Source: Parahoeflea halophila
GTDB lineage: Bacteria; Pseudomonadota; Alphaproteobacteria; Rhizobiales; Rhizobiaceae
Length of the DNA: 64,000 nucleotides
NCBI RefSeq assembly: GCF_900220985.1
Contig: NZ_OCPC01000001.1
Coordinates: 412,836 to 476,835 of the forward strand
Reading direction: 5' to 3'
Positions within the stretch are counted from its first letter, which is position 1, and each line of letters starts with the position of its first letter. Under the pieces are notes generated by a model. It was not told the origin of the DNA, ran no database searches, and worked only from the letters and a program-made list of their open reading frames with translations. The translations under genes and the position numbers were made by a program. Positions 1 through 64,000 of the stretch are shown piece after piece.

Positions 1-673
1 GCTGCAGACGCTGGAGACCGTGGACGATCTCCTGGCCGACACGCGGCTGCGCAACGTGCTCCTGGTTGCCGAAGGCCTCCGGCCGGTTGACGTCAGCACC
101 GAAACGCTCCGCGCAGTGCTGATCTCGGACCTTGATGATCCCAACAGCTTCGCCAACCAGCAGACCGAGATCGGATTTCAGAAGATCGCCGGATCCTTCA
201 ACTTCGATGCCGATGGCTACATTCGTACAATTTCCAATCCCGGTGCGCAGAATGAGCGCGGCCTGGTGGAAACCCAGCGGCTCTATCTGACACAGGCGAT
301 CGAGGAAGAAGCAGGGCAGGAAAGCCTCGGCGCGCGCCTGGCACTCTATTTCGAGCGCATGGCGCCCACCCTGACCAGCAATTTCGACATCCTGGCAGAC
401 GACGCCCTGGCACAGTTCATCCGCACGACATTCTCGATCTCCGATGAAACCGCAGGCAGTGACATCGACAAGCAGAAGCAGATGCTCGACCGCTATCTCG
501 ATATCGACGATCTGATGGATCCGGAAAAGGTCCAGACCCTGGTACAGCGCTTCCTTGCGCTCTATGACATCGACAATGGCGCCCAGGACCCGATCCTGTC
601 GGTTCTTGGCGGCAATACCGCGATCAACTTCGAGACAGTGGCGACACTGATGCAGCTGCGCTCGAGCTTCTGA
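1..673 (+). CDS. DUF1217 family protein (flagellar-locus type), 5' end outside window
   Basis: The reading frame is open back to base 2, so the gene starts before the window; the GTG at base 20 is only an internal codon that could serve as a start. The visible ~223 residues are acidic, mostly helical and have no signal peptide or membrane segment, and they end at a TGA at 671-673. The repeated pattern of short helical blocks with phrases such as LRAVLISDLDDPNSFANQQ and FETVATLMQLRSSF fits the DUF1217 family, which in rhizobia is encoded among flagellar genes. The biochemical role of the family is not established. No flagellar gene is visible downstream, so the flagellar link depends on what lies upstream of this window. 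Confidence 0.7.
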   Translation, partial: LQTLETVDDLLADTRLRNVLLVAEGLRPVDVSTETLRAVLISDLDDPNSFANQQTEIGFQKIAGSFNFDADGYIRTISNPGAQNERGLVETQRLYLTQAIEEEAGQESLGARLALYFERMAPTLTSNFDILADDALAQFIRTTFSISDETAGSDIDKQKQMLDRYLDIDDLMDPEKVQTLVQRFLALYDIDNGAQDPILSVLGGNTAINFETVATLMQLRSSF

Positions 674-876
674 TGGATGCCGCGTTCAAATGGATTCATT
701 AGAACGATAACGGACATGTAACCATTCAAGGTGTTGCAGCGACCTTGGCGCTTTCGCACGCATGTACTGACCTGAACCCTGGAGCGCTTCCCAGGACCGG
801 CGATACAGCTCATCCCCTTTCCACCGGGCGGCACTAATGATCGTCGCGATTGGCGAATGCTCCGCAAGCCGTTCGG

Positions 877-1695
877 TCAGACCAGACTGTAGAGAAACCT
901 TGCGGCCACCAACAGCAGGAACAGGCCAAAGCCGATTTCCAGCTGCCGCTTGTTGAGCGCATGCGCCATACTGACGCCCAGCGGTGCGACCACAAGCGTG
1001 ATCGGAATGATCAGCGCCACCACCAACCAGTTAACGTAGCCAGTCGAAAACAGCGGCAGCGCCGCAACACCCCATCCTGCCCAGATGTAGCCGAACAGGC
1101 CGGGTATCGCGATCAGCACGCCGACACCGGCCGACGTCGCCACGGCCTGGTGCACCGGCCGATTGTAGAGCGTCATGAAGGTGTTGTTGAGAACCCCTCC
1201 ACCAATTCCCATGAGACCGGACAGAAGTCCGATCAACCAACCGACGACGGCCCTGACCGGGTTGCCGGGTACCTGCACGCCCAGACGCCAGTTCTCCCTG
1301 TTGAGCAGCATCCTGATGCCCACCAGAATGGAAATCAGCGCAAAGATTGCCCTCAGCCCCCCGCTTGAGATCGAGGCGGCGATCAGCGATGCGGAGAGAA
1401 CCCCCAGCGGCACAGCCAGGATCCAGCTGCGCAGCAGCTCGTGATCAACCGCACCGCGCTTTCTGTGTGACAGGAACGAGCGGATCGAGGTCGGCACGAT
1501 GATCGCCAGCGAAGTGCCGACAGAGAGGTGCATTCGCACCGCATCATCGACCTGCAGCAGCCCGAACAATTGGTAGAACACCGGAACCAGGATCGCTCCG
1601 CCGCCAATGCCGAACAGGCCGGCCAGGATTCCGGCCACTCCTCCGGCCGCGGCAAGCGCTGCCGCAAACCAGATCAAATCCCCCGGCAGTGGCAT
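877..1695 (-). CDS. TSUP (TauE/SafE) family membrane exporter/permease
   Basis: This 272-residue inner-membrane protein has about eight hydrophobic segments. It carries the two family signature repeats, a glycine-rich GxxxGIGGGAILVPVF stretch near residues 22-38 and a related GLMGIGGGVLNNTFM stretch near residue 160. TSUP proteins move small sulfur-containing or organic anions such as sulfite, sulfoacetate or thiosulfate across the inner membrane; the substrate cannot be read from this sequence. The gene stands alone between a plus-strand gene and a non-coding gap, so the neighbours give no hint. The start MPLPGDLIWFAAALAAAG leads straight into the first membrane segment. Confidence 0.88.
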   Translation of the reverse strand: MPLPGDLIWFAAALAAAGGVAGILAGLFGIGGGAILVPVFYQLFGLLQVDDAVRMHLSVGTSLAIIVPTSIRSFLSHRKRGAVDHELLRSWILAVPLGVLSASLIAASISSGGLRAIFALISILVGIRMLLNRENWRLGVQVPGNPVRAVVGWLIGLLSGLMGIGGGVLNNTFMTLYNRPVHQAVATSAGVGVLIAIPGLFGYIWAGWGVAALPLFSTGYVNWLVVALIIPITLVVAPLGVSMAHALNKRQLEIGFGLFLLLVAARFLYSLV

Positions 1696-2004
1696 CTATG
1701 CATATTCCTTGTTCATGAAAATCCCGGTCCGGATCTATGAGACCTCGCCACCGGCTGTAGACGAATCCGCCCCTGTCATCAAACAGAGACATTCCTCAGC
1801 CATTGTCCAGCCATGGCCGAAACAATCGCAACCGGCCACCGGGATTTCCGTGACCACCCGCCGCAGGTCCCCACGGGAATCTTCCCGATCCGGTATGACG
1901 CCCCATCTCCGGCAACGGGTTGAAGGCTGGCTTGTCCGGCCTTCTTTTTTGCCCGATTGCGGCTGGACTGTTGTGGATAATCTTGACCTGTCACCCGGTC
2001 CCGG
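1696..2004. other. Non-coding gap of about 310 bases with a plus-strand terminator
   Basis: No convincing gene lies here; short reading frames on both strands have arginine/proline-rich shadow composition. The gap holds the upstream region of the minus-strand TSUP gene and the downstream side of the minus-strand extensin-like gene. It also has a hairpin at 1874-1887 and a strong plus-strand terminator hairpin at 1922-1950, although no plus-strand protein gene lies upstream. This could be the 3' end of a small RNA. Confidence 0.5.
1922..1950 (+). terminator. Rho-independent terminator without an obvious upstream plus-strand gene
   Basis: Arms 1922-1930 (GAAGGCTGG) and 1936-1944 (CCGGCCTTC) pair over nine positions with one T-G wobble around a five-base loop. 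Six Ts follow at 1945-1950. The T run is on the plus strand only, so the element does not serve the flanking minus-strand genes. Confidence 0.6.
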
Positions 2005-3078
2005 TCAGTCGCAGTGCCGGTAACCGCGCTTTCGTGACCTCAGGTCGAAATGGAAATGATCCCGGTGATGGATGTCGCTGCCCGGGCCGAGAACCGTGGT
2101 GAAATATTTGCAACTGTCGTTGCGTACTGTTTTCAGCAGGCTTTTTTCACGGAAAGAAAAGAATCCCGGCTTTCTCACGGCAATCGACTGGCCATTGTTC
2201 AGCGTGATCTTGCCCACATCGATGGCGTTGCCGCTGGCATGTTCGGACATCGGCGCACCGCGTTTCGAATTCATCGTCCGGCAGGAATAGGATGAGAGCT
2301 GGCGGATGGACTTCACCCCGGAGAGATAGCGAAGCCGGGCCGCCGGTGCGAGTTCGTTCTTGACCCACTGGGCGAAAGCGTCGGTGATCTGGCAATTGAG
2401 CTTGGCCGCAGGCTTGATCTCGATCCCGCCCGACAATTCGGTGACTTCGACCGGATAGGGAATGGAGCAGCCCTTGCCGCTGTTGATGGCCGGAAGATCG
2501 CGATAGGTCACTCCCAGGCGCTTGAGCCGGTTGCGACATGCCTTTTCCGCGGCAGGCATTCCGCCCGCCCATTGCGGCGCACTCATCGGGTTGCTGATCC
2601 GCGGCATCAGACCGGCCATCTGCACCGGATTCTCCTGGATGCTGGTGTCCTGCACCTGCAGATTCGAGCCATTGCCCGCCGGATAGCCGGACATGGTGGC
2701 CAATTGCGGATTGTCGGTGCCGATACCGGTCACGATCGGCTGCTCCACCCTGCCTTCCGGCAAGGCAGAAGTCATCTGGTTCGCGTCCACACCGGCCGAG
2801 ACCGGGTAGGCAAGCACGTTCTGCATCGGCGCATCGGGGCCGCTGGGTATTCGCGTTTCCGTCCCGTCGGCGAACATGGCCGGCGCAAGCGGCGCACTTG
2901 TCATCATCGCCGGCGCCGCGGGTTCGCTCAGGATCGTGGGAGCAGCCGGCTGCACCGACAGCAGTTCACCCGGAGGCGCCATGTCGCCTGAACAGCCACC
3001 AGCCAGCAGGGCCGTCGTCAAGACCAACCCCGCTGAAACCAGCGACAGGCGGCGGGAATTGGGTACGCAGGACAACAT
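2005..3078 (-). CDS. Extensin-like family lipoprotein
   Basis: The 357-residue protein starts with a typical lipoprotein signal: a basic N terminus, a hydrophobic stretch and the lipobox LLAGGC with the lipidated Cys near residue 29. A long low-complexity Pro/Ala/Met-rich linker follows to about residue 165. The C-terminal ~190 residues match the extensin-like C-terminal domain, with CRNRLKRLGV near its beginning, a GCSIPYPVEV segment, a SEHASGNAIDVG metal-peptidase-like motif and a final HxDHFHFDL. The SEHxxGxAxD and HxHxD pattern resembles peptidoglycan LD-carboxypeptidase and D-Ala-D-Ala peptidase folds, so an envelope (peptidoglycan) role is likely but inferred. It should sit in a membrane facing the periplasm. 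Confidence 0.85.
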   Translation of the reverse strand: MLSCVPNSRRLSLVSAGLVLTTALLAGGCSGDMAPPGELLSVQPAAPTILSEPAAPAMMTSAPLAPAMFADGTETRIPSGPDAPMQNVLAYPVSAGVDANQMTSALPEGRVEQPIVTGIGTDNPQLATMSGYPAGNGSNLQVQDTSIQENPVQMAGLMPRISNPMSAPQWAGGMPAAEKACRNRLKRLGVTYRDLPAINSGKGCSIPYPVEVTELSGGIEIKPAAKLNCQITDAFAQWVKNELAPAARLRYLSGVKSIRQLSSYSCRTMNSKRGAPMSEHASGNAIDVGKITLNNGQSIAVRKPGFFSFREKSLLKTVRNDSCKYFTTVLGPGSDIHHRDHFHFDLRSRKRGYRHCD

Positions 3079-3328
3079 GGATTGCTCCGGAAAAACGCAA
3101 GACTACGAGCAGGAATCGCACATAACAGTAAAGGAAGGCTGATGCCGCGCGTTAACGCCTGAGGCAATATTGCGGCAAACCCCGGCACGATCTGCAGCCG
3201 CAGCTCCGTGTCGGCAACAGTGAGGTGACGACCTGGCCGGCCAAAAGCAATCCCCGACATTCTCCTCCGAGCACTCTTCAAAACCTTCCGGCGGCGGGTT
3301 AAACCAAAGCATCAACGAGGAGACGCGC

Positions 3329-3706
3329 ATGACCACCCCGACCGGCGAACTGACCCTGCGGACACTGGCCATGCCGGCGGATGCCAACGCCGCTGGCGAC
3401 ATCTTCGGCGGCTGGGTCATGGCTCAGATGGACCTGGCCTGCGGCATCCGTGCCGCCGAGCGCGCAAGGGGACGCGTTGTCACCGCGGCCGTCAACGAGA
3501 TGTCCTTTGCCATGCCGGTCAAGATCGGCGACACGCTGTGCATCTACACCGATATCGTCAAGGTCGGGCGCACCTCGATGACGCTGCTGGTCGAGGCCTG
3601 GGCCCAGCGTTACCTGTCGCCGCAGATGGACAAGGTCACAAATGCGCTGTTTGTCATGGTGGCGCTGGATGCAGCCAACAAGCCGACACCCCTGCCCCCC
3701 GAGTAA
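3329..3706 (+). CDS. Acyl-CoA thioesterase, YciA type (hotdog fold)
   Basis: This 125-residue single hotdog-domain protein hydrolyses acyl-CoA thioesters in the cytoplasm. The family pattern is clear: the LRTLAMPADANAAGDIFGGWV segment with the catalytic-region Asn-x-x-Gly-Asp-x-Phe-Gly-Gly, then AAVNEMSFAMPVKIGDTL, and the C-terminal AxxxxVALD tail. The length matches YciA (about 130 residues). An AACGAGGAGA ribosome site lies just before the ATG. It is divergent from the extensin-like gene and has no clear operon partner. YciA homologues in E. coli and Haemophilus act on a broad range of CoA esters. Confidence 0.9.
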   Translation: MTTPTGELTLRTLAMPADANAAGDIFGGWVMAQMDLACGIRAAERARGRVVTAAVNEMSFAMPVKIGDTLCIYTDIVKVGRTSMTLLVEAWAQRYLSPQMDKVTNALFVMVALDAANKPTPLPPE

Positions 3707-3850
3707 GGCATAATCGTCAGGCAGGGACCACTGAATCAATGTATCAAGCACCCGATTCAAAATGCCAAAACTGCCGCTCAAGCACCTGAAATGATTAACC
3801 TATTCGAGCGCAACAAGGACCTTCCGCCACGCTCGACACCACCACTCGCC

Positions 3851-4633
3851 TCACTCTTCGGCTGCGCGCGGCTCGCTCATTTCATAGAGGTAAAGCCGCG
3901 TCTTGCGTCGGTCGGACAACTCCCAGATTTCCGATGGCTTAAGGCCCGGCACTCCGAAACTGTTGGAGACCAGCAGGCTGCCCGGCTTCATCTCCCGCCG
4001 CGCCTTGTCGTAAAGCGCCGGCATCGGTTCCGGCGACAGGAAGACATAGACCACGTCCTGATCCGAAATATCGGTTGTCCAGATATCCTGCCGCAGCATC
4101 CTGCCTCGCCTCTGGATTTTCGACAGGATCGCCGACACCAGCCAGACCAGCGGCGCGGTCTCCACACCCGTCGCCTGCCGCCCTTCGCCATCCAGCGCAC
4201 GCACGACACCGCCGAACCCGGACCCCAGGTCAATGAAGCGGCGGGCGTTGCGTTGCTGCATCAGCGACGCCAGCGCCTCGGTCGTGGCCCGGTTGGTAAG
4301 ATAGAGCGGCACCCGCTCCCGCGCGGTGTTGGAAAACAGCAGGTACAGAACCACGAACCCAAGGCCGAATGGCCAGGCCGGCAAGTCTCCGGCGTACAGT
4401 GCCAACGCCATGGCCGCGGGAAAACAAAGCCCGATCCAGATCCACCAGACCGGAAGACCGAGCAGCTTCGTTACAAGCGCAGCAACCACGCTTTGCACCA
4501 GCAGCGCAGACCAGAACAGGATCCGCGCGTCAAACCTATCGGCAGCTCCGAGCACAAGCGCGAACACGAGCGCACCGGCAACGATCTGGGCGGCGATGGC
4601 GCCGATGATCGGATAGGAGCGGAGAAGCTTCAT
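3851..4633 (-). CDS. Membrane-anchored class I SAM-dependent methyltransferase
   Basis: The 260-residue protein has about four hydrophobic helices in its first ~105 residues. A cytoplasmic methyltransferase domain follows, with the SAM-binding glycine loop RFIDLGSGFGGVVRAL near residue 135, a GVETAPLVW acidic strand and a DVVYVFLSPEPMP motif. Membrane helices in front of a small methyltransferase with an LSPEPM-like active-site region recall FAM173-type lysine methyltransferases, which modify proteins such as the ATP synthase c subunit in mitochondria. The bacterial target is unknown. It is followed closely by the minus-strand dusA gene but is separated by a 40-base gap. Confidence 0.72.
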   Translation of the reverse strand: MKLLRSYPIIGAIAAQIVAGALVFALVLGAADRFDARILFWSALLVQSVVAALVTKLLGLPVWWIWIGLCFPAAMALALYAGDLPAWPFGLGFVVLYLLFSNTARERVPLYLTNRATTEALASLMQQRNARRFIDLGSGFGGVVRALDGEGRQATGVETAPLVWLVSAILSKIQRRGRMLRQDIWTTDISDQDVVYVFLSPEPMPALYDKARREMKPGSLLVSNSFGVPGLKPSEIWELSDRRKTRLYLYEMSEPRAAEE

Positions 4634-4673
4634 GTCATCTCCCGTCGATTGGCGGCATTGCCATACAGATTGC

Positions 4674-5669
4674 TCAGGCGGCTTCCGTCAGGCCGGCAAA
4701 GTCAATGGCGTCGAAGGCAGCGGCGATCACCTCCGGGCCTGCTCCCGGGCGTACCGCGTCAGCCGACAGGACCTGCCGGAAGCGGCGCGCGCCGCGCACA
4801 CCCTGGAACAGCCCGATCATGTGCCGCGTGACGTGAATGAGTCGGCCACCTGCGGCCAGATGCGCGTCCGCATGGGCCATCATCGAAGCGCGGACGGCAT
4901 CCCAATCGGTCACACCCACATCGTCGCCATAGACCTGCCGGTCCACGTCCGCGAGCAGCGACGTGTTGTGATAGGCGGCCCGGCCGAGCATCACGCCATC
5001 GACGTGATTCAGATGTTCAAGCACCTGATTCAGAGAGGCAATACCACCGTTTATGCCGATGAAAAGATTCGGATAATCCTGCTTGAGCCGGTAGACAATA
5101 TCGTAGTCGAGCGGCGGAATATCCCGGTTTTCCTTCGGAGACAGGCCTTCGAGCCAGGCTTTGCGCGCGTGCACCCAGACCGCATTCGCACCGGCATCGA
5201 CCACGGACCTTACGAAGCCAGGCAAGACGATTTCCGGATCCTGCTCGTCGACACCGATACGGCACTTCACCGTCACCGGGACATCCGCAACGGTTTTCAT
5301 GGCCGCCACGCAGCGCGCCACCAGATCCGCCTCGCGCATCAGGCAGGCGCCGAAGGCCCCCGACTGCACCCGGTCGGAGGGACAGCCGACATTGAGATTG
5401 ATTTCGTCATAGCCGTAATCAGTCGCAATCCGAACCGCCTCGACCAGCTTGTCAGGCTCCGAGCCCCCAAGCTGCAAGGCCACCGGTTGCTCGATCTGAT
5501 CAAAGCAAAGCAGGCGGTCGCGGTCACCATGGATGATGCCGTCAGCCACCACCATCTCGGTGTAGAGCAGCGCCCGGCGCGAGAGCTGACGGTGCAGGAA
5601 CCGGCAGTGCCGGTCAGTCCAGTCCATCATCGGTGCGACGGAAAATCGGTGTTGAGGATATCTACTCAT
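4674..5669 (-). CDS. dusA: tRNA-dihydrouridine(20/20a) synthase DusA
   Basis: This 331-residue FMN enzyme reduces uridines 20 and 20a in the tRNA D-loop with NADPH. The N-terminal TIM barrel shows the family signature FSVAPMMDWTDRHCRFLHR near residues 9-27, and LNVGCPSDRVQSGAFGACLM near residue 96 with the catalytic Cys in NVGCPS. Further signatures are VKCRIGVD, the FMN phosphate-binding INGGI, and DGVMLGRAAYHN near residue 225. The length and the MxDWTxRHCR start are those of DusA rather than DusB or DusC. It is likely transcribed alone or with the neighbouring methyltransferase. Confidence 0.95.
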   Translation of the reverse strand: MSRYPQHRFSVAPMMDWTDRHCRFLHRQLSRRALLYTEMVVADGIIHGDRDRLLCFDQIEQPVALQLGGSEPDKLVEAVRIATDYGYDEINLNVGCPSDRVQSGAFGACLMREADLVARCVAAMKTVADVPVTVKCRIGVDEQDPEIVLPGFVRSVVDAGANAVWVHARKAWLEGLSPKENRDIPPLDYDIVYRLKQDYPNLFIGINGGIASLNQVLEHLNHVDGVMLGRAAYHNTSLLADVDRQVYGDDVGVTDWDAVRASMMAHADAHLAAGGRLIHVTRHMIGLFQGVRGARRFRQVLSADAVRPGAGPEVIAAAFDAIDFAGLTEAA

Positions 5670-5789
5670 CTCGCCTGTTTCAAAAACTATGTCAGACCTG
5701 TTTCCAGGGCCGGTTTCTTCGCCTGCCTATAGCGCAAATCCCGTCCGCGCGAAACCACGGCGTTCCGACACCGGGATCGAAGGTCGAGT

Positions 5790-5814
5790 GGAACCAGTTG
5801 ACCTCTCTGGCGTT
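5790..5814 (+). promoter_or_regulatory. EcfG/RpoE2-type general stress promoter
   Basis: GGAAC at 5790-5794 and CGTT at 5811-5814 are separated by 16 bases. This matches the alphaproteobacterial EcfG consensus GGAAC-N16/17-CGTT. The -10 element ends 27 bases before the ATG at 5842. Confidence 0.75.
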
Positions 5815-5841
5815 GAGCTAGCAGCATCAACGGAGACCACA

Positions 5842-6111
5842 ATGCCGGTAGAGAAAAACAGTTCATTCATTGATCCTGTCGACGTCCAGATCGGCGGTGA
5901 CGCAGATACCGACGGCATCGCCCAGACGCTCACCGCCGACGACATCGACGCCGTGCTGATGTCACCCAGGCCGGTTGACCAGCGCCTTGAGACGCTCAAA
6001 TCCATGCGCTCCGAACTCGAGGCTCGCTCCCATGCCGATTTCGGCAACGACATGGCGCCGTTGATCGAGGAGATCGATTCAGCGATCGCGCAGCTCTCAA
6101 CCCGCATCTAG
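5842..6111 (+). CDS. Small acidic protein of unknown function under a stress promoter
   Basis: The 89-residue product has no signal peptide or membrane segment and is acidic and likely helical in its second half (LETLKSMRSELEARSHADF...IDSAIAQLSTRI). The ATG at 5842 is chosen because a GGAG ribosome site lies eight bases upstream and the EcfG-type promoter ends just before it; a longer in-frame extension to 5689 would contain that promoter. It is followed after 34 bases by another small stress-type gene on the same strand. I do not recognise a named family. A role in the general stress response is inferred from the promoter. Confidence 0.72.
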   Translation: MPVEKNSSFIDPVDVQIGGDADTDGIAQTLTADDIDAVLMSPRPVDQRLETLKSMRSELEARSHADFGNDMAPLIEEIDSAIAQLSTRI

Positions 6112-6145
6112 GTTACGCCCCGGTCGACGAAAGTAAGGACAAACC

Positions 6146-6412
6146 ATGGCCAGCAGCAGACATGCCTCGTCCATCAAGGACGACGACACCTACGAAGCCC
6201 TGCGCGATGACGGCGCCTCCAAAGAGAAGGCCGCCCGCATTGCCAACGCGCAGGCCAATGACAGTCAGAAACCATCCAAGAAAGGCGGCAAATCATCCGC
6301 CTATGAGAACTGGACTAAGGACGAGCTCTATGCGCGCGCCCAGGAACTCGACATCGAGGGCCGTTCGGACATGTCGAAAGGCGAACTGATCGAGGCGCTC
6401 AGAAACAGCTGA
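6146..6412 (+). CDS. Small Rho_N/SAP-like domain protein (DUF7218-type)
   Basis: The 88-residue protein has a Lys/Ser/Asp-rich N-terminal half with EALRDDGASKEKAARIANA. A C-terminal Rho-termination-factor-N/SAP-like helix-turn-helix follows (NWTKDELYARAQELDIEGR then MSKGELIEALRN). Such motifs bind nucleic acid in Rho and SAP proteins, and small stand-alone versions are common stress-induced proteins in rhizobia. An AAGTAAGGAC ribosome site precedes the ATG. It is probably co-transcribed with the upstream small gene from the EcfG-type promoter and ends at a clear terminator at 6444-6476. Confidence 0.82.
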   Translation: MASSRHASSIKDDDTYEALRDDGASKEKAARIANAQANDSQKPSKKGGKSSAYENWTKDELYARAQELDIEGRSDMSKGELIEALRNS

Positions 6413-6443
6413 GGCCTCCGGCCTGCCCCCTCAGGCCCGAAGA

Positions 6444-6476
6444 CCCCGCATGGACGCCCCTTCCATGCGGGGTTTT
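6444..6476 (+). terminator. Rho-independent terminator of the small stress operon
   Basis: Perfect 10-base arms CCCCGCATGG (6444-6453) and CCATGCGGGG (6463-6472) enclose a nine-base loop. Four Ts follow. Confidence 0.85.
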
Positions 6477-6505
6477 CAACTTTCTGGAAGGCTCTTGTAT
6501 TGCCG

Positions 6506-6964
6506 TTAGACGGGCAGTCCGGCAACCTGCGCCACTGCGTCGGCGGCTTCCCGGCCCTTCTTGACGAAATGCTCAGTGAAAAAAGTCCGGTGCTCGCCGG
6601 TGGGCTGGAAGTTGTGTGGCGTCAACGACACCGAGAAAACCGGAACCTCGGTCTTGAGCTGCACATCCATCAACCCGGAGACCACTGCCTGGGCCACGAA
6701 ATCGTGCCGGTAGATACCACCATCCACAACCAGTGCTGCTGCCACGACGGACTGGTACTCGCCGGTCTTGGCAAGCTTCTGCGCAAGCAGCGGCATTTCG
6801 AATGCGCCCGGCACATCGAAACTCACCACCTCCGCAACGAGCCCCAGCTCTTCAACACGCGCCTTGAACCCGAGAAGCGCCTGATCGACGATATCGGCAT
6901 GCCAGCGGGCCTTGATGAAAGCTACTTTGAGGGATTTTGTCACTGCTCGGATCCTTTCAATCAT
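6506..6964 (-). CDS. ribH: 6,7-dimethyl-8-ribityllumazine synthase, RibH2 type
   Basis: The enzyme condenses 5-amino-6-ribitylaminouracil with 3,4-dihydroxy-2-butanone 4-phosphate, the penultimate step of riboflavin synthesis. The sequence carries FIKARWHADIVDQALLGF at the N terminus, VSFDVPGAFEMPLLAQ, and DGGIYRHDFVAQAVVSGLMDVQL, whose IYRHDF is the hallmark of the RibH2 (type II, decameric) enzymes of Brucella and other rhizobia. I place the start at the ATG at 6964, giving 152 residues and an N terminus like Brucella RibH2. A GTG at 6943 with AAAGGAT upstream is a real alternative. A still longer frame to 7027 would run into the riboswitch. The gene lies alone behind an FMN riboswitch. Confidence 0.92.
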   Translation of the reverse strand: MIERIRAVTKSLKVAFIKARWHADIVDQALLGFKARVEELGLVAEVVSFDVPGAFEMPLLAQKLAKTGEYQSVVAAALVVDGGIYRHDFVAQAVVSGLMDVQLKTEVPVFSVSLTPHNFQPTGEHRTFFTEHFVKKGREAADAVAQVAGLPV

Positions 6965-7024
6965 GACAAGATCCCAGAGCGCACAAGCGTTCGGAACAGG
7001 TTTCGCAACCCGTTGCCTCACGCC

Positions 7025-7150
7025 CATTCTCTACCATCCGGACTCTAACCGTCGGCCCTGGAATTCCACCAGTGTCTGCTGACCCACCAGAAGGTGGCGC
7101 TCGCGGGCTGTAACCGCCGGTGGGGAATTTCACCCCGCCCTGAGAATGGA
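7025..7150 (-). promoter_or_regulatory. FMN riboswitch (RFN element) upstream of ribH
   Basis: Read on the minus strand, the element opens with CATTCTCAGGGCGGGGTGAA, continues through ATTCCCCACCGGCGGTTACAG and a variable CCACC/GGTGG hairpin. It closes with GGTGGAATTCCAGGGCCGACGGTTAGAGTCCGGATGGTAGAGAATGG split over its 3' half; the terminal CATTCTC and GAGAATG form the P1 stem. These blocks are the conserved core of the RFN aptamer. It ends about 60 bases before the ribH ATG without a clear T-rich terminator, so translational control is the likelier mode (inference). Confidence 0.95.
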
Positions 7151-7216
7151 TTTTACCTAGTGGGTCGGTGTGTGTGAGTCAAACCGTTCCGGGACGCAAA
7201 TGGCCTCCGCTCGGAG

Positions 7217-7948
7217 TTAACCGACGCGGCGCAGAAAATCGCGCGTGCGCTTGTCGTGGGGAGCATCGAAAATCTGGCTCGGCGGCCCCTGCTCGACGAT
7301 CCGTCCTCCGTCCATGAACACTATCCGGTCGGCAATCTCGCGGGCAAACTGCATCTCGTGGGTAACGATCAGCATGGTCTGCCGTTGCTCGGCCACCCGC
7401 CGCATCAGGTCCAGCACCTCGCCCACCCATTCCGGGTCGAGTGCCGAGGTTGGCTCGTCAAAGAGCATCAGGTCGGCATCAAGCGCCATCGCCCGGCCGA
7501 TGCCGACACGTTGCTGCTGACCGCCCGACAGCGCCGCCGGGTAGGAGTCCGCCTTGTCAAGAAGACCGGTCTCGCGCAACACCTCATCCGCCCGCGCCTC
7601 GGCATCTGCACGCGAGCGCTTCTGCACGGTTACAAGCGCTTCGGTGATGTTCTCGCGCGCGGTCTTGTTGGCAAACAGCGCATAATTCTGGAACACGAAG
7701 GCGGTGCGCCGGCGCAGAGCCAGGATATTCCTGCGGCTGGCGCGCGCTGCGTCGACGCTGAGGTCGCCGACGGTGATGGTGCCTGCGTCGGGATGGTCAA
7801 GGAAATTGATCGCGCGCAGCAAGGTCGACTTGCCGGTGCCGGACGGGCCGATGATGACCACTCGCTCGCCATCCTCGATCTCGAGGTCGATATTGTCCAG
7901 CACCGTGTTGGTGCCAAACCGCTTTGTCAGTCCCGAGACACCGGTCAT
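7217..7948 (-). CDS. Polar amino acid ABC transporter ATPase
   Basis: This 243-residue cytoplasmic ATPase has Walker A GPSGTGKSTLLRAI near residue 33, the Q-loop FQNYALF, the signature LSGGQQQRVGIGRAMAL, Walker B LMLFDEPTSALDPEW and the switch His in VTHEMQFA. The KTARENITEALVTV insert and the overall length fit the GlnQ/HisP/TcyN group. Its start overlaps the stop of the permease gene by four bases (ATGA), and the substrate-binding protein gene lies upstream of that. The three genes form one operon for polar amino acid or cystine-type uptake. Confidence 0.93.
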   Translation of the reverse strand: MTGVSGLTKRFGTNTVLDNIDLEIEDGERVVIIGPSGTGKSTLLRAINFLDHPDAGTITVGDLSVDAARASRRNILALRRRTAFVFQNYALFANKTARENITEALVTVQKRSRADAEARADEVLRETGLLDKADSYPAALSGGQQQRVGIGRAMALDADLMLFDEPTSALDPEWVGEVLDLMRRVAEQRQTMLIVTHEMQFAREIADRIVFMDGGRIVEQGPPSQIFDAPHDKRTRDFLRRVG

Positions 7949-8619
7949 CGCGCATAGGCCTCTTCCATACGGCTTTCAAGCAGCCGTTGCCCGTAGGACA
8001 GCACCTCGACGATGATCCAGTAGATTACCGCCACCACGATAAAGCTTTCAAAATAGAGGAAGCTGCCTGCCGCCTCTTTCTGTGTTGCACCCATCAGCTC
8101 CGTCACACCCAGAGTAAAGGCCAATGAGGTGCTCTTGATCATGTCGATGAAGTAATTGACCAGCGTTGGCGCAGCCACCCGCGAGGCCTGTGGCAGTACG
8201 ATCCGCCTGAGCATTTGCGCGCGGGTCATGCCGACCGCCATTGAGGCTTCCCACTGGTTGCGGTCAACCCCGATGATGGCGGCACGGATGCTTTCCGCCA
8301 TATAGGCCGCAAAATGCAGCGTCAGGCCCATGATCGCAGCGGTCACACCGTTGATCTGGGTGAGAAACGACATCAGCTGCGGCAGCCCGTAATAGAACAG
8401 GAACAGCTGTACCAGAAGCGGCGTACCGCGGAAGAAGCTGATGAACAGCATCACCGCCTGGTCGAGCACTGGCACCCGGACGACCCGCTCTACCGCCAAG
8501 AGCGCGGCAAGCACCAGCGCAAAGGCCATCGACGCCAGCGCCATGCCGAGTGTCAGCGGCACGTAGCCCAGAAGCACCGGGACCAGCCCCAGCATGTAGT
8601 CGATGTCAAGCGGTTGCAT
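7945..8619 (-). CDS. Polar amino acid ABC transporter permease (HisM/GlnP type)
   Basis: The 224-residue inner-membrane protein has about five membrane helices and the HisMQ-family signature FFRGTPLLVQLFLFYYGLPQ near residues 63-82. The cytoplasmic EAA loop (QWEASMAVGMTRAQMLRRIVLPQASR) docks the ATPase. Only one permease gene is present, so the channel is likely a homodimer, as in cystine- and glutamine-type importers. It lies 24 bases after the binding-protein gene and overlaps the ATPase gene. Confidence 0.93.
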   Translation of the reverse strand: MQPLDIDYMLGLVPVLLGYVPLTLGMALASMAFALVLAALLAVERVVRVPVLDQAVMLFISFFRGTPLLVQLFLFYYGLPQLMSFLTQINGVTAAIMGLTLHFAAYMAESIRAAIIGVDRNQWEASMAVGMTRAQMLRRIVLPQASRVAAPTLVNYFIDMIKSTSLAFTLGVTELMGATQKEAAGSFLYFESFIVVAVIYWIIVEVLSYGQRLLESRMEEAYAR

Positions 8620-8643
8620 TGCCCTGCCCCGTGTGGCGGCTGC

Positions 8644-9405
8644 CTATTCGGCTGTTGTAATGTCGGCTCCGAACCAGGTCTGCGAAATTTCCGCAAGCGT
8701 GCCGTTCTCGCGCAACGCCGTCAGCGCAGCGTCGACCCGGTCGCGCTGGGCGCGGCCGGCCTCGTCATCGCGAAACGGCAAGGCGTTGCGGATTTCCGAG
8801 AACGGCTGACCGGCAAGCGCCAGCGGCAACGGGCTTTTCTGGATCACCTGCGCCGAGGACACGCGGTCCATCACGAAGGCATCGACGCGGCCAAGCGCGG
8901 TATCCTGTTCTATGTTTGATTCATAAGTGCGGATATCGATCTCGGCCGCATAGGGCAATTCGCGCAGCAACTGTTCGAAGTTCGATCCCAGATTGACGGC
9001 CACAACACGGCCGCGCAGGTCTTCAGGGCCGCTGATCGTGTGTTCATTGCCCTTCTTCACCACCACCTGTGCGCCGTCATAGACATAGGGCTGCGTAAAC
9101 GCAAAGGTCGCTTCGCGCTCGGGCGTGATGGTGATCTGGTTGGCGATGGTATCGATGCGGCCGGAACTCAGCGCGCCGATCAGCCCGGAGAACGACATGG
9201 TGACGAACTCCACATCCATGCCGGTTTCCGCGGCGACCGCGTTCATCACATCGACTTCGAAACCCTGGAGCTTGTCCTGCTGCACGAAGGTGAACGGGAA
9301 ATAGCCGCCCGACATGCCGACACGGAGCGTGTCCTTGTCCTGGGCAGCGGCGACGGAAACGAAACTGGCCGCGGCGAGCGCGGCAATGGCGATTGATTTG
9401 AGCAT
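8644..9405 (-). CDS. Periplasmic amino acid-binding protein (SBP family 3, cystine-like)
   Basis: The 253-residue precursor has a Sec signal peptide ending at AAAQ (about residue 21). The mature part shows the family 3 pattern: LRVGMSGGYFPFTFV, GFEVDVMNAVAAETG, and the conserved ANQITITPEREATFAFTQPY near residue 100, where Arg and Asp/Glu bind the amino acid backbone. The ITITPER...F(A/S)FxxPY arrangement is closest in my reading to cystine-type binding proteins (TcyA/FliY), but the ligand cannot be fixed from sequence alone. It is the first gene of the operon with the permease and ATPase. Confidence 0.9.
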   Translation of the reverse strand: MLKSIAIAALAAASFVSVAAAQDKDTLRVGMSGGYFPFTFVQQDKLQGFEVDVMNAVAAETGMDVEFVTMSFSGLIGALSSGRIDTIANQITITPEREATFAFTQPYVYDGAQVVVKKGNEHTISGPEDLRGRVVAVNLGSNFEQLLRELPYAAEIDIRTYESNIEQDTALGRVDAFVMDRVSSAQVIQKSPLPLALAGQPFSEIRNALPFRDDEAGRAQRDRVDAALTALRENGTLAEISQTWFGADITTAE

Positions 9406-9574
9406 ATCTGTCTCTCTCGTGACGGGTCAGCGGCTTCTGGGCGCGGGCAGGCTTCAAGGTGAACGCCACAGATGGGTGCTGGTTCCGCCTTTGCAATCAC
9501 AGAGCTTGTTCAGCACGGCAACGTGAGGCGGCGTGATACAGCGTGAGCACCGGACAGTTTTTCCCGAAGTTAAC

Positions 9575-9599
9575 GGAACTCACGCCACAAACAGGCGTT
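9575..9599 (+). promoter_or_regulatory. EcfG/RpoE2-type general stress promoter
   Basis: GGAAC at 9575-9579 and CGTT at 9596-9599 are spaced by exactly 16 bases, the same arrangement as the promoter at 5790. It ends 36 bases before the ATG of the DJ-1/PfpI gene at 9636. Confidence 0.75.
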
Positions 9600-9635
9600 G
9601 AGTGTCGGTAAGTTTCACGAACGAAGGAAAACAAG

Positions 9636-10205
9636 ATGCCCGATATGGAAAACGCCAAGATCCTCATCATGTCGACCCACGGCTTTGAGCAGTCCGAACT
9701 GGAATACCCGCTCGAGCACCTCAAGAAGGCTGGCGCTACGGTCCACGTTGCAACGCTCGACGGCAAGGCCATCAAGGGCTGGGACAAGGATGACTGGGGC
9801 AATACGGTCGAGGCCGACCTCAAGATATCCGACGTGAAGGTCGACGATTACATTGCCCTCGTGCTGCCTGGCGGCCAGATTAACCCCGACCTGCTGCGCG
9901 TCGAGAAGGACGCTGTCCAGCTCGTACGCGACTTCGTCACCAACGACAAGATCGTCGCTGCCATCTGTCACGCCCCGTGGCTGCTGATCGAAGCCGGCGT
10001 CATCAAGGGCCGCGAGGCAACCTCCTACCACTCGATCCGCACCGACATGGAAAATGCCGGCGCCAAGTGGGAAGACAGCGAGATCGCCATCGACAACGGC
10101 ATCATCACCAGTCGTTCGCCGGAGGACCTTGAAGCATTCGTCAACAAGATCATCGAAGAAGTGCGCGAAGGCGAGCACCACCGCGATTCCGCGAACGCCG
10201 CCTGA
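9636..10205 (+). CDS. DJ-1/PfpI family protein (YhbO-like)
   Basis: This 189-residue cytoplasmic protein of the class I glutamine amidotransferase-like fold has the nucleophile elbow VAAICHAPWLLIEAG, with Cys near residue 111 followed by His. It also has the early Glu in THGFEQSELEYP and the segment IALVLPGGQINPD. YhbO/PfpI relatives are described as stress proteins with chaperone, peptidase or deglycase-type activities; which applies here is not known. The upstream EcfG-type promoter fits a general-stress gene, and GAAGGAAAAC supplies the ribosome site. Confidence 0.9.
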   Translation: MPDMENAKILIMSTHGFEQSELEYPLEHLKKAGATVHVATLDGKAIKGWDKDDWGNTVEADLKISDVKVDDYIALVLPGGQINPDLLRVEKDAVQLVRDFVTNDKIVAAICHAPWLLIEAGVIKGREATSYHSIRTDMENAGAKWEDSEIAIDNGIITSRSPEDLEAFVNKIIEEVREGEHHRDSANAA

Positions 10206-10304
10206 TCCGGATTTGGGGTGGCCGCATGAGCGGCTGCCCCCAACCCGCCGTATTGGCCACCATTGTGGTACCGGCCAGTCCACTCACACATAGCGGGAGG
10301 TCGC

Positions 10305-10715
10305 ATGTCCAACCTACCAGTCCCTCACAACACCCTCATTGTCGTTGGCACCGGGGAAGGCGCAAACTTCTACCGAAATGCCGGCAAGAGCGGCGAACTC
10401 AAGCTGCAGCATTCCAAGGACCTGGAGCCCGGCAATCTTGCCGACCAGGGGCCGGCCGGAAAACAGCCGCCCGACACCTCGGCCAAGGAATCGATGGAGG
10501 CCACATTCGCCAAGATCCTGGCCAACCATCTTTATGACCTCGCCCAGCAACACAAGTTCGAAAAGCTGATCCTCGTGCTCGATCCCGACACCCTCGGCGA
10601 GACCCGCCCGAGCCTTCATGTCAGTGTCACCGACAAGATCATGCTCGAACTGCCCAAGACCCTGGTCAACAGCCCCACCGATCAGATCGAGAAGTCGATC
10701 CTCGCGGCAATGTGA
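10305..10715 (+). CDS. Host attachment family protein
   Basis: The 136-residue protein carries NTLIVVGTGEGANFYRN at the N terminus and a C-terminal half with ETMEATFAK-like and KLILVLDPDTLGETRPSLH segments. This is the pattern of the family named for a gene needed for attachment to host cells in Agrobacterium. The fold is predicted to be eRF1/RNase-H-like and the biochemical role is unknown. The ATG at 10305 is chosen over an earlier in-frame start because GGGAGG at 10295-10300 immediately precedes it. It lies about 100 bases after the DJ-1/PfpI gene and ends at a terminator at 10732-10758, so the two may form a stress operon. Confidence 0.87.
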   Translation: MSNLPVPHNTLIVVGTGEGANFYRNAGKSGELKLQHSKDLEPGNLADQGPAGKQPPDTSAKESMEATFAKILANHLYDLAQQHKFEKLILVLDPDTLGETRPSLHVSVTDKIMLELPKTLVNSPTDQIEKSILAAM

Positions 10716-10731
10716 AGACGCGAAGCCAGAT

Positions 10732-10758
10732 TGGCCGGGACTTGCGCCCGGCCATTTT
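10732..10758 (+). terminator. Rho-independent terminator after the host-attachment gene
   Basis: Perfect arms TGGCCGGG (10732-10739) and CCCGGCCA (10747-10754) enclose a seven-base loop, followed by TTTT. Confidence 0.8.
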
Positions 10759-10896
10759 GCCATGCCTACGACCGCTCCGGCCGACCAAACCGCCGCCCGC
10801 CGATACCGTCACTGCTTCCGTGACCGCTCAGCCACGAGAGTTGCCTCCCCGCGCCATGCATGCGAAACCCGGTCCGGAAACTGTAATGGGGGGACC

Positions 10897-11322
10897 ATGA
10901 CCGTCAGCTACACCACAGAACGCATGCTGCATTTTGGCGACTGCGACATCTCCGGAACCGCCTACTACCCGGCCTATCTCAATCTGCTCAACGGTGTGAT
11001 CGAGGAATTCTGGTCCGCAATCGGTTATCCCTGGCATGAAATCATTTGGAAAGAGCGCTGGGGCACGCCCACCGTGCATCTGACCTGCGACTTCTCCAAG
11101 CCATCCTTTTTCGGCGACAAACTGACGTTCGAACTGACGGTCACCAAGGTCGGCAAATCCTCGATGACCGTCGAGCACAAGGTGCTTTGCGGCGAGGAGC
11201 ACCGCTGGTCAGGCAAACAGGTGCTGGCCGCGAGCTGGCTCGACAAGCACACCTCGATGCCATGGCCGGACGACGTGCGCGCCAAGCTTCTGTCGTACCT
11301 TCCGGCGCAGCCCGCAGAATAA
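10897..11322 (+). CDS. 4-hydroxybenzoyl-CoA-thioesterase-type acyl-CoA thioesterase
   Basis: The 141-residue hotdog protein has the N-terminal FGDCDISGTAYYPAYLNLLNGVIEEFW, where the Asp of the GDCD...Y-P-x-Y pattern corresponds to the catalytic Asp of 4-hydroxybenzoyl-CoA thioesterases. It ends with a basic/aromatic C terminus. A run GGGGGGA at 10888-10893 just before the ATG decides the start; frames reaching further upstream have no such site. It converges with the branched-chain-type ABC operon, whose enzymes make aromatic CoA esters. A role in releasing free acid or CoA from stalled aryl-CoA intermediates is possible but only inferred from proximity. Confidence 0.82.
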   Translation: MTVSYTTERMLHFGDCDISGTAYYPAYLNLLNGVIEEFWSAIGYPWHEIIWKERWGTPTVHLTCDFSKPSFFGDKLTFELTVTKVGKSSMTVEHKVLCGEEHRWSGKQVLAASWLDKHTSMPWPDDVRAKLLSYLPAQPAE

Positions 11323-11344
11323 TCCGCGGAACGCCAACCTGCAG

Positions 11345-12289
11345 CTAGTCGGACCGTATTTTCGGCGATCTTTCCGGGACCAGCCCGGAACGGAACTTCT
11401 GTAGCACGAACTGCAGCAGCAGACCGACAAGCAGCATCCGGATATAGGACGACCGGGTTATCCATTCGGGCGGCAGGCGGCTGGTGAAGATCTCGGTCGC
11501 CGACCAGATGAACCAGATCACCAGGGCGCCGACGATTGCGCCCTTATTGTTGCCCGACCCGCCGGCCATCAACATCACCCAGACCAGGAACGTCACCAAC
11601 AGCGGTTCGGTGGCCGAAGGCGACAAAAACTTGAAGTAATGTGCCGACAGCGCCCCGGCCAAGCCCATGATGGCGCAGCCGATGACGAAGGTCTGTAGCC
11701 GGAACCAGTCGACATCCTTGCCTGCAGCGCGCGCGGAATCCTCATTGTCGCGGATCGCACGCAATGTCCGGCCCCACGGGCTGACATAGAGCCGCTGGCA
11801 CAGGATGTAGACACACAGCACGCAGAGCCAGACCATGACGAGATAGAGCAGATCAGCCTCCCTGCCCTGCAGCAGGTCACCGAAGGGCCGCGGCACACCG
11901 GCAATGCCGAGGCTGCCATTGGTGAGCCAGGACTCATTGACGATCACCAGCCGCAGGATCTCGGCGATACCGACCGAGGCCATGGCCAGATAATCACTCT
12001 TCAGCCGCACACAGATCTTGGCCACGATCCATCCGGTGATCCCGGCAGTGATCATCGCCGCGGCAAGCCCGAACGGGATCGGCAGCCCGAAACCACCCAG
12101 ATGCTTGGACGAGACCGCGGTCGTGACGATCGCCGACGTATAGGCGCCGACCGCGAAGAAGCCGGCGATGCCCGCATTGAACAGACCACCCATGCCCCAT
12201 TGCACATTCAGCGCCAGGCAAAGGACGGCGTAGATGCCGCCGGCGATCAGCACGCTGACCAGATAGAAAAGCAGGCCACCCAGTTCCAT
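11345..12289 (-). CDS. Branched-chain-type ABC transporter permease, LivM family
   Basis: The 314-residue inner-membrane permease has about nine hydrophobic helices and the LivM signature ALNVQWGMGGLFNAGIAGFFAVGAY near residues 27-51. The LKSDYLAMASVGIAEI and RDNEDSARAAGKDV loops contact the ATPases. Its first base coincides with the last base of the LivH-type gene, so both are translated from one message. It is the last gene of the tryptophan/kynurenine operon, and its ligand is probably an aromatic amino acid or carboxylate rather than leucine (inference from context). Confidence 0.93.
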   Translation of the reverse strand: MELGGLLFYLVSVLIAGGIYAVLCLALNVQWGMGGLFNAGIAGFFAVGAYTSAIVTTAVSSKHLGGFGLPIPFGLAAAMITAGITGWIVAKICVRLKSDYLAMASVGIAEILRLVIVNESWLTNGSLGIAGVPRPFGDLLQGREADLLYLVMVWLCVLCVYILCQRLYVSPWGRTLRAIRDNEDSARAAGKDVDWFRLQTFVIGCAIMGLAGALSAHYFKFLSPSATEPLLVTFLVWVMLMAGGSGNNKGAIVGALVIWFIWSATEIFTSRLPPEWITRSSYIRMLLVGLLLQFVLQKFRSGLVPERSPKIRSD

Positions 12290-13179
12290 TACAGAAGCCT
12301 CCCCTTGAACAGGCCCTGCGGTCTGAACAGCAGCAGTGCAACCATGATGAAGAAGGCCACCGCAGACTTGTAGGACGGTGAAATGAAGGCCTCGTCACTG
12401 AACCAGGTATAGGTGGCGGTTTCCTCGGCAACGCCGATGATCAGGCCGCCAGCGATTGCCCCCATCGGCTTGCCGATGCCGCCGAGAACCGCTGCGGCAA
12501 ACATCGCCAGCAGCAGGTTCCAGCCCAGATTGGGGTGCATCGAGGTGTCCATGCCGGCAAACACGCCCGCCGTCGCCGCCATCGCCGCACCGATAACCCA
12601 GGTCCAGCGCACAACCCGCTCGGTGTCGAGCCCGGCGACCGATGCCAGTTCCGGTTCGTCCGACACCGCGCGCATGGCGCGCCCCAGCTGAGAACGGGTC
12701 AAGAAGAAATGAAGTGCAATGGCGATGATCAGCGTGAGAATGATCACCTGCATGTGCAGCTCGGAGATCCGGAACGTGTCGAACAGCACCACCGGCATGC
12801 GAACGCCGGAGATGAACACTTCATTGCCCGAACTCCAGAAAAGCTGCGCCAGCGAACGGAAGATCAGCGCCACGCCGAAGGATGCAATCACCGTGTAGAT
12901 GGTCGGCAGCTTCCTGAGCGGCTTGTAGAAGAACTGATCCACCGCCAGCGCCGACACGATTGCCAGCGCGATCCCGAACGGCAGCAGCAGCAGCGGATGA
13001 AGCGGAATGAACCAGACCGCCGTCAGCACACCGTAACCGCCGATGGTCATCAGGTCACCATGGGCGAAATGCGCAAACCGAAGGATGCCGAAGATCATCG
13101 AGATGCCGACCGCGCCGAGCGCATAGACACTGCCGATGGTCAGCCCCGGAACCAGATAGAGATTGATGAAGTCGATCAC
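12289..13179 (-). CDS. Branched-chain-type ABC transporter permease, LivH family
   Basis: This 296-residue permease shows the LivH pattern: GLTIGSVYALGAVGISMIFGILRFAHFAHGDLM near residues 13-45, then TVIASFGVALIFRSLAQLFW. A cytoplasmic RAVSDEPELASVAGLDTERV loop and GGIGKPMGAIAGGLIIGVAE follow. It starts with GTG overlapping the stop of the LivF-type gene (GTGA) and pairs with the LivM-type protein to form the channel of one importer. Confidence 0.94.
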   Translation of the reverse strand: MIDFINLYLVPGLTIGSVYALGAVGISMIFGILRFAHFAHGDLMTIGGYGVLTAVWFIPLHPLLLLPFGIALAIVSALAVDQFFYKPLRKLPTIYTVIASFGVALIFRSLAQLFWSSGNEVFISGVRMPVVLFDTFRISELHMQVIILTLIIAIALHFFLTRSQLGRAMRAVSDEPELASVAGLDTERVVRWTWVIGAAMAATAGVFAGMDTSMHPNLGWNLLLAMFAAAVLGGIGKPMGAIAGGLIIGVAEETATYTWFSDEAFISPSYKSAVAFFIMVALLLFRPQGLFKGRLL

Positions 13180-13895
13180 GCTGCTGCACCCCCGAGGAAG
13201 GATCGGCGCACCGCCTCGTCATTGAGCAGCGCCTCACCCGTTCCTGATATGAAATTCTTGCCGCTGACCAGCACATGGCCATTGTCGGCGATCCGCAAAG
13301 CCTGCTTGGCGTTCTGCTCCACCATCAGGATGGTCACGCCGCGATTGCGGATGTCGAGCAGCAGGTCGAAGATGATCTCCAGATAGGCAGGCGACAGTCC
13401 CGCCGTCGGCTCGTCGAGAAGCAGCAGCTTCGGTTCGCTCATCAGCGCTCTGCCCATCGCCACCATCTGCCGCTGACCACCCGACAGTTCGCCCGCCGCC
13501 TGGTCGAGCTTGCCGCGGAGGTCCGGAAACAGCGTCAATACATTCTCGCGCACGGCTTCCTTGTCCGGCGGTGGCGCCGCATAGGTGCCGACATCGAGAT
13601 TTTCCTCCACTGTCAGCGTCGGAAACACGTTGCGGCTCTGCGGCACCATGGCAATGCCCAGCGGTACCAGCGCTGCTGTCCTGAGGCCGGTGATATCCTT
13701 GCCGGAAAACCGCACTTCGCCGTCCGAGCGCGCGGTCAGCGCGAAGATGGTCTTGAGCAAGGTCGACTTGCCCGCCCCGTTGGGTCCGATGATGACCGAA
13801 ATTTCGTGCTCGGCCACGTCCAGATTGACGGCTTCGATGATCGGCACGCCACCGTAACCTGCGGTCAGTTCCTTGACGGACAACAACGCGCTCAT
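13176..13895 (-). CDS. Branched-chain-type ABC transporter ATPase, LivF family
   Basis: The 239-residue ATPase has Walker A GPNGAGKSTLLKTIF near residue 37, the LivF-specific PQSRNVFPTLTVEENLDVG segment, signature LSGGQRQMVAMGRALM, Walker B LLLLDEPTAGLSP and switch region MVEQNAKQAL. In this family the switch His is replaced, as in other LivF proteins. The start codon overlaps the LivG-type stop (ATGA). It powers the importer together with the LivG-type subunit. Confidence 0.94.
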   Translation of the reverse strand: MSALLSVKELTAGYGGVPIIEAVNLDVAEHEISVIIGPNGAGKSTLLKTIFALTARSDGEVRFSGKDITGLRTAALVPLGIAMVPQSRNVFPTLTVEENLDVGTYAAPPPDKEAVRENVLTLFPDLRGKLDQAAGELSGGQRQMVAMGRALMSEPKLLLLDEPTAGLSPAYLEIIFDLLLDIRNRGVTILMVEQNAKQALRIADNGHVLVSGKNFISGTGEALLNDEAVRRSFLGGAAA

Positions 13896-14665
13896 GGCTG
13901 GGCCTCATATTTTCCGCCGCCGAAATAGGCTTCGATGACGCGCGCGTCCTGGCGCACCTCGTCAACCGCGCCACGGGTGAGCAAAGTGCCCTGCGCCATG
14001 ACGATGACCTCGTCACAAAGCTTCGAGACATAATCCAGATCGTGCTCGATGAGGCAGAAGGTCAGCCCCTGCTCCTTGTTCAGATGCAGAATCTTGTCGG
14101 AAATCTTGGCCAGCAAAGTGCGGTTGATACCGGCGCCGATCTCGTCGAGCAGAATGATCTTAGGCTTGCGCATAAGCGCCCGGCCGAGTTCCAGGAGCTT
14201 CTTCTGCCCGCCGGAGAGATTGCCGGCCTTTTCATCCTTGACGTGATCAATCTCGAGAAAGCTCACCATGTCGCGCGCAGCACGATAGGTCGCCTCCTCC
14301 TCCGCGGCGAAACGGCCGCGCCGGAAGATGACATTGAACACGTTTTCGCCGATCGGCGTGGCTGCGGCAGCCATGAAATTCTCGATCACCGTAAGCCGTG
14401 AAAATTCGTGCGGGATCTGGAAGGTCCGCGCCAGCCCCCGTGCGGCACGCTGGTGCGGCTGCAGGCCGGTGATGTCCTTGTCCTCGAGCAGGATGCGGCC
14501 GCCGGCCAGCCCGACATGACCGGCGATCGCGTTGAACATTGTGGTCTTGCCGGCACCATTGGGCCCGATCAGGCCGGTAATCTGTCCCGATGGAATGTCA
14601 AACGTGACATCATCGACGACGTTGGGGCCGCCATAGCTCACCTTCACATGCTCAACTGAAATCAT
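13892..14665 (-). CDS. Branched-chain-type ABC transporter ATPase, LivG family
   Basis: This ~257-residue ATPase has Walker A GPNGAGKTTMFNAIAG, LivG-type RTFQIPHEFSRLTVIENFM, signature LSGGQKKLLELGRALM, Walker B IILLDEIGAGINRTL and the switch His in IEHDLDYVSKL. I place the start at the ATG at 14665 (MISVEHVKVSYGG), where the ABC domain begins; a longer frame to 14743 adds a basic stretch unlike the family. It is separated from the upstream binding-protein gene by about 140 bases containing a nine-base-pair hairpin. Confidence 0.93.
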   Translation of the reverse strand: MISVEHVKVSYGGPNVVDDVTFDIPSGQITGLIGPNGAGKTTMFNAIAGHVGLAGGRILLEDKDITGLQPHQRAARGLARTFQIPHEFSRLTVIENFMAAAATPIGENVFNVIFRRGRFAAEEEATYRAARDMVSFLEIDHVKDEKAGNLSGGQKKLLELGRALMRKPKIILLDEIGAGINRTLLAKISDKILHLNKEQGLTFCLIEHDLDYVSKLCDEVIVMAQGTLLTRGAVDEVRQDARVIEAYFGGGKYEAQP

Positions 14666-14752
14666 CTGCGCCCCGTAGGCGGCTCTTCCTGGCCGCTGGC
14701 GATATCTTGCAGCGCGGGAAAACCCCGCACCGACGATCCGCACTTTGTTGGT

Positions 14753-14779
14753 GTCCCTCCCCGGTTGACAGGGAGGGAC
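14753..14779 (-). other. Intercistronic hairpin between binding-protein and ATPase genes
   Basis: Perfect nine-base arms GTCCCTCCC (14753-14761) and GGGAGGGAC (14771-14779) enclose a nine-base loop. There is no strong T run on the minus strand. Hairpins in this place often protect or partly terminate the message, so that the binding protein is made in excess over the membrane parts; that role is inferred here. Confidence 0.55.
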
Positions 14780-14803
14780 TTTGTTTGATTGCGTCAGACA
14801 GGC

Positions 14804-16006
14804 CTATTCGAAGATGGCGATCTGCTTGTAGACGTCGCCGTCGACCACGAACTTGCCGATGACACCGGCGACATCGCCGTTTTCATCGAAATCGTAATTG
14901 CCGCCGGCGCCGTCATAGTCGATGTCCTTTCCCTCGGCGATCAGGGCCTTGGCCTTGGCCCAGTCGCCAGGGCCGACCTTTTCTCCCGGTGCCGATGCCA
15001 CCGCACGCAATGCTTCGGCCATCTTGCCGCGATCGGCTGATCCGGCCTGCTCGATTGCAAGCAGCGCCAGGAAGGTCGCATCATAGGTCTGGTCGACAAA
15101 TGGCTTGTCGGCCGGTTCGTCATAGGCTGCGGTATAGAGTTCATGCAGCCGGGCCTGGTTCGGATTGTCCGCCGGCGATGTCGGGGCCGAGAAGAACGAG
15201 CTGGCCAGCGCCTCCGCACCGATATCGGAAATCAGCGCTTCGTCGCGCAGGCCGTCGGTGCCGATGAACTTCGTGAACAGCCCGCCTTCAAGCGCCTGCT
15301 TGACAATCTTGCTGCCCGAATCTCCGGCATAGGCGACCACCACGAGAGCATCTCCGCCAGCCTTCGACAGGGTTGCCAGTTCCGAGCGGTAGGAGTTCTT
15401 CTTCTCTTCATGCTTCACTTCGGCAACGACCTCGCCGCCGAGCGCCTTGTAGGCCTCGATGAAGGTGCCGCCGATGCCGACACCATAATCATTGTTGACG
15501 AAGGTAACGGCCACCTTCTCTATGCCTTCGTCCAGCACCATCTTGGCCAGAACCTGGCCCTGGAAATTGTCTGACGGCACAATGCGGTAAAGCAGGTCGT
15601 TGTCGTTGATGTCGGTCATCGCGGGTGATGTTGCGGTCGGCGAGATCTGCACAACACCGGCGGGGATGGCGGCGGCTTCCGCGGCTGAAATCGTGGTGCC
15701 AGACATCAGTGCACCCATGATGATCGGCACGTTCTCGACATTGATCAATTTGCCAGCGGCATCGACTGCACCCTGAGACGAGCCTGTCGTATCGCCGTAG
15801 ACCGGAACCACCTGGCCATCCAGCAGACCGCCATTTTCATTGACGTGCTGGACGGCAAGGTTTGCCGCATTCTGCAGCGGCGGAATGAAGCTTGCGATCG
15901 GGCCGGTGATGTCCATCAGCAGGCCGAGCTTGGTGTCGGCCGCAAGGGTTGAAGCGCCGGACGCCAGCAACGCTGCCATGGCCAATGCATATGTTGTCTT
16001 TTTCAT
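14804..16006 (-). CDS. Periplasmic ligand-binding protein of a branched-chain-type ABC importer
   Basis: The 400-residue precursor has a signal peptide (MKKTTYALAMAALLASGASTLAA). A family-4 (LivK-like) binding protein follows, with TKLGLLMDITGPIASFIPPLQNAANLAVQHVNENGGLLDG, GALMSGTTISAAEAAAIPAGVVQISPTATSPAMT and AVTFVNNDYGVG. I choose the ATG at 16006 because the signal peptide begins there. It lies 69 bases after the cupin gene and precedes the four transporter genes. The setting in a kynurenine/anthranilate operon suggests that it binds tryptophan, kynurenine or a related aromatic compound (inference). Confidence 0.9.
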   Translation of the reverse strand: MKKTTYALAMAALLASGASTLAADTKLGLLMDITGPIASFIPPLQNAANLAVQHVNENGGLLDGQVVPVYGDTTGSSQGAVDAAGKLINVENVPIIMGALMSGTTISAAEAAAIPAGVVQISPTATSPAMTDINDNDLLYRIVPSDNFQGQVLAKMVLDEGIEKVAVTFVNNDYGVGIGGTFIEAYKALGGEVVAEVKHEEKKNSYRSELATLSKAGGDALVVVAYAGDSGSKIVKQALEGGLFTKFIGTDGLRDEALISDIGAEALASSFFSAPTSPADNPNQARLHELYTAAYDEPADKPFVDQTYDATFLALLAIEQAGSADRGKMAEALRAVASAPGEKVGPGDWAKAKALIAEGKDIDYDGAGGNYDFDENGDVAGVIGKFVVDGDVYKQIAIFE

Positions 16007-16075
16007 TCTAACTGCTCCCATTTGTTTCTTGGCCCTAATCTGCGTGAGCGCTTGGCGGGCTGTCTTCATAAGCGC

Positions 16076-17185
16076 TCAGACTTCATCCACAACGTGGGTA
16101 TCGAACGAACCGGGAAGAGATACCTCCAGCAGTTCGAGATTGCCGCTTGGATCACTGTAGCGCGTCGCCATCCGTGGAGGAATGACGAAGGCATCTCCTT
16201 TTTCAAGACGATAAGGTTCCTTGCCTTCACCTTCCAGCAACATGCTCCCCGACATGACGAAGTTGAACAGGATGTCGCCTTCGTGCCGGGTCCACACTGG
16301 TTCATGCCCCTCCAGGGGCCGCGCCACCATTACCGAGGCGACACCCTTGGTGTTTTCATTGATGGTGGTGTCGCGCGCTTCGAAACCGGGGATGCGGAAC
16401 GGCTCGAAAACCCCGTCCTTGCAGAGGCTGTGCACGAAGCGCTGGCCGTCCCATTCACGCTCGGGGCGTTCATGCGGTGTCGGCAACTCCATTTCGTGGT
16501 CAATTTCAGTGACGTGATCGGCAGGAACGCCGATTTCGATGACTTCGATGCCGTCCGCCGCGTGCAGCACCTTGTGCCGGATCTGCGGCGGCTGGATGAA
16601 GCAATCGCCCGCATGCAGGCGGCGCGTGCCGCCCTGATCTTCGTAAAGCACATCAACCCAGCCGTTGATGCAGAAGATCAGCTGAAATCCGACCTTGTGA
16701 AAATGCACCATGTCGGGCACCGGCCCGTCCGGCACCCGGATATGCGAGGCGATCATCGCACCACCGAGCCGTGACGGGATCAGGTCGCGGTATTCCATCC
16801 CGGCACGGCCGATCACCCAGGGCGCCTGGTCCGCCAGCCGCCGCACCACGAAGGCATGCTCGGTCTGAGGCAGCACCATCGGCGGGTTGAGTTCGTCGAT
16901 CTCGATACGGGTGCCGTTCGGCGCGACGAGTTCGCGCTTGCCATCGGCAAAACCATCCGGGTCCTCGGTGAGAATTCGCAAGGTTCCCGGCGCTTCCGGC
17001 GCGCCCTTCTGGATACGGATGCGCAAGCCGTGACCGGAGAGAACGGCAACTTCGGGATCATCGGCCGGGTAGATCATGTCGAGACGCATTTTCAGCGTTC
17101 TGGTGAAGAACGGCAAATCGTCCCTCAGCTCCGTGGTCGGCAACCTGATTTCCGCACGCGTATCCAACCTGTCCTCCCAGACCAT
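16076..17185 (-). CDS. VOC-like plus double-cupin protein of unknown reaction
   Basis: The 369-residue cytoplasmic protein has three parts. Residues ~20-75 (DDLPFFTRTLKMRLDMIYPADDPEVAVLSGHGLRI) look like half of a glyoxalase/VOC domain. A first cupin at ~145-225 keeps likely metal ligands His161, His163, Gln168 and His204. A second cupin at ~285-360 keeps HEGD and PPR but lacks the C-terminal metal His. Metal-dependent cupins include ring-cleaving dioxygenases, isomerases and quercetinases. The gene sits directly after kynA (118-base gap with its own promoter element) and before the importer genes, so a step on a tryptophan-derived compound is likely. The reaction is not recognised. Confidence 0.7.
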   Translation of the reverse strand: MVWEDRLDTRAEIRLPTTELRDDLPFFTRTLKMRLDMIYPADDPEVAVLSGHGLRIRIQKGAPEAPGTLRILTEDPDGFADGKRELVAPNGTRIEIDELNPPMVLPQTEHAFVVRRLADQAPWVIGRAGMEYRDLIPSRLGGAMIASHIRVPDGPVPDMVHFHKVGFQLIFCINGWVDVLYEDQGGTRRLHAGDCFIQPPQIRHKVLHAADGIEVIEIGVPADHVTEIDHEMELPTPHERPEREWDGQRFVHSLCKDGVFEPFRIPGFEARDTTINENTKGVASVMVARPLEGHEPVWTRHEGDILFNFVMSGSMLLEGEGKEPYRLEKGDAFVIPPRMATRYSDPSGNLELLEVSLPGSFDTHVVDEV

Positions 17186-17250
17186 TTCGCTGTCATATCC
17201 CAGATCTGTGTCCGGTGTCGGCGAAAACCATCATCGCCCAATGCTCTCGA

Positions 17251-17287
17251 AGACTATCCGACCACAGAGGTATTTCAAGGCTAAAAT
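17251..17287 (-). promoter_or_regulatory. Promoter/operator element upstream of the cupin gene, shared with the pathway's first gene
   Basis: Plus-strand TATTTCAAGGCTAAAAT at 17271-17287 matches TATTTCAAGCATAAAAT at 26992-27008 in 15 of 17 positions. Read on the minus strand, TTGAAA (17273-17278) could be a -35 box, with TAGTCT (17251-17256) as a weak -10 box after 16 bases. The same spacing occurs in the second copy. Confidence 0.5.
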
Positions 17288-17302
17288 AATAAAGCGGGCG
17301 AG

Positions 17303-18145
17303 CTAAAGCTCGGTCCGCACCCGCCACAACTCGGGAAACAGTTCAACATCGAGCATGCGCCGCAGATAGCTGGTTCCGCCGGTGCCGCCGGTGCCGCGCT
17401 TGAGACCGATCACCCGCTCCACCGTGGTGACATGGTTGAAGCGCCAGCGCCGAAAATAGTCTTCCAGATCGACCAGTTTTTCGGCCACCTCGTAGAGCGC
17501 CCAGTATTTTGCCGGCTCCTCATAGATGATTTTCCAGCCATACGTGACACCATCGTGCAGCACATGAGTGTTGCGCACATCCCGGTCGATCACCTCTTGA
17601 GGCATGGCGATGCCGCGACGTGCAGCAAGCCGGATCGCCTCGTCATACAGGCTTGGCAGGGCAAGTTCGGCTTCAAGTTTTGCCAGCGCCGCCGGAACAT
17701 GCGCATGCGGACGCATCATCGCGTGGTTGCGGTTGCCCAGCGCATATTCGATCAACCGGTACTGCAGCGATTGAAATCCGGAAGACTGGCCGAGCTTGTT
17801 GCGGAAATGGGTGTAATCGGACGGCGTCATCGTCCTGAGCACATCCCAGGCGGAGTTCAGCTGTTCGAATATCCGCGACACCCGTGCAAGCGTCTTCATC
17901 GCCGGCTGCAGCTCGTCTGATCTGATTGCGGCCCGCGCCGCCGAAATCTCGTGGATCGCCAGCCGCATCCACAATTCCGACGTCTGGTGCTGGATGATGA
18001 ACAGCATCTCGTCATGAGCGTCGGTTCTGGTCTTCTGCGCCGAGAGGATCTGGTCGATGCACAGATAATCGCCATAGGACATCCGCCCGTCGAAATCCAT
18101 CTGAGCACCTTCTTTCGAAGGGTCGTAATCCGTGGTCTCGCTCAT
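17303..18145 (-). CDS. kynA: Tryptophan 2,3-dioxygenase
   Basis: This 280-residue heme enzyme opens the indole ring of L-tryptophan to N-formyl-L-kynurenine. Family marks are [16 protein letters not shown], the [14 protein letters not shown] helix near residue 50 with the active-site His, [17 protein letters not shown], and the C-terminal heme/substrate segment [23 protein letters not shown] with the heme-ligand His, ending in [10 protein letters not shown]. The length equals bacterial KynA. I choose the ATG at 18145, whose ATGA overlaps the kynU stop; a longer frame to 18208 lies inside kynU. It acts just before formamidase and KynU in the kynurenine pathway. Confidence 0.97.
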
Positions 18146-19335
18146 GTGACCGCTTTCCGCGCCTTGAATCCCGGCCTGTCCCATTCCCCTGTGGCGATGA
18201 TCTCGCACAGCGCCGCAGCCGCATGGCTGACCTCATCGGGCGTGTTGTAGAGCGGGCAGAAGCCGAAGCGCATGATGTCCGGCGCCCGGAAATCGCCGAT
18301 GATGCCGCGGGCAATCAGCGCCTGCATGGCCGCATAGCCTTCGTGGAAGCGGAACGAGACCTGGCTGCCACGGCCGTTCGGGTCGCGCGGACTGGCGAGC
18401 TCGACATCCTTGCAACCGGCCTCGACTTCCGAAATGAACCGCTCGGAAAGTTCGATAGAGCGCGCCCGGATATCATTCATGTCGACGCCGTCGAAGGCAT
18501 CCAGCGCTGCGTCCAGCACCGCCATCTGGATCACCGGCGGCGTGCCGACGCGCATGCGGCTGATCCCTTCGCCCGGACGGTAATCAAGATCAAAGGCGAA
18601 TGGCGCCTGATGGCCAAGCCAGCCCGACAGCGCCGGACGGACCTGATCGATCAGGTCGGGACGGACATGGATGAAGCCGGGCGCACCGGGTCCCCCATTG
18701 AGATACTTGTAGGTGCAGCCGACCGCGATGTCGGCCTTGCAGCCGGCCAGGTCTACCGGCAGTGCACCGGCCGAATGGGCCAGGTCCCAGATCATCAGCG
18801 CGCCCACCGCATGTGCCTTGTCGGTAATCGCCTTCATGTCGTGAATGCGGCCGGTGCGGTAATCGACATGGGTGAGCATCACCGCCGCCACTTCTTCGGT
18901 AATGTTGTCCGCCACCGCTTCCGGATCGACGACCTTCAGCTCGTGCCCCTTGCCGAGGCTCTTGAGAAGCCCGTCGGCCATGTAGAGATCAGACGGAAAA
19001 TTGCCGTTGTCAGACAGCACGATCTTGCGGTCCGGCCTCATCTCCACCGCCGAGGCGACAGCCTGATAGACCTTGATCGACAGCGTATCGCCGACCATCG
19101 TGCTGCCTGCCGGCGCTCCGATCAACGTTCCGATCCGGTCGCCCAGCCGTCCTGGCAGCTCCATCCATTTGGCCTTGTTCCAGCCGGTGATCAGCATCGG
19201 TCCCCATTCATCCGCCATCGTCCGGCGGCCGCGCTCGACGGCGGCCTTGGGGAGCGGACCAAGCGAATTGCCGTCAAGATAGGTAATACCCTCGGGCAGA
19301 TCGAACTGATCGCGGCGCGACCGGAATGTGCTCAT
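18142..19335 (-). CDS. kynU: Kynureninase
   Basis: The 397-residue PLP enzyme cleaves L-kynurenine to anthranilate and L-alanine. It starts with the typical [22 protein letters not shown], has the cofactor region [15 protein letters not shown] and the Schiff-base lysine in [15 protein letters not shown] near residue 225. It ends with [13 protein letters not shown]. The gene overlaps kynA by four bases and starts four bases after the RidA gene. With KynA and a ligase for 2-aminobenzoate in the same operon, its product feeds CoA activation rather than tryptophan synthesis. Confidence 0.97.
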
Positions 19336-19339
19336 GATG

Positions 19340-19750
19340 TCACGCGTCCCTCTTTGACTTGCCGATTTCCGCCGTGGCCTCGATCTCGACCAGCGCCTCG
19401 TCCTCGATCAATCCGGCAACCACGATCACCGACATCGACGGGAAATGACGGCCCAGCACCCTGCGGTAGGCCGCGCCGACATCCTTCTGTCGTGCCATGT
19501 ATTCCTTCTTGTCGGTGATGAACCAGGTCAGCCGGACTATATCGGTGACTTCGCCGCCCGCTGCCCGCACGATCTCGGCGATGTTGCTCAGCGTCTGTTC
19601 GAGCTGGCCGACGAAATCCTTGTGCTCGAAGACCTGGTCCTTGTTCCAGCCGATCTGGCCGCCGGTGTAGAGCCGCTCACCGTCAACAAGCATGCCGTTT
19701 GCATAGCCTTTGGGCTTTTGCCAATCCGGAGGCGTGACTGCTTCGATCAT
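19340..19750 (-). CDS. RidA family protein (enamine/imine deaminase-like)
   Basis: The 136-residue protein of the YjgF/YER057c/UK114 family has GGQIGWNKDQVFEHKDFVGQLEQTLSNIAEIVRAAGG and the C-terminal VIVVAGLIEDEALVEIEATAEI. The usual catalytic Arg/Glu region reads SMSVIVVAGLIEDEALVEIEA, with the Glu retained. It lies between the CoA ligase and kynU, in tight spacing with kynU. RidA proteins hydrolyse reactive enamines or imines. Here it could deaminate the 2-amino-5-oxo-cyclohexene carboxyl-CoA product or an aminoacrylate by-product of PLP chemistry (inference). Confidence 0.88.
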   Translation of the reverse strand: MIEAVTPPDWQKPKGYANGMLVDGERLYTGGQIGWNKDQVFEHKDFVGQLEQTLSNIAEIVRAAGGEVTDIVRLTWFITDKKEYMARQKDVGAAYRRVLGRHFPSMSVIVVAGLIEDEALVEIEATAEIGKSKRDA

Positions 19751-19798
19751 GATGAAAGTCCTTGTTTGTATATCTTGGAGGAAGTCCTAAGACCCGGC

Positions 19799-21421
19799 TC
19801 AGGCGCTGTCGCGCAAGCGGAACCGCTGGATCTTGCCGGTCTGCGTCTTGGGCAAGGCGTCGGTGAAGATGATGGAACGCGGATACTTGTAGGGCGCAAT
19901 CACCGCCTTGACGTGATCCTGCAGCCGTTTGGTGGTTACCTCGTCGGCGGCAACGTCCGCGTTGAGCACCACATGCGCCTGAACGATCTGACCCCGCGCC
20001 TCGTCGGGGACACCTATAACCGCACACTCGGCGACATCGGCGTGGCCGAGCAGTGCGGCCTCGACTTCGGGGCCGGCAATATTGTAGCCGGCGGAAATGA
20101 TCATGTCGTCCGAGCGCGCGGCAAAATGAAAGAAGCCGTCCTCGTCCTGTGTGAAGGAATCGCCGGTCAGGTTCCAGCCGTCACGGACATATTTCTGCTG
20201 CTGTTCGGGATCGGACAGATAGCGGCACCCGGTCGGACCACGCACTGCCAGCCGGCCAACCTCGCCGCGCGGCACTTCGTTCATCTCATCATCGACAATC
20301 CGCGCCTGATAGCCACTGACCGGCAGCCCGGTGCAGGCAGCCTTGGAACTTTCAAACCGGTTCGAGATGAAGATGTGCAGCATCTCGGTAGCGCCGATGC
20401 CATCAAGCATCGGCTTGCCGGTTTTCTCCATCCACTGGTCATAGACAGGGCCGGGTAATGTTTCCCCAGCCGAGACGGCAGCCCGCAGCGAGGACAGGTC
20501 CGCCCCCTCCTCCATCGCCGCCAGCATCGCGCGGTAGGCGGTCGGTGCGGTAAAGCAAACCGTGGCTTTGTGGTTCTGAATGATCTCGACCATGTTCGCC
20601 GGCGTTGCCTGTTCGAGCAGCGCCGCCGCCGCACCAAAGCGCAGCGGGAACACCGCCAGACCGCCAAGCCCAAAGGTGAAGGCCAGCGGCGGAGAGCCGA
20701 TGAACACGTCGTCGGGGGTCACGCCAAGGACTTCCTTGGCATAGCCGTCGGCGATGATCAGCATGTCGCGATGAAAATGCATCGTCGCCTTCGGCTTTCC
20801 GGTGGTGCCGGAAGTGAAGCCCAGAAGCGCCACATCATCGCGGCCGGTCTTCACCGTCTCGAAGCGGACTGGCTTGGACAGCGCCAGCCGGTCGAGTTCC
20901 GCGTCATGGTTGGCGGTGCCGTCGAAGCCCACCACCTTGTTCAGGAACCGGTTTTCCTTGGCACAGGCAACCATCTCGTCCATCAGCCGCGTGTCGCACA
21001 GCGCCAGCGAGATTTGCGCCTTGTCGGCGATCTTGCCAAGCTCGACGGCCCGCAACATCGGCATCGTGTTGACCACCACGGCCCCCGCCTTTGTCGCCGC
21101 CAGCCAGACCGCCACCATCGCCGGGTTGTTGGCCGAGCGAATGAGCACCCGGTTGCCCGGCTTGACGCCGTAATCCTCGACCAGCACATGGGCGATGCGG
21201 TTGGTCCAGTCGGTCAGTTCCTTGTAGGTCCTGATCCGGCCATTGCCGATCAGGGCGGTGTGGTCGCCAAAACCCCTTGCCACCATCGCATCGGTCAGCT
21301 CGTAGCCGCAATTGAGCCATTCGGGATAGGTGAACCCATCGAGATGAAACTCTGGCCACTGCCCGTGTGGTGGCAGATTGTCCCGTGTGAACGTGTCGAT
21401 ATGCCCCGATGGTCCCAGCAC
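19799..21421 (-). CDS. 2-aminobenzoate-CoA ligase-type AMP-binding enzyme
   Basis: The 540-residue adenylate-forming ligase shows the phosphate loop FTSGTTGKPKATMHFHRD near residue 190, the GIGATEMLHIFISN motif and DGWNLTGDSFTQDEDGFF. The C-terminal Lys lies in LPKTQTGKIQRFRLRD. The N terminus GPSGHIDTFTRDNLPPHGQWPEF resembles the benzoate/2-aminobenzoate-CoA ligase group, and the operon context (kynureninase makes anthranilate; a 2-aminobenzoyl-CoA monooxygenase-type enzyme is co-encoded) makes 2-aminobenzoate the best substrate guess. The start is GTG at 21421, directly after the acyl-CoA dehydrogenase stop. Benzoate or salicylate would be the alternatives. Confidence 0.88.
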   Translation of the reverse strand: MLGPSGHIDTFTRDNLPPHGQWPEFHLDGFTYPEWLNCGYELTDAMVARGFGDHTALIGNGRIRTYKELTDWTNRIAHVLVEDYGVKPGNRVLIRSANNPAMVAVWLAATKAGAVVVNTMPMLRAVELGKIADKAQISLALCDTRLMDEMVACAKENRFLNKVVGFDGTANHDAELDRLALSKPVRFETVKTGRDDVALLGFTSGTTGKPKATMHFHRDMLIIADGYAKEVLGVTPDDVFIGSPPLAFTFGLGGLAVFPLRFGAAAALLEQATPANMVEIIQNHKATVCFTAPTAYRAMLAAMEEGADLSSLRAAVSAGETLPGPVYDQWMEKTGKPMLDGIGATEMLHIFISNRFESSKAACTGLPVSGYQARIVDDEMNEVPRGEVGRLAVRGPTGCRYLSDPEQQQKYVRDGWNLTGDSFTQDEDGFFHFAARSDDMIISAGYNIAGPEVEAALLGHADVAECAVIGVPDEARGQIVQAHVVLNADVAADEVTTKRLQDHVKAVIAPYKYPRSIIFTDALPKTQTGKIQRFRLRDSA

Positions 21422-21422
21422 T

Positions 21423-22589
21423 TCAAACCCCCTTCGAATTCGCCAATGTCTGCCGCGCGATCACGACCTTCTGCACATCCGACGCGCCTTCATAAATTCT
21501 CAGCGCCCGGATCTCCCGGTAAAGACTTTCAACGATATGCCCCTTGCGCACGCCATCACCGCCATGCAGCTGCACCGCCTTGTCGATCACGTCCTGAGCG
21601 TGGTCGGTGGCATATAGCTTTGCCATCGCCGCCTCGCGGCTGACGCGCGGCGCTCCCTGGTCCTTGAGCCACGCCGCCCGGTAGACCAGCAATGCCGCGG
21701 CATCGACGTCGAGCGCCATGTCGGCGATATGCCCTTGCACCATCTGCAGATCACTCATCGGCGCACCGAACAGCTCACGCTCGCTGACGCGGGTCAAGCT
21801 TTCATCCAGCGCCCGGCGGGCAAAACCGAGAGCCGCCGCGGCAACCGTCGAGCGGAACACGTCGAGCACCGACATGGCGATACGGAAGCCTTCTCCCGGA
21901 TTGCCGATCATGGCTGATGCCGGAATCCGGCAGTCGTTGAAGGCGAGCCGCGCCAGCGGATGCGGAGCGACCACTTCAAGCCGTTCAGCGATCTCCAGCC
22001 CCGGCGTGTCGGCAGGCACGATGAACACCGAGAGCCCCTTGGCGCCCGGCGCCTCGCCGGTGCGGGCAAACACGCAATAGACATCGGCGATCCCACCATT
22101 GGAGATCCAGGTCTTCTCGCCATTGAGAACATAGTCGTCACCGTCGCGCACGGCCGTCATCGCCATGTTGGCGACATCGGAACCGGAGGCGGGCTCAGAC
22201 AATGCAAAGGCGGACAATGCCTTTCCGGCGCGGGTCTTTGTCAGCCACTCGGTTTTCTGCGCATCGCTGCCAAACAGCGAAATGCAGCCGGTGCCAAGCC
22301 CCTGCATCGCGAAGGCAAAATCCGCGAGCCCGTCATGCCGGGCGAGCGTTTCGCGCATGATGCACAGGCTGCGCACATCGATCTTCGAACTCGCGTCCGC
22401 CGGTTCCACTGCCGAGAGCTTCAGCCAGCCCGCTTCGCCCAGCGCCTTGACCAGTCGCTTGCAGGTTTCATCGACGTCGGAATGGTCGAGGTCAGCCAGT
22501 TCCCGGGTTGCCCAGGCATCCACCTGTTCGGCCAGATCGCGATGGACCTCGTCAAAAAACGGCCATTGGAGAAAACTGCGGTCAGACAT
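21423..22589 (-). CDS. Acyl-CoA dehydrogenase family flavoprotein
   Basis: The 388-residue FAD enzyme has [39 protein letters not shown] near residues 125-165. Near the C terminus it has the catalytic-Glu segment [21 protein letters not shown], where RIYEG supplies the base of medium-chain type enzymes. Acyl-CoA dehydrogenases form a 2,3-double bond and pass electrons to ETF. In this operon it probably oxidises an alicyclic CoA ester downstream of the 2-aminobenzoyl-CoA monooxygenase/reductase (inference). Its stop lies next to the ligase start and its ATG overlaps the enoyl-CoA hydratase frame by one base. Confidence 0.92.
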
Positions 22590-23392
22590 CAGTTACCCTC
22601 GAACACGGGTTTCTGTTTCGACGCGAAGGCTTCATAGGCGCGGCGGAAATCCTGCGTCTGCATGCAGATTGCCTGGGCCTGCGCTTCGGCCTCGATGGCC
22701 TGCTCGATGCCCATGTTCCATTCCTGCGCCAGCATGGTCTTGGTCATCATGTTGGCGAAGACCGGCCCGTCGGCAATCCGCCTGGCAAGCTTGCGGGCCT
22801 CTTCCTCGATCTCGTCTGCGGAAACAACTCGGTTGTAGAACCCCCAGCGCTCGCCTTCGTCCGCGCTCATCGAGCGTCCCGTGTAGAGCAGGTCCGCCGC
22901 CCGGCCCTGCCCGATGATCCGCGGCAGTATGGCGCAAGCGCCCATGTCGCAGCCTGCTAGACCGACCCGGTTGAACAGAAACGCAGTCTTGGATTCCGGT
23001 GTGGCAATGCGCAGATCGCTGCACATCGCAATGATCGCCCCGGCACCGGCACACACGCCGTCAACGGCAGCGATCACCGGCTTGCCGCACCCGACAATGG
23101 CCTTGACCAGATCACCGGTCATGCGGGTGAATTCGAGCAACCCCTTCATGTCCTTGTCGAGCAACGGCCCGATGATTTCGAACACATCGCCACCCGAGCA
23201 GAAATTACCCCCGTTGGAGCCGAAAACTACCACCTTGACGTCGTCGCGGTAGACTAGGCCCCGAAACCAGTCGCGCAACTCAGCATAGCTTTCAAATGTC
23301 AGTGGGTTCTTCTTTTCCGGCCGGTCGAGAGAGACCTCGGCAATACCGTCAGTCAGTGTCAGTCGGAAATTCTTTGGCGCGTCTGTCGGCAT
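22589..23392 (-). CDS. Enoyl-CoA hydratase/isomerase family protein
   Basis: The 267-residue crotonase-fold protein has the oxyanion-hole segments [20 protein letters not shown] near residue 65 and [29 protein letters not shown] near residue 110, followed by [20 protein letters not shown]. The Cys/Ser-rich variant of the usual Glu-containing region and the FCSGGDV motif are seen in ring-modifying crotonases such as those for cyclohexenyl-CoA esters. It probably hydrates or cleaves an alicyclic CoA intermediate of anthranilate breakdown. It is tightly packed between the acyl-CoA dehydrogenase and MarR genes. Confidence 0.9.
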
Positions 23393-23395
23393 GGT

Positions 23396-23881
23396 TCAAT
23401 CCTCTCCCTTGGTACTCTTGCGGGCAATGCATTCGAGCTGCTCTGACAGATGCGGCACCTCGTCGGCCTCGATGCCATCGAGCAGGCAGTCGATCCAGCG
23501 CTCGTGGCTGGATGCCATGGCCTCGAACTGCTCGCGCCCCGCCGTGGTCAATCGCACGGTTGTCGCACGACGATCATTGTCAACCGGAACCCGCACCAGA
23601 ATGCCGTCATCGACCAGCCTGTCGACGATGCCGGTGACATTGCCATTTGAAACCCGGAGCACGCTCGACAATTCGCTCATCTTCAGACCCTGCTCGTCAC
23701 GGTAGAGCGCTGCCATCACATCAAACCGCGGCAGGGTGGTGTCGAAACCGGTGCGGAAATTCTCCCGCAGTTCCGCCTCGACGTGCTTGGTCGCCTTGAG
23801 CAGCTTGAGCCACAGTCTCAGCCGCGCCTTCGACGCCGACGCCTCATGACCATGGGACGGTTTCACCACAACTTCGCTCAT
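23396..23881 (-). CDS. MarR family transcriptional regulator (first of two)
   Basis: The 161-residue winged-helix protein has TTLPRFDVMAALYRDEQGLKMSELSSVLRVSNGNVTGIVDRLVDDGILVRVPVDNDRRATTVRLT. This is a full MarR DNA-binding domain including the wing DxRR. The ATG at 23881 overlaps the SDR stop (ATGA). Being encoded inside the operon between the SDR and enoyl-CoA hydratase genes, it is probably the local repressor that senses an aryl-CoA or the free acid, as BadR/HpaR-type MarR proteins do. The palindrome at 27001-27015 is a candidate operator. Confidence 0.93.
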   Translation of the reverse strand: MSEVVVKPSHGHEASASKARLRLWLKLLKATKHVEAELRENFRTGFDTTLPRFDVMAALYRDEQGLKMSELSSVLRVSNGNVTGIVDRLVDDGILVRVPVDNDRRATTVRLTTAGREQFEAMASSHERWIDCLLDGIEADEVPHLSEQLECIARKSTKGED

Positions 23882-24639
23882 GTTTCCCCCCCGGACAATG
23901 AAATTGCCTGGCCCGTCACCGACGCCGCGGCATCGCTGCAGAGCCACAGCACGGTTTCGGCTATCTCCTCAGGCTGGATGAAGCGGCCCTGCGGGTTCAC
24001 CTTCTTCAGCGAAGCTTCGGCCTCCTCGCGGGAGCGTCCGGTTTTCTCGACAATGTTGTCAATGGATCGATGCAGCATCGGCGTCTCGGTGAAACCCGGA
24101 CAGATTGCATTGACGGTCACACCGGTTTTCGCCAGCTCCTGCGCCAAACTGCGCACCAGACCGACAACTCCGTGCTTGGCTGCGCAATAGGCCCCGACAT
24201 AAGCATAACCTTTCAGTCCGGCGGTCGAGGCCACAGCAATCAACCGGCCGGGTTGATTCCGGTTCATTTTCACAAAGGCCGACTGGAAAGTGTTGAAAAC
24301 ACCAGTCAAATTCACATCAAGCGTGGAACGGAACAAGGCCGCATCGGTGCGATCGAACGGCGCACTTTCGGCCGATCCGGCATTGGCGATGACGATGGTC
24401 GGGGCGCCGTTTTTCTCCACCGCCTCGTCGATGGCCTTTGCCATCGCCTCCTCGTCTGTCACGTCTGCAGAGATAGCGATGATTCTGTCGTCCTGCTCGC
24501 CCAGTGCTTCAAGTGGTGCCAGACGCCGTCCGATCGCGGTCACCCGCGCACCCTTGTCCGCGAGCGCCAGGGCGATGGCTTCACCCGCTCCCGAGCCCGC
24601 GCCGGTGACAATGGCATGATGCCCCAAAAATTCCGACAT
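23878..24639 (-). CDS. Short-chain dehydrogenase/reductase
   Basis: The 253-residue Rossmann-fold oxidoreductase carries the cofactor loop AIVTGAGSGAGEAIALALADKG near residue 10, a following acidic-free IGRR that suggests NADP(H), VIANAGSAESAP, and the catalytic Ser-Tyr-Lys set with YCAAK near residue 155. The C-terminal LCSDAAASVTGQAISLSGG is typical. It lies two bases after the monooxygenase gene stop and overlaps the MarR start. A hydroxyacyl-CoA or ring-ketone dehydrogenase step in anthranilate breakdown is the likely role (inference). Confidence 0.92.
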   Translation of the reverse strand: MSEFLGHHAIVTGAGSGAGEAIALALADKGARVTAIGRRLAPLEALGEQDDRIIAISADVTDEEAMAKAIDEAVEKNGAPTIVIANAGSAESAPFDRTDAALFRSTLDVNLTGVFNTFQSAFVKMNRNQPGRLIAVASTAGLKGYAYVGAYCAAKHGVVGLVRSLAQELAKTGVTVNAICPGFTETPMLHRSIDNIVEKTGRSREEAEASLKKVNPQGRFIQPEEIAETVLWLCSDAAASVTGQAISLSGGET

Positions 24640-24641
24640 GC

Positions 24642-26936
24642 TCAGACCTTTCCGAGCATCACGTCATTGCGTTCGGCCAGACGCCACATCTGGTCGCGGC
24701 CTGGATGGTAGGGGTCGGGCCATTTCTCGTCATGGTCGCCGAGCGTGGCGGCCGCATGCAGGGTCCAGTAGGGATCAGCCAGATGCGGGCGGGCGAGGCA
24801 GACAAGATCTGCGCGACCGGCCATCAGGATCGAGTTGACGTGATCAGGCTCGTAGATATTGCCCACCGCCATGGTCGCCATATGCGCTTCATTACGGATC
24901 CGGTCGGCAAACGGGGTCTGGAACATCCGACCATAAACCGGCTTGGCCAGTTTCGAGGTCTGTCCGGCCGACACATCGCAGATATCGACGCCGGCCTCTT
25001 TCAGCATGCGCGCGATTTCGACGGCTTCCTGCGGTGTCACACCGTCACCTTCGACCCAGTCACTGGCCGAAATGCGCACCGAAATCGGCTTGCTTTCGGG
25101 CCAAACGGCACGCACCGCGTGGAACACCTCGAGCGGAAAACGCATCCGGTTTTCAAGGCTGCCGCCATATTCGTCGCTGCGCCGGTTGGTCAGCGGCGTG
25201 ATGAAGGAGGACAGCAGATAGCCGTGCGCCATGTGCAGTTCGATCATGTCGAACCCGGCGCGCTCTGCCATCTCGGCCGATCTGACGAACTGGTCACGCA
25301 CCATGTCCATGTCGTCGCGGGTCATCGCCTTCGGCGTCTGATTTGCCGAGGACCAGGCCACGTCGGAAGCCGACAGCAATGGCCAGTTGCCCTCCTTGAG
25401 CGGGGCATCCATGATTTCCCAGCCGAGCTGGGTCGAGCCCTTGGCGCCGGAATGGCCGATCTGCATGCAGACCTTGGCTTCGCTTTCAGCATGGATGAAA
25501 TCGACGATGCGTGCCCACGCAACAGCCTGCTCATCCGTGTAGAGCCCCGGGCATCCCGGCGTGATGCGGCCTTCCGGCGACACGCAGGTCATCTCGGTGT
25601 AGACGAGGCCTGCGCCACCCTTGGCGCGCTCGCCGTAATGTACCAGGTGCCAGTCGGTGGGATTGCCGTCGACCGCCTTGTACTGTGCCATCGGCGAGAC
25701 CACGATGCGGTTCTTGAGCTCCATGTCGCGCAGTTTGAAGGGCGCAAACATCGGCCGCCGCACCGGCGCCTGCGTCGAGACTTCGGCCTGGGTCTGGAAC
25801 CAGCGCTCGGCGTCCTGCAGCCATTCCGCATCGCGCAGCCGCAGGTTCTCGTGGCTGATGCGCTGAGACCGGGTCAGCAGCGAATAGTTGAATTGCACCG
25901 GATCGAGGTGGAAATAGCGCTCGATCTCCTCGAACCACTCCATCGAGTTGCGCGCCGCCGACTGAAGCCGCAGCACTTCGAGCCGCCGGTCGTCTTCGTA
26001 TTTTTCGAACGCCTTCTGCAGGGTCGGTTCGGAATGCAGGTAGTCGGCAAGCGCAATCGCGCTTTCCAGCGCCAGCTTGGTACCCGAGCCGATGGAGAAA
26101 TGCGCAGTCGCCGCCGCATCGCCCATCAGCACGATGTTCTCGTGGCTCCAGCGCGCGCACAGCACCCGCGGGAACTGAATCCAGGCCGAGCCACGAATGT
26201 GGTTGGCGTTGGTCATCAGACTGTGGCCGCCAAGATGCTCGGCAAAAACCTTCTCGCAGACCGCGATGGTTTCCTGCTGGCTCATCTGGCCAAAGCCATA
26301 GGCGTCGAAAGTGTCCTGGTTGCACTCGACAATGAACGTCGCCGTATTATCGTCGAACTGATAGGCATGTGCCCACAGCCACCCCTTGTCGGTCTCTTCG
26401 AAGATGAAGGTGAAGGCGTCGTCGAATTTCTGATGCGTGCCGAGCCAGACAAACTGGCACTTGCGGACATCCACTTCCGGCTGGAACTGGTCGGCAAATT
26501 CCGTCCGGGTACGTGAATTCAGGCCATCGGAGGCCACCACCAGATCGAAGTCCTTGGCGTAGTCGGCTGCACTGCCAACCTCGGTCTCGAACCGCAGCTC
26601 AACGCCAAGTTCGCGAGCCCGGGCCTGCAGCAACAAAAGCAGCTTTTTGCGCCCGATACCGCAAAATCCATGGCCGGTGGACACGGTTTTGGTATCCTTG
26701 AACAAAACCGCGATGTCGTCCCAATAGGCAAAATGATCGCGGATAGAGGCAGCACTCACCGCATCGTTTTCGGCCAGATTGTCCAGCGTTTCGTCGGAAA
26801 GCACCACACCCCAGCCGAACGTGTCGTCCGCCTTGTTGCGCTCGATAACGACGACCTCGTGCGAGGGATCACGCAGCTTCATCGAGATCGCGATGTAGAG
26901 ACCGGCGGGACCACCACCCAGACAGACGACTCTCAT
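24642..26936 (-). CDS. 2-aminobenzoyl-CoA monooxygenase/reductase-type fusion flavoenzyme
   Basis: The 764-residue protein fuses two flavin domains. Residues 1-385 are an aromatic-ring hydroxylase with [20 protein letters not shown], the FAD motif [23 protein letters not shown] and a DG fingerprint. Residues ~395-764 are an FMN Old-Yellow-Enzyme-like reductase with [23 protein letters not shown], a HxxH-type [16 protein letters not shown] and [21 protein letters not shown]. This architecture is that of 2-aminobenzoyl-CoA monooxygenase/reductase from Azoarcus evansii and of salicylyl-CoA 5-hydroxylases. The ATG at 26936 follows GGAGGTTCGGGAA. It is the first gene of the 15-gene minus-strand run. 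Salicylyl-CoA is the alternative substrate. Confidence 0.93.
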
Positions 26937-26971
26937 TTCCCGAACCTCCAAGCTGATTTCGTTGCACAATG

Positions 26972-27015
26972 ATCCTACGCCCGAACGGTTATATTTCAAG
27001 CATAAAATTTTTATG
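26972..27015 (-). promoter_or_regulatory. Promoter with overlapping 15-bp palindrome upstream of the 2-aminobenzoyl-CoA monooxygenase operon
   Basis: CATAAAATTTTTATG at 27001-27015 is a palindrome with perfect seven-base arms around one central base. It overlaps TATTTCAAGCATAAAAT (26992-27008), the element also found at 17271. On the minus strand TTGAAA (26994-26999) and TAGGAT (26972-26977) are spaced by 16 bases, as a sigma-70-like promoter ending about 35 bases before the ATG. The palindrome is suited to a MarR dimer (inference). Confidence 0.55.
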
Positions 27016-27098
27016 TGCCGAGAATGTCGCACGCTGCCTGTGTAAATTCTCTGATGGAGGCGCGGAAGGCAGAAACCTGCCGTTTCAGGACTTGAAAC

Positions 27099-28253
27099 CT
27101 ACCTGGAGCGGCTGTCCCTGAGGGCAACCACCAGCCGGTCGACGCCCTCCCGGCTTGTCATGAAGCCTGGTGAGCAGCGCAGGATTGGACCCCGCGCATC
27201 GGCAAAAACCGAAGCCGCCCGCAACCGGCTCAGAAGCGCCTGCGCCTCATCGCCGTCACCAAGCCGTACCATCACGCTTCCGCCCCGATGAGCGGGATCA
27301 CGTGGCGATGCCAGTTCGTGGCCCGCATCATCGGCAGCTGAGATGATAACGTCGCACAACTCACGATTTTTGTTCAGTTGTACACCCCAGTCCTGTTCGG
27401 CATGCCATTCCAGTGCCGGCACCGAAGCGACGCAGGCCATCACCGACGGCGTGCCATTGTCAAACCGGCGAATGTCAGGAGCATAGGAAAAAGCATTGAT
27501 ATCCCAGGAGAAAATGTTGTCCTGGCTGAACCAGCCTCTCAGGCTCGGCTGACAGCGGGCGATCATGTCCGGCATCACCTGAAGGATGCCGCCTCCGGGC
27601 GAACCACACATCCATTTCAGGCTGGTCGAGATTGCAAAATCCGCAGCCACCGCCATGCAGTCATACTCGATCAGTCCGGCGGCCTGCGTGATGTCCACGC
27701 CGATCACCGAGCCCTGTTTACGCCCGTGCGCCACAAGTGCTTCGAGATTGCAGCGATGCGACGACGTGGAGCTGACCCATGTCAAAAGGGCCAGACCGAC
27801 TTCCGGGCCCCAGGCCGCGACCACGTCCTCGTCTTCCACCCAGTTGGCACCCTCCCGCAGGGCGACCGTGCGCAGTTCGAACCCGTAGCGGCCGGCAAGA
27901 CCGGTGAGCAGGAAATGAAGGCTCGGGAAGCAGTCCCCCGCCACCAGCACCACCCTGCCCTCGAGATCTTCGCGCGGCAGCGCCATGATGATTGCCGCCA
28001 GCGCCGAGGTGACATTCTCTGTCGTCGTCAGCGACGCGCGCGGCGCCTTGAGCAGCTGGTTCCACAAATCGATGAACCGCTGTCGCTGACCCAGCGCATA
28101 GCCCCATTGCTCGTCATCGGGCGCTCCCCAGCAATCGGCAAATGCCGTCAGCGAGGCCGCCATCTCCTTGGCCTTGCCGGGGTATTGCCCGATCGAGTGG
28201 TAGAGCATGTAGCCGGAGCCGTCATTGGCGGATGTGTTCGGTGTGTTTGGCAC
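27099..28253 (-). CDS. Kynureninase-like class V PLP-dependent enzyme
   Basis: The 384-residue protein has the class V aminotransferase fold: RASLTTTENVTSALAAII for the phosphate contact, SVIGVDITQAAGLIEYDC with the cofactor Asp, and the Schiff-base lysine in STSLKWMCGSPGGGILQV near residue 213, analogous to YKYLNGGPG in kynureninase. Late segments FDNGTPSVMACVAS and [19 protein letters not shown] mirror kynureninase (compare [15 protein letters not shown] in the operon's KynU). It follows the peptide-class ABC genes after 65 bases. It could cleave a kynurenine analogue or act as a lyase or desulfurase; the substrate is unknown. Confidence 0.75.
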   Translation of the reverse strand: MPNTPNTSANDGSGYMLYHSIGQYPGKAKEMAASLTAFADCWGAPDDEQWGYALGQRQRFIDLWNQLLKAPRASLTTTENVTSALAAIIMALPREDLEGRVVLVAGDCFPSLHFLLTGLAGRYGFELRTVALREGANWVEDEDVVAAWGPEVGLALLTWVSSTSSHRCNLEALVAHGRKQGSVIGVDITQAAGLIEYDCMAVAADFAISTSLKWMCGSPGGGILQVMPDMIARCQPSLRGWFSQDNIFSWDINAFSYAPDIRRFDNGTPSVMACVASVPALEWHAEQDWGVQLNKNRELCDVIISAADDAGHELASPRDPAHRGGSVMVRLGDGDEAQALLSRLRAASVFADARGPILRCSPGFMTSREGVDRLVVALRDSRSR

Positions 28254-28318
28254 GTGTTTCTCCCCCGGCCCCGTCGTTGCCTCAAAGACAGCGGCCTCTC
28301 CTCAAGAGTGATGTCTGT

Positions 28319-29158
28319 TCACCAGCCGCTCTGCTGCGGGTCAGGCAGTGGAATGGCATCCAGCAATTCGCGTGTATAGGCGGCCTTCGGCGCTGCAAAG
28401 ACCCCCTCGGCATCGCCATACTCGACGACATCGCCCCGCTGAAGCACCATCACCGTGTCACACAGACGCCGGATCACCGACAGATCATGACTGATGAAAG
28501 CAAGCGTCAGACCGAGTTCCTCGACCAGTTCCGCCAGCACGTTGAGCACTTGCGCCTGCGAGGAAACGTCAAGCCCCGAGACGATTTCGTCGGCCAGAAT
28601 GAACTCAGGCTTCAGCGCGATGGCCCTTGCAATGCCCACCCGCTGGCGCTGTCCGCCCGACAGCTCATGCGGGTAGCGGCTGCGGAAACTGCGCGGCAGA
28701 CCGACATGGTCGAGCGCCTCATCGACGCGCGTGCTGATATGGTCAAAGCCATGCATCTGCATCGGATCGGCAATGATCGCACCGACCCGGCGGCGCGGAT
28801 TGAGCGAAGACATCGGGTCCTGGAAGATCATCTGCATCCGTCGCCGGATCGGCCGCAGCGCATCCTCGTTGAGATCGGTGATATCCCGGCCGTCAAACAG
28901 GATGGTTCCGGCTGTCGGTTCGACCAGCCGAAGCAATGCGCGGCCCAATGTCGACTTGCCCGACCCCGAGCCGCCGACAATGCCGAGCACCGAACCGCGA
29001 GTGATCTCGAGATCGATGCCGTTGAGAATGCGCACCATCGGCGCACGGCCAAAGACCGGCTTCGCCGCCATGTCCGGAAAGGCGACTTCCAGCCCACTGG
29101 CCGAAAACAGCACATCACGCTCCGTGTCCAGCTGTTCCGCTACGGTTTCATGCGCCAT
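28319..29158 (-). CDS. Peptide-class ABC transporter ATPase (DppF/OppF type)
   Basis: This 279-residue ATPase has Walker A GGSGSGKSTLGRALLRL near residue 57, Q-loop FQDPMSSLNPRRRVG, signature LSGGQRQRVGIARAIAL and Walker B FILADEIVSGLDVSSQAQ. The switch His lies in SHDLSVI. The C-terminal oligopeptide-family extension (EGVFAAPKAAYTRELLDAIPLP) assigns it to the peptide/nickel class. The ATG at 29158 overlaps the end of the upstream ATPase gene. It pairs with that DppD-type subunit. Confidence 0.93.
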   Translation of the reverse strand: MAHETVAEQLDTERDVLFSASGLEVAFPDMAAKPVFGRAPMVRILNGIDLEITRGSVLGIVGGSGSGKSTLGRALLRLVEPTAGTILFDGRDITDLNEDALRPIRRRMQMIFQDPMSSLNPRRRVGAIIADPMQMHGFDHISTRVDEALDHVGLPRSFRSRYPHELSGGQRQRVGIARAIALKPEFILADEIVSGLDVSSQAQVLNVLAELVEELGLTLAFISHDLSVIRRLCDTVMVLQRGDVVEYGDAEGVFAAPKAAYTRELLDAIPLPDPQQSGW

Positions 29159-30026
29159 GACGCCACTCCTTGTCCGCAGCCAGAACCTCGGCTGCAACGG
29201 CTTCAATCACGGCGTCATCCACCGGCAGCAGCGATGCATCCGGGTCGGTGTATTTCGGCGTCGCCGCCAGCAGTGCCCGCGAATAGGCATGCCTCGGCCC
29301 CTTGAAGAAGTCAGGCACGCGGGAATTCTCGATGATCTTGCCGCCGTAAAGCACCGAGAGCCGCTGGCAGACTTTCGACACTACGCCGAGATCGTGGGTA
29401 ACGAACACCATCGCCGTCGCGTGCCGCGCCTGCAGCTCCCGGATCAGCCGCAGGATCTGCTTTTGCACGGTGACATCGAGCGCCGTCGTCGGCTCGTCGG
29501 CGATCACCAGCTTAGGGTTGGCGGCAAATGCCGAGGCGATCAGCACCCGCTGGCGCATGCCACCGGACAGTTCATGCGGATAGCTGCCCATCACCCGTTC
29601 GGGACTGTCGATATGAACCTCGTTGAGCAGCTCCATCGCCCGCACCCGCGCATCCGACTTGCTCCAGCCGAGAATGTCGACCAGCCGGTTGGTGATCTGA
29701 GGCTCTATCCGCCGCGACGGGTTAAGCGCGGTCAGCGGATCCTGCGGAATCAGCGCCGCGGTGGCGCCAACCAGCCGCCGCCGGTCGGCGGGCCTCATTT
29801 TTTGCAGGTCCTCGCCGTTAAGCAGGATCTCGCCTTCGATGATCGAAATCGCCGAGGGCAGTATGCCCAGAATGGCCTTGCCGATCATGCTCTTGCCCGC
29901 ACCGCTCTCGCCCACCAGCCCCAGCACCTCGCCGGTATCGATCGAGAATGACACCGATCTGAGCACCCGCTGGTCGAAGCCGTGCAGAACCGCCGACAAA
30001 CTGTTGACAGTCAGGAACGCGCTCAT
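29148..30026 (-). CDS. Peptide-class ABC transporter ATPase (DppD/OppD type)
   Basis: The 292-residue ATPase has Walker [16 protein letters not shown] near residue 37, where Met replaces the usual Thr/Ser+Thr second residue. The rest is Q-loop IPQDPLTALNPSRRI, signature LSGGMRQRVLIASAFA, Walker [17 protein letters not shown], switch THDLGVV and the family C-terminal GPRHAYSRALLAATP. Its ATG at 30026 overlaps the permease stop (ATGA). It is part of a five-gene importer operon starting at the binding protein at 33469. Confidence 0.93.
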   Translation of the reverse strand: MSAFLTVNSLSAVLHGFDQRVLRSVSFSIDTGEVLGLVGESGAGKSMIGKAILGILPSAISIIEGEILLNGEDLQKMRPADRRRLVGATAALIPQDPLTALNPSRRIEPQITNRLVDILGWSKSDARVRAMELLNEVHIDSPERVMGSYPHELSGGMRQRVLIASAFAANPKLVIADEPTTALDVTVQKQILRLIRELQARHATAMVFVTHDLGVVSKVCQRLSVLYGGKIIENSRVPDFFKGPRHAYSRALLAATPKYTDPDASLLPVDDAVIEAVAAEVLAADKEWRHGA

Positions 30027-30874
30027 CGCAGCACCGGATCGAAGCGGTCCTTGAGACCTTCGCCAAACTGGCTGAAGGACAGGACGGTCAGAAACAGAAC
30101 ACCGAGCGGGAACGCCAGCACCCACCAGGCCTGGTGGATCGAGGTGCGGCCTTCGGCAATCATGCCGCCCCAGGTCGGCGCGTCGGTGGAGATCGAGAGG
30201 TTGACGAAGGACAGGATCGCCTCGACGATCACGGCGATGCCCATTTCCAGCGTCAGCAGCGCAACGATCGTCGGCAGCACGTTGGGCAGGATCTCCCGCC
30301 ACAGAATATCGCGCCGCGGGCGGCCTGCGACAACCGCGCTTGCGACATAGTCCATCGCCGACTGGTTCATGGCTTCCGCCCGCACCACGCGGCAGAACCG
30401 GGTCCAGTCGATCACGATGATGGCAATGATGATCGAGGTCAGCCCGGTACCGAGCACGGCGATCAGCAGGATGGCAAACAGCACCGGCGGAAACGCCATC
30501 CAGATGTCGACCAGCCGCGAGATCACGATGTCGACCCAGCCGCGCATGTAACCGGCCAGCAGGCCGAGCAGGGATCCGACAAGGGCGGTCGCCAGCCCCG
30601 CCACCAGCGCCACCGAAAACGCGATCTGGGCGCCGTGGAACAACCGCGACAGCACGTCCCGGCCAAGGCTGTCTGTCCCCAGCACGTAAGCCGGATCCGA
30701 CCCGCTCATCCAGAACGGCGGCAGCCGTCCGGCAAACAGGTCCTGCGCCAGCGGATCATGCGGGCTGACCATCGGTGCGAACAGCGCCAGCGCCGCCATG
30801 ATGCCGAGCCAGATGCCCGACAGCCAGAGCCGGGCGCCGAGCCGGCGATTGATTGAACCGCGGCCATCAAGCAT
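30023..30874 (-). CDS. Peptide-class ABC transporter permease (DppC type)
   Basis: This ~283-residue inner-membrane permease has six predicted helices and the DppC pattern: FAPMVSPHDPLAQDL, YVLGTDSLGRDVLSRLFHGAQIAFSV near residue 60, GLLAGYMRGWVD, DWTRFCRVVRAEAMNQSAMDYVASAVV (ATPase-contact loop) and the late LSFVNLSISTDAPTWGGMI. I prefer the ATG at 30874 (overlapping the DppB-type stop) to an earlier one at 30901 inside the neighbouring gene. Confidence 0.92.
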   Translation of the reverse strand: MLDGRGSINRRLGARLWLSGIWLGIMAALALFAPMVSPHDPLAQDLFAGRLPPFWMSGSDPAYVLGTDSLGRDVLSRLFHGAQIAFSVALVAGLATALVGSLLGLLAGYMRGWVDIVISRLVDIWMAFPPVLFAILLIAVLGTGLTSIIIAIIVIDWTRFCRVVRAEAMNQSAMDYVASAVVAGRPRRDILWREILPNVLPTIVALLTLEMGIAVIVEAILSFVNLSISTDAPTWGGMIAEGRTSIHQAWWVLAFPLGVLFLTVLSFSQFGEGLKDRFDPVLR

Positions 30875-31877
30875 GACGCAACCTCGGATTAAGCAGCGCA
30901 TAGGTCATGTCGACAACCAGATTGATGATGGTGAAGAGCAGCGCGAAGACGATCACGATGCCCTGGATCAGCGGCAGGTCGCGGTTGATCACTGCATCAA
31001 TTGCCATGTTGCCGAGCCCTTCATAGGAAAACAGCCGTTCGATGATCACTGTGCCGCCAATCAGGAACGTGAACTGGACACCGATAAGCGTCAGCGTCGG
31101 CAACACCGCATTGGGAAGCGCCTCCGACAGGATCACATGGTTCTCGCTGTAACCCATGGTGCGTGACAGCGTGACATAATCGAGGTGCATGGTCTCCTTC
31201 AGCGACTGCTTGAGCAACTGGCTGATGATCGCCGCCAGCGGGATCGCCAACGCTAAGGCCGGCATGAACATGTGCTTGAGCAAATCCCACCATAGATCGA
31301 AGCGCAGCCGGAACAGGCTCTCGAAAACGTAGAACTGGGTCACGAACGGCAGCTCCAGCGAGGGCGAGATCCGGCCGGAAATATGGAAAATCGGCATCAG
31401 CACGCCGAACAGCACGATCAGGATCAGCGCCCAGAGAAAGTCCGGGATCGAGAGCCCCACCCCGTTGGCAACATCCACCGCGGTTTCTGTCCGGGTCTCG
31501 CGATGCCGCACGCCTGTCAGCGCCAGCGCGCCGCCGATCACAACGGCGATCACCAGCGCGAAGATCGCCAGTTCGAGGGTGGCCGGCAGCCGCCCGAGCA
31601 CCAGCGGCATCACCGGCTGGCGCAACGAGATCGAAGTACCGAAATCACCCTGGAAAACGCCGCTCAGCCAGATGCCGAATTGCTGGAATATGGTCTTGTC
31701 GAGACCGTAGTGCGCCGTCAGCCGCGCCACGTCCTCCTCCGAGGCGCCCGGCGGCAGCATCATGGCAATGGGGTTGCCCGGCACGACACGGATAACGAAA
31801 AACACCACCACCGCCGCCCCGATCAAGGTGACCGACATGGTCGCAAGGCGAACAAGGATTGCGCGCAACAATTTCAA
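30867..31877 (-). CDS. Peptide-class ABC transporter permease (DppB type)
   Basis: This ~336-residue permease has VFFVIRVVPGNPIAMMLPPGASEEDVARLTAHYGLDK and FGIWLSGVFQGDFGTSISLRQPV. The C-terminal LPNAVLPTLTLIGVQFTFLIGGTVIIERLFSYEGLGNMAIDAV is the DppB signature. A TTG at 31877 with AGGACAT upstream is my preferred start, because the family's Leu/Arg-rich first helix begins there; an ATG at 31910 is possible. It lies 60 bases after the binding-protein gene. Confidence 0.9.
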   Translation of the reverse strand: MKLLRAILVRLATMSVTLIGAAVVVFFVIRVVPGNPIAMMLPPGASEEDVARLTAHYGLDKTIFQQFGIWLSGVFQGDFGTSISLRQPVMPLVLGRLPATLELAIFALVIAVVIGGALALTGVRHRETRTETAVDVANGVGLSIPDFLWALILIVLFGVLMPIFHISGRISPSLELPFVTQFYVFESLFRLRFDLWWDLLKHMFMPALALAIPLAAIISQLLKQSLKETMHLDYVTLSRTMGYSENHVILSEALPNAVLPTLTLIGVQFTFLIGGTVIIERLFSYEGLGNMAIDAVINRDLPLIQGIVIVFALLFTIINLVVDMTYALLNPRLRHA

Positions 31878-31939
31878 GGTAAATGTCCTGCAAATGGGGC
31901 CGCCGCCCAATGGCAGCGGCCCATCTATGCGTTTGCGAT

Positions 31940-33469
31940 CTAAGCCCGCTTCATCAGATGCGGAAGCAGAGCGCCCGAAGCATGCGGCGTGACCACCACA
32001 CCATCGGCATGCAGGATCGGCTGCACATACTGCAGCAGCGGGATCACCAGGGCATTGTCGGCAATGTACTTGTCGACCGCCTTCCAGCCTTCGATACGCT
32101 TGTCCTCATCAGCCTCGCCCCAGAGCGGGCCGATCATGCCGGTCAGGTCTTCACCATCCCACACCGAGTGCGGCGACGGGCCGAACATGGCAAAACCGGT
32201 CGAGGTCGTCGGGTCGCCAACCGAGTTGCCCCAATTGTAGAACGCTGCCGGCGCAAGCTGGTCGGCCGCCCGCAATTCGTAGTGCTTGGCGATCTCGTAG
32301 ACTTCGATCTCGGCCTCGATGCCCACCTTGCGCCACAGACCGACGATCGCCTGAATGATCTCGTAATCCTTTGGCTTGAAGCCGCGCGTCGTCTGGATCT
32401 TGAACTTCACGGGGTTCTCCGGCGAAAAGCCCGATTCTGCCAACAGCTCCTTGGCCTTCTCGGGATCGTAGGGAACCTTGATGGAGTCGTCGAACGCGAT
32501 GTATTCCGGCGTCTGCAGCGTGTCGATGGCGACACCATAGCCCGACAGCAGACGATCGATGATCAGCTGCTTGTCAATCGACATGGCAGCCGCCATGCGT
32601 ACATTCGGGTCAAGCATCGCCTCGATGTCGTTGAGGAAGATCATGCCGATATCGGAAATCGGAGCATCGGTGCCGGCAATACCGTTGCCATCCTTGAGAC
32701 GGTCATATTCCTCATAGGGCATTTCCAGCGTGACATGGGCATTGCCCGATTCGATCTCGGCCACGCGCGACGCGGCATCAGTGACGAACTTGATGGTCAC
32801 GGTTTCAAAGTCGGGCTTGCCACCCCAGTAGTTGGGATTGGCCTTCAACCGCACGAACGCGTTACGCTCGAATTTCTCGACCATGTAGGGGCCGGTACCG
32901 ATCGGTGCAGCCTCGAAACCTTCCGGTCCGACCTTTTCATAATAGTCCTTCGGCAGCACGTATCCCGTCAGGAAGTACATCCACTTGAAGATGGTTGGCT
33001 CGAAGCGCGCAACATCGGCGGTTACCGTGTTGCCTTCCGCCTTGATGTTGGTCAGCGTCGACCAGATGAACTGGATCGGGTTGCCGGTGTTCTCGTCGGC
33101 TGCGCGGGTAAGTGACCAGGCGACGTCTTCGGCTGTAAATGGTGAGCCGTCATGCCAGGTTACGCCTTCGCGCACCGTAAGCATGATCTTGGTCTTGTCC
33201 TCGTTCCAGCCCCAATCGGTTACCAGTCCCGGTGCGGGTGAAAGGTCGGACTTCTGCAGGATGAACTGGTCGAACACCGACTGGTAAATCCCCTGGATGG
33301 TCGGGTTGACCGCCGACGGGCCGACGGTCGGGTCCCAGGATGGCAGGTTCACATTGTAAGCGATGACAAGTTCGTCGATGCCCTGGGCGAGGGATGGTCC
33401 GGCAAAGGCGGTAATCGCCACTGCCGCGGCCGTGCCCTTGAGCACCGTGCGACGCGAAATCTGTTTCAT
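31940..33469 (-). CDS. Tat-exported SBP family 5 substrate-binding protein
   Basis: The 509-residue precursor begins with a twin-arginine signal (SRRTVLKGTAAAVAITAFAGPSLAQG). Family 5 features follow: ILTVREGVTWHDGSPFTAEDVAWSL near residue 95, a GTGPYMVEKFERNAFVRLKANPNYWGG segment near residue 180, and a C-terminal lid region. Such proteins bind peptides, opines, nickel or small organic compounds. The gene follows the flavoprotein at 33497 after 27 bases and precedes its permeases and ATPases. The nearby indole-type enzymes suggest an aromatic or peptide-like ligand (inference). Confidence 0.92.
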   Translation of the reverse strand: MKQISRRTVLKGTAAAVAITAFAGPSLAQGIDELVIAYNVNLPSWDPTVGPSAVNPTIQGIYQSVFDQFILQKSDLSPAPGLVTDWGWNEDKTKIMLTVREGVTWHDGSPFTAEDVAWSLTRAADENTGNPIQFIWSTLTNIKAEGNTVTADVARFEPTIFKWMYFLTGYVLPKDYYEKVGPEGFEAAPIGTGPYMVEKFERNAFVRLKANPNYWGGKPDFETVTIKFVTDAASRVAEIESGNAHVTLEMPYEEYDRLKDGNGIAGTDAPISDIGMIFLNDIEAMLDPNVRMAAAMSIDKQLIIDRLLSGYGVAIDTLQTPEYIAFDDSIKVPYDPEKAKELLAESGFSPENPVKFKIQTTRGFKPKDYEIIQAIVGLWRKVGIEAEIEVYEIAKHYELRAADQLAPAAFYNWGNSVGDPTTSTGFAMFGPSPHSVWDGEDLTGMIGPLWGEADEDKRIEGWKAVDKYIADNALVIPLLQYVQPILHADGVVVTPHASGALLPHLMKRA

Positions 33470-33496
33470 GCTGTTCTCCCTGATTATATTTTGTGT

Positions 33497-35071
33497 TCAT
33501 TTCCCGCCCAATTTCTGCGCGAGCATATATCCTGCACCTGCTCCGGTGCCTGCCCCCGGCCAGACGCTCGCACCGGTCAGGTGCAATCGCTCGATTGGGG
33601 TCTTTCCCGTGGCGTGGCCGAAGGCCGGACGGAACAGGAAATTCTGCGAAAGGTGATGGCTGCCGGCAATCTGGTCACCGCCGACAAGGTTTGGATTGTC
33701 GGCCTGAAGATCGAGCGGAGAGACCACAGCCCGGCTGATGATCTTGCCTCTAAGCCCCGGCGCATGCGTCTCGATGATATCGAGCGCCCGCTCCGTATAG
33801 ATCTCCTTGACCTCGGCCCAGTCGGTTTGCGTGATCTTGCCAGCTGCATCGCCGCGGATCCTGGCCGGCACCATGCGCACCTGAACCCAGAGCACATGCT
33901 TGCCGTCTGGCGCCCGGCTCGGATCAATTGCGGTCGGCTGTCCCACCACCAGAACCGGTTCGTCCGGCAACATGCCTGCAACAGCCTGCTGGTAGGTCCG
34001 GGCCATCTGATCGAGCGACGGCGCGATATGAACATAAGCGAATGATCTCAGCTCGTCGCTTGCGCTCCAGTCCGGCAGCCCGTCAAGCGCCAGGTGAATC
34101 ATCATCGTGCCCGGCGCATGGACGAACTTCGTCATCTTCGCGTCGAAACCGCTATTGCCTGAGCCGCCTTCGAGCAGCTTCATCATTCCACGCGGCGCAA
34201 CATTGGCGATCACCGCCTTGGCTGCGCTCACTCTGGTTCCGTCTGCAAGCTCGATCCCGGTGGCCCTGGCACCTTCACGGATCACCCGCGACACCTTCCT
34301 GCCGCAATGGACTTCGCCGCCCGAGGCTTCGATCTGCGTCACGAGCGCCCGCGTCACCGTGTCGGCACCACCCTTGCCGATGACCATGCCGAAATTCTGG
34401 TTGGCCATCGCTTCCAGATAGGGAAACACCGCACCGCCACCCAGATCGGGCGCAAAATCGAGATGCATCCCCCACGCCGCGAGCGTGGCGCGAACATGGT
34501 CGGACTCGAAGGTTTCCGACAGGAAGCTGCGTGGCGAGGAAATCAGCAGCCGGACCAGCCCGGCAGTCCAGGCGACGCCTTTCTTGTACAGGGCCCTGGC
34601 CAGCAACTTCAAAAGTACATGCGTTTGCATGGGACTGCCCAAAAGCGCAAAGACATGTTCGGCCGTTTCGGGAAATTCCTTGCACAACCGGTCCCAGGCT
34701 CGCGCGTCGGCCTCGGAAAAGGCTGCAATCCGCGCCCGGGTCTCGCCATCTCCGGTGCTCACGCCAAGCCACTTGCCATCCTCAAAAACGCTGGCAAAAC
34801 AATGGCTAGCTGGCGCAAACTCAAGCCCGTTCGCACTCAGCGCCTCTCCATGCTGCTTGAAGAAACCCGATCCGGCAAACAGGCTCAGATTCATCGCCGC
34901 CCAGTCATGACGGAAGCCCGGCTCGGTCAGTTCCAGCGTCTTGACGGCGCCACCGGTCGCCTCCGCCTGCTCGAAAACGCCAACCCGCCAGCCCTTCGTG
35001 CCCAGCTGAACCGCACAAGCCAGACTGTTCACGCCGGAACCAACTATGACTGCATCATACCCGCTCTGCAC
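33497..35071 (-). CDS. Phytoene-desaturase-like (CrtI/PYROXD2-type) FAD oxidoreductase A
   Basis: The 524-residue flavoprotein opens with the dinucleotide-binding GYDAVIVGSGVNSLACAVQLGTKGWRVGVFEQAEATGGAVKT. It has a second substrate/FAD motif IGKGGADTVTRALVTQIEASGGEVHCGRKV near residue 215 and closes with LHLTGASVWPGAGTGAGAGYMLA. It is paralogous to the plus-strand protein at 36040 and stands divergent from it across the 35.1 kb promoter region. Relatives dehydrogenate or isomerise hydrophobic or alicyclic substrates. It starts at GTG 35071 and heads the minus-strand transporter operon. The reaction is unknown; dehydrogenation of an oxindole-type compound is a guess from context. Confidence 0.83.
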   Translation of the reverse strand: MQSGYDAVIVGSGVNSLACAVQLGTKGWRVGVFEQAEATGGAVKTLELTEPGFRHDWAAMNLSLFAGSGFFKQHGEALSANGLEFAPASHCFASVFEDGKWLGVSTGDGETRARIAAFSEADARAWDRLCKEFPETAEHVFALLGSPMQTHVLLKLLARALYKKGVAWTAGLVRLLISSPRSFLSETFESDHVRATLAAWGMHLDFAPDLGGGAVFPYLEAMANQNFGMVIGKGGADTVTRALVTQIEASGGEVHCGRKVSRVIREGARATGIELADGTRVSAAKAVIANVAPRGMMKLLEGGSGNSGFDAKMTKFVHAPGTMMIHLALDGLPDWSASDELRSFAYVHIAPSLDQMARTYQQAVAGMLPDEPVLVVGQPTAIDPSRAPDGKHVLWVQVRMVPARIRGDAAGKITQTDWAEVKEIYTERALDIIETHAPGLRGKIISRAVVSPLDLQADNPNLVGGDQIAGSHHLSQNFLFRPAFGHATGKTPIERLHLTGASVWPGAGTGAGAGYMLAQKLGGK

Positions 35072-35096
35072 TGCACCCGATCTCCCTTCGAGATTT

Positions 35097-35117
35097 ATAA
35101 TTGCAAATGCATATTAT
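35097..35117. promoter_or_regulatory. AT-rich dyad (TGCA-A/T-TGCA) in the divergent promoter region, candidate MarR operator
   Basis: ATAATTGCAAATGCATATTAT at 35097-35117 contains two TGCA half-sites in AT-rich flanks with approximate two-fold symmetry. It lies between the divergent genes starting at 35071 (minus) and 35221 (plus). AT-rich dyads of this size are the usual MarR targets, and a MarR gene lies in the plus operon. Confidence 0.45.
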
Positions 35118-35220
35118 TCTGTCTAGCATCTATTTGTTGCAGTCCCGCATATCGCCTTTCCGGCTGATCATCGGCGGGAGACAACAGAAATCAAGAACGC
35201 CTGTCAGGGGAGAGACACAC

Positions 35221-36012
35221 ATGAACGCTGCAGAAACGCTCGGCAATCTTGCCGGTATGCTGATCGAGGGAAAAGTCGAGGTGGTCGACCTCTCCGGTCC
35301 GCTTGGGCCAGACACGCCACTGCTTCAGTTGCCCGAGGATTTCGCCAAGAATACGCCCAAGATCGAAATTCACAAGATCTCCGAATATGACAGTGACGGT
35401 CCGTTCTTTGCCTGGAACTGGCTCAAGCTCGGCGAGCATTCCGGCACCCATTTCGACGCGCCGCATCACTGGATCACCGGCAAGGACTATGCCGATGGCT
35501 ACACCGATTCCATTCCGCCACAGAACTTTGTCGCACCGGTCAATGTGATCGACTGCTCCGCCGAAGTCGCTGAAAACCCCGACTTCCTGCTCGATGCAGC
35601 CCGCGTCAAGCAATGGGAAGCCGAGCACGGCGAAATCAAGGCCGGCGAATGGGTGGTGATGCGGTCCGACTGGGATTCCCGCGCCGGTGACGAAGCCGCC
35701 TTCCTCAACGCCGATGAAACCGGCCCGCACTCGCCCGGACCGACGGTTGATTGCATCCAGTACATTCTGTCCAAGGGTGTGGTTGGCTGGGGCAACCAGT
35801 GCATTGGCACCGATGCGGGTCAGGCCGGCGGCATGGAACCTCCCTACCCGGCGCACAATCTGCTGCACGCGGCCAACAAATATGGTCTCGCCTCGCTTGC
35901 CAATCTCGACAAGCTGCCGCCCAAGGGCGCGATCCTGATCGCGGCACCGCTCAAGATCGTCAAGGGAACGGGCAGCCCGATCCGCGCCATGGCACTGGTC
36001 GCACGCGGCTAA
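35221..36012 (+). CDS. Cyclase-family metal hydrolase, isatin hydrolase-like
   Basis: The 263-residue cytoplasmic protein has the metal motif HSGTHFDAPHHW, with ligands likely His73, His77 and Asp79 and with His82/83 nearby. It also has QCIGTDAGQAGGMEPPYPAHNLLH near residue 195 and IHKISEYDSDGPFFAWNW. From memory the whole sequence closely resembles the manganese-dependent isatin hydrolase of Labrenzia aggregata, which opens isatin to isatinate; kynurenine formamidase (KynB) belongs to the same superfamily but is shorter (about 210 residues). The gene heads the plus-strand operon with FAD oxidoreductase B, MarR and the IorAB-type enzyme. A formamidase role is the main alternative. Confidence 0.82.
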   Translation: MNAAETLGNLAGMLIEGKVEVVDLSGPLGPDTPLLQLPEDFAKNTPKIEIHKISEYDSDGPFFAWNWLKLGEHSGTHFDAPHHWITGKDYADGYTDSIPPQNFVAPVNVIDCSAEVAENPDFLLDAARVKQWEAEHGEIKAGEWVVMRSDWDSRAGDEAAFLNADETGPHSPGPTVDCIQYILSKGVVGWGNQCIGTDAGQAGGMEPPYPAHNLLHAANKYGLASLANLDKLPPKGAILIAAPLKIVKGTGSPIRAMALVARG

Positions 36013-36039
36013 AGCGCGCCAACGCCGGAGACCGGGACC

Positions 36040-37617
36040 ATGGCAGATTACGACCACATCATCGTTGGCAGCGGGATCAATTCGCTCGTTGCCGCGGCCA
36101 TGCTTTCCAAAAATGGCAAGCGTGTGCTGGTGCTCGAGCGCGAAGACCGCCTCGGCGGCTGCATGCGCACCGAGGAAATCACCCTGCCCGGTTTCCACCA
36201 CGACGTCATGGCAGCCACCTTTGTGCTGTTTCTGACCTCTCCAGTCCATGACGCGCTCGGAGCCGATCTGGCGCGGCATGGGCTGGAATTCTGCCACACC
36301 CAGCACCCGACTGCGGTTCTCAGGCCCGACGGCTCGTCGCTGGTGCTGACCACAGACCGTGCCACCAACGTCAGGACGTTCAATGCAGTCTCTGCCGGTG
36401 ATGGTGACCGCCACAAGAAAGCCGTCGAAACAGTCGAAGCCGATGCGCCATTCCTGTTCGCGCTGCTCGGCGGTGAACTCTGGAGCTGGTCCACCGCCAG
36501 GCTGATGATCGGCCAGGCCTGGAAACGCGGCCTGCGCGGCCTCGCAGCCTGGATGGGGGAAGCCTTGCGGCCGATCCGCGCCTGGCTTGAAAGCTCCTAC
36601 AATTCGCAGCTGGTTCAGGCGCTCTGGGCGCCCTGGGCGCTGCACACCGGCCTGACCACGGAATCCGCCTATGGCAGCCAGATGGGCAAGGTCATCGCCT
36701 TTGCGCTGGAGGCTGCTGGTGCGCCTGTCGTCAAGGGCGGCGCCGGCCAGGCCGTTGCCGCCTTCAAGGGCCTGATCGAGGCCAATGGCGGCGAGTTGCG
36801 CACGGGCGCCGACGTTGACCAGATTATTCTGCGCGACGGCAAAACCGCCGGCGTCAGGCTCGCCGATGGCAACGAGATCACCGCGTCACACGTCATCTGC
36901 TCGGTGGCGCCGGGACAGCTCTACAACCGGCTGCTGCGCGGCGAGACCGGGAAACTCCCCGAAGAGGTGACCTCCGGCCTTAGTCAATTCCGCCATGGCC
37001 GCGGCAATTTCCAGCTGCACTACGCCATCGACGGCCCGATCCGCTGGAAGACCAAGGGGCTGGAGGATGTCGCTCTCATTCACCTGGCAGAGAGCGTCGA
37101 TTCCGTCTCGAAATCCTCCAACGAGGCCGAGCGCGGCATGTTGCCGGCAACACCGACCATCTGTGTCGGCCAGCCGCACCGGCTAGACCCATCCCGCTGC
37201 CCGGATGGCAAGTCCATCCTCTGGCTGCAGATCCCCGATGCCCCACGTACCGTCAAAGGCGACGCTGTTGGCAAGATTGAAACCGGCGGCGTCTGGAACG
37301 AAGCCACGCGTGAGGCCTTTGCCGACCGCATCGAGGCGATCCTTGCCAATCACATCGAAGGATTTGCCGACAGCGTTCTGGCCCGCAAGGCCTACTCGCC
37401 GGTGGATCTGGAAACCATGAATATCAATCTCGTCGGCGGCGATCCCTATGGCGGGTCCTGCGCCCTGGACCAGTTCTTCATCTGGCGTCCATTCGCCCAC
37501 AGCAAGAACAACGCGACAGCGATCGAAAACCTGCATCACATCGGCGCCTCCACCCACCCCGGACCGGGTCTTGGCGGCGGATCCGGTCTGTTGCTGGCAA
37601 AAAGGTTGAGCGGATGA
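36040..37617 (+). CDS. Phytoene-desaturase-like (CrtI/PYROXD2-type) FAD oxidoreductase B
   Basis: The 525-residue flavoprotein starts with YDHIIVGSGINSLVAAAMLSKNGKRVLVLEREDRLGGCMRT and has APVVKGGAGQAVAAFKGLIEANGGELRTGADV near residue 230. It ends in HHIGASTHPGPGLGGGSGLLLAKRL, the C-terminal FAD contact of the CrtI/PYROXD2 group. It is a paralogue of the protein at 33497, with one copy in each divergent arm, so they may act on successive intermediates or as partners. It lies 27 bases after the hydrolase gene and overlaps the MarR gene by four bases. Confidence 0.83.
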   Translation: MADYDHIIVGSGINSLVAAAMLSKNGKRVLVLEREDRLGGCMRTEEITLPGFHHDVMAATFVLFLTSPVHDALGADLARHGLEFCHTQHPTAVLRPDGSSLVLTTDRATNVRTFNAVSAGDGDRHKKAVETVEADAPFLFALLGGELWSWSTARLMIGQAWKRGLRGLAAWMGEALRPIRAWLESSYNSQLVQALWAPWALHTGLTTESAYGSQMGKVIAFALEAAGAPVVKGGAGQAVAAFKGLIEANGGELRTGADVDQIILRDGKTAGVRLADGNEITASHVICSVAPGQLYNRLLRGETGKLPEEVTSGLSQFRHGRGNFQLHYAIDGPIRWKTKGLEDVALIHLAESVDSVSKSSNEAERGMLPATPTICVGQPHRLDPSRCPDGKSILWLQIPDAPRTVKGDAVGKIETGGVWNEATREAFADRIEAILANHIEGFADSVLARKAYSPVDLETMNINLVGGDPYGGSCALDQFFIWRPFAHSKNNATAIENLHHIGASTHPGPGLGGGSGLLLAKRLSG

Positions 37618-38105
37618 ACGACACCAGGAAGCCTGAAACCGAAAAGCCCGAGCCCCTGCCGCGGCTTGGCGAAATCGGCCTGTCGAATTACGCCCCCTAT
37701 CTGATGAACCGCATCATGGGCCGCTACAATGCGGACCTGAGGCAGGAAATGACGGAGCTTGGGTTGACCACACCCAAGATGCGCGCGCTTGCCGTGCTTT
37801 CGGTTATCGATGCGCTGCCGATCAGTGAACTGGCGGTCTATGCCGTGGTCGAGCAATCGACGCTCAGCCGTGCTCTCGACCAGCTTGCTTCCGACAACAT
37901 GGTCAGGCGCGACGCCGATCCGAACGACAGCCGCGTGACCCGCATCGGCATTACCGATGCAGGCCGCGCGACCCTTGATCGGCTCTGGCCCACCATGGCC
38001 CGGAGCTACGCCCAGATGTTCAAAGGCATCCCCGAAGAGGAGCGCCAGGCATTCGTGACCACGCTGCAAAAGGTGCTCAAGAACATCCGCAAGCACGATT
38101 TTTAA
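37614..38105 (+). CDS. MarR family transcriptional regulator (second)
   Basis: This 163-residue winged-helix regulator has MGRYNADLRQEMTELGLTTPKMRALAVLSVIDALPISELAVYAVVEQSTLSRALDQLASDNMVRRDADPNDSRVTRIGIT. The recognition helix includes QSTLSRALDQL and the wing RRDADPNDSR. It is translationally coupled to FAD oxidoreductase B (ATGA overlap) and followed after 18 bases by the IorA-type gene. It is the likely regulator of the divergent promoter at 35.1 kb. MarR proteins control several auxin- and indole-degradation loci, which fits the neighbours (inference). Confidence 0.93.
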   Translation: MNDTRKPETEKPEPLPRLGEIGLSNYAPYLMNRIMGRYNADLRQEMTELGLTTPKMRALAVLSVIDALPISELAVYAVVEQSTLSRALDQLASDNMVRRDADPNDSRVTRIGITDAGRATLDRLWPTMARSYAQMFKGIPEEERQAFVTTLQKVLKNIRKHDF

Positions 38106-38123
38106 GGACGGGAATCACAGATC

Positions 38124-40271
38124 ATGGCTGAACGCTCATTCGCCAAGGAAGTCCAGAAACTGAAGATCGGGGAAGGTGAAACCTTTTCCGGCGAGGGCAT
38201 TCTGGCGCTGACGAAGGCACTGCTGGAAGCCGGTGTCGGCTATGTCGGCGGCTACCAGGGCGCACCGATCAGCCATCTTATGGACGTCCTCGCCGATGCC
38301 GAGGAGATCCTCACCGAGCTCGGTGTACGCTACGAGGCCAATGCCTCCGAAGCAGCCGCCGCGGCCATGCTGGCGGCCTCCGTGCATTACCCGATCCGCG
38401 GCGCCGTCACCTTCAAGGGACCGGTTGGCGTCAATGTCGCCTCCGACGCGCTCGCCAATCTGTCCTCATCCGGCGTAACAGGAGGCGCGCTGGTCATCAT
38501 CGGTGAGGATTACGGCGAAGGTTCCTCGATCATGCAGGAACGCAGCCACGCTTTTGCGATGAAATCGCAGATGTGGCTGCTCGATCCGCGGCCCAACCTG
38601 CCCTCGATTGTCAAGTCGGTACATCAAGGCTTTGAGCTGTCAGAAGCCTCAAACACCCCGGTCATGCTGATGGTGCGGATCCGCTCGTGCCATGTGACCG
38701 GCAGCTTTGAGGCCAGGGACAACAAGCGCCCGCCCTTTACGGTGAAGGATGCGCTGGCCACGCCGCGCAGCGACTACGCCCGCGTCGTGCTGCCGCCGAT
38801 GTCCTATCTGCAGGAACACGACAAGATCAACAACCGCTGGCCGGCCGCGCAGAAACACATCGTCGAGAACAAGCTCAACGAAATGTTCGGCCCCAAGGAG
38901 GCACCAGTCGGCATCGTGCTGCAGGGCGGCATGTACAACGGCGTGATCCGTGCGCTGCAGCGCCTCGGACTGGCTGACATCCACGGCGAGACCGATGTCC
39001 CGCTCTATGTGCTCAACGTCACCTACCCGCTGGTCAATGACGAGTTCTTCGAATTCTGCGAAGGCAAGTCGGCGGTTCTGGTGGTCGAGGAAGGCCAGCC
39101 CGAATTCATCGAACAGGCGCTCGGCGCCGCACTTTACAAATCCGGCCGCAACATCAGCCTGCATGGCAAGGACATGCTGCCGATGGCGGGCGAATACACC
39201 GGTCAGGTCATGCTCGACGGCCTGGAAGCCTTCCTCCGCAAGGCGGCCCCCGAGATGCTGCCGGCCCGCCTGCGCGCGCCCAATTCGGAAGAGAAGCCGG
39301 CGCTGCCAGACCTCTCCAAGACGGTGCCGATCCGCCCGCCCGGTTTCTGCACTGGCTGTCCCGAACGACCGATCTTTGCCGCCATCAAGCTGACCGAGCA
39401 GGAATTCGGCAAACACCAGATCGCCGGCGACATCGGCTGCCACCTGTTTGCCACCCTGCCGCCCTTCGAGATCGGCGGCTCGACCATGGGATACGGTCTC
39501 GGTCCGGCCTCAAACGCGGCCTTTGACGGCGGCGGCGAGAAACGCTCGATTTCCATTCTCGGCGACGGCGGCTTCTGGCACAACGGGCTGTCCTCATCGA
39601 TCGGCAACGCGGTCTACAACAAGTCCGACGGCGTCATCGTCGTGGTGGACAATTTCTACTCCGCCGCCACCGGGGGGCAGGACGTGCTCTCGTCGCGCGC
39701 CGACAATCCGACCAAGGCGACGGGCCATCCGATCGCCGACGCGGTCAAGGGTGTCGGCGTCAAGTGGGTGCGCCAGCTTGACCGCACCTATGACGTGCCC
39801 AAGATGCGCGAGATCCTGAAAGAGGCGCTGACCACCGACCATGTCGGACCAAAAGTCATCGTCGCCTCCTCGGAATGCATGCTCAACAAGCAGCGCCGCG
39901 AAAAACCGCTGATGAACAAGGCGATCAAGGAAGGCCGCCGGGTTGAAAAGCCGCGCTTCGGCGTCGACGAGGACATCTGCACCGGCGACCACGCCTGTAT
40001 CCGCCTGTCCGGATGCCCGTCGCTGTCGCTGAAGAAGCTCGACGATCCACTGCGCGACGATCCCGTTGCCAGCATCGATCAGAGCTGCGTCGGCTGCGGC
40101 AATTGTGGCGAAGTGGCCGACGCCGCCGTGCTGTGCCCGTCCTTCTTCCGCGCTGAAGTCGTGCACAATCCGGGCTGGCTCGAACGCAAGCTCGGCAACC
40201 TGAGAAGCAAGACCATCGCGTGGCTTCAAGATCGCCGCTCCAGCACCCGCATCGAATTCGCCCGGACCTGA
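38124..40271 (+). CDS. Indolepyruvate oxidoreductase (IorA)-family alpha subunit with ferredoxin domain
   Basis: The 715-residue subunit of a 2-oxoacid:acceptor oxidoreductase decarboxylates an aryl 2-oxoacid to the acyl-CoA using TPP. The N-terminal pyrimidine-binding domain spans about 25-200 (VGYVGGYQGAPISHLMD). The TPP-binding stretch is near 478 (LGDGGFWHNGLSSSIGNAVYNKSD, then DNFYSAATGGQD). A C-terminal 2x[4Fe-4S] region at ~615-675 has an altered first motif (C-x5-C-x5-CP) and a normal CxxCxxC second one. It is paired with the beta subunit five bases downstream. Phenylpyruvate or indolepyruvate is the usual substrate; beside isatin hydrolase, isatinate is an attractive one (inference). 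Confidence 0.9.
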   Translation: MAERSFAKEVQKLKIGEGETFSGEGILALTKALLEAGVGYVGGYQGAPISHLMDVLADAEEILTELGVRYEANASEAAAAAMLAASVHYPIRGAVTFKGPVGVNVASDALANLSSSGVTGGALVIIGEDYGEGSSIMQERSHAFAMKSQMWLLDPRPNLPSIVKSVHQGFELSEASNTPVMLMVRIRSCHVTGSFEARDNKRPPFTVKDALATPRSDYARVVLPPMSYLQEHDKINNRWPAAQKHIVENKLNEMFGPKEAPVGIVLQGGMYNGVIRALQRLGLADIHGETDVPLYVLNVTYPLVNDEFFEFCEGKSAVLVVEEGQPEFIEQALGAALYKSGRNISLHGKDMLPMAGEYTGQVMLDGLEAFLRKAAPEMLPARLRAPNSEEKPALPDLSKTVPIRPPGFCTGCPERPIFAAIKLTEQEFGKHQIAGDIGCHLFATLPPFEIGGSTMGYGLGPASNAAFDGGGEKRSISILGDGGFWHNGLSSSIGNAVYNKSDGVIVVVDNFYSAATGGQDVLSSRADNPTKATGHPIADAVKGVGVKWVRQLDRTYDVPKMREILKEALTTDHVGPKVIVASSECMLNKQRREKPLMNKAIKEGRRVEKPRFGVDEDICTGDHACIRLSGCPSLSLKKLDDPLRDDPVASIDQSCVGCGNCGEVADAAVLCPSFFRAEVVHNPGWLERKLGNLRSKTIAWLQDRRSSTRIEFART

Positions 40272-40275
40272 TCGC

Positions 40276-41859
40276 ATGGCAACCACCACACTCTCCGAAC
40301 TGAAGCCCAGGCAGCCGGACCTTGCGCTGGACCAGATCATCAAGGTCGCAATCATGGCCGTCGGCGGCCAGGGTGGCGGCGTGCTGACCAACTGGGTCGA
40401 GGACTGCGCCCACCGCAACGGCTATGTCGTTCAGGCCACCTCCGTGGCCGGCGTCGCCCAGCGGACCGGTGCAACGATCTATTACATGGAAATGGCGCCT
40501 GCCAGCGATCGCAAGCCGGTCTTCTCGCTGATGCCGGCTGCTGGTGACGTCGACATTCTGGTGGCAGCCGAAATGATGGAAGCCGGACGCGCCATCATGC
40601 GCGGCTTCGTCACCCCGGACCGCACCACACTGATCGCCTCGTCGCACCGTGCGCTAGCCGTCTCCGAGAAGATGGTGCCCGGAGATGGCATCGCCGATTC
40701 CGAGGAAGTGATTGCGGCTGCGGAAATCGCCGCCCAGCGATTCATCGCTTTCGACATGGAGAAGATGGCAGTCGATGCCGGATCAATGATCTCGGCCAGC
40801 CTGTTCGGCGCGCTGGCCGGCTCCGGCGCCTTGCCGTTCGAGCGCGAAAGTTTCGAAGCCGCGATCAAGGCCTCCGGCCGTGGTGTTGAAGCCAGCCTGC
40901 GCGCTTTTGCGGCCGGATTCGAAGCTGCGGCCGGAGGCTTGGTTGAGCGTCCACAGTGGGGACAGACGAAATCCGATACGGCCAACGCGCCCAGGGGACC
41001 AAGCCACCTGGTCGAGAAATGGCAAGCGCTCGAGGCAAGGACAGAGGCCCTGCCCGACAACGTTCGCGACATGGCGCTGACGGGACTGCGCGCCGTCGTC
41101 GATTTTCAGGATCTCGACTATGGCGCCGAGTATCTCGACCGGCTTGACCAGGTTCTCGACCACGACGACCCCGGCAAGGACTATGAGCTGACCCTGGAGG
41201 CCGCCAAATACATCGCCAAGGCGATGGCCTATGACGACGTGTTCCGTGTTGCCGACCTGAAGACCCGCGGCAGCCGCTTCGCCCGCGTCCGCAACGAGAT
41301 TTCGCCGGCTGAAGGCACGCAAATGAAACTCACCGAATTCATGCATCCGCGCGCCGAGGAGGTGGTCGGCATAATGCCGTCGAAGCTCGGCCGCCGGCTG
41401 TCTGCCAGTGAAAAATCAATGCGGCTGATCGACAGGCTGGTCAACAAGGGCCGCAGGCTGCGCACCGATCGGCTGCTTCCCTTCGCCCAGCTCTACATCC
41501 TCGGCGGGCTTCGCAAGTATCGCCGCGGAACCCTGCGCCATGCAATCGAGAAAGAACACATGGAACGCTGGCTGGAACAGGCGCTGAACTACCGCAAGCT
41601 CGATTATGCGCTCGGCGTCGAAGCCTTGCGCAACCGCCGCCTGGTCAAGGGCTACTCCGACACCCATGCCCGTGGCCTGTCGAAGTTCGACCGGGTCATG
41701 GAGGGCGTAGCGCTGCTTGCAGGCCGCGACGATGCGGCCCATTGGTGCAAACTGCTGCGCGAAGCAGCCCTCGCCGATGAAAAAGGCGACCAGCTCGAAG
41801 GCGCGCTCAAGACCGTCCGCTCCTTTGCAGGACAGCCCGAGACCGCGTTGCAGAACTGA
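40276..41859 (+). CDS. Indolepyruvate oxidoreductase (IorB)-family beta subunit, long form
   Basis: The 527-residue subunit has the 2-oxoacid oxidoreductase gamma-type domain at its N terminus (VAIMAVGGQGGGVLTNWVEDCAHRNGYVVQATSVAGVAQRTGAT), which contacts CoA and TPP. A C-terminal ~300-residue DUF6537-like helical extension follows (LEAAKYIAKAMAYDDVFRVADLKTR and later). This long form occurs in aerobic proteobacteria, where the enzyme can work without strict anaerobiosis. It is the last gene of the plus-strand operon; about 150 non-coding bases follow before the PACE gene. Confidence 0.9.
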   Translation: MATTTLSELKPRQPDLALDQIIKVAIMAVGGQGGGVLTNWVEDCAHRNGYVVQATSVAGVAQRTGATIYYMEMAPASDRKPVFSLMPAAGDVDILVAAEMMEAGRAIMRGFVTPDRTTLIASSHRALAVSEKMVPGDGIADSEEVIAAAEIAAQRFIAFDMEKMAVDAGSMISASLFGALAGSGALPFERESFEAAIKASGRGVEASLRAFAAGFEAAAGGLVERPQWGQTKSDTANAPRGPSHLVEKWQALEARTEALPDNVRDMALTGLRAVVDFQDLDYGAEYLDRLDQVLDHDDPGKDYELTLEAAKYIAKAMAYDDVFRVADLKTRGSRFARVRNEISPAEGTQMKLTEFMHPRAEEVVGIMPSKLGRRLSASEKSMRLIDRLVNKGRRLRTDRLLPFAQLYILGGLRKYRRGTLRHAIEKEHMERWLEQALNYRKLDYALGVEALRNRRLVKGYSDTHARGLSKFDRVMEGVALLAGRDDAAHWCKLLREAALADEKGDQLEGALKTVRSFAGQPETALQN

Positions 41860-42009
41860 ACCGGCCGCAACAGTCTCGATCAGGTGAGGCTGTGCTGGCA
41901 AAGGGCACTTGCGTGGCCTGCGCAATGGCTTACATGAAAGCCAAGCGAGGACGACCTCCCCATTGAGGAAACACCGCCGGGACGACCCGGCAATCAAAAG
42001 GGCTGTCCT

Positions 42010-42456
42010 GTGAGAACTGCCAAAGACAGACTTCGTCACGCGCTGAGTTTCGAGATCATCGCGCTTTTTATCGTCATACCAGCCGGCGCCTGGATGTTCT
42101 CCAAGCCGCTTGGCGATATCGGCATTGTCGCAGTGGTCAGCGCCACCATCGCAACCGGCTGGAACTATCTCTACAACCTTATCTTTGACCATGCGCTGCT
42201 GCGCATCAGCGGCAGCGTGAAGAAGACGGTGGGCTTGCGTGTCTTCCACGCAGTCCTGTTTGAAGCCGGGCTGCTTCTGGTGCTGCTGCCCTTCATCGCC
42301 TGGTATCTCGGCATCGGCCTGATCGAAGCACTGCTGATGGATATCTCCTTTGCGGTTTTCTACCTGGTCTATGCCTTCGTCTTCAATTGGCTTTACGATG
42401 TGGTGTTTCCCATACCGTCGTCGATAGAGACCGAGGGCACCATCCGCGAGCATTAG
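42010..42456 (+). CDS. PACE family (chlorhexidine-type) efflux transporter
   Basis: The 148-residue inner-membrane protein consists of two bacterial transmembrane pair domains, each with two helices. The conserved RxxHALSFEIIALFIVIPAGAWMF start, GWNYLYNLIFDH between the pairs, and LRVFHAVLFEAGLLLVLLPFIAWYL with the second Glu and Asn/Tyr motifs are typical. PACE proteins expel biocides such as chlorhexidine and acriflavine, with short-chain diamines proposed as natural substrates. It starts at GTG with AAAAGGG upstream and stands alone; the neighbouring gene is convergent. Confidence 0.9.
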   Translation: MRTAKDRLRHALSFEIIALFIVIPAGAWMFSKPLGDIGIVAVVSATIATGWNYLYNLIFDHALLRISGSVKKTVGLRVFHAVLFEAGLLLVLLPFIAWYLGIGLIEALLMDISFAVFYLVYAFVFNWLYDVVFPIPSSIETEGTIREH

Positions 42457-42477
42457 AGCCGTTCATCTGAACGGCTC
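42456..42477 (+). terminator. Hairpin after the PACE gene
   Basis: GAGCCGTTC (42456-42464) and GAACGGCTC (42469-42477) pair perfectly around a four-base loop right after the stop codon. No T run follows, so it may be a weak terminator or a message-stabilising hairpin. Confidence 0.45.
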
Positions 42478-42495
42478 CGGGTCACAGGCAAAACT

Positions 42496-42525
42496 TAAAA
42501 CGGCCGCGGATCACTCCGCGGCCGT
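42496..42525 (-). terminator. Rho-independent terminator of the binding-protein gene
   Basis: Eleven-base arms ACGGCCGCGGA and TCCGCGGCCGT (42500-42510 and 42515-42525) enclose a TCAC loop. On the minus strand TTTTAAGTTTTG follows. It serves the gene ending at 42555. Confidence 0.85.
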
Positions 42526-42554
42526 CGATGCTTCAAGTCAGTGAGCGCCTGAGA

Positions 42555-44162
42555 TCAGGCAAACCACCAGCGCTCGGACACCTTGGCGCCGTCACTCTGC
42601 CAGTTGGCTGCGACTTCTTCCTCATGGGCAAGGCCCTTGCCGTGGGCGTGGATGAAGCTTGCCCACATGCCGACCAGCGCGCCGCCGTCATCCTGCAGCA
42701 GGCGCTGGGCTTCCCAGTACTGGTCCTTGCGCTTGGCTTCGTCGGTTTCAGAGCGCGCAGCAACCACCAGCTCATTGAACTTGTCGGCGGCTTCGCCGGT
42801 CTTCCAGGCGGTGTCGTTCCATTCGGTGTCCTTGGTGTAGGCTGCCGAATACATCCAGTCCTGGGTCGGACGGCCGCCCCAGTAGCAGGCGCACCATGGC
42901 TTCTTGTTCCACACGTTGGACCAGTAGCCGTCGCTCGGCTCGCGCACCAGTTCGATGTCGATCCCGGCTTCCTTGGCCGAAGCCGCGACCAGCTGCGCCG
43001 CATCGACGGCACCTGGGAAGGCTGCGTCGGAGACCGAGAGCTGCAATGCACCGGAATGGCCGGACTTCTTGTAGTGGAATGCGGCCTTTTCTGCGTCGAA
43101 CTCGTGCGTCGGCAGCTCGGTATTGAAGAACGGCATCGAGGCGTTGACCGGCACGTCATTGCCCGGCTCACCATTGCCGAGCAGGATCTTGTCGACCAGT
43201 TCCTGGCGCTTGATCGCGTATTTGAGCGCCATGCGCAGGTCATAATTGTCGAACGGCGCAGAATTCACCCGCATCGGGAACGTGTAGTGCTGTGTGCCGG
43301 TGGTCTTGAGAATTTCAAGCGATGGTACCCGGCCAAGAAGCGCGACGGTCTTCGGATCGACATTGTCGATGAAGTCCACATCGCCGTTCATGATCGCGTT
43401 CTGGCGCGCGGTCGTGTCGGAAAGAGTGATCATCTCGACTTCATCGAAATGCGCACGGCCTTCCTTGAAGTAGTTCGGATTGCGCTTGAACAGCGCGCGC
43501 ACGCCGGGCTCATAGCTTTCGACGATGTAGCCGCCCGTGCCGATCGGGCTGTTGGCATCGGAAATACCACCGTCTTCGGACGGCATGATCATGATGTGGT
43601 AGTCCGACACGATATAGGGGAAGTCGGCATTGCCGCCTTCCAGCTCGAAGATCACCCGGTTGTCGCCGTCCTTCTTGATTTCCTTGATCGCCGACAGCAG
43701 GCCCTTGGCCGCGGACTTGGAATTTTCGTCGCGGTGATAGTTGAAGGTCGCGATGACGTCATCGGCCGTCATGGTCTTGCCATTGTGGAATTCCACGCCC
43801 TGGCGCAGATCGAACACCCAGGTTTTGGCGCCATTCGACGGCTCGTAACCGGAAGCCAGTTCCGGGATCAGCTTGCCGTCATTGTTGACTTCGGTCAGGT
43901 GGTTGCCGCGCGCATAGATGATGTTCTGCGTCATGCCGTTTTCGGATGTGCCTGGGTCCAGCGCATCGGTGGTCGAACCATAGGACGAACCCATGCGGAA
44001 CTTGCCGCCTTTTTTCGGTGTGGCGGCCAGCACATCGGTTGCAAGCGTCAGTGCCGAAGGAACGGCAAGACCAGCTGCAATGGCTGTCTTGATGAACTGA
44101 CGGCGGTCGATCTGGCCTTCGCTGAGCCAGCGAGCCTGCTTTTTCAGATATTCGTCTCTCAT
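42555..44162 (-). CDS. Tat-exported SBP family 5 substrate-binding protein (second system)
   Basis: The 535-residue precursor has a long N-terminal region (MRDEYLKKQARWLSEGQIDRRQFIKTAIAAGLAVPSALTLATDVLAA) with a twin-arginine motif. Family 5 signatures follow, such as WVFDLRQGVEFHNGKTMTADDVIATFNY near residue 115, GTGGYIVESYEPGVRALFKRNPNYFKEG and a late DWMYSAAYTKDTEWNDTAWK. I choose the ATG at 44162 after GGAGAAGACC. It is transcribed away from its permease and ATPase genes, which start at 44571 on the plus strand, and ends at a strong terminator. The ligand is not predictable. Confidence 0.92.
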   Translation of the reverse strand: MRDEYLKKQARWLSEGQIDRRQFIKTAIAAGLAVPSALTLATDVLAATPKKGGKFRMGSSYGSTTDALDPGTSENGMTQNIIYARGNHLTEVNNDGKLIPELASGYEPSNGAKTWVFDLRQGVEFHNGKTMTADDVIATFNYHRDENSKSAAKGLLSAIKEIKKDGDNRVIFELEGGNADFPYIVSDYHIMIMPSEDGGISDANSPIGTGGYIVESYEPGVRALFKRNPNYFKEGRAHFDEVEMITLSDTTARQNAIMNGDVDFIDNVDPKTVALLGRVPSLEILKTTGTQHYTFPMRVNSAPFDNYDLRMALKYAIKRQELVDKILLGNGEPGNDVPVNASMPFFNTELPTHEFDAEKAAFHYKKSGHSGALQLSVSDAAFPGAVDAAQLVAASAKEAGIDIELVREPSDGYWSNVWNKKPWCACYWGGRPTQDWMYSAAYTKDTEWNDTAWKTGEAADKFNELVVAARSETDEAKRKDQYWEAQRLLQDDGGALVGMWASFIHAHGKGLAHEEEVAANWQSDGAKVSERWWFA

Positions 44163-44570
44163 GGTCTTCTCCGTTGTGTTTCCCAGATTGTTATTGTTTG
44201 GCGGCACTGCATCACACACGGTGCCGCAAGTCATGCTACTTCTTTGTCCAGGCTGTGGATGGATCACCGCCACATGAAGTTATGTAATCAGGTTTTAGAC
44301 CGCAGCTCCCGAAAATGTAAGGCCATGGCGCAACTTGTCGCTATATCCAGCCACCTCCGGACCACCCCGCGCCTGTTATTGGGCGAGCCCGGTACGGATC
44401 ACGAAATGGCCGGCTCCGCAAAAAATGTATTATTCACCAAGCCAGTTTACAAACCCCGCTCAACTGGTCAACAATGAAAACCAGTGCCAGGAGCCGGTGT
44501 CGTTTCGAACGATCGGCGCGTGGTGAGATGGCGCAAAGACCATCGGGAATTATGGGGAAGGATTGCACAC
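44163..44570. other. Divergent intergenic region of about 400 bases between the two halves of an ABC system
   Basis: No gene is supported. It must contain the promoters for the minus-strand binding protein and the plus-strand permease operon. Its middle part is more AT-rich (44400-44460, with CAAAAAATGTATTATTCACC), as expected of a promoter region, but I cannot assign boxes with confidence. An in-frame ATG at 44484 for the permease lies inside but lacks a ribosome site. Confidence 0.4.
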
Positions 44571-45551
44571 TTGAATGCGGTGCTGTCGACTATCTTGAAA
44601 CGGCTCGGGCTGGGTATCGCCACCTTGTTCGTGGTCTCGGCGATCATATTCAGTTCCATCTCGATGCTGCCGGGGGATTTTAGTGAAGCTGTCCTCGGCC
44701 AGGCCGCAACCGAGGAAACAGTGGCCGCGTTCCGCAAGGAACTGGGCTTGGACAAGCCCGCACCGATCCGCTATTTCGAATGGGTCGGATCGGTCCTGCA
44801 GGGCGATTTGGGGACATCCTTCTCAGGCCGCAACGCCTCCGGGCAGGACCGCTCCCGCCAGGTCGTGGATCTGGTCATGCCGCGGCTCTGGAACACGCTT
44901 TTTCTGGCCGGCGTCACCGCCCTGATAGCTGTGCCCCTGGCTCTGTTTCTCGGGCTAACGGCTGCGCTCTACCGCAACACTGCCTATGACCGAGTCGTCA
45001 ACGCTGCAACGCTGACAACGATATCCACTCCGGAATTCTTCGTCGCCTATATCCTGATCCTGTTCCTGGCCTCTCTCTGGCCGGTGTTTCCGTCTCTTGC
45101 CAACATCGACGCCACAACCGCTCTTGGCGAAAGGCTCTACCGCGTGGCGCTTCCCGCCCTGACGCTAACCCTGGTCATTGTCGCCCACATGATGCGCATG
45201 ACCCGAGCTGCCATCATCAACCTGCTCGCGAGCCCCTATATCGAAATGGCCCGGCTCAAGGGCGCATCGCGGTCACAGATCATTCTCAAGCACGCGCTGC
45301 CCAATGCCTGGGCGCCGATCGCCACGGTCATCGCCTTCAACCTGGCCTATCTGGTCGTGGGCGTCGTCGTCGTCGAGGTGGTGTTCGTCTATCCCGGGAT
45401 CGGTCAGTTGATGGTCGACGCGGTCACCAGCCGCGACATTCCCGTGGTTCAGGCCTGCGCCCTGATCTTCGCCGCCACCTATATCCTGTTGAACCTGACC
45501 GCCGATATCATCGGCATCGTCACCAACCCGCGATTGTTGCACCCAAGATGA
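44571..45551 (+). CDS. Peptide-class ABC transporter permease (DppB type, second system)
   Basis: This ~326-residue membrane protein has the first helix LGLGIATLFVVSAIIFSSISMLPGDF, the conserved periplasmic loop AFRKELGLDKPAPIRYFEWVGSVLQGDLGTSFSG and a C-terminal HALPNAWAPIATVIAFNLAYLVVGVVVVEVVFVYPGIGQLMVDAV signature. The TTG at 44571 is preferred because GGGGAAGGA lies eight bases upstream; an ATG at 44484 would add a basic, unrelated stretch. Its stop overlaps the next gene (ATGA). Confidence 0.9.
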   Translation: MNAVLSTILKRLGLGIATLFVVSAIIFSSISMLPGDFSEAVLGQAATEETVAAFRKELGLDKPAPIRYFEWVGSVLQGDLGTSFSGRNASGQDRSRQVVDLVMPRLWNTLFLAGVTALIAVPLALFLGLTAALYRNTAYDRVVNAATLTTISTPEFFVAYILILFLASLWPVFPSLANIDATTALGERLYRVALPALTLTLVIVAHMMRMTRAAIINLLASPYIEMARLKGASRSQIILKHALPNAWAPIATVIAFNLAYLVVGVVVVEVVFVYPGIGQLMVDAVTSRDIPVVQACALIFAATYILLNLTADIIGIVTNPRLLHPR

Positions 45552-46462
45552 GCGAGCAACCCGAGACCTACGCTGCCGCCGCCGAAGTCGGTGCGGTCCG
45601 CAAGCGCCGCACCGCCTGGGAGCGGTTTGTCCTGCTGATGAAGTCCGCGCCGCCGAGCGCCTGGTTCGGCATGATCGTCGTCTCGCTCTACATTCTGGTG
45701 GCCATCTTTGCAGATGTGCTCGCGCCCTATGGCGAGGCTGAAATCCATCCGGTTCCCTTCGCCCCCTGGAGCGACGAGTTCGTCTTCGGAACCGACCAGA
45801 TTGGCCGCGACGTTCTCACCCGGCTTATCTATGGCGCCCGCAACACCATGGGCATTGCGCTGGCAACCACCATCCTGTCCTTCCTCATCGGCGGTGGGCT
45901 TGGTCTCGTCGCTGCCATCAACCGTAGCTGGCTCGACCAGGTGCTGAGCCGCTTCGTCGACGTGCTGATGGCGATCCCGAGCCTGATCTTCGCGCTGATG
46001 CTTCTGTCGATCTTCGGCTCAACCGTTACCAGCCTGATCATCATCATCGCCGTGCTCGACTCCACGCGCGTCTTCCGCCTGACCCGCTCTGTTGCAGTCA
46101 ATGTCGCAGTGATGGATTATGTCGAAGCGGCGAGGTTGCGCGGCGAAGGTCTCGGCTGGATCATGCGCCGGGAAATCCTGCCCAATATCATGCCGCCTCT
46201 GGTGGCTGAATTCGGCCTCAGGTTCTGCTTCGTGTTTCTCACCATAGCCGCCCTGTCCTTTCTCGGTGTCGGCATCCAGCCGCCAACCGCCGACTGGGGC
46301 TCGATGGTGCGTGCCAATGCCTCCCTGATCCAGTTCGCCAAATACGACATCACGGCGGCCATCACGCCGCTGCTGCCGGCAGCGGCCATTGCGCTGTTGA
46401 CCGTGGCCGTCAATTCCATCGTTGACTGGTTCCTGCATAAAACCAGCGGGCTCCGCGAATGA
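45548..46462 (+). CDS. Peptide-class ABC transporter permease (DppC type, second system)
   Basis: The 304-residue permease has an N-terminal cytoplasmic extension, then six helices. DppC marks are FVFGTDQIGRDVLTRLIYGARNTMGIAL near residue 80, LIIIIAVLDSTRVFRLTRSVAVNVAVMDYVEAARLRGEG (ATPase-contact loop) and FLTIAALSFLGVGIQPPTADWGSMV. It is coupled on both sides by four-base overlaps to the DppB-type permease and the fused ATPase genes. Confidence 0.92.
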   Translation: MSEQPETYAAAAEVGAVRKRRTAWERFVLLMKSAPPSAWFGMIVVSLYILVAIFADVLAPYGEAEIHPVPFAPWSDEFVFGTDQIGRDVLTRLIYGARNTMGIALATTILSFLIGGGLGLVAAINRSWLDQVLSRFVDVLMAIPSLIFALMLLSIFGSTVTSLIIIIAVLDSTRVFRLTRSVAVNVAVMDYVEAARLRGEGLGWIMRREILPNIMPPLVAEFGLRFCFVFLTIAALSFLGVGIQPPTADWGSMVRANASLIQFAKYDITAAITPLLPAAAIALLTVAVNSIVDWFLHKTSGLRE

Positions 46463-48090
46463 CCGACCCTTCCCGTCCCAGCACCACCGCCAGCGGCGAC
46501 ATCCTGCTCAAGATGCGTGACATCCGCATCGACGGCTATTCCGACGAACAGTGGCACCCGATCATCAAGGGCGTCGACTTGACCCTTCGGCGCGGCGAAA
46601 TCATGGGATTGATCGGCGAATCCGGTGCCGGAAAGTCAACGCTCGGCAAAGCCGCAATGGGCTACACCCAGCCCGGTTGCAAACTGATCGGCGGCTCGAT
46701 CCTGTTTGACGGCATCGATCTGGCAAAAGCCAGCGACCGGCAGAAACGTCACCTCTGGGGTACCCGCATCGCCTATGTGGCGCAATCCGCCGCGGCCTCC
46801 TTCAACCCGGCGCACCGGCTGATCGATCAGACCGTCGAGGCCGCAACCAGGCGCGGGATCCGGCCCGATGCGGAATCGCGCACCGATGCAGTCGAGCTGT
46901 TCCGGGCCTTGCAACTGCCTGATCCCGAGACCATCGGCAACCGCTATCCACACCAGGTGTCCGGCGGGCAGCTGCAGCGGGTGATGACCGCGATGGCCAT
47001 GTCGCCGCGTCCCGACCTGATCATCTTCGACGAGCCGACCACCGCACTTGATGTCACCACCCAGGTCGAGGTGCTCGCCTCGATGCGCAAGATCGTCGAG
47101 GAGTTCAACACCGCCGCCATCTACATCACCCATGACCTGGCGGTCGTTGCCCAGATGGCCGATTTCATCCAGGTGCTGCGCTACGGCGAAGAGGTAGAAG
47201 AGGCTCCGACGCAGCAGATGCTGACCAGGCCCGAGCAACCCTATACCAAGTCGCTCTGGTCGGTCCGTGCGCTGGAGAAACCCGAGGTAAAGGGCGACGA
47301 CATCGTCCTGTCGATCGACAATGTCGACGCTGCCTACGGGCCGCTCAAGGTGCTGCACGACGTCTCGATCAAGCTGCCGCGCGGGCGCACCGTCGCGGTG
47401 GTCGGCGAATCCGGGTCCGGCAAATCGACCACCGCCCGGGTAATGACCGGCCTGCTGCCGCCGCTCAGCGGCACCGTCACATTCAACGGCGAGGTCCTGC
47501 CTGCCGCCCTGAAGGATCGCAGCAAGGACCAGTTGCAACGCATCCAGATGATCTACCAGATGGCCGATACGGCGATGAACCCGCGCCAGACTGTCGAGGA
47601 CATCATCGGGCGGCCGCTGGAATTCTATCTCGGTCTCAAGGGCAAGGAACGCGAGGAGCGCATCCTCGAACTGCTCGAGATGATCGAGCTCGACGAGACC
47701 TTCATGGACCGGCTGCCGTCGGAACTCTCCGGCGGCCAGAAGCAGCGAATCTGCATCGCCCGGGCGCTGGCTGCCCGTCCAGACGTCATCATCTGCGATG
47801 AAGTCACCTCCGCGCTCGACCAGATCGTGCAGGAAGGCATCCTGAAGCTGTTGTTGCGGCTGCAGCAGAAATACAACATCACCTACCTGTTCATCACCCA
47901 CGATATCGCTACGGTGAAGGCGATATCAGACGAGATCGTGGTGATGTTCGAAGGCAAGGTGGTCGAGCAGGGACTGAAGAGCGAGATCCTGTCGCCGCCC
48001 TTCCCCGATTACACCAAGCTGCTACTGTCTTCGGTGCCGGAAATGGACCCCGACTGGCTTACAAACCTGTTGCAAAACCGCGACATCTGA
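46459..48090 (+). CDS. Fused double ATPase of a peptide-class ABC transporter
   Basis: This 543-residue protein carries two complete ATPase domains in one chain. The first has Walker [17 protein letters not shown] near residue 55, signature [15 protein letters not shown] and Walker [14 protein letters not shown]. The second has Walker [17 protein letters not shown] near residue 316, signature [16 protein letters not shown] and Walker [14 protein letters not shown]. Both retain the switch His (THDLAVV, THDIATV). The fusion replaces separate DppD and DppF subunits, unlike the other importer in this window, which has them apart. It completes the second importer operon. Confidence 0.93.
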
Positions 48091-48109
48091 GCGGCGAGCC
48101 CGGACGAGA

Positions 48110-48829
48110 CTACCGCGCGGCCACCAGTGCAGGCAGATCTGCAACCGATCCGATCAGCACATCGGCCAGCGCCTCCAGCGTCTGCTGCGTCCCGGTGCCC
48201 GACAACACGCCGATGGCCGCCCCGGCCGCGGCCGCGCGTGCCAGTTCCATGTCGTGATTGTTGTCGCCGACCATGGCGATTTCCGAGGGTTTCAGCCCCA
48301 GATGGGCCGCAAAGGCCAGCAACATGCCCGGTTCCGGCTTCGGTCCGTGGCCGCTGTCATAGCCTGCGATGAAATCGATCTCGGACGACAAGCCGAGCAC
48401 CTCGACGGTGCGGCGAATGCTGTCTTCGCCGTCGCTCGAGGCGATGCCCAGCGCAAAGCCGGCCCCGGATAGCGTCTGCATCAGTGCCTTCAGGTCGCAG
48501 ATCGGCCAGGGATTCTCGGCACCTTCGACAAAGATCTTGTCGAGCCTGCGCATCAGTTCGTCCCGCTCGAAGGGGCTGCCATGCGCCACCATATGCGCGG
48601 CGATCTCGCAGGCATTGGCTGCGGCGAACATGCTGTCGGCCCGGGTAATTCCGGTAACGGGATCCATCCCGCATTCATGAAGAATTACGTCGGCGAGCGC
48701 GCTATCGCCATCCGCTGCGATCAGCGCACCCTTGCGGTTGGTCTCCGCCCAGGTCTTGTCAAAATCGACCAGCGTACCGTCCTTGTCGAACAGGATTGCC
48801 TTGATCTCGGGTCGCAATGTCCATGCCAT
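48110..48829 (-). CDS. HAD family phosphatase (phosphoglycolate phosphatase-like)
   Basis: The 239-residue cytoplasmic hydrolase has HAD motif I AILFDKDGTLVDFDKTWAE with the nucleophilic and acid Asp near residue 15. Motif II is GIASSDGEDSIRRTVEVL, and motif III/IV is HGPKPEPGMLLAFAAHLGLKPSEIAMVGDNNHDMELARAAAAG. A helical cap domain lies between motifs I and II. These features match the Gph-like subgroup, but the substrate is open. It is convergent with the ABC operon and divergent from the alpha/beta hydrolase gene. Confidence 0.9.
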   Translation of the reverse strand: MAWTLRPEIKAILFDKDGTLVDFDKTWAETNRKGALIAADGDSALADVILHECGMDPVTGITRADSMFAAANACEIAAHMVAHGSPFERDELMRRLDKIFVEGAENPWPICDLKALMQTLSGAGFALGIASSDGEDSIRRTVEVLGLSSEIDFIAGYDSGHGPKPEPGMLLAFAAHLGLKPSEIAMVGDNNHDMELARAAAAGAAIGVLSGTGTQQTLEALADVLIGSVADLPALVAAR

Positions 48830-48910
48830 GATGATTTTCCCATTTGACAGAACCTGTGCCTCGCGATTGCATGGGCGTCAACATCACCGACCACATTTGA
48901 GGACCTGCCC

Positions 48911-49858
48911 GTGCGCCCTGCCCCCTACGACACATTGCTGGACGACGAAACCTGGGCCTTCATCGACAAGTCAGCCGCGTTCTACCCTAACGACGCTGCC
49001 ATTCTCGACCATCATGGCAAGCGCGAAATTTACAACGCCCTGTGCCGCGCATTCGACACCGGCAGGCCGGCAGGCGTAACGGTACGAGGCTTTTCCGTTT
49101 CCGGCCCTGCGGGCCCCATCGCCGTGCGCGAATACATGCCGGCAAACGGCGAACCCGAGGCAAGCATCGTCTATCTGCATGGCGGCGGCTTCATTCTCGG
49201 CGGGCTGGAAAGTCATGACAGTATCTGCGCCGACATCTGCGACCGCACCGGTTACCGGGTGAGTGCGGTCGACTACCGGCTGGCGCCGGAACATCTGCAT
49301 CCTGCCCAGTTCGAGGATGCGCTGGCAGCGTTCCGGCTGCTGGCAGCTGAGGCGCGGCACCCCGTGATCCTGTCTGGCGACAGTGCCGGCGGCAATCTGG
49401 CCGCGGCCGTGACATGGGCCACCCGCAGCGACGACATCAGGCCGGCAGGACAGCTGCTGATCTACCCTCTACTTGGCGCCGACACCGACAAGGGTAGTTT
49501 TGTCACCCATGCCAATGCCCCCATGCTGACCACGGCCGACGTGCTCCATTACGACAGCCTGCGGTCCGGCGGCATGTCTCCGACAGACGACCCCTCGTTC
49601 TCACCGCTTGCCGCCGATGATTTTTCCGCCATGCCGCCGACCGTCATCATCACCGGCGAGTGCGACCCGCTGTCGGGCGATGCACCAACCTATTGCGACC
49701 GTCTGACCAGCGCCGGCGGCAAGGCGGTCTGCTTTGAAGAGAAGGGTCTCGTTCATGGCTATCTTCGCGCCCGCCACTCGGTCGCCCGCGCCCGCGACAG
49801 TTTCACCCGGATGATCTCGGGCTATACTGCTCTCGGCACAGGGGAATGGCCCTACTGA
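48911..49858 (+). CDS. Alpha/beta hydrolase of the hormone-sensitive lipase family
   Basis: The 315-residue hydrolase has the oxyanion-hole motif YLHGGGFILGG near residue 88, the nucleophile elbow LSGDSAGGNLAAAV with Ser near residue 160, Asp in TGECDPLSGDAPTY and the catalytic His in LVHGYLRAR near the C terminus. These are the HSL (HGGG) family marks of esterases and of some lactone or amide hydrolases. A GTG start at 48911 follows GAGGACCTGCCC. The HGGG group also contains kynurenine formamidases of the eukaryotic type, so it is a weak candidate for the missing formamidase step; a general esterase is more likely. Confidence 0.88.
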   Translation: MRPAPYDTLLDDETWAFIDKSAAFYPNDAAILDHHGKREIYNALCRAFDTGRPAGVTVRGFSVSGPAGPIAVREYMPANGEPEASIVYLHGGGFILGGLESHDSICADICDRTGYRVSAVDYRLAPEHLHPAQFEDALAAFRLLAAEARHPVILSGDSAGGNLAAAVTWATRSDDIRPAGQLLIYPLLGADTDKGSFVTHANAPMLTTADVLHYDSLRSGGMSPTDDPSFSPLAADDFSAMPPTVIITGECDPLSGDAPTYCDRLTSAGGKAVCFEEKGLVHGYLRARHSVARARDSFTRMISGYTALGTGEWPY

Positions 49859-49881
49859 GCCTGGGGGCTCGACCGGGATGA

Positions 49882-51900
49882 TCAGACGAAACGGCGCGCG
49901 ATCTTCTCGTCCCATTGCTTCTCGAACATCACCGCGTCGTTCTCCGTCGCCACCAGTTTTCCGGTGATGTAGAACCACTCCCGGTCACAGCGCATCTCCA
50001 TTTCCGCCACGGTCTCGGTCCACCAGCGATCACGGCCGCCGGTTTGCTCCCAGCGAATATGTCCGGTGGCAGACAGCGGATCATCGGGATGAATCGACCA
50101 GCGTTCCCGCGTTGTGCTGCCGGACACCAGCCCGTGTTCCAGGTCACGGTTCTCGCCAGCGTCATTGAAGACGAGGGTACTGACCACACCGGTACCAGGA
50201 TCGGTCTCGGTGCTTCGTGTCGATGCAGATGGCCGCAGGTTCTCGTGACGCCAGGGAGTTGCGCCGACCGGTGTTTCGAAGCTGCACTCATCCTGATCCG
50301 CCAGAACCGTTCGGCACGGCAGCTGCAGCGATCCAGCTTCAAGGGTCACGGTCGCATGCTCTGGCGCAGGCCAGATGAACGGCCAGTAGCTGGTTGAGAC
50401 CGCGATCCGCAACCGGTGCCCGGCCGGAATGCGATAGGCAATCTGATCGAGTGTCAGCGTGGTTTCGAATTCTTCGCCGGGCTCGAGCGGCTCCGGGTTT
50501 TCGGCCGAAGCCCGGTGCGCCAGATTGAACACGCCCATGGTGATCAGCGCCGAAGTGCCGTCCGGCCGCAAATCGCACAGCCGCACCGCCAGCTGCGCCA
50601 GCGGCTTGTCGGCCCTTGCGCGGACCACCAGTGTCGGCGCGCCAACGATATCGAGCTGGTCTCCGAGAACATCACCATCGAAACAGACGGAATACTGATC
50701 ATCCGGCGTCTGCTCGTCCGGCAATTCCGGCCCGTAGGCAAAGGGGAAATACTCGCCGCCCTGACGGCCGCAATCGAGCGGTGAACATACCGGAACCGGC
50801 GTGCTGATCGCGGCCTGCCCGAGCGTGCCATCGCCGAGATCAAGCGAAAGCTTGTCGATCGTGGCTGACGGCCAGTCATTCTCGGCGATCCACCGGCCAG
50901 GCCGCTCGTCGACCCAGCGCTTCGGCGCGATGCTGTCCATCAGCCAGGCCCGGTAGACGGGCAAATCCTCAGCACCATTGTCGATGCCCTTGAGCCAGTA
51001 GTCCCACCAGCGTTTGGCCTCCTGCAGAAACCCGATGCGCGGCTCAGGACCGGCATAATGCGGATATTTGTGGATCCAGGGCCCGACAATTCCCTTCACC
51101 GGCGCGTCGAGATTTTCCACCAGGTTTGAAACCGTGTTGCGATAACCATCATGCCAGCCACCGATCGACAGCACCGCAGCTTCGATCGCGGCGTAATCCT
51201 CGCAGACCGAACCGTGCTTCCAGTAGTCATCCCTCGTCTGCCGCGTGATCCATTCCCGCGCCAGGAACGGCATTTCTCTGAGCCGGTTGAGCCACAATTC
51301 GCGCCATCCAGGACCCAGCAACAACGGATCCGGCGGCCGTGAGGAGTAAGACAGCATTTGTGCCGCCCAGCCGAAATTCTCTCCCAGCAGACAGCCGCCC
51401 TTGAAGTGAATGTCGTCGGCGAACCGGTCGGCGGTCGAGCAGATGGTGATGATCGCCTTCAACGCCGGCGGCTTGAGCGCCGCGACCTGCAGCGAGTTGA
51501 AGCCGCCCCAGGAAATCCCCATCATCCCTGCCGTGCCCGAGCACCAGGGCTGGCTAACCGCCCAGGTAATCACATCGCAGGCATCCTGCAGTTCCTGCGG
51601 TGTGTATTCGTCACTCATCACCCCTTCGGAATCGCCGTTGCCCCGCATGTCGACCCGCAGGCAGGCATAGCCCTGCCCCGCCATCCAGGGATGGGTGATG
51701 CTGTCGCGAACGACGGTGCCGTCACGTTTGCGGTAGGGGAGATGTTCGAGGATCAGCGGAACCGGGTTCGCCTCGGCATCCTTCGGCATCCAGAGCCGCG
51801 CCGACAGCCGGCAGCCGTCCGGCACGATGATCGGCTGGTCCTCGATCTCGACAACCTCACGCTCGAAGCTGGTCTCGATGTCCGGCATGAAGGATGCCAT
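49882..51900 (-). CDS. CocE/NonD family hydrolase (X-Pro dipeptidyl-peptidase-like)
   Basis: The 672-residue protein has the CocE/PepX arrangement. An alpha/beta-hydrolase domain (LPYRKRDGTVVRDSITHPWMAGQGYACLRVDMRGNGDS, and the nucleophile in GMMGISWGGFNSLQVAAL near residue 140) carries a helical insert. A C-terminal jelly-roll follows from about residue 370 (TLTLDQIAYRIPAGHRLRIAVSTSYWPFIWPAPEH). No signal peptide is visible, so it acts in the cytoplasm. Family members hydrolyse esters, beta-lactam esters or X-Pro peptides; the substrate here is unknown. The neighbouring peptide-class transporter makes an amide or peptide substrate plausible. Confidence 0.88.
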   Translation of the reverse strand: MASFMPDIETSFEREVVEIEDQPIIVPDGCRLSARLWMPKDAEANPVPLILEHLPYRKRDGTVVRDSITHPWMAGQGYACLRVDMRGNGDSEGVMSDEYTPQELQDACDVITWAVSQPWCSGTAGMMGISWGGFNSLQVAALKPPALKAIITICSTADRFADDIHFKGGCLLGENFGWAAQMLSYSSRPPDPLLLGPGWRELWLNRLREMPFLAREWITRQTRDDYWKHGSVCEDYAAIEAAVLSIGGWHDGYRNTVSNLVENLDAPVKGIVGPWIHKYPHYAGPEPRIGFLQEAKRWWDYWLKGIDNGAEDLPVYRAWLMDSIAPKRWVDERPGRWIAENDWPSATIDKLSLDLGDGTLGQAAISTPVPVCSPLDCGRQGGEYFPFAYGPELPDEQTPDDQYSVCFDGDVLGDQLDIVGAPTLVVRARADKPLAQLAVRLCDLRPDGTSALITMGVFNLAHRASAENPEPLEPGEEFETTLTLDQIAYRIPAGHRLRIAVSTSYWPFIWPAPEHATVTLEAGSLQLPCRTVLADQDECSFETPVGATPWRHENLRPSASTRSTETDPGTGVVSTLVFNDAGENRDLEHGLVSGSTTRERWSIHPDDPLSATGHIRWEQTGGRDRWWTETVAEMEMRCDREWFYITGKLVATENDAVMFEKQWDEKIARRFV

Positions 51901-52021
51901 GGCCTGTCTCCCGATCTATCCGTGAGCTCACCTGTCGCGCCCGAGCCGAGGGAAACAACGCACGCGCCGTCCAAAGCGACTGCAAGCAAGCCGCGCTTCA
52001 ATGCCCTCCTGTCGCGCACCA

Positions 52022-53674
52022 CTAGGCGATGGTCTCTGCCCGCCCCGCCTGCCGGCCCGAGAAGATGCAGCCACCAAGGAAACTGCCTTCGAGCGCGTTG
52101 TAACCATGATAGCCGCCGCCGCCAAAGCCGCTGACTTCGCCAGCGGCAAACAGACCCTCGATCCGTTTGCCCTGCGCATTGAGAACCTGACCATTCAAAT
52201 CGGTCTCGAAGCCGCCCAGGGTCTTGCGGGTGATGATGTGCAGCTTCACCGCGATCAGCGGACCGTTTTCGGGATCGAGGATGCGGTGCGGCCTGGCCGT
52301 GCGCATCAGCTTGTCACCGCGGTAATTGCGCGCGGCGTGCACTGCCATCAACTGTGCGTCCTTGGTAAACGGATTGTCGATCTGGCTGTCCCGGGCCGCA
52401 ATCTGCGCCCTGAGCCTCTCGAGATCGATCAGATCGCCCCCGATCCGGTTCATGCCGGAAACGAGTTCCTCCAGCGTATCGGCCACGATGAAATCCTCGC
52501 CGTGCTGCTTGAAGGCTTCCACAGCCGGGGTCGCCTGCTTGTTCAGCACCCGTTGCTGCACCACCTTGGGCCAGCTCTTGGCGGCGAAATCCGGGTTCTG
52601 CTCCGATCCCGACAGCGCCACCTCCTTCTTGAGGATCTTCTGGGTCATCACGAACCAGGAATGGTCATGGCCAGTCGACCGGATCGCGCGCAGCGTCGAC
52701 AGCGTGTCGAATCCCGGCAGGCAGGGCGGCTTCAGGCGGTTGCCTTCGGCATCAAACCACATCGAGGATGGGCCCGGCAGAATGCGGATGCCGTGATTGG
52801 GCCAGATCGGGTTCCAGTTCTTCACGCCTTCCGTATAGTGCCACATGCGATCGGCATTGATCACCCGTCCGCCGGCAGCCTCGGTGATCGCAATCATCCG
52901 GCCGTCGACATGGGCCGGGACTCCGGCAATCATCTCCCGCGGCGGCTCGCCCAGCCTGTCGCGCGGCCAGACCTTGCGCACCAGATCGAAATTCCCGCCA
53001 ATGCCGCCCGACGTCACAAGCACGCTTGGCGCGCGCAGCTCGAACTCGCCGGCAATCTCACGGCTCGTCGACTGGCCGCGCTCCTTGACATCATCGGCCA
53101 GAACCTCGCCCGACACGCCTTTGACGGCGTTGTTTTCGGTAATGATGTGGGAACAGCGGTGCCGGAACCTGAGCTCGATACGTCCCGCCTTCACATGGGC
53201 GTGGATGCGTTTCTCGAATGGCTCCAGCACACCCGGACCGACGCCCCAGGTGATGTGAAACCGCGGCACCGAATTGCCATGTCCACCGGCGAACGAGCCG
53301 CCGCGCTCGGCCCAGCCAACCACCGGGAACCAGCGCATGCCCATCTCGTGCAGCCAGGGCCGCATCTGGCCGGCGGCGAAATCGACATAGGCCTCGGCCC
53401 ATTTGCGCGGCCAGTAATCTTCCTTGCGGTCGAACTGGGCCGACCCCATCCAGTCGCTCAAGGCCAGTTCGCGACTGTCCCTGATCCCCATTCGCCGCTG
53501 CTCTGGTGTGTCCACCAAAAACAGGCCGCCCAGCGACCAGAAGGCCTGTCCGCCGAGAAAGTTCTCCGGCTCCTGGTCAAGAATGATGGCGCTCTTGCCG
53601 CGGTCGGCAAGCTCCGTCGCGGCGACAAGCCCGGCAAGCCCCCCGCCGACAATGATCACATCACAATTGTCCAT
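52022..53674 (-). CDS. FAD-binding dehydrogenase of the 3-ketosteroid-delta1-dehydrogenase/fumarate reductase family
   Basis: The 550-residue flavoprotein starts CDVIIVGGGLAGLVAATELADRGKSAIILDQE and has GGQAFWSLGGLFLVDTP near residue 45. The conserved C-terminal GLFAAGEVSGFGGGGYHGYNALEGSFLGGCIFSGRQAG contacts FAD. Relatives annotated as FAD-binding dehydrogenases of about 550 residues resemble KsdD but usually lack a proven steroid substrate. The ATG at 53674 is taken; a much longer frame runs into the neighbouring carrier gene. It follows the bile-acid-symporter-family gene after 11 bases, so the two are probably one operon for uptake and oxidation of the same organic anion. Confidence 0.85.
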   Translation of the reverse strand: MDNCDVIIVGGGLAGLVAATELADRGKSAIILDQEPENFLGGQAFWSLGGLFLVDTPEQRRMGIRDSRELALSDWMGSAQFDRKEDYWPRKWAEAYVDFAAGQMRPWLHEMGMRWFPVVGWAERGGSFAGGHGNSVPRFHITWGVGPGVLEPFEKRIHAHVKAGRIELRFRHRCSHIITENNAVKGVSGEVLADDVKERGQSTSREIAGEFELRAPSVLVTSGGIGGNFDLVRKVWPRDRLGEPPREMIAGVPAHVDGRMIAITEAAGGRVINADRMWHYTEGVKNWNPIWPNHGIRILPGPSSMWFDAEGNRLKPPCLPGFDTLSTLRAIRSTGHDHSWFVMTQKILKKEVALSGSEQNPDFAAKSWPKVVQQRVLNKQATPAVEAFKQHGEDFIVADTLEELVSGMNRIGGDLIDLERLRAQIAARDSQIDNPFTKDAQLMAVHAARNYRGDKLMRTARPHRILDPENGPLIAVKLHIITRKTLGGFETDLNGQVLNAQGKRIEGLFAAGEVSGFGGGGYHGYNALEGSFLGGCIFSGRQAGRAETIA

Positions 53675-53685
53675 CGATCTGTCTC

Positions 53686-54567
53686 CTATGCGGCAGCAGT
53701 CTCGGTTGGTGAATTCCTGCGCAGCCACAGGATAAACGGCGCCGAGACCGCATACATCAAAATTCCGTACACCGCCGCAGGCAGCGCATAGGCCGAAAAC
53801 CCGGTCTCGGCCCCGCCAAGCAGAGCCGCCACCGTGATCCCGAGCGTCGAGTTCTGGATCCCGGTTTCCACGGCGATGGTCTTGACCTGCTTGAGCGGCA
53901 CGCCGGCCAGCCGCGCCACTCCATAGCCGAGCGCCAGCAGCAGGACGATCAGGCTGACCAGTGACGGCGCCAGTAGCGGCAGATTGGTGACAAAGGCGTC
54001 CCAGTTGACCACCAGCGCCAGCCCGACGATGAAGGCGAAAATCGCATTGGCCACTTTCGCCACCTTCGGCGCAATGCGGTTTGTCAGCCCGGGGGCGAGG
54101 TGATGGACCGACAACCCGATCAGGATCGGAACCGTCGTCAGCAGGAACAGCTGTACCGCGATCCCGCCTATATTGACCGGCTGCGCTTCCGCGCCACTGA
54201 AATAGCGGATCGAAAGTGCCAGCAGCGGCGGCACGGTGATCATGCTGGCCAGGCTGATGACCGCCGTCAGCGACACCGACAGCGCCACATCTCCCCTGGC
54301 CAGCCGGGCCAGAATGTTGCTGGTCACCCCGCCGGGACAAAAGGCCAGGATCATGAAGCCAACTGCAAGTTCAGGCCCGAGCCCGAAAGCGAGCACGAGC
54401 AAGAGAGTGACAATCGGCAGCAACACAACCTGATTGAGCGCGCCGATGAAAAAGGCATAGGGTTGTTTTGCAACCCGCACAAAATCTGCGACCGTCAGCC
54501 CCAGTCCCAGCGAAAACATGATGAACGCCAGCCCCAGCGGCAGCACCACCCCTACAACAATACCCAT
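53686..54567 (-). CDS. Bile acid:sodium symporter (BASS) family carrier
   Basis: The 293-residue inner-membrane protein has about nine or ten helices with the family marks FIMFSLGLGLTVADF near residue 15, AVGFMILAFCPGGVTSNILARLARGDVALSVSLTAV near residue 70 and VETGIQNSTLGITVAALLGG near residue 235 (the crossover/sodium-site region). BASS carriers import bile acids, pyruvate, pantoate or other organic anions with sodium. It precedes a ketosteroid-dehydrogenase-like gene in the same direction. The substrate is not determined. Confidence 0.92.
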   Translation of the reverse strand: MGIVVGVVLPLGLAFIMFSLGLGLTVADFVRVAKQPYAFFIGALNQVVLLPIVTLLLVLAFGLGPELAVGFMILAFCPGGVTSNILARLARGDVALSVSLTAVISLASMITVPPLLALSIRYFSGAEAQPVNIGGIAVQLFLLTTVPILIGLSVHHLAPGLTNRIAPKVAKVANAIFAFIVGLALVVNWDAFVTNLPLLAPSLVSLIVLLLALGYGVARLAGVPLKQVKTIAVETGIQNSTLGITVAALLGGAETGFSAYALPAAVYGILMYAVSAPFILWLRRNSPTETAAA

Positions 54568-54744
54568 CGTCCCCTCCCTTTGCCGATGGCGAAAACAGAG
54601 CTACCCGGCCTGATCCTCGCGCCATCCCGTGCGCACCTGCCCGGTATGGTGGCGACGGGACCATAAAATTCCGGTCATGTCGATGCCTTGGGCGAAGATG
54701 ACGTAAAACTATTCCACGGAAGTTCCTGAAGCCGTTGCCCCTGC

Positions 54745-56016
54745 TCAGATGCTCTTGAAAATCTGGTTCGCTGAAAAGGCTGTCTGGTAAAAGCCGGCTT
54801 TCACCCGGCGCAGCGTCTCCGGCTTCACACCGGTCACCGGCAACGGAAGATCTTTCTCGTCGCCGCCCGCCAACAGCTCGGCCATCGCCTTGCCGAAAAT
54901 CGTACCCGGCGCTATGCCGCGGCCATTGTAGCCGATCGGTGTATAGACCCCATCAGCCAGGCGATGAATCCGCGGAATGTGGTCGGCGGTCATCGCAATC
55001 TGCCCGTGCCAGCTTGTTTCGAACGCCACGGGTCCGAGTTGAGGGAACAGGCGCTTGAGCTGCCGCGCAGCCCAGCGCTCCGACAGGCCGTTCTCGCCAC
55101 CGATCACCGATCCCATGGAGCCGATGACAAGCCGGTCTGCCGCGTCGCGCCTGAGGGAGAACATGATCTTCCCCGTATCCCACAACCCCTGCCGTTCCGG
55201 CAGAATTGAAGCCACTCGCTCCCCCAGCGGCATCGTGGCAACCTGGAAATAGTTGATCGGCACAAAACTGTCGCGCAGGCCCGGCCACAAGCCGTCGGTA
55301 TAGGCATTGGTCGCCAGAACCACCGATCTGGCTCTGACGCAGCTATTCGCGGTTTCAAGCCGCCAGACGTCCCCGGCGCGGATCAGGCTGCGCACCCTCG
55401 CTCCGGTATGAATGCGGGCTCCCGCCGCCCTGGCGGCCCGCGTCAGCCCACGAACATAGCCCATCGGATTGATGGTGCCGGCCCGCTGGTCAAGCAAGCC
55501 GCCGTGAAAGGCTTCCGAGCCGATCCTTTCACAGGCCTGTTCCCGCGTCAGCAGCGAGACCGGGGCACCCAGGCGGCGCCACTCTTCCGCACGCCGGGCG
55601 AGATCCCTGTAGCCACGCGGCGAGTGCGCTGCGTGTATGGTCCCGGTTCGGGTCAGTTCACAACGGATCTGATGCGTCTCGATCAGCGACATCACATAGT
55701 CCGGGCCGTTGCCAAGCACCTCCACCAGCCGGGCGCCGCGCTCCTCGCCGAAATGCGCCCGCACGTCCTGCGGCGGCAACCACAGCCCGGCATTGACCAG
55801 CCCGACATTGCGCCCCGACCCGCCATAGCCGATCTGCCTGGCCTCCAAAACGCAGACGTCGAGACCATTCTGAGCTGCATGCAAGGCTGTCGACAGGCCG
55901 GTAAATCCGCCCCCGACCACGGCGATATCGGTCACCAGATCCGTTGTCAGGGGTGCCACCAGGTCAGCTTCAGCAGCGGTCTCATCCCACAGCGACAGCG
56001 ACGATGAATGTGGCAT
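54745..56016 (-). CDS. DAO-family FAD-dependent amine/amino acid oxidase
   Basis: The 423-residue protein has the Rossmann motif IAVVGGGFTGLSTALHAAQNGLDVCVLEARQIGYGGSGRN near residues 30-70, VVLATNAYTDGLWPGL near residue 230 and the C-terminal GVYTPIGYNGRGIAPGTIFGKAMAELLAG. This is the PuuB/OrdL-like subgroup that oxidises amines such as gamma-glutamylputrescine. The SGRN segment next to the FAD motif is the usual one. I choose the ATG at 56016 (MPHSSSLSLW); a longer frame to 56265 would overlap the divergent rhodanese gene. The substrate is unknown. Confidence 0.9.
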   Translation of the reverse strand: MPHSSSLSLWDETAAEADLVAPLTTDLVTDIAVVGGGFTGLSTALHAAQNGLDVCVLEARQIGYGGSGRNVGLVNAGLWLPPQDVRAHFGEERGARLVEVLGNGPDYVMSLIETHQIRCELTRTGTIHAAHSPRGYRDLARRAEEWRRLGAPVSLLTREQACERIGSEAFHGGLLDQRAGTINPMGYVRGLTRAARAAGARIHTGARVRSLIRAGDVWRLETANSCVRARSVVLATNAYTDGLWPGLRDSFVPINYFQVATMPLGERVASILPERQGLWDTGKIMFSLRRDAADRLVIGSMGSVIGGENGLSERWAARQLKRLFPQLGPVAFETSWHGQIAMTADHIPRIHRLADGVYTPIGYNGRGIAPGTIFGKAMAELLAGGDEKDLPLPVTGVKPETLRRVKAGFYQTAFSANQIFKSI

Positions 56017-56152
56017 GGCTGCAGACCCCGGTTGCCGAACTGGCCAGGCTGTTCCACCCTGGAACCGCCGCTGGCGGCACAAGTGTTGAACCAGGTCGCC
56101 AGATGCGTCAATCATGCTGTTGAGACAGATCACAGTTCGGACAGGCGAGACC

Positions 56153-56557
56153 ATGACCAGAACAATCACCCCCGTCGCAGACCTCGTTGCCGCAGCCAGG
56201 GCACGGATCGAAGAGATCGAGACCGCCGAAGCGATTGCGATGGTGGACGATCCGAACGTGGTCATTGTCGATCTGCGGGATGTACGCGAACGGCAACGCT
56301 CGGGCTACATACCCGGCAGCTTCCACTGTCCGCGTGGCATGGTGGAGTTCTGGGTCGATCCGCAAAGCCCTTATTTCAAGGAGATTTTCGGCCAGGACAA
56401 GAAATTCGTCTTCCACTGCGCCTCGGGCTGGCGTTCGGCGCTGACGGCGGCGGCCCTCAATGACATGGGTTTCGAAGCGGCTCACCTGAAGGAAGGCTTC
56501 TCGACCTGGAAGGCGCAGGGCGGGCCGGTCGAATTCCCGCCGGATCGCAAGCCGTAG
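56153..56557 (+). CDS. Rhodanese-like domain protein
   Basis: This 134-residue single-domain protein has VVIVDLRDVRERQRSGYIPGSFHCPRGMVEFWVD and the active-site loop KFVFHCASGWRSALTAAALNDMGFEAAHLKEGFSTWKAQGGPV, with the persulfide-forming Cys in HCASGWRSA near residue 88. Such proteins transfer sulfane sulfur in the cytoplasm. The ATG at 56153 follows AGGCGAGACC, so an upstream in-frame ATG at 56114 is less likely. It is divergent from the DAO-family oxidase gene. Confidence 0.9.
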   Translation: MTRTITPVADLVAAARARIEEIETAEAIAMVDDPNVVIVDLRDVRERQRSGYIPGSFHCPRGMVEFWVDPQSPYFKEIFGQDKKFVFHCASGWRSALTAAALNDMGFEAAHLKEGFSTWKAQGGPVEFPPDRKP

Positions 56558-56593
56558 CGGACCGTACCGTTTTCGGAAACGGGACGCCTGGCA

Positions 56594-57418
56594 TTACACG
56601 AACTCGAGATCCTCGTAGATCTTCCACTTGACCTTCTCGGCTTGGAGGAAATCGATCGAGTGGACCACCGTGCTGTTGTTACCGAGAAAGCAGACATTGT
56701 AGTTCGGCGCCAGATCGCCATAGCCCATCCGGTTGATCTGACCTGAAAACTCCGGCCAGCACACATGGCTGGTCGAGCGTGGCGCCGAATAGGGCACGCC
56801 GGAGACCGAACCGCTCAGCGTGTAATGGCAATGGCCGAAAAAAACGTGCGCAGCGGTATCCTTGTATTCGCGGAGCAGCGATTGAAATGCACGTTCATCG
56901 ATCAGCCCGACGATGTCGGCATTGGCCACATGCACCCGCACAGGATTGTGATGCATGAACAGATAGGCTCTCTGTCCGCTCTTACGCGCCTGATCCAGCA
57001 CCTCTTTCAGCCAGGCCATGCGCCGTTCGCAATAGCGCCCGCTGTGCCGCCCCTGATCGACCGTGTCCATGTAGACAAAAACGCCAGCAGGCGTCTCCTC
57101 TGTCCATTGAACGAAGCCCGCATCGTCGCGCACGGCGCTGGGAAAGACCGAAGCGAACGTCTCACGGTTGTCATGGTTGCCGATCATCAAGCGTGGTTCG
57201 AGCTTGCCCTTAAGCGAACTGCCATCGAGGATCTGAGCCAACTCGTGGTAGCTTTCCTCCAACCCGTAATGGGTCAGATCCCCGGTGATCACAACCCGCT
57301 CGGCATCTTGGTGATGCGCTTCGACATAGGCCAGGCATTTTTTGAAGTTGGCGATGGAATCGAGGCCGAGGATCGGGTCCGCATTGATGTGGATGTCAGA
57401 AATATGCACCAGCTTCAT
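56594..57418 (-). CDS. Calcineurin-like metallophosphoesterase (CpdA-like)
   Basis: The 274-residue protein carries the full dinuclear metal motif set: SDIHINADP near residue 7, GDLTHYGLEES, GNHDNRE near residue 90, FMHHNPVRVH and FFGHCHYTLSG near residue 195. The order D-x-H, GD, GNHD, H, GHxH is that of class III phosphodiesterases such as CpdA (cAMP) and GpdQ (glycerophosphodiesters). The ATG at 57418 starts at the first metal-binding strand; a longer frame adds a basic stretch without homology. The substrate remains open. Confidence 0.9.
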   Translation of the reverse strand: MKLVHISDIHINADPILGLDSIANFKKCLAYVEAHHQDAERVVITGDLTHYGLEESYHELAQILDGSSLKGKLEPRLMIGNHDNRETFASVFPSAVRDDAGFVQWTEETPAGVFVYMDTVDQGRHSGRYCERRMAWLKEVLDQARKSGQRAYLFMHHNPVRVHVANADIVGLIDERAFQSLLREYKDTAAHVFFGHCHYTLSGSVSGVPYSAPRSTSHVCWPEFSGQINRMGYGDLAPNYNVCFLGNNSTVVHSIDFLQAEKVKWKIYEDLEFV

Positions 57419-57522
57419 TGTGCCCTCCCCTTGCAAATCCGCCTGTGACAATCGTGATCGCATTTCCGGCATGCGCCACGTTGATCTGGCACACTTCCCC
57501 GCCGAGGCCCCGATGGCAAACG

Positions 57523-57564
57523 AAAAACGCCGCGCCTGGTCCCGAAACGGAAACCAGGCGCGGC
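57523..57564 (-). terminator. Rho-independent terminator of the chemoreceptor/sensor operon
   Basis: Perfect 12-base arms GCCGCGCCTGGT (57529-57540) and ACCAGGCGCGGC (57553-57564) have, on the minus strand, GTTTTTCG after the stem. Confidence 0.88.
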
Positions 57565-57631
57565 ACAAGTGCGGTTGATGACTGTCTCTGTCCTTGTGTG
57601 CAGGCCAGGACAGCCGGCCGGAAACCGGCGG

Positions 57632-58219
57632 TTACAGCATGTCGAGGTTGATGCCGACAGTGATCGCCCCGATGGGCTCACCGGTTTCGGGATCGGAGAT
57701 GGTCAGGCTGGCCTGCGACTGCAGCGCCTGGGTCGATTCATCTTCTTCCACTTCGTCGACGAACACCACGCCTGCGCCCTCAGCGTAGGTCTTCTGCCAT
57801 TTGGCCTCGTCACCCTGCCAGTAATCTGAGGTCACATCGCTCTGGCCGACATTGAGGCCCTTGGCGTCCATGACGAACATTTCCGTAATCATGCCCTGGC
57901 TTCTGTCCTTCTTCTCCATCAGGAACTTCGACAGTTCACGCGCCAGAACCTCGCTGACGAAAGGCTGGTCGGTTGCGGTTGCCTGGGCACGCCATTGCTT
58001 GTCGAGCTTGTCGATTGCAGCGGCGTCAAGACTGGCAGTCTTTGTATTCTGCTCCTTGATCGCGCTGACAACGACCGGATCGGTCAACCAGCCTTCGATA
58101 TTCTCGCTGACGAATTCCTTCACCGGCGCAACATGGGCACCTTCGGCCATGGCTGAGGTAGGGGCAAGAGCGAGCACGCAGGCTGCAAGCATGACTGATG
58201 CAATATTCTTGGTCTTCAT
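57632..58219 (-). CDS. Secreted PDC/Cache-type sensor-domain protein
   Basis: The 195-residue precursor has a Sec signal peptide (MKTKNIASVMLAACVLALAPTSAMAE). A single periplasmic domain follows with EMFVMDAKGLNVGQSDVTSDYWQGDEAKWQKTY and SLTISDPETGEPIGAITVGINLDML. The D-x-x-G...S-D-Y-W-Q-G-D order and the closing GAITVGI strand are those of PDC/Cache ligand-binding domains, but there is no membrane anchor or output domain. It lies 65 bases after a chemoreceptor gene in the same direction, ending in a terminator, so it may bind a ligand and present it to that receptor (inference). Confidence 0.8.
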   Translation of the reverse strand: MKTKNIASVMLAACVLALAPTSAMAEGAHVAPVKEFVSENIEGWLTDPVVVSAIKEQNTKTASLDAAAIDKLDKQWRAQATATDQPFVSEVLARELSKFLMEKKDRSQGMITEMFVMDAKGLNVGQSDVTSDYWQGDEAKWQKTYAEGAGVVFVDEVEEDESTQALQSQASLTISDPETGEPIGAITVGINLDML

Positions 58220-58284
58220 GGGCTTCTCCTCGTTTGAAGTGGATCGCGACCATTTACGGCCGTTTCTGGTGACGGTCGACAGAC

Positions 58285-60195
58285 TTAGAATTCCTCCCAG
58301 CTGTCAGTGCTCCGGGCGAGCGCCGCATTGCCACGGGTCTGGTACTGTGGCTGGGCAACGACCCGCGGCGCAGGCGTTTGCCGGGTTTCAGGCAATGGCG
58401 CTGATTGCGTGGCCCGTGCATGCGACGCAGGCGCCGTCAACTTGAAGGATGTAACCACATCGGCCAGCCGCTGACACTCTCCGGCAAGTTTCTGCGACGA
58501 CGCGTTGCTGTCCTGAACCATGGCCGCGTTCTTCTGGGTCATGGTGTCCATCTGGCTGATCGCCGTGTTGACCTGTGAAAGACCCGTGGATTGTTCGCGA
58601 GATGCGCGCGAAATCGCATCGATCTTCAAGGCAACTTCGACAATCTGTTTTTCGATTTGCTCGATCGATTGCCCGGTCCTGTTAACCAGGTCGACGCCAT
58701 TGCTGACCTGGGTGCCACTTTCCTCAATCAGAACCTTGATCTCCTTGGCGGCATTGGCGGAGCGACCTGCCAGGTCCCGGACTTCCTGCGCTACTACGGC
58801 AAAGCCCTTGCCCGCCTCACCGGCCCGTGCGGCCTCGACCCCGGCATTGAGTGCGAGAAGATTGGTTTGGAAAGCGATGTCGTCAATCACCTTGAGAATC
58901 TGCGCGATCCGGGAGGAGGATTCCTCGATTCCGCCCATCGCTGTGATCGCCGATCGAACGACCTCGGATGAAGAGGTGGCGGCATCACGGGTCGAACCGA
59001 CAAGATCCCCGGCTTCCGTGGCCTGCTCGGACGAGCCTTTCACGGTCGAGGTGATTTCATCCAGCGCTGCCGCGGTCTGCTCCAGCGCCGCGGCCTGCTG
59101 TTCAGTCCGTCTTGCCAGTTCGTCGGTGGAAGCGCCAAGGCTGTCCGAAGCCTGCTTGACGGCATGCTGGGCGCTGTCGATGGTGCCGACGGTCTGTTCA
59201 AGCGCCGACAGGGCTCGGTTGAAGTTGTCCTGAAGCGCGGCGAATTCCCCGCCCAGGTCAGGCACACGCGCCGTCAAATCCCCGGAAGCCAGCTTTTCGA
59301 GCGCTGCCCCCAGCTCTTCGACCACCTTGCGCTGCACCAGCGACGAACGCTCGGTCTCGCTCATGTTGGCCTGCCGTTCCGCGTCAAGCTGTTCGCGCTG
59401 GCGCACCATCTGGGCATCGGCATCCAGTTTCATCTGCGCCGCTTCGCAAAACACCGTCAGCGCCCGTGACACAACACCGATCTCGTCGCCCTTGTCGGCA
59501 TGCGGGATCGGCGCGGTGATGTCACCGGCCTGAAGCTCCCCGATTCGCCGATTGACATCGGCAAGCGGCCTGCCCACGAATTTTCGCATGGCAAACAACA
59601 GGATGGTCACGGCCACGATCAGCACGGCAACCTGTGACACCAGTGCCTTGAGTGCAAATTCACGCGCAGACATCGCGATGTCGGCAGTCGACCAGACAGT
59701 CTTGATCTGTCCAAGGGAAACGCCATCCTTTCCGGCCGGAAGGGGCGCAGAAATCACTACTGTGTCGGCACTTTCTTCGAGACGAGCCTGCGCCAGTTCA
59801 CCGGGATCTGAACCCAGCACCTGCGCCAGAGAAGGATTTGGAGTTTCCGAACGCGTCCAGATGTCAACCTGCTCGCCGGCCTGATTGAAGGCAGCCATGC
59901 CAACAAGTGCGAGTTTCGGATCGTTCCGGAAAACCTCATAGGCTGAACGGATGGCGTCAACCTTGCCCCACTTCACCCCGCCGGCGGCCTGGGAGCCGAT
60001 CTGCGCAGTATCTTTGAGCCAGTTGCGCTCGGCCATTTCCATCTGGCTCGCGCCTGACATTTGCGAGATGACGAAGCTGGTAACAGCAAGTCCAAACAAG
60101 TTGATCAGGATAACTGTAATAGCAATTTTCTGCGTTATGCTGCGCGAAGACCCGCCAACCTTCGCAGCCAGGCCCTTGGCCAGATTGAATCCCAT
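58285..60195 (-). CDS. Methyl-accepting chemotaxis protein
   Basis: The 636-residue receptor has an N-terminal membrane helix ([19 protein letters not shown]), a periplasmic sensing region of roughly 150 residues, and a second helix ([15 protein letters not shown]). A HAMP region follows near residues 225-280, then a long coiled signalling domain with the hairpin-tip [50 protein letters not shown]. The C terminus ends in SWEEF, a tryptophan-x-x-phenylalanine tail like the CheR/CheB tethering pentapeptide. The ATG at 60195 follows GGAGGTGGGGTAC. It is transcribed before the secreted PDC-type protein. Confidence 0.95.
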
Positions 60196-60757
60196 GTACC
60201 CCACCTCCAAGATCGCATGAACCATTTCCCAACTGTGCAATCATTGCGGGTGGACAGAAATCATGCCTGCCGCTTGGCCTTGAACTTCATCGGCCCAGAC
60301 TGTTCGCAACTGGTTTATTTACCCTTAATTCTAAGGGAATGAATATTTTCAGAAATGTACTGTTCCTGAACATTCTCACTTACTTCGCCGCACAGCGGCT
60401 AAATGCGTTCGGGCCGCATGACCCAATCATGGACACAGAATGAGGCCGGCCGGATTGTAGGACGCGCTGATTGAAGACACTTATCAGGGATTGTCCGACG
60501 TCAAATTGCAGGACTATGTCTTTGAGCAGTGTGCGAAGGCGAACAGGAAGCGATTGGTGCCCTCAGCACTTGTGGCGCTTAGCGATCCCGACATGCAGGA
60601 TCGTAATGCCCTCAATGTAATAAATGCACTTGCCATCAAGCACCGCCTCGGTGGCGGTGCGGTCTGCGGCACGTCATTGATTTGAGCCTGGGCTAATACC
60701 CTGGCTGCCTGCGGTTTTTCCCTCTCACATGGGCCAAGCCTTGCTTGGAATCCTGCA
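60196..60757. other. Non-coding gap of about 560 bases between chemoreceptor and phnM
   Basis: No gene is supported. The part next to 60195 is AT-rich (60300-60380) and holds the promoter of the chemoreceptor gene. A 64-residue TTG-initiated frame at 60491-60685 has no ribosome site and no recognisable family. I see no terminator for phnM at its 3' side. Confidence 0.4.
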
Positions 60758-61897
60758 TCAGGCGACCCGCTCGCCCTGCCGCCAGACGGACCGCACCACC
60801 GGAACCCCGCTCTCGCGGCGGACCCGGACCAGGTCCGCGCGCTTGCCGGCAACGAGGCTTCCGCGGTCATCGAGACCGACCGTCTTCGCGGGCGTGGCCG
60901 TCACCAGCCGGATCGCTGATGCCAGATCGAGTTCGTCGATCTCGTCGGCCAGAACGAAGGGAGCATGGATCAGGCTGAAGGGGATGTAATCCGATGACAA
61001 CACGTCCAGAACACCAGCCCGGGCCAGATCGGTCGCGGCAATATTGCCCGAGTGGGAACCGCCCCGTACCACGTTCGGCGCGCCCATCAGCACGCTCATG
61101 CCCGCCTTGTGGGAAGCCTTCGCTGCCTCGAGACTGGTGGGGAATTCCGCCAGCCTGACGCCATGGCTGACGGCTTCCTCGACATGGTCGAGCGTCGCAT
61201 CATCATGGCTGGCAACCGTGATGCCGCGTTGCGCACAGGCGCTGGCGAGCGCTTTGCGGTGGGCGTCCGCATAACGGGCCGATGCCTCCTGCCGCCGTGT
61301 CACGTAGCGGGCGAAATCCTCATCCGACAGCCCGCGCTTGGTCTTGAAGTAAAGCGTGTACTGTTCCATGGTCTGGAACTGCCGCTGCCCCGGGGCGTGA
61401 TCCATCAGCGAGGCGAGCCGCACCTGCGTGTCGGTCTCGAAATCGGCGAAATGATCGAGCACATTTGCGGTGGAGACTTCGCACCGGAGATGAATCAGGT
61501 GATCGGCGCGCAACCGGTTCTCCACCCGCGCCTGCGCCAAGGCATCGGCAACGGCGCGTATTTCGCCGATCTGATACCCTTCGTCCGTGTCCGATCCCAG
61601 CCGAAGGCAGTCGAACACCGTGGTGATTCCGGAGGAGGCAATCTGCGCATCGTGCGACTGAATGGCGGAGATGGCGTTCCAGCGCACCCCCGGACGCGGC
61701 GAGTAATGCGATTCCAAGTGATCGGTATGCAGCTCGACCAGTCCCGGCAAGATGTAGTCACCATCCATGTCCACACCCACAGTTGACCGGCTGTCTGCAA
61801 CCTCTGCAATGACACCGGCCCGGACGACCAGGCTTCCCTCCACGATCCGGTCTTCGAGCACTAGCCGTGCATTGGTCAAAACGGTCTCGGAGCTCAT
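60758..61897 (-). CDS. phnM: Alpha-D-ribose 1-methylphosphonate 5-triphosphate diphosphatase (PhnM)
   Basis: The 379-residue amidohydrolase-superfamily enzyme removes pyrophosphate from the methylphosphonate ribose triphosphate intermediate of the C-P lyase pathway. Marks are ILPGLVELHTDHLESHYSPRPGVRW near residue 50 with the metal His pair, DGVTTVFD-like SSGITTVFDCLRLGSDTDEG, the ASHDDATLDHV segment near residue 225 and GAPNVVRGGSHSGNIAATDLA near residue 280. The stop-start junction with the DUF1045 gene upstream is immediate. The other C-P lyase genes (phnGHIJKL) are not in this window. Confidence 0.95.
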   Translation of the reverse strand: MSSETVLTNARLVLEDRIVEGSLVVRAGVIAEVADSRSTVGVDMDGDYILPGLVELHTDHLESHYSPRPGVRWNAISAIQSHDAQIASSGITTVFDCLRLGSDTDEGYQIGEIRAVADALAQARVENRLRADHLIHLRCEVSTANVLDHFADFETDTQVRLASLMDHAPGQRQFQTMEQYTLYFKTKRGLSDEDFARYVTRRQEASARYADAHRKALASACAQRGITVASHDDATLDHVEEAVSHGVRLAEFPTSLEAAKASHKAGMSVLMGAPNVVRGGSHSGNIAATDLARAGVLDVLSSDYIPFSLIHAPFVLADEIDELDLASAIRLVTATPAKTVGLDDRGSLVAGKRADLVRVRRESGVPVVRSVWRQGERVA

Positions 61898-62605
61898 TCA
61901 GGCAGTCTTTCTGTGCTGACCGAGCGCCAGTGGTACCCGGCTGTGAACGGCGAAGGGCGCGCCCGGTTCGGGTTCAACGAAAAGGCTGAGCGCCCGAACC
62001 GCAACCGGCCCGGCCAGAGCCGGGGCAAAATGAATCCGTGCGGCTTTTTCGGCGCGCCCGATGTCCGGCTCGCTGAGCCGTGTCGTCAGCGTCATGTGGA
62101 AGCGAAACTGATCGAAGACGTAGGGATATCCCCACCGCATCAGGTGTTTGCGCTGCGTCGATGACAGCGACTCCGGGTTGCGGCGTTCAATGTCCCGCTC
62201 GGAAAGCTCGGCGCGCAGCGGCTCGAACGCTTCCACGACCGAGCTGGCAAATGCATCGAGTTGAGGCGCGGCCTCGCCGGGCACCAGCGCCAGAAAGCCC
62301 TGCAGTCGCCCCACCACCAGCGACGGTATCTCGAAGCCAGAATTCTGCGATGCAAAATCCTCAAGTCCCGCAACCAGATCGGCTTCCGTGACCCCGTGAG
62401 CCAGACGAAACGGTGCCTTCAGCGTTGCATGGAAACCATAGCGCCGCGCTTGGCCTGTCATCGCGGCGAGTTCACTCGCACCAAGACTGTCAAGATCGGG
62501 ATGCGCCACCGGCCTGCCGCTCTCCGCGTCACGTCCGATCCAGCTGGCGCCGAGTTCGGCCAGATCCTCGCCCGGGCTAGGCGAAAAATACAAGGCATAC
62601 CGCAT
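61898..62605 (-). CDS. DUF1045 family phosphonate-metabolism-associated protein
   Basis: The 235-residue protein matches the DUF1045 family linked to C-P lyase operons (2H phosphoesterase-like). It has MRYALYFSPSPGEDLAELGASWIGRDAESG at the start, RRYGFHATLKAPFRLAHG near residue 55 with the first HxT/S motif, and FRFHMTLTTRLSEPDIG near residue 165 with the second. Two HxT motifs indicate a 2H-phosphodiesterase fold, possibly acting on cyclic ribose phosphonate intermediates as PhnPP-type hydrolases do (inference). It is followed directly by phnM. Confidence 0.9.
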   Translation of the reverse strand: MRYALYFSPSPGEDLAELGASWIGRDAESGRPVAHPDLDSLGASELAAMTGQARRYGFHATLKAPFRLAHGVTEADLVAGLEDFASQNSGFEIPSLVVGRLQGFLALVPGEAAPQLDAFASSVVEAFEPLRAELSERDIERRNPESLSSTQRKHLMRWGYPYVFDQFRFHMTLTTRLSEPDIGRAEKAARIHFAPALAGPVAVRALSLFVEPEPGAPFAVHSRVPLALGQHRKTA

Positions 62606-63119
62606 CAAACCTGTCCCCTACCGATCAGCGAATTACGCATTCGCGACGATATCGTATCGAAAATTTAGACCACAATCAGGATTTGCGACACCATATAGGT
62701 AACATTCTCTTACTCCGCACTGGTCCGCATCACTTCCCGAAGCTTTAGACCGATAGCGAACGCACCGAAGGCTTCGATGATTGTCGCCGAGCGGGTGTTG
62801 GCTTCTCAGAGACAGAGCGACTGGATGACAAACATCGGCAAGACGCGCAAAACAACGACAAAGAGCTGAATCAGAACTGGAAACCATCCTCACCGGGCTT
62901 GCACACTCGCCGATTTTTTAAGGGCCCCGGAACACGGTCTTCCTGCTCATGGTGAGACGCGGCCGGATAGCGGAGATGGCGTTGGCGAGCCGTTAAGGCG
63001 GACAATGAACCCTCAGCAAAGCATAAAGCGATAAAACCGGTCGTCCCCGGTGGCGAGTTTCATGTCATCCTTTTTCGGTGAGCAGACTCCCGCATGGACA
63101 GCATTCGACTGCCATCATT
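62606..63119. other. Non-coding gap of about 510 bases upstream of the phosphonate pair
   Basis: No gene is supported; short frames on both strands lack ribosome sites and recognisable families. The segment next to 62605 must hold the promoter for DUF1045-phnM. I looked for tandem CTGTCAT-like Pho boxes and found only single weak half-sites (TTGTCAT on the minus strand near 62830), so Pho control is not shown. Confidence 0.4.
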
Positions 63120-64000
63120 CTAGAAAGCACCGCCGACATCCGATTGCGCGACGGCGACTGACTTGATGATTGCGAAACAGTCAGCCCCCGGCGCCAGTTC
63201 GAGCGCCTGCGCCGAACGCCGGGTAATGCGTGCCAGGAGCAGATCCTCGCCCGCCCTGAGCTGGATGACCGCGCCCGGCCCGTCTCCGAGACGAAGCGCA
63301 GTCACCGTCGCCGGCAGCACGTTGAGTGCCGATAACCCCTCCGGCCGGGACCGCGACAGGATCACGTCCTGCGCCAGGATCCGGATCGACAATTGGGCCC
63401 CGATGGGCGCATCGACATGCGGCAGATACAATGGACCGGCTGATGCATCCAGCCGGGTCAGGCCATCCTCTTCCTGTGCTGCCACACGTGCATGCAGCGA
63501 TGCACCGGCGGAGCGCACGCCCAGGGCGGGGACATTTTCGGGATCGGACAGCATCTCCACCAGAGGTCCCGAACGGATCACCTGCCCGTTCTCCATCAAC
63601 ACAAGCGTGGTCGCCAGCCGCGCCACCTCGGCAATGGAATGGCTGACATAGAGCAGCGGAATTCCGGCTTCATCACCCAACCGCTCGAGATAGGGCAGGA
63701 TTTCCGCCTTGCGGTCTTCGTCCAGCGCCGCGAGTGGTTCATCCATCAGGAGCAACCGCGGATTTGCCAGAAGCGCACGCCCGATGGCCACACGCTGCTT
63801 TTCGCCCCCCGAAAGGCGCGCCGGTTGCCGTCCGAGAAGGTCGCCGATGCCGAGCATCTCCACCACGCGATCGAAATCCGTCGCTGTCCCGCGCGGCGCA
63901 AACCAACGCCCGTAAGTGAGGTTCTGACGCACGCTCAAATGTGGAAACAGTCGCCCTTCCTGAAACACATAGCCTAGCCGCCGCTTGTGCACCGGGACCA
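63120..64000 (-). CDS. modC: Molybdate ABC transporter ATPase ModC, 5' end outside window
   Basis: The visible ~293 residues lack the Walker A start, which lies beyond base 64000. The frame is open to the edge and begins with the Q-loop HKRRLGYVFQEGRLFPHLSVRQNLTYG. Signature LSGGEKQRVAIGRALLANPRLLLMDEPLAALDEDRKAEILPYLERL and switch His VSHSIAEVARL follow. The C-terminal MOP domain (GAQLSIRILAQDVILSRSRPEGLSALNVLPATVTAL, then LLARITRRSAQALELAPG) binds molybdate and defines ModC. ModA and ModB are expected just outside the window. Confidence 0.93.
   Translation of the reverse strand, partial: VPVHKRRLGYVFQEGRLFPHLSVRQNLTYGRWFAPRGTATDFDRVVEMLGIGDLLGRQPARLSGGEKQRVAIGRALLANPRLLLMDEPLAALDEDRKAEILPYLERLGDEAGIPLLYVSHSIAEVARLATTLVLMENGQVIRSGPLVEMLSDPENVPALGVRSAGASLHARVAAQEEDGLTRLDASAGPLYLPHVDAPIGAQLSIRILAQDVILSRSRPEGLSALNVLPATVTALRLGDGPGAVIQLRAGEDLLLARITRRSAQALELAPGADCFAIIKSVAVAQSDVGGAF

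Follow-up and report, generated by a model that had tools for sequence, protein, structure and literature searches.

Isatin arises when the plant hormone auxin is broken down. The 64,000-nucleotide stretch of DNA analysed here (the window) carries the gene set of a Hoeflea-like bacterium, which is common to many of its relatives, and it encodes an isatin-hydrolase-like protein in one operon with an enzyme of the indolepyruvate oxidoreductase type, IorAB. The question that this locus raises is what IorAB acts on. The initial annotation had proposed that the two enzymes might convert isatin, through isatinate, directly into 2-aminobenzoyl-CoA. We observed that the parts that it had listed were all present, with Pfam or NCBIfam matches for each. 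On the plus strand these are the hydrolase (isatin hydrolase B type, IHB; 263 aa; 35221 to 36012), CrtI-like flavoprotein B, a putative feeder (36040 to 37617; PF01593, 1.6e-17), a MarR protein as the predicted operon regulator (37614 to 38105; PF01047, 7.2e-11), IorA, the alpha subunit of the 2-oxoacid oxidoreductase (38124 to 40271), and IorB, the beta subunit with DUF6537 (40276 to 41859).

We initially focused on the hydrolase. In a phmmer comparison its residues 1-262 aligned without gaps to isatin hydrolase B (4j0n_A; E 8.4e-143, 477.9 bits), and PF04199 was also matched (7.4e-34). This full-length match to the solved Labrenzia enzyme bears out the isatin-hydrolase call, and from such close homology it is close to certain that the protein opens isatin to isatinate (2-aminophenylglyoxylate); isatin hydrolysis by this type of enzyme is Mn-dependent. 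As compared with the Labrenzia aggregata isatin hydrolases A and B (PDB 4j0n, 5nnb; PMC6117287), the window protein aligns to B and shares the metal motif HxG[T/A]HxDxPxH as defined in that source. The hydrolase carries EHSGTHFDAPHH, with the motif as H73-S-G-T-H77-F-D79-A-P81-H-H83, and the motif was invariant across 12 aligned homologues. Three of the four pocket residues of isatin hydrolase B (Phe63, Trp65, Trp84 and Phe209) are identical in the window protein, which has Tyr where B has Phe209.

Genes for tryptophan 2,3-dioxygenase and kynureninase lie in the same window (17303 to 19335, minus strand; PF03301, PF22580), and the formamidase and isatin hydrolase families have a common fold (PMC6117287), so that the hydrolase might instead be the N-formylkynurenine formamidase of this neighbouring kynurenine pathway. 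However, it scored 27.6 bits against the arylformamidase (KynB) model, far below both the cut-off of 223.05 and its score against isatin hydrolase B, and in none of 60 long loci was a gene for tryptophan dioxygenase or KynU1 found close to the hydrolase. The formamidase role was rejected on these scores, and we consider it extremely improbable.

The surroundings of the hydrolase gene were compared across related loci, with maps based on tblastn matches because some ORFs from a GC-position filter were antisense artefacts (loci L065 and L086). Of the 60 long loci, 56 carried IorA within 10 kb of the hydrolase on either side and four lacked it, a grouping beyond chance. MarR was near the hydrolase in 56 of the 60 as well, CrtI-like flavoprotein A, the divergent partner of B (33497 to 35071, minus strand), in 42, and SBP5a, the solute-binding protein of an Opp-type importer, in 40. 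In 14 of these loci the hydrolase and IorA occurred with no CrtI gene nearby, indicating that the constant element is the pairing of hydrolase and IorAB. Upstream of the hydrolase we found a probable operator or promoter element, ATTGCAAATGCATA (35100 to 35113, plus strand; exact match). Of 78 loci, 62 had the core of this element no more than 260 bp upstream of the hydrolase gene, as against 0.018 expected. A scan of the window's operator region returned no inverted repeats, though the motif is conserved across loci. We infer that this element between the divergent genes is the binding site of MarR, which would govern the operon through it.

We further examined IorAB itself. IorA contains the TPP-binding domain (PF02775, 1.2e-14) and IorB the POR domain (PF01558, 4.3e-19) and DUF6537; IorB was above the cut-off of subfamily NF006179 (681 bits against 348), and IorA was below that of the classical IOR alpha equivalog TIGR03336 (279.7 bits against 650.9). 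At the C terminus of IorA, seven cysteines were invariant in 104 sequences, and one position of what we take to be the expected cysteine pattern for two [4Fe-4S] clusters is Asp622. In a tree built without the published Variovorax and Bradyrhizobium IadA/IadB proteins, the window IorA fell in a 54-row clade with the IorA of iad-linked loci (support 100/100), and the window IorAB is the only enzyme of this IadA clade in its genome. In a phylum-wide sample, 19 of 22 IadA-clade copies adjoined an isatin hydrolase or iadCDE, as compared with none of the six examined copies of the sister clade; these labels undercount, since each uses one best piece only, and the loci from L196 upwards are short and hence labelled 'none'. 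One sister-clade copy (G020) lay next to genes that resemble the flavoenzyme (40%) and the CoA ligase (33%) described below. In B. japonicum under indole-3-acetate, iorA was reported to be up 30.7-fold and iorB 7.6-fold (PMC3788728). The genes iadA and iadB are described as exclusive markers of isatin-type auxin operons (PMC9613470), and those portions of the auxin-degradation literature that we draw on (PMC9613470, PMC12633357) state no reaction for IadAB.

The initial annotation had noted that a Rieske dioxygenase was missing here, and this holds for the window: it has no Ring_hydroxyl_A match, and iadCDE are not beside the operon. The single match in the genome lies at C2:668278, within an iad-type locus 185 kb from the operon; this locus encodes the Rieske oxygenase together with another isatin hydrolase. 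The absence of the Rieske gene from the window is thus uninformative on the entry compound; indole-3-acetate, degraded through the iad-type locus, would be one source of isatin here. Like the iad loci of Variovorax, Achromobacter and Bradyrhizobium (PMC9613470, PMC12633357), the operon appears to be under MarR control, and its IorAB is in the same clade as that of an iad-type locus with the order MarR-IorA-IorB-iadCDEFG-hydrolase A (G849). Unlike in those loci, IorAB here is separated from the iad genes by 185 kb and is accompanied by a separate isatin hydrolase, an importer, the two CrtI-like proteins and the kynureninase-like enzyme KynU2.

An alternative is that IorAB is an arylpyruvate enzyme that turns indolepyruvate into indoleacetyl-CoA upstream of auxin breakdown and is only co-regulated with the isatin hydrolase, while another enzyme converts isatinate to anthranilate for a ligase. 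The family name, indolepyruvate oxidoreductase, fits this, as does the ligase found in 57 of 60 hydrolase genomes; moreover, Variovorax iadC-K2 restores anthranilate without iadAB (PMC12633357), so the step from isatinate to anthranilate can proceed without IorAB. On the other hand, most loci with the compact hydrolase-MarR-IorAB operon show no auxin gene in its vicinity (iadD was near in one of the 60 long loci), the score against the classical IOR alpha model is low, and iadA and iadB were not found as markers of iac-type operons, although a supply of indolepyruvate would suit both types (PMC9613470). The genome also encodes two other DUF6537 proteins, both fused, which leaves the window IorAB free for another substrate. 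On balance, we regard an arylpyruvate role as unlikely.

The reading that we prefer, use of isatinate by IorAB, also draws on co-occurrence. In an order-level sample of 199 genomes, IorA was present in 22 of 22 hydrolase genomes and in 14 of the 177 others; seven of these 177, with no hydrolase at E <= 1e-60, carried IorA at 60% identity or more. Two of these seven (G024 and G047) also lacked the flavoenzyme (E <= 1e-200). The aminobenzoyl-CoA flavoenzyme occurred in 60 of 60 hydrolase genomes, that is, in 22 of 22 of the order sample and 39 of 39 further isolates, the two sets sharing one genome.

In the window this flavoenzyme is encoded at 24642 to 26936 (minus strand), with the start that had been annotated, as the homology begins at residue 33 of a longer ORF. 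It is a two-domain aroyl-CoA monooxygenase/reductase (ACMR type), in which an FAD monooxygenase domain (PF01494) is fused to an OYE-type reductase domain (PF00724), and it scored 1314 bits against NF006101 (cut-off 1078). Its substrate is presumably 2-aminobenzoyl-CoA. Adjacent on the same strand are lower-pathway genes (acyl-CoA dehydrogenase, enoyl-CoA hydratase, MarR and SDR; 21423 to 24639) and an aryl-CoA ligase (19799 to 21421; PF00501; 361.7 bits against the benzoate-CoA ligase model, cut-off 375.25), which is probably for free anthranilate. The aerobic 2-aminobenzoyl-CoA pathway consists of a ligase plus a monooxygenase/reductase. As compared with this pathway (named in PMC6221969), the flavoenzyme, the ligase and beta-oxidation-type genes are all in the window, and a second, ligase-free entry through isatinate is proposed here.

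Ligase and flavoenzyme were neighbours in 9 of 22 hydrolase genomes, as compared with 24 of 26 controls (p 1.6e-4, uncorrected for kinship; the sampled genomes are related, and the reported p-values are therefore too small). The ligase lay elsewhere in 10 hydrolase genomes, adjoining kynurenine-pathway genes in six of them. No ligase was found in three: G105 and G085, each at least 99% complete, kept the flavoenzyme and had no ligase at E <= 1e-90, and G183 is 91% complete and fragmentary. This absence (3 of 22, against 1 of 26 controls) was not significant (p 0.32), and the ligase was present in 39 of 39 named isolate genomes, which weakens its absence as proof of a bypass. In loci where ligase and flavoenzyme were judged from the locus stretch rather than the whole genome (G849, G846 and G774), G846 had IorAB, hydrolase and flavoenzyme together and G774 IorAB and flavoenzyme, with no ligase seen in either stretch. 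In G112, another AMP ligase lay between hydrolase A and the flavoenzyme. The bypass of the ligase that had been proposed can thus describe one branch but not the whole cell, since the ligase is so widespread and stands beside the flavoenzyme in the window. It would handle free anthranilate from the kynurenine pathway, for which the tryptophan dioxygenase and kynureninase are the source.

It could also be that IorAB does use isatinate and that the resulting thioester is immediately hydrolysed, with free anthranilate as the real product, to be re-activated by the ligase. In iad strains the end product has been reported to be anthranilate (PMC9613470, PMC12633357), the ligase is common among hydrolase genomes, and in 7 of 80 loci a gene for a 4HBT-family thioesterase stood close to the hydrolase. 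Yet these are only 7 of the 80, none was found among the window genes scanned, and the two nearly complete genomes without the ligase keep the flavoenzyme. We find such hydrolysis improbable.

Taken together, the minimal operon, the co-occurrence, a downstream flavoenzyme that is constantly present and a ligase that is partly separated from it make it likely, on sequence grounds, that the operon is an isatin-processing module. In it IHB would supply isatinate, and the thiamine-dependent IorAB of the IadAB clade would convert isatinate and CoA into 2-aminobenzoyl-CoA and CO2 by oxidative decarboxylation. The flavoenzyme and its beta-oxidation-type neighbours would then break down the product. 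The hydrolase rests on close homology; the substrate and product of IorAB, like the feeder reactions, we infer. Phenylglyoxylate oxidoreductase and the iaa pathway both have other genes and subunits and are anaerobic, and the former carries out the same kind of arylglyoxylate-to-aroyl-CoA chemistry as proposed here. The iaa pathway of Aromatoleum is described as leading to 2-aminobenzoyl-CoA (PMC9613470), the CoA product proposed for IorAB.

Upstream of the module, the CrtI-like pair and KynU2 look like putative feeders. The CrtI-like proteins A and B are 35% identical to each other, and carotenoid synthesis was rejected for them, as they scored under the cut-offs of the NCBIfam carotenoid models (for one protein, among the best 25 of 32 matches). 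The predicted fold of protein B was nearest to carotenoid desaturase, then to nicotine and amine oxidases, with identities no higher than 19%, so that no substrate is indicated for the pair. KynU2 (27099 to 28253, minus strand; PF00266, PF22580) is a kynureninase-like PLP enzyme (1qz9 kynureninase, 5.6e-17) that was found in 14 of 80 hydrolase loci. It lacks the motifs of its paralogue KynU1 that are presumed to form the active site and has DITQ and LKWMCGSPGG instead, with the lysine of the latter retained. Next to it is the Opp-type importer, with two ATPases, two permeases and SBP5a (28319 to 33469, minus strand; domain matches, and context for SBP5a). A further indolic compound, handled by the importer, the CrtI-like pair and KynU2, would be a probable second source of isatin. 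One specific but doubtful version is an oxidised-tryptophan pathway, in which the importer would take up oxindolyl- or dioxindolyl-alanine or peptides, the CrtI-like pair would oxidise C3 of the indole, and KynU2 would release isatin and alanine from dioxindolyl-alanine by a PLP-dependent retro-aldol reaction. IHB and IorAB, a core also serving auxin degradation as IadAB, would then yield 2-aminobenzoyl-CoA directly from isatin. Judged by titles, our search found no publication on bacterial breakdown of dioxindolylalanine.

If the isatinate reaction is true, it would explain the joint occurrence of the isatin hydrolase, IorAB and the aroyl-CoA flavoenzyme, and an iorAB mutant would accumulate isatinate, while a ligase mutant would still grow on isatin. 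It would also provide a reaction for iadA and iadB, the exclusive iad-type markers for which the source describing them (PMC9613470), as far as it is used here, states none, and would add an ATP-sparing entry to aminobenzoyl-CoA metabolism.

We observed that the operon at 35221-41859 (plus strand) carries the five genes that the initial annotation had described, tightly packed in the order isatin hydrolase, CrtI-like flavoprotein, MarR, IorA and IorB, the last two forming a 2-oxoacid oxidoreductase (IorAB). A second CrtI-like gene (33497-35071), whose product is 35% identical to the first, is divergent from the operon; the predicted model of a CrtI-like protein (pLDDT 88.6) was nearest to carotenoid desaturase, followed by nicotine and amine oxidases. 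Upstream, on the minus strand, are genes for an Opp-type importer, a kynureninase-like PLP enzyme (KynU2, 27099-28253), a two-domain aroyl-CoA flavoenzyme (24642-26936), an SDR, a MarR, an enoyl-CoA hydratase, an acyl-CoA dehydrogenase, an aryl-CoA ligase (19799-21421), a distinct kynureninase (KynU1, 18145-19335) and tryptophan 2,3-dioxygenase. After IorB, on the same strand, is a gene of the chlorhexidine efflux transporter family (PF05232; 42010-42456, plus strand), and its product might export a toxic intermediate.

The hydrolase was compared with solved structures using phmmer. The top match was the Labrenzia isatin hydrolase B (E 8.4e-143, residues 1-262), a full-length match that bears out the earlier isatin-hydrolase-like call, and the further matches were other isatin hydrolases. 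The metal motif is conserved. Of the four pocket residues that the accessible text of PMC6117287 names, three are identical, and Tyr replaces the fourth, Phe209. Among the matches listed, the closest named relative was from Hoeflea alexandrii (97% identity), which suggests that the window comes from a relative of Hoeflea. An arylformamidase identity was rejected (model score 27.6 against a cut-off of 223.05). The opening of isatin is thus the surest step, and on sequence grounds it is near certain.

We further estimated co-occurrence in 199 genomes of the order (hydrolase at E ≤ 1e-60; IorA and flavoenzyme at E ≤ 1e-200). The hydrolase was found in 22 genomes, IorA in 36 (22/22 with the hydrolase and 14/177 without) and the flavoenzyme in 60 (22/22 and 38/177, respectively). 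The flavoenzyme was present in 34/36 IorA genomes versus 26/163 others; the Fisher p-values for co-occurrence ignore kinship. In 39 genomes, all isolates, taken from the 80 named hydrolase loci described below, both flavoenzyme and ligase were present in every case. A single genome is shared by the two sets (G517 is G069 by coordinates), giving a union of 60 hydrolase genomes.

The position of the ligase was also evaluated. It was no more than 15 kb from the flavoenzyme in 9/22 hydrolase genomes versus 24/26 controls, which were order genomes with the flavoenzyme and without IorA (p 1.6e-4, kinship ignored), and in 11/12 genomes with IorA and flavoenzyme and without the hydrolase. At E ≤ 1e-90 it was not found in three of the 22 hydrolase genomes (G105, 100% complete; G085, 99%; G183, 91% and fragmentary) and in one of the 26 controls (G176, 75% complete). 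It lay elsewhere in 10 hydrolase genomes, beside tryptophan dioxygenase or kynureninase in six (G069, G136, G068, G050, G171, G181) and not beside them in four (G010, G112, G070, G106). Thirteen hydrolase genomes have no ligase beside the flavoenzyme, and in seven of them (G069, G136, G105, G068, G050, G010, G112) the flavoenzyme was within 10 kb of the hydrolase or IorAB. In G112, a different AMP-ligase gene that resembles iadF (35%) sits between an A-type hydrolase and the flavoenzyme. The window itself shows no such separation, since ligase and flavoenzyme are neighbours there.

A scan of genome contigs with the hydrolase alignment gave at least 588 stretches encoding relatives, and the best 80 of these, all nearer to the B type, were used. 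Sixty of the 80 loci were at least 18.5 kb long, and their flanks (up to 10 kb) contained IorA in 56, MarR in 56, IorB in 55, CrtI B in 44, CrtI A in 42, the importer solute-binding protein in 40, the flavoenzyme in 16, KynU2 in 11, and the ligase and iadD in one each. Tryptophan dioxygenase and KynU1 were found in 0/60 of these flanks, and IorA was not found in four (L155, L173, L183, L189). Hydrolase, IorA and IorB were on the same strand in 51/60. A CrtI gene was not near in 14 of the 56 loci with IorA; in 13 of them IorA followed the hydrolase match on its strand at a distance of 469-889 bp, and MarR was present in 13. An uncultured Sedimentitalea locus (L124) carries the genes from iadC to hydrolase A followed by hydrolase B, MarR and IorAB, all on one strand and adjoined by ligase and lower-pathway genes. 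Among the best 80, genes for luciferase-like monooxygenases (11/80), flavin reductase (5/80) and 4HBT thioesterase (7/80) were also seen (L136, L141, L154 with 2553-3086, L158-L161, L163, L166, L172, L188), and we propose that these are other feeder or outlet enzymes.

The intergenic stretch contains ATTGCAAATGCATA at 35100-35113. Its core (at most one mismatch) occurred in the 260 bp preceding the hydrolase in 62/78 loci, many of them close kin, versus 0.018 expected from whole loci (48/57 with CrtI B, 14/21 without); we infer that MarR binds this element. A KynU2-type gene was present in 14 of the best 80 loci, seven of them with no CrtI gene near, and was immediately beside the hydrolase in six (two divergent, four directly upstream). 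KynU2 keeps the lysine, while the surrounding KynU1 motifs are altered. Kynureninase splits dihydrokynurenine through retro-aldol cleavage, and as a proposal only, KynU2 would likewise split dioxindolyl-alanine into isatin and alanine.

The initial annotation had noted no Rieske dioxygenase. This holds for the window but not for the genome, where the single Ring_hydroxyl_A match lies in an isatin-type auxin-degradation (iad-type) locus (C2:662080-671024; L034, L035) starting 185 kb past the window end. This locus encodes an SDR, an A-type isatin hydrolase (50% identical to the window's), an OB-fold/SDR protein, a thiolase, an AMP ligase, Rieske small and large subunits, a reductase and MarR. 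A study of Achromobacter reportedly named iadA to iadR. IorAB was absent from the locus in a genome-wide IorA search (E ≤ 1e-60). As the sole match was the window's own, the window's IorAB is the genome's only IadAB candidate; two more DUF6537 proteins are fused, of about 1150 residues. Except for the Rieske large subunit and hydrolase, the locus genes were named from translations and the gene list in the accessible part of PMC12633357.

In the accessible text of PMC9613470, iorB/iadB and iotA/iadA are markers exclusive to iad-like operons, and the compounds reported are isatin, isatinic acid and anthranilate. In that of PMC12633357, iadC-K2 suffices for anthranilate formation, and only iadC-K2-overexpressing strains show strong accumulation of C7H7NO and C8H7NO3. 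Its authors regard both as intermediates to anthranilate, with iadA and iadB unmentioned in this text; the accumulation would also fit a build-up of isatinate where IadAB is missing. In the part of PMC3788728 available, indole-3-acetate raised genes named iorA and iorB 30.7-fold and 7.6-fold, respectively. Conversion of isatinate to 2-aminobenzoyl-CoA is not given in the accessible parts of PMC11630574, PMC8383072, PMC6221969 and PMC12538310, and our literature search, with most subscription journals outside its reach, found no published instance.

Across the phylum, IorA (E ≤ 1e-180) was present in 27/398 genomes as 29 copies. Of 22 copies with at least 60% identity, half of them from the window's own family, 16 had an isatin hydrolase no more than about 10 kb away, three were beside iadCDE (G171, G194, G112) and three did not fit (G041; G795, on a contig of 10.6 kb; G774). 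Seven copies had at most 57% identity, and none of the six examined had the hydrolase, iad genes or flavoenzyme nearby. The IorA tree (65 rows) split 54 versus 11 with support of 100/100. Sister-clade loci (L239-L244; 51-57% identity) had different neighbours, and one sister-clade copy of the order sample (G020) had neighbours resembling the flavoenzyme (40%) and the ligase (33%). In another class, G849 has the order MarR-IorA-IorB-iadCDEFG-hydrolase A. In G846, IorA-IorB-hydrolase A adjoins flavoenzyme, dehydrogenase and hydratase; the 20-kb stretch gave no match to the ligase. At residues 619-671, IorA (38124-40271) has Asp (CTGDHAC) at one position of what we take to be the cluster-cysteine pattern; the other seven cysteines are invariant in 104 sequences. 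An octopine-dehydrogenase-family and 3-hydroxyacyl-CoA-dehydrogenase gene pair was seen near IorAB in two distant genomes (L072 3504-5566, L237 13512-15579).

Together, these strong comparative data indicate that IorAB probably converts isatinate and CoA to 2-aminobenzoyl-CoA, and the initial interpretation is, overall and with two corrections, supported. The G774 operon (L238 851-11270) has IorA-IorB adjoining the flavoenzyme, an aroyl-CoA hydroxylase, followed by a gentisate/5-aminosalicylate-dioxygenase-like cupin, a fumarylacetoacetate-hydrolase-family protein, a nitrilase and a gene without NCBIfam match; neither hydrolase nor ligase was seen in this stretch, and its substrate is perhaps another ortho-substituted arylglyoxylate. 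Seven of the 14 hydrolase-less IorA genomes of the order have IorA at 60% identity or more. Two of these (G081 and G047; loci L066 15208-16299 and L068 9350-10549) have another kind of PF04199 gene near IorAB, standing with genes resembling a TRAP transporter, and the stretches examined from the other five gave no hydrolase match. Since some IorA genomes are without the hydrolase and some have another PF04199 gene, the IorA clade may also serve related substrates.
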